Assembly: GCA_030682135.1 (NCBI GenBank)
Contig: JAUXQT010000015.1
Coordinates: 1-38,279 of the forward strand
Direction of reading: 5' to 3'
DNA length: 38,279 nt
DNA from: Nitrospirota bacterium
Lineage (GTDB): Bacteria > Nitrospirota > Nitrospiria > Nitrospirales > Nitrospiraceae
The translations under genes were made by a program, and so were the position numbers. Below the pieces are notes generated by a model that was not told the DNA's origin, made no database searches, and worked only from the letters and a program-made list of their open reading frames with translations. Shown here piece by piece: positions 1-38,279 of this stretch (position 1 is the first letter of the stretch; each line of letters starts with the position of its first letter).

Positions 1-68
1 AACTGCTCACGGCGGGTGGGCTTGCGATATTGCTCAAACGTGACCTCGGCAAACGTCTGTTGCGGCAT
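1..68 (-). CDS. IS5-type transposase, N-terminal fragment cut by window edge
   Basis: An ATG at 66-68 on the minus strand is preceded by a strong GAGGAGG ribosome-binding site (73-82). The 22 visible codons begin MPQQTFAEVTF and continue with a basic stretch (RKPTRRE). This resembles the N-terminus of IS5-family transposases, which start with a short TFA segment followed by K/R-T-R-K/R. The DDE catalytic domain would lie beyond base 1, so intactness cannot be judged. Confidence 0.7.
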   Translation of the reverse strand, partial: MPQQTFAEVTFEQYRKPTRREQ

Positions 69-137
69 GGGGGCACCTCCTCATCAGTGCTGTGCTTCTC
101 ATAGCACAGCAGGAGAGGCGAATAAATCAGACCTTCC
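1..137 (-). mobile_element. IS5-type insertion sequence, one end (continues beyond window start)
   Basis: The element end is at base 137: the sequence ending in GACCTTCC reads GGAAGGTCTGATTTA on the minus strand, which has the form of an IS5-family terminal inverted repeat. It is followed by CTAG (138-141), matching the YTAR-type 4-bp target duplicated by this family. Inside the end a 9-bp hairpin (88-96 with 103-111) lies between the terminus and the transposase start, where it could block read-through from outside. The other end and the second CTAG copy lie outside the window, so the target duplication itself is inferred. Confidence 0.75.
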
Positions 138-345
138 CTAGCACATGGGTCCAGATTTCCATCGCCCTTTCTCCATCTGACTCCCATGGAGAAAGCCCAA
201 TCTTTACCTCGGGCGTCAGGCGAAGCATATTTACTACTACGTCTCGGATGCGTTGATTCAACTCCTTCTGGCTAAGGTGCCGACAGTATCGGTTTTCGCG
301 ATACATCTTTCGCCATACTTCGTGACGCTGCATACCGGTGCTCAT
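127..345 (-). pseudogene. Small hypothetical gene truncated by the IS5-type insertion
   Basis: An open frame begins at 345 (or at an ATG four codons later) and reads into the insertion-sequence end. Its last codons (GKV and stop) are made from the terminal inverted repeat, and the natural reading frame stops at the CTAG target at 138-141. The surviving part, about 68 residues, is rich in Arg and Glu with WRKMYRENRY near the start and LTPEVKIGLSPWES in the middle. I do not recognise a family. The missing 3' part should lie on the far side of the element. Whether this was a translated gene is uncertain, but the protein-like composition and the disruption are both visible. Confidence 0.45.
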
Positions 346-580
346 ATGATGGCTACAATGTTTAGGCGGATCCGCATAACAGCACCTCTGTACGGGGGTT
401 CAAAGTCCATCCAGCAGACTGCGAACGCCCACCCAGAGCAGCGGTTGAGAATATGAATATATATCATCGTTGTAATGGCGTCACTGTGGCGGCCAGGGAG
501 ATCCCCATGTCTTTCTTTAGGGGAATGGCCGAGGATGCCTTTTACTGCTCGCAGCCCCTCAACTCCATCTTACATTTTAA

Positions 581-672
581 GGGGGTAGCCTGGTCGATCC
601 TCGACTGCGCGCGTTAAACGAACACATTCCTATCGTGCCCGTTCCGCGAGCAGGAGGACGACTAGGCTGCCC
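581..672. repeat. Conserved-core palindrome, copy 1 (type II core), with a half copy at 673-720
   Basis: The left arm 581-602 and right arm 654-672 are imperfectly complementary (AGCCTGGTCGATCCTC against AGCCTAGTCGTCCTC). Between them lies a core of about 50 bp starting GACTGCGCGCGTTAAACGA and ending CCGCGAGCAG, related to the cores at 1384, 5286 and 30126. Directly after it, 690-709 carries only the right half of a core (CGCGCGTTGCGCGAGCAC). The gap 346-754 contains no convincing gene and holds only these elements. Confidence 0.7.
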
Positions 673-754
673 TTCCCATCCTTCTGATGCCGCGCGTTGC
701 GCGAGCACGGGAGAGGATAAGGGGCCTGAAAATCTTCTGCTGGGCCGCACCACT

Positions 755-1063
755 TCACGCGACGAGTTCTTTCAGAACCTCAGGATGGCGCTCGGCGACC
801 TTGAAAAGTGTTTTTGCCGCCCCGGATGGTTCGCGACGGCCTTGCTCCCAATCTTGGAGGGTACGTACAGAAACCCCAAGCAGTGCGGCAAAGGCGGTTT
901 GAGAAAGCCCGGACACCAACCGAGCATGGGCAACTTCTGAAATTTCTGGACGATGGACGCGAGCACGGACGCCGGCCTTCATTTCACGCACCGACGAGAG
1001 TAGTTCGGCGCCAATGTCCACTTTAGGCTGACGCCCGGCAGGCTTCTGTTTGGTTTTACGCAT
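755..1063 (-). CDS. XRE-family HTH regulator, NadS/HigA-like antitoxin
   Basis: The protein has 102 residues. The C-terminal half holds a Cro/CI-type helix-turn-helix (LSQTAFAALLGVSVRTLQDW) followed by EQGRREPSGAAKTLFKVAE, the signature of the NadS/HigA branch, which autoregulates type II toxin-antitoxin operons. The start at 1063 is chosen because TAAGGAGG lies 8 bases upstream; a longer frame would cross the operator. The N-terminus is very basic (MRKTKQKPAGRQPK). In related loci a RelE/HigB-like toxin lies directly upstream, but here upstream sequence holds only palindromes and no toxin, so the gene looks orphaned. DNA binding is secure from sequence; the antitoxin role is inferred from family. 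Confidence 0.8.
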   Translation of the reverse strand: MRKTKQKPAGRQPKVDIGAELLSSVREMKAGVRARVHRPEISEVAHARLVSGLSQTAFAALLGVSVRTLQDWEQGRREPSGAAKTLFKVAERHPEVLKELVA

Positions 1064-1085
1064 TTTCGACCTCCTTATACGGCAA

Positions 1086-1101
1086 TGACGTACTAGCGTC
1101 A
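1086..1101. promoter_or_regulatory. Probable operator/promoter of the XRE gene
   Basis: A perfect inverted repeat TGACG-N6-CGTCA lies 23 bases upstream of the XRE start. Reading the minus strand, its first half overlaps TTGACG, which is followed after 17 bases by TATAAG next to the ribosome-binding site. A dimeric HTH protein binding here would block its own promoter, the usual arrangement for NadS/HigA proteins. The promoter reading is tentative because the -10-like hexamer touches the Shine-Dalgarno sequence. Confidence 0.55.
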
Positions 1102-1145
1102 AATGTGGCAGATTGCGCGCGTCTTATCTTCTCCCCTGAGGGCGG

Positions 1146-1310
1146 GCTAGATGGTCTCCCGCTGCGCGTATCCAACCGAGGTTGGTTCATCTGGTCTATC
1201 TGGTTTGTCTGGTTAGTCGGACCGAAAATTCAACCAGAAAAACCAGATAGACCAGAAAGACCATCCAACCAGACAGACTGGCCAGTGCGCGCTGCGCGAG
1301 CACTGGAAGC
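1146..1310. repeat. Compound nested palindrome with split core halves
   Basis: At the centre, 1192-1214 and 1232-1254 form a 23-bp inverted repeat with one mismatch, built from the iterated word TCTGGT. It is flanked by what look like the two halves of the conserved palindrome core: GCTGCGCGTATCCAAC at 1161-1176 and GCGCGCTGCGCGAGCAC at about 1287-1302, the latter inside a CCAGTGC/GCACTGG stem (1282-1288 with 1300-1306). GATGGTCT (1150-1157) pairs with AGACCATC (1259-1266). It appears that one palindrome sits inside another. No gene is seen in 1064-1571; the stretch is filled by the operator, this element and the next palindrome. Confidence 0.65.
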
Positions 1311-1359
1311 CAACAGGCCAACCATTCCATCTTTCTCACTTTTCCCCCACCTTACCCTA

Positions 1360-1458
1360 GGGGGCGCAGTCAGATGGTCCTTCCCTGCGCGCATCGGACG
1401 AGCACATTCTGATCGTGCGCGTTCTGCGAGCAAGAAGGACCGCCTGACTACGCCCCCC
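1360..1458. repeat. Conserved-core palindrome, copy 2 (type II core)
   Basis: The left arm 1360-1383 and right arm 1434-1457 are complementary over 24 bp with three mismatches. The core 1384-1433 starts CCTGCGCGCATCGGACGAG and ends TTCTGCGAGCAA. It shares the CACATTCnNATCGTGC segment with copy 1, defining a type II core. The arms have no similarity to the arms of the other copies. Confidence 0.8.
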
Positions 1459-1571
1459 TTCTTCGCCCTTGACAGCGCCACCCCCCCCTGGCTATGATTG
1501 CCGCCACTTGATTTGAACCTGTATTCTAAAACGCATTTTCTCCGGCCACCATCATTCAAAGGAGTAGGCTC

Positions 1572-1937
1572 ATGAAGATCGTAATCGGTACTGTTGCGAC
1601 CGTCTCCGGCGTCCTGTTTGCGTTGTCGATGGCCTCGGCGAACCCTTCGCTCCTCCCCAAGCATGAAGGCTATCCGATGAAGAACAGCGGAAGCCCTGTG
1701 ACGGGCCAGCCAACCGCCAACGATCCAGGCCAGTCCGATGCGCGTGGAGAGTCCACGTTGCTCAAGTCCACGAACTCCATCAAGCACAGCGAACAGCACC
1801 TGAACAAGTCGGATAATGCCAGGATCACCGAAGGGCAGGGCGCAGGCCGCCTTCCAAACGTCCAGGGTCCTCAGATCAAGATCGCTCCTCCGGTCACCTC
1901 TGCCACGAAAATTGGGGCCGATCGTAAGATCGAGTAG
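1572..1937 (+). CDS. Small secreted protein of unknown function
   Basis: The protein has 121 residues and starts after AAAGGAGTAGGCTC, a good ribosome-binding site. It has a clear signal peptide (basic MK, hydrophobic stretch to about residue 23, cleavage after ASA). The mature part is hydrophilic, rich in Ser, Asn, Gly and Lys, has no Cys, and looks intrinsically disordered. It is single-standing and followed by a strong terminator at 1963. I do not recognise the family; the periplasmic or extracellular location follows from the signal peptide. Confidence 0.8.
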   Translation: MKIVIGTVATVSGVLFALSMASANPSLLPKHEGYPMKNSGSPVTGQPTANDPGQSDARGESTLLKSTNSIKHSEQHLNKSDNARITEGQGAGRLPNVQGPQIKIAPPVTSATKIGADRKIE

Positions 1938-1962
1938 TCGAGCGATTCAGGCAGATATAACA

Positions 1963-2001
1963 GGGGGGCGCCGGATTCATCCGGCGCCCCCCTGCTTTTT
2001 T
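1963..2001. terminator. Rho-independent terminator between convergent genes
   Basis: A perfect 14-bp stem (1963-1976 with 1979-1992, GGGGGGCGCCGGAT) has a 2-base loop and is followed by TGCTTTTTT on the plus strand. It ends the secreted-protein transcript. The stop codon of the convergent glycosylase gene lies in the loop at 1977-1979. Confidence 0.9.
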
Positions 2002-2561
2002 GTGCGCCCTGCCCTCGCGGAAGATACGACCGAACGCAGCCGGAATCGCCACAGTTTCTTGGCCCATGCTCCCGCATAGTCGACACCGATTCGCGCATGA
2101 GACCCCAGCTCCCCTCGTTTCAGCACCACCCCACGATCCTCGAACCAGAGGGACTCGCCTTCCGTAAGATCTGCGCGGTTGAGGCCGCGATCGATCTCTA
2201 ACACACGGCAGAGCCGCCCCGGTCCATCGATCAACTTACCGTCAAGTTCAATTGCCCTGATCAAAACCGCTGAAGGAAACTCCTCCCGCTCCGTCACCAC
2301 ATTCAGACAATGGTACATCCCGTAAATGAGGTACACATAGGCGACCCCTGCCTGACCAAACATGACATCCGTTCGGGGCGTTCTCCCTTTCGACGCATGG
2401 CAGGCCTTATCTTTCGGCCCCACATAGGCCTCCACTTCAACGATCTTCCCGGCAAGGATACGCCCCTCGATCGCCCGCACAAGATACTTGCCGATGAGCG
2501 AGCGCGCAACCGTAACCGTCGGGCGGTTGAAATAAGCACGTGAAAGGATCTTGCATGGCAT
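1977..2561 (-). CDS. 3-methyladenine DNA glycosylase (AAG/MPG family)
   Basis: About 194 residues, the usual length of bacterial AAG-type glycosylases. These enzymes flip out alkylated or deaminated purines and cut the N-glycosidic bond to start base-excision repair. Family landmarks in order: RPTVTVARSLIGKYLVR, then IVEVEAYVGPKDKACHA, GRTPRTDVMFG, YVYLIYGMYHCLNVVT and PSAVLIRAIE. The Glu of VEVEAY is the expected catalytic base and the Tyr/His of YGMYH line the base pocket. The ATG at 2561 is taken as start; a TTG four codons upstream is possible, and neither has a strong ribosome-binding site. The frame closes inside the shared terminator. Confidence 0.92.
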   Translation of the reverse strand: MPCKILSRAYFNRPTVTVARSLIGKYLVRAIEGRILAGKIVEVEAYVGPKDKACHASKGRTPRTDVMFGQAGVAYVYLIYGMYHCLNVVTEREEFPSAVLIRAIELDGKLIDGPGRLCRVLEIDRGLNRADLTEGESLWFEDRGVVLKRGELGSHARIGVDYAGAWAKKLWRFRLRSVVSSARAGRTKKQGGAG

Positions 2562-2576
2562 AATTTTCAGCAAAGC

Positions 2577-2658
2577 AGTCAGCTTTCAGCTATCAGCCTT
2601 CAGCATGCGGATTCCAGACGTTTTCTCGCTGAAAGCTGATGGCTGAGGGCTGATAGCT
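2577..2658. repeat. Reiterated-word hairpin (TCAGC type)
   Basis: The left arm 2581-2604 consists of degenerate repeats of (T)CAGC(T). The right arm 2628-2658 contains the complementary series GCTGA. The best pairing is 2588-2604 with 2642-2658 (16 of 17). It lies just after the receptor stop codon at 2668 and before the glycosylase start, so it may act as a terminator or mRNA end. It lacks a U-run. Confidence 0.7.
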
Positions 2659-2667
2659 ATCAACTGG

Positions 2668-4710
2668 CTAAAAGTACCAGGCGAGGCCGCCCATAAAAGT
2701 CCGCGGATTCCCCGGCACAAAGTGAATCCCATTGACCGGCGCCGGCTCATTCCGCAGCTGAGAGGCAAAGGCGAAGGTGGCCTGCTCCCACTGGGTATTG
2801 AACAGGTTCTGAATAAAGAGAAATGCCTCCATGCGGCCATGGGACATCTTGATCGGCAGTTGATAACGCTCCGAGAGATCGAAGTCAATCCAGGAGGGAG
2901 CCTTGATGCTCCGGTCCTCTGTAAGCGGCCGCACGCCGAGATAGGTCGCTTGCAGTTGCGAGGTCAGCCCTTCGGGCCAACGCAACAACAGCGCCCCATA
3001 GGCCGTGACCTCCGGCGCCAATGGGATGGCATCCCCGTTGCGAAACTCCGCCTTCGTATAGGTCACGCTGCCGTTGAAATACAGCGGACCCCAGACTTGC
3101 CCCCGCGCGGCGAATTCCACGCCTTCGCGTCTGCTCGCACCGCGAATTTCTGTTGTCCCTTCGTCTCCGACAAATACCAATTCAGACTTGAGATCTAATC
3201 GCCAGATGGTGGCGGTCAACTCGACGCCTCCAGCTCCCCAGGGTTTCGACCGGACACCGACCTCATAACTCTTGGCTCGCGCAAGGGGGGAGGACCCCGG
3301 TGCGACGGCCGATCGTGCGTCATTACTGTGATAACCCTCGCCATAGTTGGCAAAGAATTCCGTGCTGGCCCAGGGGCCCAGAATAAGGTTCATTTTCGGA
3401 AGGACGATACTGGAACTCGTCCGCCCGGCGGGCTGTTCGGCACAGATCGCGCAGCGATTCCTCACATCGAAGGTAAAGGTTTCAGCGCGAAGTCCGCCCG
3501 CCAGCCTCATCCACGACGTGGGCTGAACCTCTGCTTTCACGAAGGGCGCATAGGACGCTTCCAGGATATCGCTGTCCGTGGTCGCTCCGGTCTGGGTTCG
3601 TATCGTCTGAGTACCGAGTCTTGCGTGGATGTTATCGACCCTGGTTTGAAACCCGATGGTCCCGATGCTCGGCAGGCCCCATACGTCGCCTCGCTGTTTG
3701 TATCCGAGGTCTCCCCCATACATCACCCGCCGATCGGATTGTTGGATGCCGTCTCCATTGACGGGATCGTTGGCGAAGAACGTGAAATTCGTGAAGAGAT
3801 CCAGCCGATAGTACTGGCCGTAGGCATTCGCAAAGAACTGCCCGTTCGACGTCGTGTCGTAATGGTAGTTCAACTTGGCAGTGCTGCGAAGCGTCTTGCC
3901 TCCTTCCGAAGGATCGACGGCGCCGAACCGGTCGAGCGAGCCATCCTGCACCGCTCGCAAAGGAATCTCGCCCGAGGCGTTCCACTGTGCCTTGTGAAAG
4001 GTTCCGGTCAGGCTCAGTTCGTCCCGTCCGGTCAGGTTGGTCGTCATTTTCCCCAAGAGGTTGCCCCGGAAATAGCGGTTATCCTGTTGAAACGGGCCGT
4101 TTGTGTAATAACCTTCGGCGGCGAACAGGGTCCGCACCCGATCCTTGGTGGGAGAAAACATGAGCATGTAGCGCTGCGTATCGAACTGCCCCCCGGCTGC
4201 CTGAACGATTCCCTCCTGAACGACCTGCCTCGTATGGAAATTCACCGCTCCTGCCGTGGCAAAGTCGCCATATTCCGGGAGATAGGCCCCCTTGTTGACG
4301 TCGAGTCCCTCGATCGTTTCAGGAATAATGAAATTCAGGTCGGTGTAGCCTTGCCCGTGCGCATGGGTGCGCAGGTTGATCGGCATGCCATCGGAGAAAA
4401 AGGCCACATCGGTCCCGTGATCCGCGTCGAACCCGCGCAGAAAATATTGATCGGCCTTCCCTGCCCCGCCGGAATGCTCCACCGCAATGAAGCCGGGGAT
4501 CAACCGCAACACCTGCGCCGGACGGCCCTGCGGCTGCAGAAGATATTCTTTGTCGGGGATGAACTGCTGGGACGAGGCTGCGACCGGCCTATCGCCGATG
4601 ACGGTGACTTCCGGAACGTCGATTGTCTCAGCGTCGGGGTCATGGGCGAGAGCCATGGAGGCAAAGAATAGCAGCGCGGTGAGATGGAGGAAGAGACTGA
4701 GGATATTCAC
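2668..4710 (-). CDS. TonB-dependent outer-membrane receptor, probably for nickel
   Basis: About 680 residues. A signal peptide (MNILSLFLHL to MALA) is followed by a TonB-box-like segment (PEVTVIGDRP), a plug domain (QGRPAQVLRLIPGF; DQYFLRGFDADHGTDVAFFSDGMP) and a 22-strand-type barrel ending in a terminal aromatic (AWYF). The GTG at 4710 is the chosen start because the signal peptide begins there and the nikR stop is only 8 bases upstream; longer frames run through nikR out of frame. A CxxC (RCAIC) sits in a barrel loop. The substrate is inferred: the gene follows nikR directly, and NikR controls nickel receptors of this class in other bacteria. A histidine-rich RTHAHGQGY motif in the plug would suit metal binding. 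Confidence 0.85.
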   Translation of the reverse strand: MNILSLFLHLTALLFFASMALAHDPDAETIDVPEVTVIGDRPVAASSQQFIPDKEYLLQPQGRPAQVLRLIPGFIAVEHSGGAGKADQYFLRGFDADHGTDVAFFSDGMPINLRTHAHGQGYTDLNFIIPETIEGLDVNKGAYLPEYGDFATAGAVNFHTRQVVQEGIVQAAGGQFDTQRYMLMFSPTKDRVRTLFAAEGYYTNGPFQQDNRYFRGNLLGKMTTNLTGRDELSLTGTFHKAQWNASGEIPLRAVQDGSLDRFGAVDPSEGGKTLRSTAKLNYHYDTTSNGQFFANAYGQYYRLDLFTNFTFFANDPVNGDGIQQSDRRVMYGGDLGYKQRGDVWGLPSIGTIGFQTRVDNIHARLGTQTIRTQTGATTDSDILEASYAPFVKAEVQPTSWMRLAGGLRAETFTFDVRNRCAICAEQPAGRTSSSIVLPKMNLILGPWASTEFFANYGEGYHSNDARSAVAPGSSPLARAKSYEVGVRSKPWGAGGVELTATIWRLDLKSELVFVGDEGTTEIRGASRREGVEFAARGQVWGPLYFNGSVTYTKAEFRNGDAIPLAPEVTAYGALLLRWPEGLTSQLQATYLGVRPLTEDRSIKAPSWIDFDLSERYQLPIKMSHGRMEAFLFIQNLFNTQWEQATFAFASQLRNEPAPVNGIHFVPGNPRTFMGGLAWYF

Positions 4711-4718
4711 GAAGACGC

Positions 4719-5135
4719 TCAGCTCAACCCTTTTCCCGTGGTGGTCGCTGTCAACTTCCCATGCTTGACGCCCTTGGCCCCGATGAGGATGTCGGCAAGC
4801 TTCTTGATGACAGAGCCTTTGCCCTTCACCGCCAGCACTTCTAAACAATGGTCATGATCGAGATGCACATGCATCCCGGACAAGATGAGAGGTTGGTAGC
4901 GGTGTTGGATGTCTGTGAGCTTTCTACTCAGATCGCGCACATGATGGTCGTAGACAAACGTGATCGTCCCGACCGTTTCCTTGTCGTCGTCCCACTCCTG
5001 CCAGACCAGGTTATCCCGGATCAGATCCCGCAGCGCCTCCGAGCGGTTCGTGTACTTGCGCTTCTTGATGTGCAGATCGAATGCGTCGAGCAAATGATGG
5101 TCCAACGACACGCCGAATCGAATCAACTTCTTCAT
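4719..5135 (-). CDS. nikR: NikR-type nickel-responsive regulator
   Basis: The protein has 138 residues, the standard NikR length. The N-terminal ribbon-helix-helix is visible (IRFGVSLDHHLLDAFDLHI, with SEALRDLIRD as helix B). The C-terminal ACT-like domain carries the nickel ligands: FVYDHH, then the H-x-H pair in GMHVHLDHDHCLEVL with Cys seven residues after the first His, matching His87, His89 and Cys95 of the E. coli protein. It represses nickel-uptake genes when nickel is plentiful. It is followed 8 bases later by a TonB-dependent receptor and preceded by a palindrome at 5154, so autoregulation of a two-gene operon is likely. Confidence 0.93.
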   Translation of the reverse strand: MKKLIRFGVSLDHHLLDAFDLHIKKRKYTNRSEALRDLIRDNLVWQEWDDDKETVGTITFVYDHHVRDLSRKLTDIQHRYQPLILSGMHVHLDHDHCLEVLAVKGKGSVIKKLADILIGAKGVKHGKLTATTTGKGLS

Positions 5136-5153
5136 GGCAGTCTCATGGGTAGC

Positions 5154-5170
5154 ACGTTTTCAAGAAACGT
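5154..5170. promoter_or_regulatory. Palindrome upstream of nikR, candidate operator
   Basis: ACGTTT-N5-AAACGT is a perfect inverted repeat 18 bases upstream of the nikR start. Known NikR operators have two half-sites further apart (for example GTATGA-N16-TCATAC in E. coli), so this short palindrome could be a NikR site of a different type or a site for another regulator. It is the only clear symmetric motif in the nikR leader. Confidence 0.35.
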
Positions 5171-5268
5171 AACATCCTACAAGACATGAATCAACGAGGA
5201 AGCGCTACGAGCAAACACGTGCAGCTCCATCGTGGAGCTATGCTCCCGCACCTCCACCATTAGGCGGG

Positions 5269-5354
5269 GCGCGCGGGAGGTCTCGGACTGCGCGCGTCCA
5301 ACGAGGGCCTTCTGAGGCCGCGCGTTGCGCGAGCACGCGAGACCTCCCGCGCGC
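5269..5354. repeat. Conserved-core palindrome, copy 3 (type I core)
   Basis: A perfect 17-bp inverted repeat (5269-5285 with 5338-5354, GCGCGCGGGAGGTCTCG) encloses a 52-bp core at 5286-5337. The core starts GACTGCGCGCGTCCAACGAG and ends TGCGCGAGCACG. It differs from the core at 30126-30177 at about four positions, two of them in the inner GGCCT-nnnn-AGGCC hairpin. It sits between divergently placed nikR start and protease stop codons, just downstream of the protease gene. Confidence 0.88.
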
Positions 5355-5372
5355 GCTGCCCGTCCCTACCCT

Positions 5373-6857
5373 TTATTCGCCTTGGATGGGAATGTACAAG
5401 ACGTTCCCCTGCCGATTGATCAGCAGCAGGGCGAGATCGGAGGGCTTCATCGGATCGGCCAGACGCTGAAAGACGGCAAAGGTGGGAATATGCTGACGGT
5501 TGAGCTCTAACACCACGTCGCCTGGCTGGAGGCCTGAGGATTCGGCTAAACTACCTTCTTCAATGTCGGTCACCACCACTCCACTCGTGATAGCCAGATC
5601 CATCTGCCGGGCCAGCGGCGCGGTCACATCGTCGAAGACAACGCCGGCAAGAGGATGAGCCTTGGCAGCTGAAGCCGATGGGGCCTGGCTCTTCTTGGTC
5701 CGTTCACGCGGCGCCTCCTGGACGACCAGCTCGGCCTGATAGGGCTTGCTCTCGCGCACGAGATCCAGTTTGTGCTTACTCCCGATCGTGGAGGCTGCCA
5801 CGAGGTTCCGGAGATGTCCGCTGTCCATCACGTCACGCCCGTCGAATCGCACGACCACGTCGCCGCGCTTCAGTCCGGCTTTTTCGGCAGAGCCCTTCGC
5901 CTGCACATCGGTCACGATCGCGCCCTTCACATCCGGCAGACGAAAGACCTTGCCCAACAGGGGGGAAACATCTTGCGTCGAGGCGCCGAGGAATCCACGG
6001 ACTACACGCCCGGTCTTGAGCAGGCTCTGCATGGCGGACCTGGCCATATTGCTGGGAATGGCAAAACCGACTCCGACGCTTCCACTGGTCGGACTCGCGA
6101 TGGCGGTATTGATCCCGATCAGTTCTCCATTGAGGGTCACCAGCGCGCCGCCGGAGTTGCCGGGATTGATGGGGGCATCGGTCTGAATGAAGTCTTCGAA
6201 ATCGGCGACGCCGACATCGGCGCGTCCGACGGCACTGACAATGCCGAATGTGACACTGCGGCTCAAGCCCAATGGATTGCCGATCGCGAGCACAAATTCG
6301 CCGACGGCGAGTGTGCTCGAATCCCCCCACGTGACCATCGGCAGATTGGTCGCCTGGATTTTCACGAGGGCCACGTCGGTCTTCGGATCGGTGGCCACCA
6401 CTCGTCCTTTGTATTGCCGCCGGTCGGCAAGAATCACTTCCACATCGACCGCATCGGCAATGACATGGTTATTCGTCATAATGTAGCCATCCGCCGACAC
6501 GATGACCCCGGAGCCTTGGCCATATTGCCGCCTGGTCGTAGGCGCGTCCTTAAACAGCCCGAACGGAAGCGCCTCGTCGCTGAAGGCTTGATCGCGGACC
6601 ATCACCGTGGAGGCGATGCTGACGACAGAGGGTATGACCTTGGTCGCAGCCGTCTTGATCTGCGCCTGGAGTTCACCCCCGCTCGCAACAGGAATCGCAC
6701 GAGTCCCGGCCAGAGCCGTTCCACCAGCGATGGAACCAGCCACGCAGAGCCCGATCATGATTCGCACAATGAAGTTGAATCGCAACAAGCCGCAGTCCTC
6801 TCTTACCAGATTGACGATAAACGACTGTAGCCTAGCACGCATACGACGGAGGCGCAC
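5373..6857 (-). CDS. HtrA/Deg-family periplasmic serine protease
   Basis: 494 residues. An N-terminal hydrophobic segment (IMIGLCVAGSIAGGTALAG) serves as export signal or anchor. The trypsin-like domain carries the triad: His in MTNNHVIADA, Asp in DPKTDVALVK and Ser in NPGNSGGALV. Two PDZ domains follow (GFLGASTQDVSP... and LAGVVFDDVTAPL...), separated by a Lys/Ala/Ser linker. Such proteases degrade misfolded envelope proteins. Start choice: GTG at 6857 directly follows the TAA of the upstream ATPase gene (one base gap), suggesting coupling; an ATG at 6842 is an alternative. Co-transcription with a metal pump suggests a role in envelope stress caused by metal, which is inference. Confidence 0.93.
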   Translation of the reverse strand: MRLRRMRARLQSFIVNLVREDCGLLRFNFIVRIMIGLCVAGSIAGGTALAGTRAIPVASGGELQAQIKTAATKVIPSVVSIASTVMVRDQAFSDEALPFGLFKDAPTTRRQYGQGSGVIVSADGYIMTNNHVIADAVDVEVILADRRQYKGRVVATDPKTDVALVKIQATNLPMVTWGDSSTLAVGEFVLAIGNPLGLSRSVTFGIVSAVGRADVGVADFEDFIQTDAPINPGNSGGALVTLNGELIGINTAIASPTSGSVGVGFAIPSNMARSAMQSLLKTGRVVRGFLGASTQDVSPLLGKVFRLPDVKGAIVTDVQAKGSAEKAGLKRGDVVVRFDGRDVMDSGHLRNLVAASTIGSKHKLDLVRESKPYQAELVVQEAPRERTKKSQAPSASAAKAHPLAGVVFDDVTAPLARQMDLAITSGVVVTDIEEGSLAESSGLQPGDVVLELNRQHIPTFAVFQRLADPMKPSDLALLLINRQGNVLYIPIQGE

Positions 6858-9395
6858 TTACAATTCCATATGACGCAAGCGGAGGGCATTGGAGATGACG
6901 GACACAGAACTGAACGTCATGGCGGCACTGGCGATCATGGGACTCAAGAGGATTCCCCAAGCCGGGTAGAGGACGCCGGCCGCGATCGGCACACCGATGA
7001 CATTGTAGAGAAATGCGAACAAGAGATTCTGCCGAATATTTCGCATCGTAGCCAGGCTCAGTCTGCGCGCTCGAAGCAGCCCGCGCAGATCCCCTTTCAC
7101 CAACGTGATCCCCGCACTTTCAATGGCTGTGTCTGCTCCGGTCCCCATCGCAATCCCGACATCGGCCAATGCCAGCGCGGGGGCATCATTGATCCCGTCG
7201 CCGGCCATCGCGACAACGCAGCCTTGGGACTTGAGACGGGCCACGATCTGTCCCTTGTGCTCCGGCAGAACTCCAGCCAGGACCTCTTCAATGCCGAGTT
7301 GCCGGGCCACGGCCTCCGCCGTATCGCGATGATCGCCCGTGACCATGACGATCCGAAGGCCATCGGCCTTGAGTGCTTGCACCGCCTCGCGAGTCGACGC
7401 TTTGATCGGGTCTGCCACGCCAAGGATGCCGGCCGCCTGTCCATCGATGGCCACGAACAGGATCGTCTGCCCGTCACGACGAAGCGAGGCCGCGTTGTCG
7501 TCCAACGGCGTCAGGCTCTGGTTTGATACCCCGATCTCCAGCCGCAAGAACGAAGCCGTCCCGATGGCGACGCGACGACCAGCGACCGTCCCGGTCACAC
7601 CCTTCCCCGTCACCGAATGGAACTGCTCGACCGGGACGCAGGAGATGCCTCGCCCTTCCGCTCCGGCCACTACTGCGGCGGCCAGCGGATGTTCACTGCT
7701 CCGCTCAAGACTCGCCGCGAATCGTAACAAGTCGGCATCGGTCCAGGGTGGCACAGATCGCATCGAGAGCAATGTCGGCTTGCCCTCCGTCAGGGTTCCG
7801 GTCTTATCGACGACGAGCGTATCCACCTTCCCGAATATCTCCAGGGCTTCAGCCTTCTTCACCAACACACCGACCGTCGCCCCGCGACCGGTCCCCACCA
7901 TGATCGACATCGGCGTCGCCAATCCCAACGCACAAGGACAGGCAATGATCAGGACCGCTACGGCATTGACCAGCGCGTAGGCCAACTTCGGTTCCGGGCC
8001 CCAAATCGCCCAGACCAGAGCCGTCAGCAATGCAGAACCCACTACCAGCGGAACGAAATAGGCTGCCGCCACATCGGCGAGACGTTGAATCGGCGCCCGG
8101 CTCCGCTGCGCCTCACTCACCATCTGCACAATCCTGGCAAGCATCGTGTCTCGCCCGACTCGCTCGGCGACCATCACGATCCCGCCCGTGCCGTTGATGG
8201 TCCCTCCGGTCACCCGAGTCCCGACTATTTTTTCGACCGGGATCGATTCCCCGGTGATCATGGATTCATCGACAGATGTCGCACCTTCTTGAACCATCCC
8301 ATCGACCGGCACTCGCTCACCAGGCCTGACGCGTAATCGCTGGCCCACCTGAATCTGCTCGAGCGGCACGTCTACGTCTTGTCCATCCGACGTGATCAGT
8401 CTGGCGGTCTTTGGCGCGAGCCTGAGCAAGGAACGAATCGCGGAGCTCGTCTGACTCCGAGCCTTCAGCTCAAGAACCTGGCCGAGCAGCACAAGCACCG
8501 TAATCATAGCGGCTGCTTCAAAGTAGACGGCGATCGAACCGTCATGAGCTTGAAACGAACTGGGGAGCAGCGTCGGCACGACGGTGGCAACCGTGCTGTA
8601 GCCATAGGCCGCTCCAGTTCCAATGGCAATGAGCGTGAACATGTTGGGGGCCCGGTTCACCACCGAAATCCACCCCCGCTGGAAAAACGGCCAACCGCCC
8701 CAGAGCACCACCGGCGTCGCCAGCAGCCATTGCACCCAGTTCCTCATCGAGCCAGTGAAGATCTGCGGAAGTGACAAGCCGTGAATCATATCGGCCATGG
8801 CCAGGAGCATGACCAAGAGGGCAGGTCCGAGACAGATCCAGAACCGCCGGCCCATATCCTCAAGCTCGGGATTCTGTTCATCCTCAAGCGAGACGACTTT
8901 TGGCTCCAGCGCCATTCCGCAAATCCGGCAAGCGCCCGGTTGAGTCTCCAGCACATCCGGGTCCATCGGACAGACGTACTCGACCGTTCCGCCAGACGGA
9001 ACGACCGCAACGCGGGGAAGCCGCTGCTCAACAGGAGTCAGATAGTAAATGGGATCGGCTCGAAACTTGGAGAGACAACTCGTCGCACAGAAGTAGTAGG
9101 TCTTCCCTTGATATTCGTAGGAACCGGCTGCCGTGGCCGGCTGCACCGTCATCCCGCAGACGGGATCGATGGCCCCCGTCACGACCGGGGCAGGCTGCAG
9201 CATCGGAAGGGGTTTTCTTGTCGTCGTCGGCTTAGCGGGACTGACAGTCCGTGGCTGCAACGCCAACTCCGGATCGGCCTTGAATCGCTCCAGGCAGGAG
9301 AGGCCGCAAAAGTAGTAGCGCTCGCCTCGATGCTCGTGACTTCCAGCGGCCGTAGCCGGATCCACCGTCATGCCGCAGATCGGATCAATCGCCAT
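6858..9395 (-). CDS. Cu+-type P1B ATPase with two YHS domains and a heavy-metal-binding domain
   Basis: About 845 residues. Domains in order: YHS-like domain 1 ([11 protein letters not shown]...YYFCGLSC), YHS-like domain 2 (DPVCGMTV...YYFCATSC, about residues 77-120), a short heavy-metal-binding domain ([20 protein letters not shown], about 140-163), then the pump. The pump has CPC in the transport helix ([13 protein letters not shown]), the phosphorylation motif DKTGT, SEHPLA, TGD and [10 protein letters not shown]. The last two helices carry YN ([13 protein letters not shown]) and MxxSS (AMTFSSVSV), the pattern of Cu+/Ag+ exporters. The ATG at 9395 starts the first YHS domain; a longer frame would cross a hairpin. 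YHS domains in place of N-terminal HMA domains are a recognised variant. It is followed by the HtrA protease with a 1-base gap. Confidence 0.93.
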
Positions 9396-9404
9396 AATAA
9401 CCCC

Positions 9405-9490
9405 GTGATGTGTGACGAGTGATGAGTGACCAGTGGAGAAACCTATCTGATCACCCATCGCTTCCTGCTCATCACCGATCACTCATCACT
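9405..9490. repeat. Reiterated-word hairpin (GTGATGAGTGAC type)
   Basis: The left arm 9405-9436 contains AGTGATGAGTGACCAGTGG. The right arm 9449-9490 contains the complement of AGTGATGAGTGATCGGTGAT. The central 18 bases match apart from three transitions. The right end includes the stop codon of the DsbA-like gene (9486-9488), so the element starts exactly where translation ends and fills the gap to the ATPase start. Confidence 0.7.
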
Positions 9491-10136
9491 TCTTTTTATC
9501 GGCATCCAGAATGCTCTGGATGATCAACTTCAGATTCTCAGGATCGATCGTCTCCGCCTTGATATTTCCGTCGAGAAGCACGGTCGGGGTCTGCTGCACC
9601 TTGATGCGCTCGCCCCATTTGCGCCCCTCTTCGAAGATCTTGGCCGGTTTCCCGCTGGCCATGCCTTCTTCAAAGGCCTTCGGGTCGAGACCGACTTCCT
9701 TGATCAGCCCTTCCCGGAGCGAACGATCCAGCACGCCGGTCATCTTATCCTTGTGGATGGTGCGAAAGAGGACCGCTTTCATTTCACTCCCCTTCCCCAT
9801 CAGCTTCGCCTGCTCGTACATATCGAAAGGAGTCGGCAGCTTGCCATGAATCACCGGGAAGCCCACCATCGTCGCCTCAAGCTTGTTCCCGAACTCTTTT
9901 TGGAGGAGCGCCAGCCCTTCTCCGTCGAACCGGTGGCAATGAGGACAGTAGAAGTCGGCGAACTCGATCAACTTCACCTTGCCGGGAACATGCGTGGAGA
10001 CTTCGTCCTTCAAGATTTCGAACTTCCCCTTCAAGTCGGGAGTGGCGGCGGCGGCCGGTGAGCCCCCCAAACCTACGACACACCACACCATCGCGCATAC
10101 CGCCGAGGCCCATCGTGCACCCTGTCTGTTCACCAT
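9486..10136 (-). CDS. DsbA-like periplasmic thiol:disulfide oxidoreductase
   Basis: 216 residues with a signal peptide (about residues 1-31) and a thioredoxin fold whose active site is FYCPHCHRF (C64-P-H-C67), the CPHC typical of DsbA rather than CGPC. An inserted helical domain follows, and the cis-proline loop is QQTPTVLLDG. It would oxidise thiols of exported proteins or serve as a disulfide carrier. AAGGAGAGGGT precedes the ATG at 10136. It precedes the Cu+ ATPase on the same strand across a hairpin, so thiol protection during copper handling is a plausible role (inference). Confidence 0.9.
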   Translation of the reverse strand: MVNRQGARWASAVCAMVWCVVGLGGSPAAAATPDLKGKFEILKDEVSTHVPGKVKLIEFADFYCPHCHRFDGEGLALLQKEFGNKLEATMVGFPVIHGKLPTPFDMYEQAKLMGKGSEMKAVLFRTIHKDKMTGVLDRSLREGLIKEVGLDPKAFEEGMASGKPAKIFEEGRKWGERIKVQQTPTVLLDGNIKAETIDPENLKLIIQSILDADKKK

Positions 10137-10208
10137 ACCCTCTCCTTTCTTGAATCAATGCCGGTCGCTCATTATATCGAATGTGCCGCGAACTTACTTC
10201 TCACTCTT

Positions 10209-10223
10209 TGTTATACTGTGACC
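10209..10223 (+). promoter_or_regulatory. Extended -10 promoter giving a possibly leaderless mRNA
   Basis: TG-T-TATACT (10209-10217) matches an extended -10 element. The ATG of the lipoprotein gene begins only 6 bases after it, at the position where transcription would start. No clear -35 and no ribosome-binding site are seen. A leaderless transcript is the simplest reading. Confidence 0.45.
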
Positions 10224-10763
10224 ATGTTATCGCGAACTCTCTGCGCTACCCTGGCCTTGCTCATCACGCTCACCGGCTGTGCCTCGATGCAAGAAACCGG
10301 GGACGGCTTGGACCCACAGGCACTCACCTTCCTTCAGCTCAAGGCCGCACCGGACTCCGTAAAAGGTCAATCGGTAGTCTTCGGCGGCATGGTCCTGACG
10401 GCCCGGCGGCTCAAAGACGGCACGAGAATCGAAATCTTGCAGCTGCCGCTCGATCGATCGATGCATCCCGGATACGACTTGACCCAATCCCAGGGCCGCT
10501 TCGTCGCGCTGCAGCACGAATTCCTCGACCCCGCCACATTGCCCCATGGCACCAGAGTTACCGTAACAGGCACCGTAGCGGGAACGGTGACGCTGCCGCT
10601 CGATGAGACCGAATATATCTATCCGATCATTGAGGTGAAACGTTTACAGGTATGGAGTGCCGCTGAAGAAGCGGCGCCTCGGATCAGATCTCAGATGGGC
10701 CCTGGTGCCTACTGGGGGCCCTACTGGAGTCCCTACTACCGACCCTGGCCCTATCGTTGGTAG
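10224..10763 (+). CDS. Slp-family outer-membrane lipoprotein
   Basis: 179 residues. A lipoprotein signal peptide ends in the lipobox LTGC (MLSRTLCATLALLITLTGCASM). The Slp domain follows: SVVFGGMVLTARRLKDGTRIEILQ, PLDRS...GRFVALQHEFLDP, and TVTGTVAGTVTLPLDETEYIYPI. The C-terminus is a Trp/Tyr/Pro-rich tail (YWGPYWSPYYRPWPYRW). Slp proteins are starvation-inducible outer-membrane lipoproteins of unclear function. The ATG at 10224 is preferred over an upstream ATG because the signal peptide starts there. It is divergent from the DsbA-like gene. Confidence 0.88.
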   Translation: MLSRTLCATLALLITLTGCASMQETGDGLDPQALTFLQLKAAPDSVKGQSVVFGGMVLTARRLKDGTRIEILQLPLDRSMHPGYDLTQSQGRFVALQHEFLDPATLPHGTRVTVTGTVAGTVTLPLDETEYIYPIIEVKRLQVWSAAEEAAPRIRSQMGPGAYWGPYWSPYYRPWPYRW

Positions 10764-10851
10764 GCGGGACTTGCGCGACGAGCGAGACGGCCAGAACGTC
10801 CGATTCTGCTGTCTTTGGTGACATTTCTCGCAAGTCACGCCCTTCCCGCAT
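10764..10851. repeat. Intergenic imperfect hairpin between convergent genes
   Basis: GGCGGGACTTGCGCGA near 10766-10780 pairs with TCTCGCAAGTCACGCCC (10835-10851). The interior contains further GCGAGA/CGAG words. It fills the gap between the Slp and TPR stop codons, so it may end both transcripts. The words resemble those of the nuoB-nuoCD hairpin at 32590. Confidence 0.5.
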
Positions 10852-10862
10852 GTCTTGCTTGT

Positions 10863-11933
10863 TCACCGCCCCCCGGTCCCGACAATGCGCTCCACGCGAT
10901 CGTCGCGCCCCCCGAGCTTGAGATACCGGTGATATTGAGCCAATGCCTTCGGCAGATCTTTCCGGTTCAACTCATAGAAGACACCCAAGTTGTAATGCGC
11001 TTCCGCATAATCCGGTTTCAGCTCGACCGCTCGCTCGTAGGACTGTTCCGCCTCTTCAAGCCTGTTGAGACCGGTGTAGATCACACCCAGGTTCATGTGC
11101 GCTTCGGCATACTCCGGGCGGTACCGTAACACCTCGAGAAATTCCCGCTCCGCCTCGTTCGGCCGCCCCTGACTTCGATAGATAAACCCAAGATTGTAAT
11201 GCGCGTCGACTAAATCTGGTTTGGCGGCAACCGCCTGTTTGTACGAATAGGCCGCCTCGATGAGGTCATTGTTCCTCTCGGCGATACGCCCATTCAAGTA
11301 CCAGCCGTTCGCATGTTTGGGATTCGATTTCGTCAGCCGGCGCAGCATGTCGCTCGCTGCTTTGGCCTCGCCCTGGCCGTCATAGAGGGTCGCCAGGGCA
11401 AACAAGGCCTCTGGCTGGTTCGGCACCACGGTCAACAAACGCTGGTAGGTCCGTAGCGCATCGGACGACTCGTGACGCTGCTCATAGGCCTTGGCCAGGT
11501 CGAGATAGGATTCGGCATGTTTCGGATTGACCTCGATGGCGCGCGTCAACGCCTGCTCGGCCTCTGCCGACTTCCCTTGCGCCAGATACACTTCGGCCAG
11601 ATCGTTCAGCGCCTCCGCATACTTGGGTTTGAGCTTCACAGCATGAGTGAACGCCGCCACAGCTTCGGAGGGGTTTCGCTCTTTGAAGAGGATTTGACCG
11701 AGCAGGCGGTACGCCTCGGCAGATGAGGGATTCAACTCGATGGCTTTCCTGGCAGCCTCTGCTGCGGCGGGAAGGTCGCCTTTTCGCAGCAGCCCGGCGC
11801 TCCGCTCATAGTGGCGCTGCGCAGCATCCGGTTGCTCAGCCGCCGCTAGAACGGAAGCTAGAGGAGCCGCCAGAGCCAGACACAGCGCGAACGGAACGAC
11901 AGCACGATAATGGAGGAGGCGATTCACGATCAA
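10863..11933 (-). CDS. Periplasmic TPR-repeat protein
   Basis: About 356 residues. After a signal sequence (hydrophobic FALCLALAAPLASVLAA) comes a run of about eight tetratricopeptide repeats with the usual AxxxLG/NLA...Y.EA pattern (for example AEAHYNLGVFYELN, AEAHMNLGVIYTGL, VDAHYNLGFIYRSQ). TPR arrays are protein-protein scaffolds; the partner is unknown. A TTG at 11933 is chosen as start because AAGGAAGG lies 7 bases upstream; a GTG two codons later is an alternative. A longer frame to 12008 lacks the signal peptide at its N-terminus. Confidence 0.85.
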   Translation of the reverse strand: MIVNRLLHYRAVVPFALCLALAAPLASVLAAAEQPDAAQRHYERSAGLLRKGDLPAAAEAARKAIELNPSSAEAYRLLGQILFKERNPSEAVAAFTHAVKLKPKYAEALNDLAEVYLAQGKSAEAEQALTRAIEVNPKHAESYLDLAKAYEQRHESSDALRTYQRLLTVVPNQPEALFALATLYDGQGEAKAASDMLRRLTKSNPKHANGWYLNGRIAERNNDLIEAAYSYKQAVAAKPDLVDAHYNLGFIYRSQGRPNEAEREFLEVLRYRPEYAEAHMNLGVIYTGLNRLEEAEQSYERAVELKPDYAEAHYNLGVFYELNRKDLPKALAQYHRYLKLGGRDDRVERIVGTGGR

Positions 11934-12075
11934 CCAACGCCCTTCCTTGCGGCACCCGCAACAGTTCGGCAAACTATAGACGGGCAGCGACCGTGAAATC
12001 AACGACACCTATGCTCGAATCGACGTGAACGGAGTCCCCTGCAGTGAGTCTCGCGGACGAACAGCAAAACGGACA

Positions 12076-12110
12076 AAGGGTCTACTCTGTTCAGCACAGA
12101 GTAGACCCTT
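12076..12110. terminator. Strong stem-loop downstream of the cytochrome P460 gene
   Basis: A perfect 15-bp stem (12076-12090 with 12096-12110, AAGGGTCTACTCTGT) has a 5-base loop. It lies 30 bases past the stop codon of the minus-strand P460 gene. The minus strand continues TTTGTCCGTTTT, a broken U-run, which is consistent with a terminator. Confidence 0.7.
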
Positions 12111-12140
12111 CGCTCGACTGCTCGCTTATCTCAACAAAGC

Positions 12141-12705
12141 TCACATCCCCTTGCGGGTATCGAAATACTCATCGTAGCGATGCACGAAGTCTTTCTGCGC
12201 CAGCGGAGCATGGCAGGCCCGGCACTTGGTGAAGTCCTCGGCGAGGGATTTCCCATCAGCCCCGAAGGCTGAAAAGACCCAGGCGCCGTTCCGGAAATTC
12301 TCCGGCACATCCTGTCCCCAGCCATCCCCCTTGCCCATGACGAACACCTTGGCCAGGCTCCCCTTGACCAGCTTGCCATCTGCCCCGGTTACCGGAGTCT
12401 CGCCCTCAAGTTGCGCCTTATAGAGTTCCATCACCATCACCGTGCCGGAGGGGAACGCCTGGCCGCGCGGCGTCTTTGCACCGGCTGGATTGATATAGAG
12501 TTCACGAACCTGCTTGGCATCGGGACGCTGCACCTCGGAGAGGAACTTGGGCGAGCTCCCCGTCTTTCGGCTTCGGCGCCGAGGCCTTGGCCATGGACGA
12601 TGAACCGGCTCCGCCCTCCATCTCACTACACCCGGCCAGGGCCATCAGAACAATAGCTCCGATCCCGAACGTGATGATCTGTGTGATCTGTCGTGTTGTC
12701 TGCAT
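12141..12705 (-). pseudogene. Cytochrome P460 lipoprotein gene with a one-base frameshift
   Basis: The N-terminal frame gives MQTTRQITQ..., a lipoprotein signal with lipobox MALAGC, and a linker ending KPKDGEL. The C-terminal frame begins PKFLSEVQRPDAKQV and continues through FPSGTVMVMELYKA, VFVMGKGDGWGQ and the haem-binding CRACH to FVHRYDEYF. The two parts are in different frames. Removing one G from CTCGCCCAAG near 12550-12555 joins them as GELPKFLSEV, and the total length (565 bases) is one more than a multiple of three. P460 family members oxidise hydroxylamine and related N-oxides through a lysine-crosslinked c-type haem. The start ATG follows AAGGAGGG. Either a true pseudogene or a sequencing error; the intact product would be 187 residues. 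Confidence 0.85.
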
Positions 12706-12800
12706 AACCCTCCTTTTCAATGATCGGTCTTATAGCAACGCCCCGTCACCAGAAGATGAGCGGGGCGCTGCAGACTGCGGGAGGCTAACGCGAATCGCCG

Positions 12801-13280
12801 CTACTTGATCATGAGCAGCTTGCCGCCAGGATCCTTCGGATTGAGATGGTCGCGATAGACCAGCGTATTGCCCTGCGTCGCATAGAAGAGATCGCTGGTC
12901 GGGATGCCGATATATTTCGTCTCACCAGGCTTCAAGACCACCTGGGCCATCAAGACAAACGGCGAGCCGGCGTTGGCCGCATCCGTCATTTGGAACCCCC
13001 GCTCGACGGTGGAATTGTTCGTGACCTTGAGCAGCAGAGGCCGTCCAGGCCGAACCTTAAAATCGATCACCGTGGTCGGCGGATACCAGCTCTTGATCGT
13101 GCCGAGGTCGATAGCGAACAACTGCGCATCCACGTCGAGTGCTTTGAAGGCCTGGCCGACCACCGACCCGGTTTCCAGGTCGCCGATCTCCACGCCGCCG
13201 GCCTGTAGCGCGAATGCCGATGTGCCCATGACGAGCAGACTCACCGATACCAGGGTGCCCAGAACAAGATGCCTCAACAT
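12801..13280 (-). CDS. Exported protein, possibly cupredoxin-like fold
   Basis: 159 residues starting at an ATG with GAGGAGGTCAGGTC upstream. A signal peptide ends near SAFA. The mature domain has a beta-sandwich-like pattern (VIDFKVRPGRPLLLKVTNNS, ERGFQMTD, VVLKPGETKYIGIP) that resembles the cupredoxin-like domains of periplasmic metal proteins. However, there is no Cys or Met in the usual copper site and only one clear His (YRDHLNPK), so it would not be a type 1 copper protein. It lies between two P460-family genes on the same strand. The fold assignment is inference. Confidence 0.7.
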   Translation of the reverse strand: MLRHLVLGTLVSVSLLVMGTSAFALQAGGVEIGDLETGSVVGQAFKALDVDAQLFAIDLGTIKSWYPPTTVIDFKVRPGRPLLLKVTNNSTVERGFQMTDAANAGSPFVLMAQVVLKPGETKYIGIPTSDLFYATQGNTLVYRDHLNPKDPGGKLLMIK

Positions 13281-13299
13281 GACCTGACCTCCTCTATGG

Positions 13300-13641
13300 T
13301 TAAAGCGACGATGCATGAGTGCCGGATGATGGGAGACAGGGTGGCAAGCCCTTTTCTTCGAGCACTTGCCCCCCGATGAGTGTATCGCCGACGATCAGAA
13401 ACAGCGCCTTCACGCGTCTGGTGCTGTCGAGAAAGTTTCCGCTGGCCACGGCCGTCACTTCGTGCGAGCCATCCTCTTGCGCCAGGTCGGCCTCAATCGT
13501 CACATGGTAAAAATCGAATCCCTCGAATACGTTGTTGAACGCCTGCACGCGCAGGAGCGCCACAAGCTGAGGTTCATCGGCGAACGCCGGGGCCGTGCAG
13601 CACAAGAACATCACCGTTCCGAAGAGGTAGAGCAATCGCAT
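13300..13641 (-). CDS. Small exported protein of unknown function
   Basis: 113 residues. GAAGGAGTCGGCG precedes the ATG. A signal peptide ends at AFA. The mature part (EPQLVALLRVQAFNNVFEGFDFYHVTIEADL) is acidic with a C-terminal pair of small-residue segments (GLPPCLPSSGTHASS). It is the first gene after a promoter-like region at 13668-13705 and is followed 19 bases after its stop by the cupredoxin-like gene start, so the two form a unit. No family recognised. Confidence 0.7.
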   Translation of the reverse strand: MRLLYLFGTVMFLCCTAPAFADEPQLVALLRVQAFNNVFEGFDFYHVTIEADLAQEDGSHEVTAVASGNFLDSTRRVKALFLIVGDTLIGGQVLEEKGLPPCLPSSGTHASSL

Positions 13642-13667
13642 CGCCGACTCCTTCGATAGAGAGCGTT

Positions 13668-13705
13668 TCTATCCGCTTCTCGCCCAGGCGTCTACAGACG
13701 CCTGC
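13668..13705 (-). promoter_or_regulatory. Promoter/operator sharing a 16-mer with the site at 16108
   Basis: A perfect hairpin CAGGCGTCT-AC-AGACGCCTG (13685-13704) includes the 16-mer GTCTACAGACGCCTGC (13690-13705). The same 16-mer with one change occurs at 16108-16123 upstream of another gene of the island. On the minus strand TGTAGA and GATAGA (13668-13673) are spaced 17 bases apart. The matching placement suggests one regulator for both genes. Confidence 0.45.
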
Positions 13706-13732
13706 CAACTCGTACCAACACTTGCTACAGCG

Positions 13733-14359
13733 TCATGACGCCTGCGCGGTCCAAACGTCACGGCGTTCAAGAATATGGGAGAGGGAAACGTATGGGCATA
13801 CGTCTCCCTCCGTCGGGACTCCCTGCGTGGTCAGCGCAGTCCAACCCCTGAGTCCCGCCCCAATTGTGACACGAGCGCTGCGCGACGGCGCGGGCCTGAG
13901 CGCCCGCCCACGTCCCGGCGATGGCACGCCTGCCTGGACGTGAGTGGAAAAGAGCCACCCATCGATGGCACAAGACGGCAAACCGGACAACTCAAGGCTC
14001 GCATACTTTTGCATACTGAACACCTGCACCAGTTCATGACGGGCCGGCTGCCCGGCGCTCCCTTCATGGGAACGGTCCTCCTCGACACGATAGGTCTCCA
14101 TTACAAACCGCGTCCCCAGCGAAAAGGGCTCGTCATTCAGCGTCGCCGCTCCTTTGGGACAGACGTAACACTTCAGTATTTCCTCGTGGCCCTGCCGGTG
14201 CCCGGCAATCTGACAGGTCGGCCAAGACCGATAGCCGAAAGCCATCGACAACTGCCTATCTTCCGGTGCGGCCACAGACCTGGTGGTCACCCCCAAGGCA
14301 ATAGCCATCAGTCTGGCCACCACTGGTACGAGCTCGGGATAGTCCTGATCGTGATTCAT
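13733..14359 (-). CDS. Cytochrome P460-like protein with an abnormal C-terminus
   Basis: 208 residues from an ATG with GAGAGGGGGCGAG upstream. The first ~130 residues fit the P460 family: signal-like N-terminus, GYRSWPTCQIAGHRQGHEE, PFSLGTRFVMETYRVEED, ELVQVFSMQKYASLE and DGWLFSTH. The family CxxCH haem site should follow, but this frame instead reads a Pro/Arg-rich tail with no CxxCH. The underlying DNA is palindromic (13773-13810; GGGACT/AGTCCC at 13834-13870), and parts look like the conserved palindrome core in reverse. A frameshift or insertion of repeat DNA at the 3' end is likely. It may be non-functional as a cytochrome. Confidence 0.5.
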   Translation of the reverse strand: MNHDQDYPELVPVVARLMAIALGVTTRSVAAPEDRQLSMAFGYRSWPTCQIAGHRQGHEEILKCYVCPKGAATLNDEPFSLGTRFVMETYRVEEDRSHEGSAGQPARHELVQVFSMQKYASLELSGLPSCAIDGWLFSTHVQAGVPSPGRGRALRPAPSRSARVTIGAGLRGWTALTTQGVPTEGDVCPYVSLSHILERRDVWTAQAS

Positions 14360-14393
14360 CTCGCCCCCTCTCAATGTTGAGCCCCCCGAAGGG

Positions 14394-14429
14394 CCAGGGT
14401 GGGGGAGGCAGTCAACCGTCCCACCCTGG
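14394..14429. terminator. Stem-loop between the HTH gene and the P460-like gene
   Basis: CCAGGGTGGG (14394-14403) pairs perfectly with CCCACCCTGG (14420-14429). It lies after the stop of the minus-strand HTH gene (14492) and ahead of the next gene, with no U-run. It could be a terminator or attenuator. Confidence 0.45.
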
Positions 14430-14491
14430 TAACGGGTCCGCGAGATGGAGACCTCACCCCGCAGACGCCATATGCCTTCAGCCATCTATTG

Positions 14492-14770
14492 TCATCGCAG
14501 CGGCTTTTCTCCGCTGTTATCAGCGTTTCTTATTCGGGCCTGCGCGCGAACCGGCGCCACCTTACGGGGAATCGAACGAGTCACCGGTGTCGAATCCTTA
14601 CGATTGGCCTCGACCAGCGCCGTAACCGATTCGCGAAAGACGCGCAGGCTGCCATGTCCGATCTTGGTCGCACCGAGCCGTCCTTCTTCAATCCACCGAT
14701 AAATCGTCCACTTGCTCACGCGTAACAGTTGCGCCGCGTCGTTCACCCGCATCAACGATGATTCCATCAT
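14492..14770 (-). CDS. Excisionase/AlpA-type HTH DNA-binding protein
   Basis: About 92 residues. The core LMRVNDAAQLLRVSKWTIYRWIEEGRLGATKIGHGSLRVFRESV is a MerR-like winged HTH of the excisionase (HTH_17) type: first helix with AAxLL, recognition helix SKWTIYRWI, and the wing GRLGATKIG. Such small proteins act as excisionases or local transcription regulators. A close paralogue lies at 17380-17559, with the same LLRVN-AA, VS-WT-YRW, EG-L-ATKIG and SLRV positions. The C-terminus here has an extra basic tail. ATG at 14770 precedes a second in-frame ATG; a longer frame to 14803 is possible. Confidence 0.8.
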   Translation of the reverse strand: MMESSLMRVNDAAQLLRVSKWTIYRWIEEGRLGATKIGHGSLRVFRESVTALVEANRKDSTPVTRSIPRKVAPVRAQARIRNADNSGEKPLR

Positions 14771-14831
14771 GGCATCCCAAGCCCCGATCCACCGTCCATT
14801 CACATCCGCGCGCCACGTTCATACCATCCCG

Positions 14832-15134
14832 TCACTTCATGACCTCGCCCGTGCAATACCAGTTCTCGCCTTTCACACCATTGACGGCCGTAGCCAGTTG
14901 CTCCGGCTTCACCTTGCCCGATTCGACCGTCACCACCGCATGGCCTTTCATCCTCTTGAAATCGACCATCTTCACGCCGGGAACGCGCCGAAGCGCATGT
15001 TCGACATCGCCCACATATCCGTCGCAGAACTTGCCGCCCAGCATGAGTGTGATTGTTTCATCGCCCGCAAAGGCCGGGATGGCCATCGCACAGACACACC
15101 CGATGAGACAACCAAGCGTGATGAATGCCTTCAC
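14832..15134 (-). CDS. Exported heavy-metal-associated-like protein A
   Basis: 100 residues with a signal peptide (MKAFITLGCLIGCVCAMAIPAFAG). The mature part has the beta-alpha-beta-beta-alpha-beta layout of HMA domains: ITLMLGG, DVEHALRRVPGVKMVDFKRM, HAVVTVES, KPEQLATAVNGV. The usual MxCxxC loop is replaced by GGKFCDGY with a single Cys, and a second Cys lies near the end (WYC). Two cysteines far apart could still bring one metal ion or a disulfide together. The gene overlaps the preceding paralogue by four bases (ATGA), so the two are translationally coupled. Periplasmic metal chaperone is the likely role (inference). Confidence 0.75.
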   Translation of the reverse strand: MKAFITLGCLIGCVCAMAIPAFAGDETITLMLGGKFCDGYVGDVEHALRRVPGVKMVDFKRMKGHAVVTVESGKVKPEQLATAVNGVKGENWYCTGEVMK

Positions 15135-15508
15135 GATTTCCCCTCCTGTTGGCCAGCCTCAAGCCTCTGCGCTCCTCGGTCGATCCGCGCCGAGCAATTC
15201 CAGCCCGATGCGAGCGCGCGATGCACCGCACCGGCCAACTGCTCCGGCGTCTCGCTGCCGGGCTGATACCGCACCAGCACCGTGCCATGATCGTTCAAGA
15301 ACTCGACCTGCCGCACCGTCTTGAATGCACGAAGCGCCGCCTCGACATCTTCACGGTGGTACTCACACATGCGGCCAAAAATCTGGACGATGGCTTCACC
15401 TGCCGCCGTCTTGGTCTCCACGGATTCATTCTCCGGAGCCCCGGCTGCAAACGAAGCAGTCCCGATCATCGTCCAACAGGCCAATGCGCACATGAACAGA
15501 CGTCTCAT
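15131..15508 (-). CDS. Exported heavy-metal-associated-like protein B
   Basis: 125 residues, paralogous to the protein encoded directly downstream. Signal peptide MRRLFMCALACWTMIGTASFAAGA; then an HMA-like segment: AIVQIFGRMCEYHREDVEAA, VRQVEFLNDHGTVLVRY, TPEQLAGAVHRAL, ending SGWNC. As in its partner there is one Cys in the metal loop (RMCEYH, with a His three residues on) and a W-x-C at the end of the domain. The tail is charged (RIDRGAQRLEAGQQEGKS). Stop and next start overlap by four bases. A 200-base leader upstream contains a GC-rich stem-loop (15544-15582). Confidence 0.75.
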   Translation of the reverse strand: MRRLFMCALACWTMIGTASFAAGAPENESVETKTAAGEAIVQIFGRMCEYHREDVEAALRAFKTVRQVEFLNDHGTVLVRYQPGSETPEQLAGAVHRALASGWNCSARIDRGAQRLEAGQQEGKS

Positions 15509-15543
15509 GGCAGAGTCCTTTCAGAGCCAAACCGATTAAAGGA

Positions 15544-15582
15544 CCGGGGCGGAGGCCACAGGAGGAAGCACCCGCGCCCCGG
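15544..15582. other. GC-rich stem-loop in the leader of the HMA-like pair
   Basis: CCGGGGCG (15544-15551) pairs with CGCCCCGG (15575-15582). It lies 36 bases upstream of the start at 15508 in the 205-base gap after the His-rich gene. It may be part of a 5' leader or the end of the previous transcript; there is no U-run to decide. Confidence 0.35.
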
Positions 15583-15713
15583 ATCAGTCCGAGCAAGGAG
15601 GCCGCCCGACTCGAACATCGAGTAATCAACAACGGTCAAATGGTATAGACGAGCGACTGAGATCGATAAGGGAACGCGAGAGCAATCGACTTGAATAGAC
15701 CGCCCGGGATCCC

Positions 15714-16061
15714 CTATCCGATCAGGATGAAGGAAATCGCCGGAGGCGCACGGGAATGGAGCAGAGAAGAAGAGTGTACAGGGACAACGTGATTCGGAGA
15801 GGAGACGACGAGCTGGGCGACCGGACCGGCCGACAAGGCCGGCGGCTCCGTGACCAGTCCGGCATCGGACGTGGCCTGGCAGGCCCAGGCGCAGAGTGCA
15901 TTGTGCGGAGCCGCGTCTTGCGAACCATGGTGCGCATGGCCGCTGGAGACCTCGACGTGGCTGAACGAACAGGTCGCCGCCATCGCTGCAAGCGAGGCAT
16001 AGAGCAGGGCCACGAACCCTGCGACCAGAACGGAACTGCGTGATACACCGGAACGCGTCAT
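15714..16061 (-). CDS. LCxWxC/SRAPP family small envelope protein, copy 1 (DUF2946-like)
   Basis: 115 residues; ATG at 16061 follows GGAGAGCTTC. An N-terminal hydrophobic segment (SSVLVAGFVALLYASLAAMAA) is a signal or anchor. Then comes a histidine cluster (SSGHAHHGSQDAAPHNALCAWAC), a low-complexity stretch, and the C-terminal HSRAPPAISF. Two other genes in the window (20129-20437 and 24246-24551) share the same three blocks: signal, H-rich with LC-A/S-W-x-C, and SRAPP near the end. The pattern recalls DUF2946, small proteins often found beside copper TonB receptors, but I cannot confirm the assignment. His and Cys clusters suggest metal binding in the periplasm. Confidence 0.7.
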   Translation of the reverse strand: MTRSGVSRSSVLVAGFVALLYASLAAMAATCSFSHVEVSSGHAHHGSQDAAPHNALCAWACQATSDAGLVTEPPALSAGPVAQLVVSSPNHVVPVHSSSLLHSRAPPAISFILIG

Positions 16062-16083
16062 GAAGCTCTCCACGATGTCTCTT

Positions 16084-16123
16084 CTATACGCGTGAACCGA
16101 TCGCCTGTCTACCGACGCCTGCT
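16084..16123 (-). promoter_or_regulatory. Promoter with shared 16-mer upstream of the His-rich gene
   Basis: On the minus strand TAGACA (16107-16112) and TATAGA (16084-16089) are spaced exactly 17 bases, giving a good sigma70-like promoter with a leader of about 15 bases to the ATG at 16061. The -35 overlaps GTCTACCGACGCCTGC (16108-16123), which matches 15 of 16 bases of the site at 13690-13705. Confidence 0.55.
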
Positions 16124-16281
16124 CACGGATGCTACAAATCTTACAGTGGAACGGGGCGGTCTCGATCGCTACGGGCGGTGGGAATGTTGATGGAGGCCCC
16201 GTGTGAACTTCCGTTGAGAATGGTCGAGCGGGCTATAGGAAAAACTATTGGGCGTCGGCAGACTGTTTCATCACCTTGCCA

Positions 16282-16313
16282 ATACTGCCGGTGGGAAAAG
16301 CCACCGGCAGTAT
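16282..16313. terminator. Perfect stem-loop downstream of smbP
   Basis: A 13-bp perfect stem (16282-16294 with 16301-16313, ATACTGCCGGTGG) with a 6-base loop lies 20 bases past the smbP stop codon. There is no U-run on the minus strand, so termination efficiency is uncertain, but the position fits. Confidence 0.65.
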
Positions 16314-16332
16314 GAGGCTTAGGATCTGAACC

Positions 16333-16641
16333 CTACTTGCTCTTCTTCTTTCCTTCAGGCTTCTTGGCTGCCATCTCGGCATGAGCGATCGATTCTTCTG
16401 CGTGAATAATCGCTTCATTCGCATGTTGCAACGCCTCTTTGGCATGCGCATCGCCGGTTCCCTTGACGGCTTCCTCAATATGTTTGATCGCTTCTTTCGT
16501 ATGCGCGACCCCTTCCTTGGCATGCTTGATCACCTCCTGGGTATGATCCTCCCCCTTCCCCGCCAGCGAGACCGCCGGCTGCAGGCAGAGACCCAGTCCA
16601 AGTGCCGCTACTGCTATGACCGTCATCCATGTGTGCTTCAT
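16333..16641 (-). CDS. smbP: SmbP-like small histidine-rich metal-binding protein
   Basis: 102 residues: a signal peptide (MKHTWMTVIAVAALGLGLCLQPAVSLAG) and a mature part made almost wholly of amphipathic helical heptads with histidines at regular spacing (DHTQEVIKHAKEGVAH, TKEAIKHIEEAV, AKEALQHANEAIIHAEE). The tail is Lys-rich. This matches SmbP of Nitrosomonas europaea, a periplasmic four-helix protein that binds copper and other divalent metals. GGAG precedes the ATG at 16641 by 9 bases. Its place among TonB, ExbB and HMA-like genes supports periplasmic copper buffering. Confidence 0.85.
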   Translation of the reverse strand: MKHTWMTVIAVAALGLGLCLQPAVSLAGKGEDHTQEVIKHAKEGVAHTKEAIKHIEEAVKGTGDAHAKEALQHANEAIIHAEESIAHAEMAAKKPEGKKKSK

Positions 16642-16791
16642 AGGATATTTCTCCCCAGTTATAAATGAACTCTCTCGAACGATTCGACCACCTCGAATAC
16701 TCTCACGAGAAATTGAAGTCAAGCAGAGCCTGCTCACCGGCGACACAGAATACCGCGAGTCGGCCTGCATACTTGTGTGAGTGAATTCAGC

Positions 16792-17217
16792 TCACGATCC
16801 ATGCTGTGCCTTGTATAGTGCGAGGAGTTCGCTCACACGACGCCGAAGGACGTTGTTCATCACCACGCAAGGAATGGCGACCAGCAGCCCCGCCGCCGTG
16901 GCCTTGAGCGCGAGGCTCAAGCCGATCATGATCGAGGTCACCGCCATGGCGCCGGATGTGCCCATGGTGTGAAACGTCAGCATGATGCCGAGGACCGTCC
17001 CGAGCAATCCGATGTAGGGCGCATTGGCCGCCACGGTGCCGATCACCACCAGCCGCTTAGTCAGCATCATCTCGCAGAGATCCAGCGTGGGGAACTGCCG
17101 CACGTCCACCCGCCGATAAAACAGCCAGCGCTCCACCGCCACCCCGATGGCCCAGAGACTCAGCCCCAGTAAGAGCCCGATGACGCCGTACTCGACGAGT
17201 GCTTTGAGTCCTTCCAT
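16792..17217 (-). CDS. exbB: ExbB-type proton channel subunit (MotA/TolQ/ExbB family)
   Basis: 141 residues, shorter than E. coli ExbB and typical of the short ExbB form. Three membrane helices are visible: VIGLLLGLSLWAIGVAV; NAPYIGLLGTVLGIMLTF; and SLALKATAAGLLVAIPCVV. The family signature ANAPYIGLLGTVLGIM and the Thr/Ala-rich GLSLALKATAAGLLVAIP helix are intact. It would use proton motive force to energise TonB, which is encoded at 22653-23672 in the same island. The usual ExbD partner is not encoded anywhere in the window, so it must be supplied from elsewhere or be replaced. Confidence 0.9.
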   Translation of the reverse strand: MEGLKALVEYGVIGLLLGLSLWAIGVAVERWLFYRRVDVRQFPTLDLCEMMLTKRLVVIGTVAANAPYIGLLGTVLGIMLTFHTMGTSGAMAVTSIMIGLSLALKATAAGLLVAIPCVVMNNVLRRRVSELLALYKAQHGS

Positions 17218-17251
17218 GAAGACACCGCGGCCCTTCCTGCAACAGTTGTCC

Positions 17252-17321
17252 GTAATGACTCAAGTAGATAGGCTGAAGGCTGTTAGACTTCGGCCTTCAG
17301 CCTGAATACCTGAGTCGTTAC
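17252..17321. terminator. Long stem-loop between the small HTH gene and exbB
   Basis: GTAATGACTCAAGTA plus GGCTGAAGGC (17252-17280) pair with GCCTTCAGCC plus TACCTGAGTCGTTAC (17292-17321). The two stem segments of 10 and about 15 bp are separated by a 4-base internal loop. No U-run follows. It fills most of the gap and could terminate or process the mRNA ahead of exbB. Confidence 0.6.
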
Positions 17322-17379
17322 AGCTGTCCTTGATATTGTTTCTCGCTTCACGTCACCCTCACAGCTACGCTGCCGACGC

Positions 17380-17559
17380 TCAGTGATCGGTCCGATTCTC
17401 GGAGATCAGCTTGTCGACCGAGTTCCCGATCACGCGTAAGCTCTGCTTACCGATTTTTGTGGCGCTCAACTTCCCTTCATCGACCCATCGATAGACCGTC
17501 CAACGGCTTACGTTTAGAACTACCGCCGCTTCATTGACCCGCAGCAATGACTTGGTCAT
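17380..17559 (-). CDS. Small excisionase/AlpA-type HTH protein (59 aa)
   Basis: A short gene: ATG at 17559 with GAGGTGCAAG upstream, stop TGA at 17380-17382. The product begins MTKSLLRVNEAAVVLN and continues VSRWTVYRWVDEGKLSATKIG, then KQSLRVIGNSVDKLI. It is a minimal winged HTH of the excisionase class, paralogous to the protein at 14492-14770 but without its basic tail. It lies between the TonB-dependent receptor and exbB, so local control of this island is a reasonable guess. No integrase is nearby, which argues against a phage excisionase role. Confidence 0.82.
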   Translation of the reverse strand: MTKSLLRVNEAAVVLNVSRWTVYRWVDEGKLSATKIGKQSLRVIGNSVDKLISENRTDH

Positions 17560-17676
17560 CTTGCACCTCGCTTTGTGTCGTCATTTGACTCATCGCATTA
17601 TCCAAAGGCCCTGGGGAGGAGGACGCCTCAAAGAGGCCTCCTCTCAACTCAGGACCACTCTGCATATTCCGACAAA

Positions 17677-20007
17677 CTACCACAAGCCCATCGTCACCCC
17701 GGCATAGACGCCCCGTCCATTGCCGGGCAGAAAGGCCTGCTTGGTGGCGTCGGGCGTGCTGTCCGCTGTCGGCACCGCGTTGGCTACATAGGTCTTGTTG
17801 AGAATGTTATCCATCTCAACATAGAACTTGGCGAACCGGATGAAGCGATTGTTCGACGGCACATAGTTATAATTCAGATTTGCATTGAACAACAGGTAGG
17901 ACGGCGCGCCCAACGTGTTGTTGTTGTTCACCCAGAAGCTGTCGATCCAACTGCCCTCGACCCAGCCGCCGAGCCCTGAGGGCGCGTGGTTGTATGCTAA
18001 TTTGGTGTTCAATACGTTCTTTTCTACGGCTGGCACGTCGTGCCCTGCCTGATTGACCTTCGTAACCACGTTGTTAGCAGAAAACTGGTCGGTGAACTTG
18101 ACGTATTTGCTTTCCATATGGGTGAAGGCACCGGTCCAACTGAGCCCCGGCACAGGATCGGGCAGATATTTCCATGCCAACTCGATGCCGCGGTATTGCG
18201 ACTCGTCTGCATTGGTCGCAAAGCTGCCGTTCGTCGTGGCAGACAGAGGAACGCTCTGGTTGATGATTTCGTCTTTGAAGAAGATCCAGAATCCGACGAG
18301 TTCTACATTGAACTGTTTCGTCACCCAGGAATTGGTTCCGAGTTCGAGGTTGAGGTTCTTCTGCGGCTTCAAGTCAAGATTACTTCCGGGATTGCCATCC
18401 AATCCGGTGGTCAGGTTGCCAAGCCCTGGGATCGCGTAGCCCGTCGAGGCGCGGGTCCAGATACGCGTATCCTGATTGGGCCTAAACGTGAGGGAGAGCT
18501 CCGGCGCGAAGTTGTCGAACGTCCGATCCACATTGACCCGACTGGCAAAGGTGCTGGTGGTAGCCGTGGTGGTGTAGTTGGTCACGACACCGGAGATCCG
18601 CGAGTTTTCGTAGTTGAAGCCCAGGGCTGCTGTCCATTTCGGAACGAACTCCAACTCCTCACGGAACCGCGCACCGATATTTTTCTGGGTCAGTCTGGTT
18701 TGCTGCTGCAGCGGACCGAACGTCGCAGTTCGGTCGTTCTGATTACGATAACTTCCCCCCTCTTGCTCCATGTAGTCGAAGAAGAAACCAACCGTGCTCT
18801 TCAACGGCATGTTGAGCAACGATCCGTTATGGATGAGGTTCGAATAGTGTTTGAAGTTCGGATTGATGTTGGTGCTAACCGGTTGATTGATGTCCTTCAC
18901 ATCGTAGTCGCCTTCGATCTGGAGGATCGTATTGGCATCGATCTCCCGCTCGTACAGCCCGCCGACGATTGTCCGCCGATCCCGACGCTTGGAGTGCAGG
19001 GTTTCAGGATTGGTCGTGGCGTTCGTAATCCCGCCGAGCTGGCGCGGATTTTGGTTAAACTGGCTTTGCGTCAAGCGCCCAGGGCTTTTGGCGTCCACAT
19101 CGTTGTTGATCGCCTTGAAGTAGAAGCTCTGCCTGTCGTCGATACGGAATCGCAAGTTCAAATTGACGGTGGCCGTGTCGTACTCACTGTGAGGGAGAAA
19201 ACCGTCTTCCCGAATATAGCTGGCAAATAGCGACGCATCGAGGTTCTTGTAGGCCTTCCCGATCGCCACCGCATACTTCTGGTATCCCCAAGAACCGCCC
19301 GACACAAACGTTTCCACCCCATCAATATCGGCCCCACGCCGGGTCTTGAAATGTACCGCCCCTCCCAACGCATAATTGCCGTAGAGCGAAGACGAGGCCC
19401 CTCTCACCACCTCGGTGCTTTCCATAAACCATGGATCGTGGATATCTAATCGAGACAAGCCGTCCGATTGTGTCTGCCCGATGCCGTCTTCATAGAACTT
19501 CACGTCTCTCACACCAAATCCATTCTTGGTGCCTGAGCCTCGAATGGATACCTGGAAATCGCGCGGCCCATTGCGCTGTCGCACGATCACACCGGGAATC
19601 GATTCCATCGATTCCCGCATATTCCGAGTCGGCTGCGAATCCGTCTCGCTACGAGGGGTCGCCGAGAAGGCAATGCCCTCCGGGCGCTTGATGACTCGCT
19701 TGCTGATAATGCTCGTGTCGGCCAGCTCATATTCAGGAATGGCTCCGGTACCCTCAGATTCCTCAGGCGCGACTTTCTCCGTAACCACCTTGGGCCGTTC
19801 GCTTGGGGGCATGGCCCCCTCACGCGTTTTCTGAAGATCATCCAGCTCTTGGAGAATACCCTTCAGCTGCTCACGCAATTGCTCTTCACGTGGCGTAGCC
19901 GTCGGCTGTGCCGGCTCCTGTGCTGACACCACCTGATTCATCGCGGCAATGATTCCGAACACTGCGACTGACACAACGACGTGCCCGACTCCCTTGAACG
20001 ACACCAT
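17677..20007 (-). CDS. TonB-dependent outer-membrane receptor of the metal island
   Basis: 776 residues from an ATG preceded by AAGGAGTAAGGGCC. After a signal peptide (to about VVSAQ) comes a coiled-coil segment (REEQLREQLKGILQELDDLQK), a linker with YELADTSIISKRV, and the plug: QPTRNMRESMESIPGVIVRQ, DFQVSIRGSG, VKFYEDGIGQTQSDGLSRLDIHDP, EVVRGASSSLYGNYALGGAVHFKT. A 22-strand-type barrel follows and ends GVYAGVTMGLW with a terminal Trp. The coiled coil and plug start are shared with the truncated fragment at 22281-22628. Substrate is unknown; the neighbours point to copper. It requires TonB and ExbB, both encoded nearby. Confidence 0.92.
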   Translation of the reverse strand: MVSFKGVGHVVVSVAVFGIIAAMNQVVSAQEPAQPTATPREEQLREQLKGILQELDDLQKTREGAMPPSERPKVVTEKVAPEESEGTGAIPEYELADTSIISKRVIKRPEGIAFSATPRSETDSQPTRNMRESMESIPGVIVRQRNGPRDFQVSIRGSGTKNGFGVRDVKFYEDGIGQTQSDGLSRLDIHDPWFMESTEVVRGASSSLYGNYALGGAVHFKTRRGADIDGVETFVSGGSWGYQKYAVAIGKAYKNLDASLFASYIREDGFLPHSEYDTATVNLNLRFRIDDRQSFYFKAINNDVDAKSPGRLTQSQFNQNPRQLGGITNATTNPETLHSKRRDRRTIVGGLYEREIDANTILQIEGDYDVKDINQPVSTNINPNFKHYSNLIHNGSLLNMPLKSTVGFFFDYMEQEGGSYRNQNDRTATFGPLQQQTRLTQKNIGARFREELEFVPKWTAALGFNYENSRISGVVTNYTTTATTSTFASRVNVDRTFDNFAPELSLTFRPNQDTRIWTRASTGYAIPGLGNLTTGLDGNPGSNLDLKPQKNLNLELGTNSWVTKQFNVELVGFWIFFKDEIINQSVPLSATTNGSFATNADESQYRGIELAWKYLPDPVPGLSWTGAFTHMESKYVKFTDQFSANNVVTKVNQAGHDVPAVEKNVLNTKLAYNHAPSGLGGWVEGSWIDSFWVNNNNTLGAPSYLLFNANLNYNYVPSNNRFIRFAKFYVEMDNILNKTYVANAVPTADSTPDATKQAFLPGNGRGVYAGVTMGLW

Positions 20008-20128
20008 GGCCCTTACTCCTTCTTAGAATGAGAAATGACACCACTACCTCCGCACAGACAGAGGCCGCGCGATCTGCAGCCCTGTCAGTACAGGGAAGAT
20101 GACGAATGCACGATGCGTGGGTGAAACG

Positions 20129-20437
20129 TTATGAACGAGGAGGCGCGCGGGACTGCGCCGACTGCTGGAAGAGAAACGACGAGACGGACGTGGCGACCAA
20201 CAGCAGCATCGCGAGAAAGTGAAGCGGCTGCGTCTGTGGCGTGGTCGCTGGAAGATCGACGGTCGGATTGGCGTGGCAGGCCCAGGCACAGAGCGAAGAA
20301 TGCGTCACGCCGCCGGTGTGATGATGGGCCGAGCGGGGCTGGCTCTCGTGCGCAAAGAGACAGGCCACCGCGCTGACCGAGAGCGTCAGGTAGAGCGTGG
20401 CAATGGCCAGAGCCAACGGGACGAAGCACTTCCTCAT
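20129..20437 (-). CDS. LCxWxC/SRAPP family small envelope protein, copy 2
   Basis: 102 residues. The start ATG overlaps the TlpA gene stop (ATGA), so the two are translationally coupled. An N-terminal membrane segment (FVPLALAIATLYLTLSVSAVACLF) is followed by HESQPRSAHHHTGGVTHSSLCAWACHAN, a second hydrophobic helix (FLAMLLLVATSVSSFLF), and SAQSRAPPRS at the end. It shares the H-cluster, LCAWAC and SRAPP blocks with copies 1 and 3. The direct neighbour downstream is the TonB-dependent receptor, the arrangement expected if the small protein serves the receptor's substrate. Function unknown; metal binding is inferred from the His and Cys clusters. Confidence 0.7.
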   Translation of the reverse strand: MRKCFVPLALAIATLYLTLSVSAVACLFAHESQPRSAHHHTGGVTHSSLCAWACHANPTVDLPATTPQTQPLHFLAMLLLVATSVSSFLFQQSAQSRAPPRS

Positions 20438-20982
20438 TTCCCGCTCTCCATGACCTGCCGCATCACCGCCACTGCCTCCGGACCATCCCAGGCGCGAGGC
20501 CCGACCGCTCGCCCAACGAGCGTACCATCCCGCGCGATGACAATCGTGGTCGGGAGGCCTCGGACCATGAAGGAGCGTGACACTTCCTGATCTTCATCGA
20601 ACAGCACCGGCAAACTGACCCCTAACTGAGCAAGAAAGTGGGCGATGCCCTGGCGCTGTAGATCCGTGGTGACGGTCATGAGGATAAATTGCGCGGGATC
20701 CAACTGCTTTTGCAAACGGGCCAATGACGGCATTTCTTCTTTGCAGGGCCCGCACCAGGTGGCCCAAAAATTCACCAGCACGACCTTCCCTGCCAACTCG
20801 CTTGACTTCACAACCTTGCCATCCAGCGCCGTGAGTTCAAAAGGCGCGACCATGCTCCCGGCCGGCAACCGGCTCATCTTGAGCGAGACAAAGGGATCGC
20901 TGGCCAGCGCGGGGCCAGCCGAGATAACGCTCAAGAACAAGAGCGCCACCGCAATCGCCGTTCGTTGCAATGACGCTGACAC
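20434..20982 (-). CDS. TlpA-family periplasmic thioredoxin
   Basis: 182 residues from a GTG at 20982, one base after the TAA of the sialidase-like gene. Signal peptide (AIAVALLFLSVISAGPALAS), then a TlpA/ResA-type fold: PAGSMVAPFELTALDGK, VVLVNFWATWCGPCKEEMP (active-site C77-G-P-C80), FILMTVTTDLQRQGI, and the cis-proline loop VRGLPTTIVIARDG. Proteins of this class reduce disulfides in apocytochromes or copper-site proteins. Longer frames would overlap the upstream gene and lack the signal peptide. Coupling to the sialidase-like gene upstream and the His/Cys-rich gene downstream suggests its target is one of these Cys-rich proteins (inference). Confidence 0.92.
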   Translation of the reverse strand: MSASLQRTAIAVALLFLSVISAGPALASDPFVSLKMSRLPAGSMVAPFELTALDGKVVKSSELAGKVVLVNFWATWCGPCKEEMPSLARLQKQLDPAQFILMTVTTDLQRQGIAHFLAQLGVSLPVLFDEDQEVSRSFMVRGLPTTIVIARDGTLVGRAVGPRAWDGPEAVAVMRQVMESGK

Positions 20983-20983
20983 G

Positions 20984-22270
20984 TTATGGCTCCTGCCTCG
21001 CGACCACTTTGACGGCTGGTAGTTGTAGCGTTTGCACAACCATCCGATGGTTCGGCATGGCATGCTCCATCCAAGCCAGCGCCGCAAGCCCTTTCAAATT
21101 CATCGAGAGGGCTGGCGTCTGGCCTTTCTTCTCATTCAATTTCTGCGGCGCGCTGACTGTCTGTCCCCGATCGAGGGAGATGCTCATCACGACTTCACGC
21201 CGGACGGGCGATTGTTCTTCCCAGACGATGACGAGACGCCCTTCCGGATCGACCGCCATCTGCGGGTGATCGGGAAATGTTCCCTTGGACACGTTCAGTT
21301 TCTGTTTGGGTGAAAAACTGTCCCCGCGGTCGTCCGAGTAGGCGAGGAACACAGATGGGGTCTCGTCGACGCCCTCGGTGTACCAGACTACATAGAGCCG
21401 ACCGAGCCGATCCGTCCCGATCGAAGCGGGCCGATGCGGACAGCCGGGGAATACCCAGCGGTCCTGTCCCACAATCACCGGTGCCGTGAACGTCTGACCG
21501 CCGTCGGTGGAACGCGCAACAACCGTTTCGCGGAGATCGCCGGGAAGAATCTTGCGCCAGGCCACATAGAGCGTTCCGTCCGGTCCGGTCGTGAGAGAGG
21601 TCCGGCAACAGACACAGGTGTTCTCGTCCACTTTGAGGTTCTTCACAACGGTACGTCCGCGATCGGTCGAGCGCGTCACGAAGGTACCCGATTCCTTCTT
21701 GCCCTCCCGCCCATCGATCCAGGCCATATGCACCACGCCATCAGAAGAGACATGGATCGAATCGAAACTGTGGCCGATGACCTGTTCATCGTCATTGATG
21801 AGAATCGACGGCAGAAATGTCTTGCCGCCGTCCGTGGACCGGCTCAGCCTCAATTCATTCGAGAACGGTTTGTCCGCGGTCAGTTTCGGATGGGTCAAGG
21901 CCCAGGTCAGGAACACCTCGTCTCCGGCCACGGCCAACGCCGGCGCTTCCTGCCGCATGTAGGGTGCCTCGGTCGGCTGATTCACAGTAACCGAAGCCCC
22001 GATCGGTCCTTCCGGCTTCTCCGTTCTCGAATAGAACACCGTGCGTTTGTCCTTGTCCTCCTCCACCCAGGCCAGCGAGATACGGCCTTGCTCGTCGATC
22101 CTAACGGAAGGTCCGACCACCGCCCTGACCGGACGATCGGTCGTCAGTTTCGGACCGAACCGCAAAGTCTGTTCTGACTCGGCCAGCGCGAGCGACGTGA
22201 GCGAGACAGCGCCGATCGCAATCCCGACCATCCAGGCTAGTCTCTTAGTTCTGAGTTTTCGTTCGATCAT
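20984..22270 (-). CDS. Exported BNR/sialidase-like beta-propeller protein with CVCC motif
   Basis: 428 residues from an ATG at 22270 with GAGGTG upstream. Signal peptide (LAWMVGIAIGAVSLTSLALA), then a six-bladed-propeller-like sequence with repeated Asp boxes: SRSTDGGKTF, TRSTDRGRT, ARSTDGGQTF, YSDDRGDSF, SLDRGQT. Catalytic residues of true sialidases are not obvious. A distinctive cysteine cluster NTCVCCRTSL and a later PGCPHRPAS lie in the middle blades. Together with TlpA directly downstream and TonB nearby, a metal- or redox-related role is more likely than glycan cleavage (inference). Confidence 0.82.
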   Translation of the reverse strand: MIERKLRTKRLAWMVGIAIGAVSLTSLALAESEQTLRFGPKLTTDRPVRAVVGPSVRIDEQGRISLAWVEEDKDKRTVFYSRTEKPEGPIGASVTVNQPTEAPYMRQEAPALAVAGDEVFLTWALTHPKLTADKPFSNELRLSRSTDGGKTFLPSILINDDEQVIGHSFDSIHVSSDGVVHMAWIDGREGKKESGTFVTRSTDRGRTVVKNLKVDENTCVCCRTSLTTGPDGTLYVAWRKILPGDLRETVVARSTDGGQTFTAPVIVGQDRWVFPGCPHRPASIGTDRLGRLYVVWYTEGVDETPSVFLAYSDDRGDSFSPKQKLNVSKGTFPDHPQMAVDPEGRLVIVWEEQSPVRREVVMSISLDRGQTVSAPQKLNEKKGQTPALSMNLKGLAALAWMEHAMPNHRMVVQTLQLPAVKVVARQEP

Positions 22271-22280
22271 ATGGTGCACC

Positions 22281-22628
22281 TCACTTGGATCCACGAATGG
22301 ACAGGGACATGTCGCGCCCATTTGGACCTTGGCCTGCGCTCACCCCAGGCATCGACTCCATGGATTCCTTCATACTTCGCGTCGGTTGATCCGAGAGCTC
22401 ACTACGCGAAACAGTGGAGCGCGCCATCCCTTCCGGCTGCGAGCGGAGTTGGCGCAATTCCTGCTCCACCTTCGTGCGATCCCGCTGCAGGTCCTGGATT
22501 CGCGCCGCCCGTTCAGACTCGCTCAATGGCGGCTTCGTCTCATCGGCCCATCCCGGCGCGGCCACAGGGCCGAGAGCGCCAAGCACCACCGTCACCGCTA
22601 TGACCCTGAACATCTGAGTTGATGCCAT
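22281..22628 (-). pseudogene. Truncated TonB-dependent receptor: signal, coiled coil and plug start only
   Basis: 115 residues from an ATG preceded by GGGAGTCAGGTGT. Signal peptide, coiled coil (SESERAARIQDLQRDRTKVEQ), then RSELSDQPTRSMKESMESMPGV and DMSLSIRGSK followed at once by a stop. The receptor at 17677-20007 has RSETDSQPTRNMRESMESIPGV and DFQVSIRGSG in the same order and then carries on. The fragment thus ends exactly in the first plug strand. It keeps a ribosome-binding site and tight operon spacing to tonB upstream and the sialidase-like gene downstream (10-base gap), so it may be either a remnant or a retained short protein. Confidence 0.75.
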
Positions 22629-22652
22629 ACACCTGACTCCCGCCTCCACTCA

Positions 22653-23672
22653 CTATCCCCCGAGGCTATAGACCATCGGCACGAGGACCGCGACTTCCGC
22701 TGCACCGATCGTACTCGTCATATGCAGAGGACAGACCAACCGAAGGGCTTCCATCGCCGCGTTGTCGAGCGATTCGTAGCCGGAGCTTCTATGCACCTTT
22801 ACCTCCGACAGGTGGCCATCGGATCGAATGACTGCTCGCAGCACGACCTTCCCTTCCCAGCCATTCAAGCGCGCGGCACTGGGATAACGTTTAATTTCAG
22901 CCAGTCTCCGCCTCAGCGATTCGGCCAACCAGCCATAATCGGCTTTGACCGACGGAGTTGGACGAGTGGCCATCGCCACTTGCGGCGCCGACTCTCTCAC
23001 GACCGCCTCAGTAGGCTTTGCGTCGCTCACAGCGGCAGCCGCCGGCGCCAGGGAGGCCGGCATTTCGGGGTCGCGCGTCAGCGAAGCGGTCTCAATGGCG
23101 CGTGCTTCGGCAGGATGCGTTGACGGGACGGTTGTTGGCTCGGGCTGGCTCACGGTCTGTTGCACCGCTGCTGCGGTGATCGCCGGTTCAGTGCTTACTG
23201 CTTCATGGTGCACGACGGGGGCAATCGACTCGACGACGGCCTGCTGAGTCTGCTGCACCTCTGCCGGCTGTTGCTCCTTGATGGGGGTCACCGTCTCAGT
23301 CCTCGTTTGCACCGCCACGGTCTGTTGAATCGGCTGGCTCGTTTCGACCACCTGGCGGATCTCACGTTGCACCACCGGCGTCACCTCGCGAGCCTGCACG
23401 GCCTGCGTGACCATTTGGGGTTGCGCCGGGGCCGGAGCAGCCTGACGCGGAGTCGGCTTCGCAGGCTCCGGTGTTGGCTTCGCTTCAGCCTCACGCGATT
23501 CCTGTATCCGTTGTGGCTCAACCAAAGCCACGTCCCACTTGAAGGCTTCTTTCGGCACGACCGGTTTGACCTGAGCCATGAGCCCGAGGGCCAGGGTCAA
23601 TGCCAGGCCGTGAAAGAGCGCAGACACCACCCATCCCTGCACACGATACTGTCCGTCCGGATTGAGCGTCAC
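22653..23672 (-). CDS. tonB: TonB energy transducer
   Basis: 339 residues. The GTG start at 23672 overlaps the upstream stop by four bases (GTGA). An N-terminal membrane helix (VVSALFHGLALTLALGLMAQV) contains the His expected in TonB helices. A long Pro/Glu/Lys/Gln/Thr periplasmic spanner (VEPQRIQESREAEAKPTPEP...) reaches across the periplasm. The C-terminal domain has the TonB signature: LAEIKRYPSAARLNGWEGKVVLRAVI, DGHLSEVKVHRSSGYESLDNAAMEA. It would pass energy from ExbB (16792) to the receptor at 17677 and perhaps to the receptor at 2668. Confidence 0.93.
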   Translation of the reverse strand: MTLNPDGQYRVQGWVVSALFHGLALTLALGLMAQVKPVVPKEAFKWDVALVEPQRIQESREAEAKPTPEPAKPTPRQAAPAPAQPQMVTQAVQAREVTPVVQREIRQVVETSQPIQQTVAVQTRTETVTPIKEQQPAEVQQTQQAVVESIAPVVHHEAVSTEPAITAAAVQQTVSQPEPTTVPSTHPAEARAIETASLTRDPEMPASLAPAAAAVSDAKPTEAVVRESAPQVAMATRPTPSVKADYGWLAESLRRRLAEIKRYPSAARLNGWEGKVVLRAVIRSDGHLSEVKVHRSSGYESLDNAAMEALRLVCPLHMTSTIGAAEVAVLVPMVYSLGG

Positions 23673-24118
23673 TTGATCACCACCTTTGCGACCGACTTGG
23701 CCGGCACATCGGCCTGGCCGAAATCGGATTCGCCACGGAAGCTGCCCGGTATCGTCAGCACGAACTCACCGGTCTTGCCGTTCGCCAGCGTGACCAGCAC
23801 CGTGATCCCTTCACTGCCGGCCGGTTTGGTTTCGAGCTGCTTAATCTTGTCGAAAGGAATGTTATTGGTCGTGCTCCCGCGTTTAACCGGGAGATGCCGG
23901 AGCTCATGAGGAACGAAAGCGGTCTCGCTGACTTTTTCTTCCCAATAGAAAATAAGATTGCGGATTTCGGTATCGACCCCCTGCGCATCCGTGACCATCG
24001 CCGTGAAGGCTTTCTCCGCTTTGACCTGAGCGGTTGCTTCGCCAGTCAACGCTGCCAGAGATGAAAACACAAGGAGGAATGCCCCTATCCATCGAACTGA
24101 CGCCTGCCTGTGCCTCAT
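23669..24118 (-). CDS. Exported protein upstream of tonB, unknown function
   Basis: 149 residues with a signal peptide (to about GEATAQ). The mature part has KAFTAMVTDAQGVDTEIRNLIFYWEEK, then FDKIKQLETKPA and VLVTLANGKTGEFVLTIPG, a small beta-rich domain without Cys. The last bases overlap the tonB GTG start, so the genes are coupled and the product probably works with the TonB system. Upstream on the minus strand GCGGATAG (about 24157-24170) resembles the -10 region at 13668. No family recognised. Confidence 0.75.
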   Translation of the reverse strand: MRHRQASVRWIGAFLLVFSSLAALTGEATAQVKAEKAFTAMVTDAQGVDTEIRNLIFYWEEKVSETAFVPHELRHLPVKRGSTTNNIPFDKIKQLETKPAGSEGITVLVTLANGKTGEFVLTIPGSFRGESDFGQADVPAKSVAKVVIK

Positions 24119-24245
24119 TGAAGTACTCCCCTCAGTCTGATTCCACTCTAGAAGAATCGTCCCTATCCGCCTACCCTACAGCCCACTCAGTGGGTTGCAT
24201 AAGAGACGGAATGTGCCCGGTTGCGGGCCACATGAGCAACGAAAA

Positions 24246-24551
24246 CTATAGAGAGAACGATGGAGGAGCGCGGCTGGGAGAAGTCTGGCACAGCTCAATC
24301 GAGGGCTGCGCAGCATGGGGAAGCGTAAGGAATGCAATCGGACTGAGGTCGGCTTCAAACGGGACGACCGCACTATCGAGCACCGTCCCGGCAGCGCACA
24401 TCCAGGAGCAAAGCACCGTGCCATGCGTGGCAGCCTGATGATGGGCATGGTGTCCGGCATGCTCGACCGACTGCGCCTGGGCCAATCCGCCGACGGACAG
24501 GACCGAGAACACGAGAAGGATCGACACATATTTGAGAACGGTGTGGTTCAT
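24246..24551 (-). CDS. LCxWxC/SRAPP family small envelope protein, copy 3
   Basis: 101 residues. Signal peptide MNHTVLKYVSILLVFSVLSVGGLAQAQ, then a dense His cluster (VEHAGHHAHHQAATH), the motif VLCSWMCAAG, a hydrophobic middle, and TSPSRAPPSF near the C-terminus. It shares block order with copies 1 and 2; this copy is the most His-rich (seven His in 15 residues) and has Ser-Trp-Met in place of Ala-Trp-Ala between the cysteines. It is the first gene of the minus-strand island, diverging from secA. A periplasmic copper-binding role is the best guess. Confidence 0.7.
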   Translation of the reverse strand: MNHTVLKYVSILLVFSVLSVGGLAQAQSVEHAGHHAHHQAATHGTVLCSWMCAAGTVLDSAVVPFEADLSPIAFLTLPHAAQPSIELCQTSPSRAPPSFSL

Positions 24552-24644
24552 CGTATAAAGACCGAGTGATTTGATCGAATGCTAATGGAGATTCGCTAGA
24601 CCTGTCAAGCCGACAACTCGACACCTGAGCCTCTGCTGATTGGA

Positions 24645-24676
24645 TTGTAGGATTCAGGGAAAAGATCCTGTATACT
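24645..24676 (+). promoter_or_regulatory. Candidate secA promoter
   Basis: TATACT at 24671-24676 is a good -10 hexamer, 50 bases before the secA ATG. The upstream TTGTAG (about 24645) is a poor -35 at a longer-than-ideal spacing. It is the only promoter-like element in the 170-base divergent gap. Confidence 0.35.
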
Positions 24677-24725
24677 GCGCGGATTACTTTCGGAGGCATC
24701 GGCGTTCGTTCCGATCAACAGTACT

Positions 24726-27449
24726 ATGGTTACGCAATTACTCAATCTGATCTTCGGCAGCAAAAACGATCGTGAAATCAAGGCGCTCCGCCCGACGGTG
24801 GAGCGGATCAATAGCCTGGAATCCGGCCTGACGCCGCTCTCCGATCAGGCGCTCGCGGACAAAACCCCGGAGTTCAAGGCACGCATTGCGGCCGGCGAAA
24901 CGCTGGACGATATCCTGCCGGAGGCCTTCGCGGTCTGCCGTGAAATGTCCCGCCGCAAGCTGAACATGCGCCATTTCGACGTGCAGTTGATCGGCGGCAT
25001 GATCCTCCACCGGGGCCGCATCTCCGAAATGAAGACCGGCGAAGGGAAGACCCTGGTGGCGACGCTGCCGGTCTATCTGAATGCGCTCGAAGGGAAGGGC
25101 GTGCACCTCATCACGGTGAACGACTACCTCGCCAAGCGCGATGCACAATGGATGAGCATCCTCTACCATGCCCTGGGACTCACGGTGGGCATCATCCAGC
25201 ACGATGCCTCGTTTTTCTACGATCCGACCTATGACGCCTCCGACAGGCGGCTCCAATCGCTCCGCCCCTGCACGAGGCCCGAGGCCTATCGTGCCGACAT
25301 CACCTACGGCACCAATAACGAGTACGGATTCGATTACCTTCGCGACAACCTGGTCGTCACCGATCTCGCTCAGTGCGTGCAGCGCGAGTTGAACTTCGCC
25401 ATCGTGGACGAAGTCGACAGCATCCTCATCGACGAAGCCCGCACGCCCTTGATTATCTCCGGTCCGACGGATGAAACGACCGATCTCTACTACCGCATCA
25501 ACGCGATCATCCCGCAGCTGAAACCGGAGCACGACTACACGGTCGAGGAAAAGACGAAAACCGCGTCGTTGACCGAAGAAGGCAACGTCCGGGTCGAGCA
25601 ATTGCTCGGCGTAGACAATCTCTACGACCCCGACCATATGGATCTCGTCCATCACGTCGTCAAAGCACTCCAGGCCTATGCCCTCTACAAACGGGATGTG
25701 GACTATGTGGTGAAAGACGGCGAAGTCATCATCGTGGACGAATTCACCGGCCGGCTTATGCCGGGGCGCCGCTGGAGCGACGGCCTGCACCAGTCCGTCG
25801 AAGCCAAAGAAGGCGTCAAGATCGCCAACGAGAACCAAACGCTGGCCTCGGTCACCTTCCAGAACTATTTCCGGATGTACAAGAAGCTCGGCGGCATGAC
25901 CGGCACGGCGGACACAGAAGCGGCGGAGTTTGCCAAGATCTACAATCTCGACGTCAATGTGGTCCCGACGAATCGCAAGATGGTCCGGCTGGATTACGCC
26001 GACGTCGTCTACCGGACCGAGAAAGAGAAGTTCGCCGCGATCGTCGAGGATATCAAGGAATGCCACGAGCGCGGCCAGCCAGTCCTGGTCGGCACCATAT
26101 CCATCGAAAAGTCGGAGCGGCTCGCCGGCATCTTGGGCCGGAACGGCGTCAAGCATAACGTCCTCAACGCCAAGCAGCATGAACGGGAAGCCGAGATTAT
26201 TGCCCAGGCCGGCCGCAAGGGCGCCGTCACCATCGCCACCAATATGGCAGGCCGCGGCACTGACATTCTCCTCGGCGGCAACCCCGATTTCATGTTCAAG
26301 CAGATCCTCTATCGGGAAGAAAACCTCCCCGACGCGCGCAGGCTGGAAATCTTCGAAGAGATCAGGTCCGACTGCGAGAAGGACAAGCAAGCGGTCATCG
26401 CAGCTGGCGGACTCCACATTCTCGGAACCGAACGCCACGAAAGCCGCCGGATCGACAACCAGCTCCGGGGCCGCGCCGGCCGCCAGGGCGATCCCGGTTC
26501 GTCACGATTTTATCTGTCGTTGGAAGACGACCTGATGCGCATCTTCGCCTCCGAGCGGGTCTCCCAACTGATGCTCAAGCTCGGCATGGAAGAAGGCGTC
26601 CCGATCGAGCATGGCATGGTGACCAGAGCCATCGCCAACGCTCAGAAGAAGGTCGAGGCCCACAACTTTGAAATCCGGAAACAGCTGCTCGAATACGACG
26701 ACGTCATGAACAAGCAGCGCGAGGTGATCTACCAACACCGGCGCGCCGTCCTGGGCGGAACGAATCTGAAAGACGACCTGCGCGACATGATGGACGGCCT
26801 GGTGGACTCCGCCCTGAACATCTATTGCCCGGCGGAGCAATACCCTGAGGAATGGGACATCAAGGGGCTCGCGGAACTCATGCATAGCCAGTTCGCCCTC
26901 GACATCACCCATGGCAAGAGCGACGGAGCCGAGGCGCTCCGCGACATGGGGCGCGATGCCTTGATCGAAGACCTCCGCGCACAAGTGCGCGATGCCTACG
27001 ACAAAAGAGAGCAGGAACTGGGCTCAGATCTGATGCGCTTCCTGGAAAAGAACTTCATGCTCCAGGTCGTCGACCACCATTGGAAAGACCACCTCCTGGG
27101 AATGGATCACCTGCGCGACGGCATCGGCCTGCGCGGCTACGGGCAGAAAGATCCGCTCATCGAGTACAAGCGCGAGGGCTACGATCTCTTTGCCGGCATG
27201 ATGGAACGGGTCAAATCCGACGCACTGGACCGGCTCTTCCACGTCCAGGCGGTCCGGAACGAAGGCCAACCCACAGCGCCGCCACCGCCGCCACCCGTCA
27301 TCTCACGCCCCCAGCCCACCTTCACCCTCAATCGCGGAGAAGAACCGGTCGCGCCTCAGACGGTTCAGCGAAGCGACGACAAAGTCGGCCGTAACGACCC
27401 CTGCCACTGCGGCAGCGGGAAAAAATTCAAGAAGTGCCACGGAATATAA
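24726..27449 (+). CDS. secA: Preprotein translocase motor subunit SecA
   Basis: 907 residues, standard length. This ATPase drives unfolded preproteins through SecYEG at the inner membrane. Landmarks: N-terminal [15 protein letters not shown]; Walker [12 protein letters not shown] (about 102-112); [20 protein letters not shown]-like Walker [13 protein letters not shown] (about 227); [48 protein letters not shown]; and the C-terminal zinc-binding SEC-C motif [14 protein letters not shown]. No frame break is seen. The ATG lacks a nearby ribosome-binding site; GGAGG lies about 30 bases upstream. It is a housekeeping gene marking the end of the metal island. Confidence 0.98.
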
Positions 27450-27452
27450 AGA

Positions 27453-27672
27453 GGCTCGGCTGACGAAGGGCGCGGACCTTCGGCATCGCCATGATGCGAC
27501 GAGCTTCCACTGCTCCTGACCCGCATCACACCTCACCACGCATGACTCTAAAACTGCGCCGAAGCGGCGCAATGCCGTCGTGCGTGGCTATCGCACCTAC
27601 TGCGATATAGCTGGCGCCACGTCGAACACCTCAGATCGCATCCCTTCCAGCCAAGCCAAGAGAGAAAAGGAA
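27453..27672. repeat. Structured direct repeat, copy A
   Basis: About 215-220 bp beginning GGCTCGGCTGACGAAGGGCG, starting three bases after the secA stop codon. It is about 90 percent identical to 28608-28820 in the same orientation. It holds nested hairpins: CGAAGG/CCTTCG, TGATGCG/CGCATCA, and an outer CCACGCATGAC/GTCGTGCGTGG stem around TGCGCC/GGCGCA. The rest of the gap to 27898 (27673-27898) shows a CTGCGAC/GTCGCAG hairpin but no convincing gene. Confidence 0.85.
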
Positions 27673-27898
27673 AAGCGAGTGGGGGAGCAGCTGTTCAGCG
27701 AGTGCGAGCCATGGCTTTGCCCCTGCTTTTCTCCCTCGGCTGCGACAGGAGTCGCAGAACCTCGGTCAGTTCCAGCTTTCCTTCCCAGGAGAATCTCGGT
27801 GGGTCCCCGCTTCTCCGGCAAAGTCCGCGAGAAGCCTCAGCGTCGTGAAGGAGAAAAAGGGGAAGGGAGAGCTGCGTGATCCGGCAAGTTCAAGAATG

Positions 27899-28312
27899 CT
27901 ACGCGAGCGGCTCGCAGACCAGTTTCTGAAACATGGCTACGGATAAGATAGTCGTGCTCACCAGCTTGCGAGCATGTGAGAAGTCGCGATCGCCCGTGAT
28001 CAACCATTCCGCATCAGCCGCAAGCGCGCAGGCGAGAAACTTCGCGTCGGTGGGATCGGGAGGGTAGGAGAAGGGCTCCGGCACATCCACCATAACAGTC
28101 AGCGTATCGAGCAGTGCATACCACTGCTGCAGAAGGGACGCCGACAATCCGAACTTCGAACGAGCCAATACGGTCTTGTACTCGTCCAAAATCTCTGTGG
28201 ACACCACCCATTCAAAATCAGGGCGCGCCACGACAAATCGAATGATGGTTTCAGGAGTTTTGTCCTTGAATGCTGCTGACACCAGGACGTTGGTGTCGAT
28301 AACAACCCTCAC
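27899..28312 (-). CDS. PIN-domain toxin of a type II toxin-antitoxin pair
   Basis: 137 residues. The N-terminus VVIDTNVLVSAAF carries the first conserved Asp of PIN nucleases; DEYKTVLARSKF supplies the acidic middle position; PDPTDAKFLACALAADAEWLITGDRDF holds the last acidic residues. This is the COG1569-type putative toxin subgroup, which cuts RNA in a Mg2+-dependent way. The GTG start at 28312 overlaps the antitoxin stop by four bases. The pair is bracketed by two direct repeats, suggesting it moves as a unit. Confidence 0.9.
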   Translation of the reverse strand: MRVVIDTNVLVSAAFKDKTPETIIRFVVARPDFEWVVSTEILDEYKTVLARSKFGLSASLLQQWYALLDTLTVMVDVPEPFSYPPDPTDAKFLACALAADAEWLITGDRDFSHARKLVSTTILSVAMFQKLVCEPLA

Positions 28313-28548
28313 AGGCCAGCCCGAGCAGCCTCAACTTCCGCTGCAATGTCAGCTTCCGTGAGAATACGGGCCTGAGGAAGAGCCTGCGTAGCCTTCAACA
28401 AGCTGCGCAAACTGTCCAAGCGAGCCGCGGCCTGTGGCTCATCTGCAATCATCACAACTTCAACCCGTTGCCCCGCCTCAAACGGCAGGTCAGACAACAC
28501 AACTCGATGAGAGTCTTCAATGACCACGTATTTCTTATAAGCGCGCAT
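28309..28548 (-). CDS. Antitoxin partner of the PIN toxin
   Basis: 79 residues from an ATG with CAAGGAGTGTGT upstream. The N-terminal part (KYVVIEDSHRVVLSDLPFEAGQRVEVVMI) looks like a beta-strand DNA-binding domain of the AbrB/SpoVT or similar type, with LPFEAGQRVEVV as signature. The C-terminal half is helical and acidic (LTEADIAAEVEAARAG), expected to wrap the toxin. The stop overlaps the toxin start (GTGA), giving translational coupling. Autoregulation is expected but no operator is obvious. Confidence 0.82.
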   Translation of the reverse strand: MRAYKKYVVIEDSHRVVLSDLPFEAGQRVEVVMIADEPQAAARLDSLRSLLKATQALPQARILTEADIAAEVEAARAGL

Positions 28549-28607
28549 ACACACTCCTTGAATGCACATTATTATGCGGACAGACTCCCTGAAGTGCAAG
28601 GTAGAAG

Positions 28608-28820
28608 GGCTCGGCTGACGAAGGGCGCGGACCTTCGGCGTCACCATGATGCGACGAGCTTTCACGGCTCCTGACCCGCATCACACCTCACCACGCACGA
28701 CTCTAAAACTGCGCCGAAGCGGCGCAATGCCGTCGTGCGTGGCCGTCAGCGCCTACTACGATATGGCGGACGCCATGCCGAACGCCTCAGTCCACATCCC
28801 TTCCAGCCGAGCCGGGAAAG
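28608..28820. repeat. Structured direct repeat, copy B
   Basis: Second copy of the 27453-27672 repeat, same orientation, 60 bases upstream of the antitoxin start. The outer stem is perfect here (CCACGCACGAC with GTCGTGCGTGG), and the distal part contains the palindrome ATGGCGGACGCCAT. Apart from it the gap 28549-29090 shows no gene or other structure that I can support. Confidence 0.85.
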
Positions 28821-29090
28821 GAAGGGAGACCCTGAAGTAGAGACCGCAAAATACAGCTCTTAAGATCAGCCCCCTCACCATCCACTCATCTCGCAGCGGT
28901 TTGACGGCCCCTAGGTCATTTGTTACGCTCCGTTCAGTCTTGCGCTGGCCACCGTAAGTCGTCACCTAAAGCAGACCGAGCATGTCAATGTACGACTGCA
29001 CGACCTGACCCCGTTTTGGCGTTGATCCTAATCGTATCGGTCTTCGTCCTAAACGAGATACTGCGTCGAAGAGAGAACAGGCAGGAACAA

Positions 29091-29999
29091 ATGCAAGAAA
29101 AGCCCGACCAGCCCATTCCCCAAAGCGATAAACTCCATAGCCAGAATGATGGTGGCAGTAGCCAAGAAACACCACAGCCACAGATGCCTCCACCTGCCAT
29201 CGGTGCCACGGGATGCCCCCACAATCATATAATAAGTTCCCAATGCCAAGAGAAACATGCCACTCCATTTAGAAAATGGCTTGAGGTATTCACTCGTAGG
29301 AATTTGACGATTTGTTTCACTGGAGTTGTGGCGGCTATGGCTGTTGCGCAGTTCGTTACCACCTGTGGTCAATGGAAGGTGATGGAGCGCCAAGCGGATA
29401 TTACGGAAACGCAGCTTCTTGCTTCCCGTCGGCCATGGGTCGATGTGGACATTAGCATTGCTGGAGATTGGGACTATGGGGCACAAGGCGCGACGATCAA
29501 TGTCAGATATAAGACTAAAAACTATGGGACCACTCCTGCTGTGGGAGTTTACATCAGTCCAAATATTATCCTGTGGACGGAAGGCGGAGGCATTGATGTT
29601 ATTGCCGAACAAAACAAAATATGCGAAATGGGACAAAGGAATCCGCCTATAAACGCCATAGGCGGAGAGGTGCTCTTCCCAGGGCAAGAAAGTACCGAGA
29701 ATTCCGGCTTCCATCTTTCCAAAGAGGGGGTCGAGAAAAGTTTAGTGGCTTTCGCCAACGTTTCAAAGAATTCTACTTTCATTTTCCCGCATATCATTGG
29801 ATGCGTGAGTTATAGGTCCACATTCGATGGCACGGTGCATAAAACTCCGTTTATTGCCCAAATAACCAGAAGAGGTTCTATAGATAGCCTCGATAATAGC
29901 CCCGACCTGCGGGGAATTGACACTAAGCTGAGCAAAATTCCCGCCAACATGCTTTCCCTGAGGCGAATGATATTCCCCGGCGGAAGCCATGCCGACTAA
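29091..29999 (+). CDS. Membrane-anchored protein of unknown function
   Basis: About 302 residues from an ATG with CAGGAACAA upstream; the open frame extends further upstream but that part is not protein-like. The N-terminal 65 residues are Gln/Pro/Ser-rich and polar. A single membrane helix follows (LTICFTGVVAAMAVAQFVTTC), then GQWKVMERQADITETQLLASRRPWVDV, a juncture seen in many anchored proteins with an Ig-like or beta-rich outer domain. The distal domain has FPGQESTENSGFHLS and FIFPHIIGCVSYRS. Lower G+C than its neighbours and its position next to the toxin cassette suggest recent acquisition. No function can be named. Confidence 0.6.
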   Translation: MQEKPDQPIPQSDKLHSQNDGGSSQETPQPQMPPPAIGATGCPHNHIISSQCQEKHATPFRKWLEVFTRRNLTICFTGVVAAMAVAQFVTTCGQWKVMERQADITETQLLASRRPWVDVDISIAGDWDYGAQGATINVRYKTKNYGTTPAVGVYISPNIILWTEGGGIDVIAEQNKICEMGQRNPPINAIGGEVLFPGQESTENSGFHLSKEGVEKSLVAFANVSKNSTFIFPHIIGCVSYRSTFDGTVHKTPFIAQITRRGSIDSLDNSPDLRGIDTKLSKIPANMLSLRRMIFPGGSHAD

Positions 30000-30102
30000 A
30001 ACAATGCCGATGAGCAAGAGACTTATGAGGCCTAGCCTATAAGCCTCCTTACAATCAGGTTCGGGATAATCGCTCTTCCATGCTCGCTTGTTATTTTCTC
30101 AG

Positions 30103-30200
30103 GGATGGGGGCTGAGTGATCTTCCACTGCGCGCGTCCAACGAGGGCCTCCTCAGGCCGCGCGTTGCGCGAGCACAGAAGATCACTCAGCCCCCATCCCC
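30103..30200. repeat. Conserved-core palindrome, copy 4 (type I core)
   Basis: A perfect 23-bp inverted repeat (30103-30125 with 30178-30200, beginning GGGATGGGGGCTGAGTGATC) surrounds a 52-bp core at 30126-30177 that is nearly identical to the one at 5286-5337. The arms are unrelated to those at 5269. It fills the middle of the gap 30000-30369, which otherwise has only a weak GAGGC/GCCTC hairpin near 30026-30050. Confidence 0.9.
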
Positions 30201-30369
30201 TCCCCCTCGAACAGAGCGATTTGCTTGAGTTTCCAATGTTCTGCGCCTTGACTTCGCGGCGACTGGAAAGTTAATCTACGCCTCTTTTCCCCTCCCTGAG
30301 GTGCAGGCATAGTCTGCCCGTTTTCTCGGGTTGGTTCGAGCTGTCTTCACAGAGCCGGAGGAGTGGTCT

Positions 30370-31620
30370 GTGTCATTGGGACATCCTGAACTCGTCGCTG
30401 CCATTTCGTCCGAGATCATCGGGAACGGACCCATTCCCTTCGTCCGTTTCATGGAACTGGCCCTCTATCATCCTCACTACGGCTATTACATGCGCCAACC
30501 GGACGGTGCGGACCATGAACGCATCGGTTGGTCCGGCGATTTCTACACCAGCTCCGATGTGCATCCGATTCTTGGACGAGCCATTGCAGCGCAGGCCCGG
30601 CAAATGGACGAATTATTGGGTCACCCCACGCCCTTCACGATCGTTGAAATGGGCGCAGGGAAAGGCTTGCTCGCCCGGGACTGTCTGGCTGCGATCCATG
30701 CCAAGCAGGACGACTTCGCTTCACGTGTCCGCTACGTGCTGATCGAACGGAGCCCCGCTATGCAGGCGCTCCAGAGGCACAACCTGGCTCCCTGGGTGAA
30801 TCAGCCCGGGCTTGTTACCTGGATCGAAGGATTGGACGCCCTCGCCTTTCAGGGCGTGACCGGCCTCTTCTTCAGCAATGAACTCGTGGATGCCTTCCCG
30901 GTTCACCGCATTCAAATGGTCGCCGGTCAGGCACAAGAACTCTTCGTCGACTATCGGGATGGGCGCTTTGCGGAATGTCTCAAACCCCTGTCGAATCCTG
31001 CGCTCGATCACTATATCCAGAAGCTCGAACCGAGCTGGCCGGAGGGCTACCGAACTGAGGTCAACCTCCAGGCATTGGACTGGATGACACAAGTCGCGCA
31101 ACGGATCGATCGTGGATTCGTGGTGACGATCGACTATGGTCATACGGCAGAAGACTTGTATGGACCGGAGCGGAAGGACGGCACATTCCTCTGCTACTAC
31201 CAACAGTTGACCGGCGATGTGCCCTATGTGCGTATCGGCGAACAAGACATGACCGCCCATGTGGATTTCACCGGTCTGGCGATTGCCGGAGCCGCCGCAG
31301 GCTTGGCAGTGACGGGCTTTACGAATCAGATGAGTTTTCTCATGGGACTCGGGGTGGAAGAGATGATCGGCCAACTCGACCCGGAGAGTCCGGAGTTCGG
31401 CGCGGCCATCCATCTCCTCAAGCCGGACGGGATGGGACGGACCTTCAAGATCCTGATGCAGCATCGCGGGATTGAGCGACCGGACCTCGACGGGCTGAAG
31501 TTCAAACCTTTCTTTGGCTCGGCACTGATATCGAATCAGGCGCAAAGCAAGGGGCAAGAGGCAAGGGGGCACTATCCGACCTCTCGCCACTCACCTCTAG
31601 CCTCTAGCCTGCGAGGGTAA
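30370..31620 (+). CDS. MidA/NDUFAF7-family protein arginine methyltransferase
   Basis: 416 residues from a GTG with GGAGGAG six bases upstream; this choice drops a 13-residue extension. Family landmarks of COG1565: FVRFMELALYHPHYGYY, GDFYTSSDVHPILGRAIA, SAM-binding VEMGAGKGLLARD, YVLIERSPAMQ, FFSNELVDAFPVHR, and VVTIDYGHTAEDLYGPERKDGTFLCYY. The mitochondrial homologue NDUFAF7 dimethylates an arginine of NDUFS2 during complex I assembly. Here the gene ends 5 bases before nuoA, so it is co-transcribed with the complex I genes. The last 25 codons run through a hairpin (31546-31610) and look non-native. Confidence 0.9.
   Translation: MSLGHPELVAAISSEIIGNGPIPFVRFMELALYHPHYGYYMRQPDGADHERIGWSGDFYTSSDVHPILGRAIAAQARQMDELLGHPTPFTIVEMGAGKGLLARDCLAAIHAKQDDFASRVRYVLIERSPAMQALQRHNLAPWVNQPGLVTWIEGLDALAFQGVTGLFFSNELVDAFPVHRIQMVAGQAQELFVDYRDGRFAECLKPLSNPALDHYIQKLEPSWPEGYRTEVNLQALDWMTQVAQRIDRGFVVTIDYGHTAEDLYGPERKDGTFLCYYQQLTGDVPYVRIGEQDMTAHVDFTGLAIAGAAAGLAVTGFTNQMSFLMGLGVEEMIGQLDPESPEFGAAIHLLKPDGMGRTFKILMQHRGIERPDLDGLKFKPFFGSALISNQAQSKGQEARGHYPTSRHSPLASSLRG
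31546..31610. repeat. Reiterated-word hairpin at the midA/nuoA junction
   Basis: GCAAGGGGCAAGAGGCAAGG-type words on the left (about 31546-31566) face CCTCTCGCC, CCTCTAGCC and TCTAGCCT on the right (31580-31610). It overlaps the midA C-terminal codons and lies just ahead of nuoA, so translated and structural functions coexist. Confidence 0.55.
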
Positions 31621-31625
31621 TTGAG

Positions 31626-31997
31626 ATGGGTAACACCGCCATTCCAGAGAACTACATACCGATCCTCCTGTTCATCGGCATTGCCATTATTTTCGGCGCG
31701 GTCTCGCTTGGCGCCGGCTGGTTCGTCCGTCCAAGCCGTCCCTATCGCGCCAAACTGACGCCCTATGAGAGCGGAAGCCCCTTGTTTTCAGACGCGCGCA
31801 TTCAGTTCCCGATGCGCTACTACATCATCGCGATGTTGTTCGTCATCTTCGACATCGAAATCATTTTCATGATTCCCTGGGCCGTCCGCTATCAGTCGCT
31901 CGGCCTGCTGGGACTGATCGAAATGCTCGTATTTTTGAGCATCCTGTTGGTCGGATTCTGGTACGCCTGGAAGAAGGGGGCGCTTGAATGGGACTGA
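31626..31997 (+). CDS. nuoA: NADH-quinone oxidoreductase subunit A
   Basis: 123 residues, usual length. Three membrane helices: PILLFIGIAIIFGAVSLGAGWFV, YYIIAMLFVIFDIEIIFMIPWA and IEMLVFLSILLVGFWYAW. The conserved loop PYESGSP (without the Cys found in many homologues) and the acidic FDIEIIF helix are intact. NuoA sits in the membrane arm of complex I near the quinone site. It starts 5 bases after the midA stop; AATTGAG before the ATG is a weak ribosome-binding site. Confidence 0.97.
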   Translation: MGNTAIPENYIPILLFIGIAIIFGAVSLGAGWFVRPSRPYRAKLTPYESGSPLFSDARIQFPMRYYIIAMLFVIFDIEIIFMIPWAVRYQSLGLLGLIEMLVFLSILLVGFWYAWKKGALEWD

Positions 31998-32003
31998 AGG
32001 GAA

Positions 32004-32100
32004 AAGAGCTTATGGCATATAGCATATGGCTGATAGCCAGAAGCCCTGGGTTTCATCCGAGCCCGAGCCATCGGCCATTCGCCATACGCTATAGGCTCTT
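32004..32100. repeat. Reiterated-word hairpin at the nuoA/nuoB junction (TATGGC type)
   Basis: The left arm 32004-32038 (AAGAGCTTATGGCATATAGC and on) and the reverse complement of the right arm 32067-32100 (AAGAGCCTATAGCGTATGGC and on) agree over about 34 positions, and nearly all differences are transitions. Both arms iterate the word TATGGC/TATAGC. The element fills the whole spacer between the two genes. Confidence 0.8.
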
Positions 32101-32109
32101 GAGGGAATT

Positions 32110-32589
32110 ATGAGTTTTCTGGAACGGCAGTTTGAGGCGAATATTCTGACGACCAATCTGGATGCGGTCGTGAATTGGTCCCGGAAGTCGGCCCTCTGGC
32201 CGATGACCTTCGGTCTTGCCTGCTGCGCCATCGAAATGATTGCGAGTGTGTCGTCGCGCTACGATCTGGATCGATTCGGCGCCGGGGTCTTTCGGGCCTC
32301 GCCGCGACAGTCCGATCTCATGATCATCGCCGGCACGGTGTCGCGCAAGATGGCGCCGGTGATCCGCCGCATCTACGACCAGATGCCGGAGCCACGGTAC
32401 GTCATTTCGATGGGCTCCTGTGCCACGTCCGGCAACCATTACAATAGTTACGCCGTGGTCCAGGGTGTCGACCAGATTATTCCAGTCGATGTGTATGTGC
32501 CTGGTTGTCCGCCCCGTCCTGAAGCCTTGATCGATGGGTTGTTGAAGCTCCAAGAAAAGATTCAGCGGGAAAAGGTGTTCGTGAAATAG
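32110..32589 (+). CDS. nuoB: NADH-quinone oxidoreductase subunit B
   Basis: 159 residues. It carries the four cysteine ligands of cluster N2: adjacent Cys-Cys in [10 protein letters not shown], Cys in [11 protein letters not shown] and Cys in [13 protein letters not shown]2 passes electrons to quinone at the interface with NuoD. Sequence landmarks [22 protein letters not shown] and [22 protein letters not shown] are standard. AGGGAATT precedes the ATG. It is the second structural gene of the operon. Confidence 0.98.
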
Positions 32590-32666
32590 CCCGCGAGCGG
32601 ACGAGAATGGCGAGCCATGCGTGACGAGTCAATCGCGCGTTTCTCGCGAATCCCGCACTTCTCGCA
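32590..32666. repeat. Reiterated-word hairpin at the nuoB/nuoCD junction (GCGAG type)
   Basis: GCGAGCGGACGAGAATGGCGAG on the left (about 32594-32615, in several GCGAG/CGAGA words) faces TTTCTCGCG and CTTCTCGC on the right (32640-32665). Pairing is imperfect. It fills the gap and ends right at the nuoCD start codon, which lacks a ribosome-binding site. Confidence 0.5.
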
Positions 32667-34427
32667 ATGAGAATTATGCAAGCTCTACTCGATAGCCTGA
32701 AGGCGAAATTCCCTGACGCGATCCTCGCGACCTGCGTCGATGCGGCACGTGCTGAAACGGCCGTCTCCCTGGCCGCCGCTCGCCTGCTGGACGTTGCGCG
32801 CTATTTGCACGATGCGCCGACAGCCGCCTTCGACCACCTCACGGATATCTGCTCGGTCGACTATCCCGAAGACCGGCTGCGGTTCGAGGTCGTCTACCAC
32901 TTGCATTCGCTCCCGCTTCGCCAACGCCTTCGCCTCAAAGTCCGCCTCACGGAAGACGATCCGACGATCGCGTCGGTCACCGGCATCTGGAAGGGAGCGG
33001 AATTTCTGGAACGCGAAGTGTTCGACATGATGGGCATTCGTTTTTCCGGCCATCCCGATCTCCGGCGCATCTTGATGCCGGAAGATTATGCCGAGGGATA
33101 TCCGTTGAGAAAAGACTTCCCGACCGAAGGCCGCGGCTGGCGCAGCGAGTTCGACTTCATCCCTAAAATGGACGACTCGCCGCTCGACATGAGTGCGTTT
33201 GAGATCCCCGAAGAGCAGAAGAACGTCTTTCGCGCGGAACCGGGCCTGCCCAGTTCCCGGCGGAAAGAAGAACTGTTGCTGAACATGGGGCCACAGCATC
33301 CGAGCACCCATGGCGTCTTGCGTGTGGTCCTCGAATTGGACGGCGAACGGATTGTGAAAGCCACACCGGACCTCGGCTACCTGCATCGAGGCGTCGAAAA
33401 ATTGTCAGAGGGATTGACCTACATGCAGATCATCCCGCACACGGACCGGCTCGACTATGTCTGTGCCATGTCCAACAATTATGCCTATGTGCGGGCCGTA
33501 GAGAAACTGCTCGAGATTACGGTCCCGGTCCGGGCCGAATACATCAGGACCATCGTGGCCGAGATGCAACGCATCATCGGGCACCTCTTCTGGCTCGGCA
33601 CCCAGGCCCTCGATATCGGCGCCATGACGGTATTCTTCTGGACCTTCCGGGAGCGCGAGATTCTCCTGGACATGTTCGAAAAGCTCTGCGGCGCCCGGCT
33701 GACCTTGAACTATTACCGCATCGGCGGCGTCGACAGCGACTTCACGCCCGAACTGGTCCAACGGATGAAGACGTTCCTCCAGACCTTTCCCGAGAAGGTC
33801 AAGGAATACGACTCGCTCATCGCGTCGAATCGCATCTGGCTGGGCCGCACGAAGAACGTGGCCGTCCTCTCGGCCGAGGACGCGATTAATTTCGGTTGCA
33901 CCGGGCCGGTCTTGCGCGGGTCCGGCGTCGCCTACGACGTCCGCAAGTTCGAGCCCTACGGCGTGTATGACAAAGTCGATTGGGACGTGCCGGTCGGCAA
34001 AAACGGCGATACCTACGACCGGTACTGGATTCGCATGGAAGAAATGCGGCAAAGCGCCAGAATCATCGCCCAATGTCTCGATCAGCTACCGGCGGGACCG
34101 ATTATGGCTGAGGCGCCGCAATATATTCCGCCGCCCAAAGAACTGGTCATGCGGGACATGGAAAGCTTGATCCATCATTTCATCATATACACCCAGGGCA
34201 TCAAGCCACCGAAGGCCGAGACCTACTGTGCGACCGAAGCCCCAAAGGGCGAATTGGGATTTTTCATCGTCAGCGACGGCAGCCCCCGTCCCTACCGAAT
34301 GAAGATTCGCTCGCCATCCTTTGTGCACATGGGCGCCTTCGACCACATGGCGAGAGGCTATTTGATTTCCGACATCATCACGATCTTCGGGACCTACGAC
34401 ATCGTGATGGGAGAATGCGACCGATGA
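32667..34427 (+). CDS. nuoCD: NADH-quinone oxidoreductase fused subunit C/D
   Basis: 586 residues. The first ~185 are the NuoC domain (FDHLTDICSVDYPEDRLRFEVVYHL, FLEREVFDMMGIRFSGHPDLRRILMPEDYAEGYPLRKDFP). A linker of about 20 residues leads into NuoD (LNMGPQHPSTHGVLR, LGYLHRGVEKLSEG, MQIIPHTDRLDYV, ... MKIRSPSFVHM). NuoD forms the quinone pocket with NuoB. Arg261 in the TDRLDY motif is the counterpart of the arginine dimethylated by NDUFAF7 in NDUFS2. C-D fusion occurs in several bacterial lineages. ATG at 32667; a second Met three codons on is an alternative. Confidence 0.97.
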   Translation: MRIMQALLDSLKAKFPDAILATCVDAARAETAVSLAAARLLDVARYLHDAPTAAFDHLTDICSVDYPEDRLRFEVVYHLHSLPLRQRLRLKVRLTEDDPTIASVTGIWKGAEFLEREVFDMMGIRFSGHPDLRRILMPEDYAEGYPLRKDFPTEGRGWRSEFDFIPKMDDSPLDMSAFEIPEEQKNVFRAEPGLPSSRRKEELLLNMGPQHPSTHGVLRVVLELDGERIVKATPDLGYLHRGVEKLSEGLTYMQIIPHTDRLDYVCAMSNNYAYVRAVEKLLEITVPVRAEYIRTIVAEMQRIIGHLFWLGTQALDIGAMTVFFWTFREREILLDMFEKLCGARLTLNYYRIGGVDSDFTPELVQRMKTFLQTFPEKVKEYDSLIASNRIWLGRTKNVAVLSAEDAINFGCTGPVLRGSGVAYDVRKFEPYGVYDKVDWDVPVGKNGDTYDRYWIRMEEMRQSARIIAQCLDQLPAGPIMAEAPQYIPPPKELVMRDMESLIHHFIIYTQGIKPPKAETYCATEAPKGELGFFIVSDGSPRPYRMKIRSPSFVHMGAFDHMARGYLISDIITIFGTYDIVMGECDR

Positions 34428-34430
34428 ATG

Positions 34431-34513
34431 AGAGCAGATGGCGTATGGCCAATGGCTTATGGCTCAGAATAATCCGAAACTCTCGTGCTATCGGCTATAT
34501 GCCATACGCTCTT
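34431..34513. repeat. Reiterated-word hairpin at the nuoCD/nuoE junction (TATGGC type)
   Basis: The left arm 34431-34456 (AGAGCAGATGGCGTATGGCC) pairs with 34487-34512 (its reverse complement starts AAGAGCGTATGGCATATAGC), again with transition differences. The words are the same as at 32004-32100, so the two elements belong to one family. Confidence 0.75.
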
Positions 34514-34527
34514 AGGTTGAGTTGCGC

Positions 34528-35064
34528 ATGTTGAAAGAAAAGTACAAAGACGAGATAGACAGCATCCTCTCTCGGTATCCGGTAAAACGCTCGGCGTTGA
34601 TTCCGTTGCTCTACCTGGCGCAACAGGATGAGGGCTACGTATCGGAAGCGGCGATGAAAGAGATCGCCCAGATACTGAGACTCACGCCGCCCCAGGTCTA
34701 TGAGACAGCCACGTTTTACACGATGCTCAATCTCAAGCGCGTGGGGAAATTTCATCTCCAAATCTGCAAATCGCTCATGTGTGCGCTGGTCGGGTCGGAT
34801 ACGGTCATTGGCTGGGTGAAGACGAAGCTCGGCATCGGCCCGGGCGAAACGACGGCCGACGGACTCTTTACCCTCACCGCAGTCGAATGTCTTGCCGCCT
34901 GCGGCACCGCGCCGATGATGCAGGTCAACGAGGACTATTACGAACGGCTGACGGAAGAGAAGTTCGACCGTATCCTGGCCGATCTCAAGAAAGATGGAAC
35001 CTGTTCCCTCAAGACCGGGCCATTTATGTGGCCGGAGCCGGCCCCGGCAAAGCCGGGGGCGTGA
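34528..35064 (+). CDS. nuoE: NADH-quinone oxidoreductase subunit E
   Basis: 178 residues from an ATG with AGGTTGAG upstream (two codons shorter than the longest frame). N-terminal helical part (YPVKRSALIPLLYLAQQDEGYVS) and a thioredoxin-like part with the four [2Fe-2S] ligands: ICKSLMC, then ECLAACG. ETATFYTMLNLKRVGKF is a family signature. It binds cluster N1a in the NADH-oxidising module with NuoF. The tail after FDRILADL is longer than usual and Pro-rich. Confidence 0.96.
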   Translation: MLKEKYKDEIDSILSRYPVKRSALIPLLYLAQQDEGYVSEAAMKEIAQILRLTPPQVYETATFYTMLNLKRVGKFHLQICKSLMCALVGSDTVIGWVKTKLGIGPGETTADGLFTLTAVECLAACGTAPMMQVNEDYYERLTEEKFDRILADLKKDGTCSLKTGPFMWPEPAPAKPGA

Positions 35065-35143
35065 AACGTGACGCGCATTTCGTCGCACGCAGGAAAGAAA
35101 TCTGAGATGTTTGACGCTTCACGCTTCACGAACGACGTTTCAC
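35061..35143. repeat. Reiterated-word hairpin at the nuoE/nuoF junction (TTCACG type)
   Basis: GTGAAACGTGACGCG (35061-35075) pairs with GACGCTTCACG...ACGTTTCAC (35113-35143). The outer 9 bp GTGAAACGT/ACGTTTCAC is perfect. The right arm iterates GCTTCAC. It begins at the nuoE stop codon and ends 12 bases before the nuoF start. Confidence 0.7.
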
Positions 35144-35155
35144 GAGACTAAAACG

Positions 35156-36463
35156 ATGTCGAAACACGAACCTGTCTTATTAAAGAACATGCTGCAGCCC
35201 GGCTACACCGGGTCGCTGGCGGACTATGAGAAGACGGGCGGCTACCAGGCGCTCCGCAAAGTTGTGGGCAAAGTACCGCCAACCGACGTGACCGGCACCG
35301 TGATGAAATCGGGGCTCCGGGGACGAGGCGGCGCAGGCTTCCCGACCGGTGTCAAATGGGGATTTCTGCCCAAAGATTACCAAGGCCCTCGTTACCTCTG
35401 TTGCAACGCGGACGAGAGCGAGCCTGGCACGTTCAAGGATCGCCAGCTCATCGAACGGGACCCCCATCAGATCCTGGAGGGCATCCTGCTCGCCTGCTAC
35501 GCCATCGGCGCAGAATCCGCCTACATTTATATCCGCGGTGAATTCGTCCTCGGGGCCAAAATCTTGGAAGCGGCGATCGCTGAGGCGCGCACCGCCGGCT
35601 ATATCGGCACGAACATCCTGAGCACAGGGATCACCGCCAATGTCTGGGTGCACCGGGGCGCCGGCGCCTATATCTGCGGTGAAGAGACGGCGTTGCTGGA
35701 GTCCCTTGAGGGCAAGCGCGGGCTGCCTCGCGTCAAACCGCCCTTCCCGGCAACCCATGGCCTCTATAACAAGCCGACCGTGGTGAACAACGTCGAAACC
35801 CTCGCGAACCTTCCTCACATCATCAGCCGTGGGCCCGAATGGTTCGCGTCGATCGGCTCCCCGCCCAAGAGCACCGGCACCAGAATCTTCTGCGTCAGCG
35901 GCCATGTCAAACGGCCGGGCAACTACGAAGTGCCGATGGGGGTCACCTTCCGTGAATTGATCTACGAAGAAGCCGGAGGCATGCGCTCAAACAAGCCCAT
36001 CAAGGCCTTCATCCCAGGTGGAGCCTCCGCGCCGTTCCTGACACCGGACAGCCTCGACGTCAAACTCGACTTCGAGTCCGTCGCCGCCGCCGGCTCGATG
36101 CTCGGCTCCGGCGGGGTCACCGTGATGGAAGAAGGCACGGACATGGTCTGGGCCGCGCTCCGCCTCATGGAATTTTTCTATCATGAGTCCTGCGGCAAGT
36201 GCAGTCCCTGCCGCGAGGGCAGCTCCTGGCTGGTACAAACCATGCGACGGATCGTCGCGAAGCGCGGGCGGATGGAAGACCTTGAAACCTTGGTCGATCT
36301 ATGCAAGAACATCGCGGGCCGGACGGTCTGCGCGTTCGGCGACGCGGAAATATCGCCGATTATGAGCACACTGAAACATTGGCGGCCTGAGTACGTCAAA
36401 ATGATTCACGAAGCGGAGGCAGCCAACCTGATCCACCCGAAGCGGATCATGGCCCAACCCTAA
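35156..36463 (+). CDS. nuoF: NADH-quinone oxidoreductase subunit F
   Basis: 435 residues from an ATG at 35156 (MSKHEPVLLKN). It binds FMN, NADH and cluster N3. Motifs: flavin-binding GLRGRGGAGFPTGVKW, CNADESEPGTFKDRQL, NADH-site AYIYIRGEF and GAGAYICGEETALLESLEG, and the [4Fe-4S] ligands SCGKCSPCREG with a later Cys near TVCAFGD. All are intact. Two bases separate it from nuoG, so translation is likely coupled. The start lacks a clear ribosome-binding site, as for several nuo genes here. Confidence 0.97.
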   Translation: MSKHEPVLLKNMLQPGYTGSLADYEKTGGYQALRKVVGKVPPTDVTGTVMKSGLRGRGGAGFPTGVKWGFLPKDYQGPRYLCCNADESEPGTFKDRQLIERDPHQILEGILLACYAIGAESAYIYIRGEFVLGAKILEAAIAEARTAGYIGTNILSTGITANVWVHRGAGAYICGEETALLESLEGKRGLPRVKPPFPATHGLYNKPTVVNNVETLANLPHIISRGPEWFASIGSPPKSTGTRIFCVSGHVKRPGNYEVPMGVTFRELIYEEAGGMRSNKPIKAFIPGGASAPFLTPDSLDVKLDFESVAAAGSMLGSGGVTVMEEGTDMVWAALRLMEFFYHESCGKCSPCREGSSWLVQTMRRIVAKRGRMEDLETLVDLCKNIAGRTVCAFGDAEISPIMSTLKHWRPEYVKMIHEAEAANLIHPKRIMAQP

Positions 36464-36465
36464 CG

Positions 36466-38279
36466 ATGGCTACAACGACCGACACCGTTCGCTTGACGAT
36501 CGACGGCATTCCCATCTCGGTGCCCAAGGGCACCCTGGTGATCGAAGCCGCTCGTCGTGTTGGAGTCATGGTTCCACACTTCTGTTACCACCCGAAGCTC
36601 AAGCCGGATGCCAACTGCCGCATGTGCCTGGTCGAAGTCGAAAAGATGCCGAAGCTCCAGACCTCCTGCAGTACGATTGCCACCGAGGGCATGTCCGTTC
36701 GAACCGCGACGACGGTCGTCCACGATGCCCACAAGTCGGTGCTGGAATTCATCCTGGCCAATCACCCGCTGGATTGCCCGGTCTGCGACCAGGGCGGCAA
36801 GTGCGACCTGCAAGATTTCTCCCATCAATACACCGCGACGACCAGCCGGTTTGCGGAAACCAAGCGTATCTTCCAGAAGGAATACTTCAGTCCCCTCATC
36901 GAAACGCAGATGAACCGTTGTGTGCAATGTCTACGGTGCGTTCGCTACTGCGACGAGGTCATGGATGTCAAAGCCCTCGCTCCGATCGGACGAGGCACGA
37001 TGACCGAGATCAAGTCTTTCGGCGACCATCCCTTGGACTGCGAATTCTGCGGCGGGTGCGTGCAGATTTGCCCGGTCGGCGCCATCGTCAGCCGGCTCTC
37101 GATGTACGAATACCGCCCCTGGATGCTCAAACGCGCCGACACCATCTGCAATTTTTGCGGGGATGGCTGCCAGATCACGGTCCAAACCAAGGACCAGGAG
37201 TTGATCGAGGTGAACAGCGCCCATGGCGCCGGCCGGAACAGCGGCGACTTGTGCGCGCGCGGATTCTTTGGATTTCACGCGACGAGCCATCCCGGCCGAG
37301 TGACCCATCCGTTGATTAGACGGAACGGCACGCTGGTCGAAGCGACGTGGGAAGAGGCGTTGGTGTTTGTGGCCGAACAGACCAACCGGCTCAAATTAGC
37401 GCATGGCCCGCAGGCCTTCGGCGGACTGATTTCCGGCCGTTGTACCAACGAAGAGCTCTATCTGTTCCAAAAGTTTATGCGCCTCACGATCGGAACTAAT
37501 AACCTCGATAGCAGCGCGCGATACGGCCATGTCAACGGGGTACAGGCCATGCGATTGGTGCAAGGCACGCATCGCTGGACCGTGACGTTCGAGGACATTG
37601 TGCAAGCGGATGTGCTCCTCCTGGTCGGCACCAATATTACCGAAGCCAATCCGATTACCGGGCTTAAAGTCAAAGAAGCCGTCAAGAAACACGATGCGAC
37701 ATTGTTGACGATCGAGGCCATCCAGCCTGCGATCGGCACGATCAGCAACATTTCCAACCTGTCGCAGCAACATTTCTGTGTCGCACCGTCCCAGTTTGGT
37801 GCAGCTGTCCTGGGCTTGCTGAAAGCTGTGGCCGAGAACAACCATATCGACAGTGCCATTCGGCAACGAGCGCCGGACTATGTCTCGGCCGTCTCTCAAG
37901 CAGTCCAGCAACTGGCCTGGAACGATCTGGCCCTGAGCACCGGGATATCGCGTGAATCGTTCGCTCAGATGGCTGCCTCCCTGGCCGGCGGCCGCCGTGT
38001 CGTCGTGCTTGCCGGCCAGACCTTGCTGCGTGGCCAAGGTGGCTATGGCAGTTGTCTCAATCTCCTGGATCTGCTGCTCTTGACCGGGAAGTTGACCGCA
38101 CCGGGCTGCGGATTTGCTCCTCTGGCGGAAGAGAATAACGATCAAGGGGCGGTTGAAATGGGCGCGGTCGCGGCACTGTTGCCCGGGGCACTCGACTTTG
38201 CTGATCAGGACGCGCGCGGGCAGATCACTCGTACCTGGAAAGAGGATCTCCCAGTGGCGGCCGGCGCCACACTCATCGA
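36466..38279 (+). CDS. nuoG: NuoG-type subunit, formate dehydrogenase-like, C-terminus beyond window
   Basis: 604 codons are visible without a stop. Order: [2Fe-2S] ligands Cys40, 51, 54, 68; His-Cys3 cluster HPLDCPVCDQGGKC (100-113); two complete CxxCxxC sets (RCVQCLRCVRYC, 151-162; DCEFCGGCVQIC, 191-202), enough for two [4Fe-4S] clusters where typical NuoG has one; CNFCGDGC...C (229-263) for another. The molybdopterin-type domain then starts. LISGRCTNEELYLFQKFMR and GTNNLDSSARYGH closely follow formate dehydrogenase alpha subunits, but the catalytic Cys/Sec position is Gly354. It completes the NADH module with NuoE and NuoF. A NuoG role is favoured by operon position. Confidence 0.92.
   Translation, partial: MATTTDTVRLTIDGIPISVPKGTLVIEAARRVGVMVPHFCYHPKLKPDANCRMCLVEVEKMPKLQTSCSTIATEGMSVRTATTVVHDAHKSVLEFILANHPLDCPVCDQGGKCDLQDFSHQYTATTSRFAETKRIFQKEYFSPLIETQMNRCVQCLRCVRYCDEVMDVKALAPIGRGTMTEIKSFGDHPLDCEFCGGCVQICPVGAIVSRLSMYEYRPWMLKRADTICNFCGDGCQITVQTKDQELIEVNSAHGAGRNSGDLCARGFFGFHATSHPGRVTHPLIRRNGTLVEATWEEALVFVAEQTNRLKLAHGPQAFGGLISGRCTNEELYLFQKFMRLTIGTNNLDSSARYGHVNGVQAMRLVQGTHRWTVTFEDIVQADVLLLVGTNITEANPITGLKVKEAVKKHDATLLTIEAIQPAIGTISNISNLSQQHFCVAPSQFGAAVLGLLKAVAENNHIDSAIRQRAPDYVSAVSQAVQQLAWNDLALSTGISRESFAQMAASLAGGRRVVVLAGQTLLRGQGGYGSCLNLLDLLLLTGKLTAPGCGFAPLAEENNDQGAVEMGAVAALLPGALDFADQDARGQITRTWKEDLPVAAGATLI

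Follow-up and report, generated by a model that had tools for sequence, protein, structure and literature searches.

In Bordetella pertussis, the DUF2946 uORF cruR (cruR-bfrG/crtA-bp2921; PMC9426467, PMC12914433) precedes a TonB-dependent receptor gene, bfrG, which is repressed by copper through a mechanism that involves the CXXC and RAPP motifs of CruR, Rho and a long gap behind the uORF (PMC9426467). Arrest at the RAPP of CruR has been demonstrated in vitro (PMC12992588). In Rhodobacter capsulatus, CutF, encoded in cutFOG, carries a CxxxC and shows a 45-residue spacing (PMC9973294). More generally, arrest peptides of the RAPP/RGPP class, such as SecM, ApdA and ApdP, have been reported in many phyla to lie ahead of genes that are TonB-related or Cu-related or that encode thioredoxins (PMC10951233, PMC10987492, PMC12992588).

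The window analyzed here, a stretch of 38,279 nucleotides, comes from a nitrite-oxidising Nitrospira bacterium and holds an island that is read on the minus strand from 24551 to 12141. The island probably serves copper acquisition under the control of serial nascent-chain copper sensors; our best reading is that its import genes are shut off stepwise by copper through these sensors, represented by uORF1, uORF2 and uORF3. In the direction of transcription, the features of the island and of its neighborhood are as follows.

24579..24608, minus: sigma-70-like promoter, TTGACA-18-TAGCAT, 27 nt 5' of uORF1, 10/12 matches
24246..24551, minus: uORF1, 101 aa, CSWMC, 41 aa, RAPP; putative copper-sensing arrest peptide that heads the island
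23669..24118, minus: 149-aa exported-looking protein, 127 nt after uORF1; no Pfam match, orthologues in some relatives
22653..23672, minus: TonB (PF03544, E 1.8e-14)
22281..22649, minus: half-plug protein with a signal-like segment, a coiled-coil-like segment and the first half of a TonB-dependent receptor plug (Plug, E 2.9e-7), ending in SIRGSK
20984..22270, minus: sialidase-like beta-propeller (BNR, CVCC); C219, C221, C222, C277 and H279 invariant
20434..20982, minus: TlpA-like thiol-disulfide oxidoreductase (Redoxin/AhpC-TSA), WCGPC, GTG start at 20982
20129..20437, minus: uORF2, 102 aa, CAWAC, 42 aa, RAPP; start codon on the tlpA stop (ATGA)
17677..20007, minus: TonB-dependent receptor (PF00593/PF07715), 121 nt after uORF2
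17380..17559, minus: 59-aa HTH_17/excisionase-like ORF; relatives have HTH_17 genes at the same place
16792..17217, minus: ExbB, short form (PF01618, E 6e-26)
16333..16641, minus: small His-rich metal-binding protein of the SmbP type, probably starting at ATG 16641 (PF16785, 21.0 bits, cut-off 29)
15714..16073, minus: uORF3, 119 aa, CAWAC, 42 aa, RAPP (weak DUF2946, PF11162, 17.1 bits, cut-off 23.7)
15131..15508, minus: first exported HMA-like protein, lacking CXXC, 205 nt behind uORF3 (PF00403, 21.2 bits, below cut-off)
14832..15134, minus: second exported HMA-like protein, with one Cys in the loop (PF00403, E 3.9e-7)
14492..14803, minus: HTH_17 DNA-binding protein (PF12728, E 9.8e-12)
13733..14485, minus: cytochrome P460-like ORF without CxxCH, possibly degenerate (PF16694, 27.8 bits)
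13300..13641, minus: 113-aa ORF, conserved beside SmbP in the related locus L044
12801..13316, minus: 171-aa exported-looking ORF, conserved in L044
12141..12626, minus: cytochrome P460, haem motif CRACH (PF16694, E 6.8e-24)
12073..12113, minus: strong intrinsic terminator, 18-pair stem
9486..10136, minus: DsbA-like protein, next door beyond the terminator, probably of the same physiology
6858..9482, minus: YHS-type P1B Cu+-ATPase, next door

The island is real, and the limits of 12141-24551 given to it in the initial annotation are flanked by the promoter-like site (24608-24579) and the terminator (12113-12073). Since 2 promoter-like sites were found in the region versus 4.1 expected by chance, the promoter call follows from position alone. 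All genes named in that annotation (TonB, ExbB, the receptor, its supposed fragment, the propeller, TlpA, two HMA-like proteins, SmbP and the three ORFs with SRAPP) are present on the minus strand, and the reported overlaps are exact, with GTGA between the two HMA-like genes, ATGA between tlpA and uORF2 and GTGA between the 149-aa ORF and tonB; the short gaps were likewise as described, at 1 nt between the propeller gene and tlpA and 10 nt between the fragment and the propeller gene. Moreover, conserved synteny, which had been proposed as a check, was found in many Nitrospira, and the recurrence of the same gene order shows that the island is not a chance arrangement.

The three uORFs share a hydrophobic N-terminus that looks export-like, a His-rich stretch, a CxWxC motif and a RAPP near the C-terminus, which is followed by 4, 2 and 8 residues, respectively; relatives carry RAPP or RGPP. 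Like CruR, they are small export-like ORFs, with uORF2 ahead of a TonB-dependent receptor, and they resemble CruR in the Cys pair, the fixed spacing, the RAPP near the C-terminus, the long gap behind the uORF, the C>G bubble and the metal-homeostasis context. By comparison, the Cys motif is CxWxC rather than CXXC, the distance from the Cys motif to RAPP is 41-42 rather than 45 residues, and, unlike CruR, the window uORFs score below the DUF2946 cut-off. That cut-off (PF11162, 23.7 bits) was passed in 0 of 32 genus genomes, with a best score of 21.1, while weak matches were obtained for 20 of 49 uORFs (best 5.5e-4); the uORFs are weak DUF2946 relatives in which CxxxC replaces CXXC. The CruR cluster also differs in its gene content, as that of the window has its own TonB, ExbB, propeller and TlpA and no PepSY_TM gene, the kind expected behind CrtA copper receptors, is present in the window; PepSY_TM genes do occur in relatives' comparable islands, one recognized by sequence (L037, 18507-19595) and one as the neighbor of a uORF. 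With CutF the uORFs share the CxxxC sensor, the C-terminal proline motif and the export-like N-terminus, and, as in CutF-like proteins, the CxxxC comes with a proline motif within the 15 C-terminal residues, a length below 150 aa (2/3 in core lengths, 3/3 overall, at 101-119 aa) and a same-strand gene within 1000 nt. Unlike for CutF, no multicopper oxidase gene is found downstream, the proline motif is RAPP/RGPP, the gap is longer and no strong stem-loop hiding the Shine-Dalgarno sequence (SD) is predicted. The uORFs also resemble RAPP/RGPP arrest peptides in general, which end in this motif and are encoded as small exported ORFs 5' of the regulated gene, and have, in addition, a metal-ligand motif with constant spacing. 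The statement in the initial annotation that the gene set is not a nameable system needs to be changed in part, as the SRAPP proteins match CruR (PMC9426467), CutF (PMC9973294) and the RAPP/RGPP class (PMC12992588).

Comparative data for Nitrospira uORFs show where the constraint lies. CxxxC is present in 116 of 132 uORFs, mostly as CAWAC, CSWMC or CSWLC, and its distance to RxPP in these 116 ORFs is 41 residues in 55, 42 in 60 and 43 in one. In the family alignment H38, C50, C54, R97, P99 and P100 are invariant, both Cys are kept in every one of 49 rows and the N-termini are hydrophobic. Purifying selection acts on uORF1 and uORF2 (dN/dS 0.18 and 0.30), and SRAPP is almost fixed (pN 0.00-0.02, pS about 0.38), while the linker (pN 0.16-0.31) is constant in length to one residue and drifts in sequence (pN/pS up to 0.6). 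The 3' parts of the uORFs are C-rich and G-poor, forming rut-like C>G bubbles, with a median bubble of 25.6% in uORF ends versus 10.3% in those of 439 other ORFs (Mann-Whitney 7e-48), a difference that is partly a product of Ser, Leu and Pro codons and comes from non-independent sequences; the bubbles of the three window uORFs lie at the 90th-97th percentile of controls.

The position of the uORFs appears to set the locus apart from described systems. Gaps of 127, 121 and 205 nt follow uORF1, uORF2 and uORF3, while most other junctions are tight. While uORF1, and probably uORF3, is the first gene of an operon, uORF2 sits inside one, overlapping the tlpA stop. Internal uORFs make up 47 of the 132 in Nitrospira (at -60 to 30 nt from the preceding gene); the preceding gene is TlpA-like in 38 of these 47, and the overlap is an exact ATGA in 20. 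Downstream genes (n=98) include those for TonB-dependent receptors (33), TonB (11), TlpA-type proteins (6) and P460 (4), with HMA, SmbP, PepSY_TM and CobW among the further neighbors. The family is found in 31 of 32 genus genomes, in up to 11 copies, and in 110 of 295 genomes across the phylum, all but one of the same class; nearly all sampled Nitrospiraceae have several copies, often in one cluster and often directly after a tlpA-like gene, and a single 20-kb Nitrospira region carries seven. CruR has been described only as a first gene, whereas Nitrospira uORFs are often internal and in series, and chains of uORFs within one cluster are not described in the survey of RAPP/RGPP peptides. The sensor type is known from other bacteria, while its repeated use along one cluster, in part within an operon, appears to be new and widens the range of copper-responsive arrest peptides to arrangements in series and inside operons.

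Based on the work on CruR and on RAPP arrest, when copper is scarce the ribosome would stall at the Pro-Pro of RAPP and cover the C-rich stretch, so that Rho could not terminate transcription and the next block would be expressed. In the presence of copper, the metal would bind CxWxC while this motif emerges from the ribosome tunnel, and folding would pull on the chain and end the stalling; the ribosome would depart and transcription would terminate ahead of the next block. A Rho gene is present in the genome. The block gated by uORF1 would be that of TonB, the half-plug protein, the propeller and TlpA, uORF2 would gate the receptor and uORF3 the HMA-like pair. Because its start codon lies on the tlpA stop codon, uORF2 would be translated by coupled ribosomes and form a second gate in the same transcript, and the receptor would therefore be gated twice. 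The internal position of uORF2 has no tested precedent. The receptor, TonB and ExbB, together with an ExbD encoded elsewhere, would carry a copper complex to the periplasm, where TlpA, the propeller and the HMA-like and SmbP proteins may reduce, hold or hand on the metal. A bolder version, which we regard as possible but doubtful, is that related nascent-chain copper sensors, as many as seven along one cluster, form a ladder that shuts off an outer-membrane copper importer step by step, several of them lying within the same transcript and coupled in translation to a tlpA-like gene, and that the conserved half-plug protein is secreted and binds TonB as a decoy or regulator tuning the same importer. 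Serial uORFs offer a natural set-up for the study of nascent-chain metal sensing in which the distance to the stalled codon is constant.

Both the copper specificity and the direction of this control are inferred, and the direction could be reversed because the CxxxC of the uORFs is like that of CutF (PMC9973294), where copper strengthens stalling and switches genes on. Copper would then open a stem-loop hiding the SD of the next gene and turn the blocks on, which would make the island one for copper handling or detoxification instead of acquisition. In the gap behind uORF2, the RAPP codons do pair with the SD and start codon of the receptor gene, both in single-sequence folding and in RNAalifold, and the first Pro codon of RAPP is CCT in 96 of 132 uORFs versus a background of 14% (25% if only the Pro-Pro pairs of the background are counted); the resulting CCUCC is an anti-SD sequence. 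Nevertheless, gap folding is predicted to be weak (z -1.2, -2.2 and -0.8), and covariation is uninformative for the uORF2-receptor gap, as the RAPP:SD pairs in the RNAalifold prediction are nearly invariant. Among 43 cases, no more than 12% have their best anti-SD site at RAPP, so that the idea of RAPP codons generally serving as anti-SD of the following gene was rejected and stays a lead for uORF2 only. Taking into consideration that the gaps (121-205 nt) exceed those of CutF-like genes, mostly <100 nt, and that the gated genes, encoding TonB and TonB-dependent receptors, serve import, control of the CutF type is unlikely. A role of the SRAPP ORFs as secreted storage proteins or chaperones, close to the envelope metal binders of the initial annotation, could explain the His-rich stretch, the CxWxC and the export-like N-terminus; however, their most conserved part is RAPP, which is of no use in metal binding, the linker keeps its length and not its sequence, each uORF is followed by a long gap in an otherwise packed cluster, and CruR was not detected as a protein and is inactive in trans (PMC9426467). 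We therefore consider such a role very improbable, and the uORFs most likely act in cis as regulators, given their match to copper-responsive RAPP arrest peptides of the CruR and CutF type.

Copper as the metal is suggested by the sensor family and by the neighboring genes, and the earlier proposal, that the island acquires a metal with the help of TonB and that copper is the best candidate, is upheld to that extent. Speaking against copper, both HMA-like proteins lack the usual CXXC, which makes their metal binding uncertain, no Cys is conserved in the receptor, and a PQQ importer is the nearest relative of the receptor with a solved structure. Nickel, cobalt, zinc or another thiophilic or His-liking metal could be read by the same kind of sensor, as His-only CutF-like proteins accompany Ni/Co transporters (PMC9973294) and a CobW gene lies behind one of the uORFs in Nitrospira, yet CutF-like members with CxxxC accompany copper genes (PMC9973294), the CruR response is copper-specific (PMC9426467) and the genes for the Cu+-ATPase and the DsbA-like protein adjoin the island here and in three relatives (L033, L045, L046), making another metal rather improbable. 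Least probable of all is that the receptor imports PQQ and the island serves cofactor uptake. Relatives of the receptor with a solved structure are indeed limited to PqqU/YncD (9c4o, 6v81; profile E 2.4e-55, single sequence 9e-38), but the PqqU signature Y/F/W99, R304 and R365 (PMC12124388) aligns with F164, Y368 and G417, so that two of the three residues differ, Y368 is invariant in 17 relatives, and the receptor scores 172 bits against an NCBIfam cut-off of 1200. PQQ uptake was rejected on the basis of this signature.

Within the TonB system, no ExbD gene was found in the island, while three are encoded elsewhere in the genome. The half-plug protein had been taken for a truncated receptor, but its seven orthologues, each from a different genome, and a dN/dS of 0.26 indicate purifying selection on a separate, conserved small protein, ruling out a pseudogene or recently broken gene; it is reduced or absent in some close relatives. 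For the propeller no close solved homologue was found, and its fold resembles that of propellers from sialidase-like proteins and lectins (12-17% identity), which implies no function. The single-sequence structure model of the 149-aa protein (pLDDT 41) was too poor for use.

Copper supply limits nitrification and affects which nitrifiers prevail, and recent work on copper import in Nitrospira considered only PcoB/CopB, found almost only in comammox strains (PMC13374858). The island is a candidate outer-membrane copper importer in comammox and canonical Nitrospira alike. A tie to ammonia oxidation was discarded, as AMO occurs in 6 of 16 genomes with the propeller and 6 AMO genomes are without it; amoA is absent from the genome of the window. 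The island further comprises ORFs that the initial list had passed over, namely two of the P460 type, the HTH_17 gene and the 59-aa HTH-like ORF.

The genes named in the initial annotation are found at the places it gave, all on the minus strand, and the stop-start overlaps described there are exact fusions. The island is bounded by the divergent secA gene (24726) on one side and by a strong terminator on the other. The features referred to below are:

Ending 27 nt before uORF1: promoter-like site TTGACA-18-TAGCAT, with location as its sole support, such matches being expected by chance alone
24246-24551, minus: uORF1, an SRAPP ORF (CxWxC and RAPP motifs; putative arrest peptide)
23669-24118, minus: 149-aa protein
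22281-22649, minus: half-plug protein
20984-22270, minus: propeller
20129-20437, minus: uORF2, SRAPP ORF
17677-20007, minus: TonB-dependent receptor
15714-16073, minus: uORF3, SRAPP ORF
13733-14485, minus: second P460-like ORF, lacking a CxxCH haem motif, adjoining the next
12141-12626, minus: intact P460
12113-12073: strong terminator, 18 pairs

Named relatives show the kinship of the host genome with Nitrospira, and because no AMO gene was found in this genome it is a canonical, not a comammox, Nitrospira. A propeller match was found in 16 of 32 genus genomes (in one of the 16, only over a short stretch), and clusters gathered with the propeller as bait share the gene order around it, confirming the synteny that the initial annotation had proposed examining. 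In relatives this order runs secA (divergent), uORF1, a module absent from the window (375-aa outer-membrane protein, TlpA' and uORF1'), (149-aa protein), TonB, (half-plug), propeller, TlpA, uORF2, receptor, HTH_17, ExbB and, further on, uORF3 and HMA-like.

Judged from sequence, the island likely serves copper acquisition under the control of serial CruR/CutF-like putative arrest peptides; its parts are ordinary and its layout is unusual. Copper as the metal, the direction of the response and stalling are predicted features of this control. A profile built from the three SRAPP ORFs matched, in the genome, only these ORFs themselves and a single copy of greater distance. Copies number up to 11 per genome, and in the phylum sample the family occurs in 110 of 295 genomes, all but one belonging to the same class as the window. 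In a 49-member alignment H38, C50, C54, R97, P99 and P100 are invariant and W52 is present in >90%. Among 132 distinct Nitrospirota uORFs, 116 have both CxxxC and RxPP, separated by 41 (55 ORFs), 42 (60) or 43 residues (1). Codons of SRAPP vary while its amino acids are almost unchanged, and the linker sequence drifts. Such a pattern would be expected if the nascent chain had to keep a fixed distance to the peptidyl-transferase centre, and would not be expected of a free metal-binding protein.

The first RAPP proline is encoded by CCT in 96 of the 132 uORFs (e.g., window 20129-20437). In the background the CCT share is 14% among prolines and 25% among Pro-Pro pairs, and among the remaining prolines of the same uORFs it is 21%; the second proline has no comparable bias. 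The p-values are inflated by shared descent, yet nearby third positions vary freely. Either arrest depends on which codon occupies the P site, or CCUCC base-pairs with a Shine-Dalgarno sequence; a general pairing test gave no support for the latter.

Across many phyla, RAPP/RGPP uORFs have been reported ahead of genes related to TonB and copper (PMC12992588). In Bordetella, CruR combines CXXC, a 45-residue spacing and a RAPP motif that stops three residues short of the C-terminus with a gap of 162 nt and a Rho-dependent terminator; in the presence of copper it represses a TonB-dependent transporter (PMC9426467); its arrest at RAPP has been demonstrated in vitro (PMC12992588). CutF has CxxxC and acts in the opposite sense (PMC9973294). 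The Nitrospira uORFs share CxxxC with CutF, and RAPP and a C-rich stretch with CruR, and score below the DUF2946 cut-off. Sequence signs of possible Rho control are present: Rho is encoded in the genome, and the median C-G excess (78-nt windows; final 180 nt of the uORF plus 100 nt) is 25.6% at uORF ends vs 10.3% at other ORF ends, a large shift, though its p-value is weakened by sequence kinship and codon make-up.

Whereas CruR-type genes are described as systematically first in the operon (PMC9426467), the uORF2 start sits on the tlpA stop codon, and most relatives have this -4 overlap as well. Of all 132 uORFs, 47 begin between -60 and 30 nt from the preceding gene, which is TlpA-like in 38. 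One stretch, L094, carries seven family members on one strand in 20 kb; another, L125, alternates uORF, TlpA, uORF, outer-membrane protein, uORF and 545-aa-type protein, with 4-13 nt ahead of each uORF and 55-104 nt behind.

Genes downstream of uORFs in relatives are chiefly TonB-dependent receptors, TonB, outer-membrane proteins, TlpA-like, P460, HMA and SmbP. The closest solved relatives of the island receptor are PqqU/YncD; a role as PQQ importer was rejected, the PQQ signature not being conserved. The receptor has two conserved His (in 17/17 and 16/17) and no conserved Cys; CrtA copper receptors are likewise described with just two conserved His (PMC12914433), a parallel and not a test. 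The propeller model (pLDDT 87) resembles sialidase-like propellers, and C219, C221, C222, C277 and H279, kept down to ~36% identity, could form a metal or disulfide site. The island receptor shares 83% identity with its L047 counterpart but only 50-57% with those of the other relatives, although the propeller beside it stays at 82-93%, a pattern suggesting that two receptor alleles have been exchanged at one locus. The L043 receptor (12170-14532) comes as two ORFs that meet at an ATGA-like junction, the result of either a frameshift or an assembly error.

The initial annotation called the 122-aa half-plug a truncated receptor. It matches the first half of a plug domain, and the ORF is a genuine gene: seven orthologues share the SIRGSK ending, with dN/dS of 0.26. 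It has been lost in some close relatives, and in L044 a relative is located elsewhere, ahead of an HMA block. That it acts as a TonB decoy or as a partner of the receptor is no more than a guess.

In L053 (G000:C10, 7721-8053) a fourth family member, with CQWVQHH replacing CxWxC, lies 83 nt ahead of an 811-aa TonB-dependent receptor; single similar copies occur in many genus genomes, perhaps for another metal. Distinct small ORFs ending in RAPP, with CNEIC, spacing of 54 and no His stretch, lie directly upstream of siderophore-type TonB-dependent receptors (L034, 16009-16341; L048, 18066-18440). Others, ending in RGPP with xWAC motifs, adjoin TonB-dependent receptors and a PepSY_TM-like protein (L037, 15571-15978 and 19829-20227; L109, 1796-2194). 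Within the window, a long inverted repeat, AGGCTGAAGGC...GCCTTCAGCCT (17266-17310), was spotted by eye between the small HTH ORF and exbB. Beyond secA, and judged by translation alone, 27899-28665 carries a possible toxin-antitoxin pair: a PIN-like protein with a small ORF that looks like an antitoxin.
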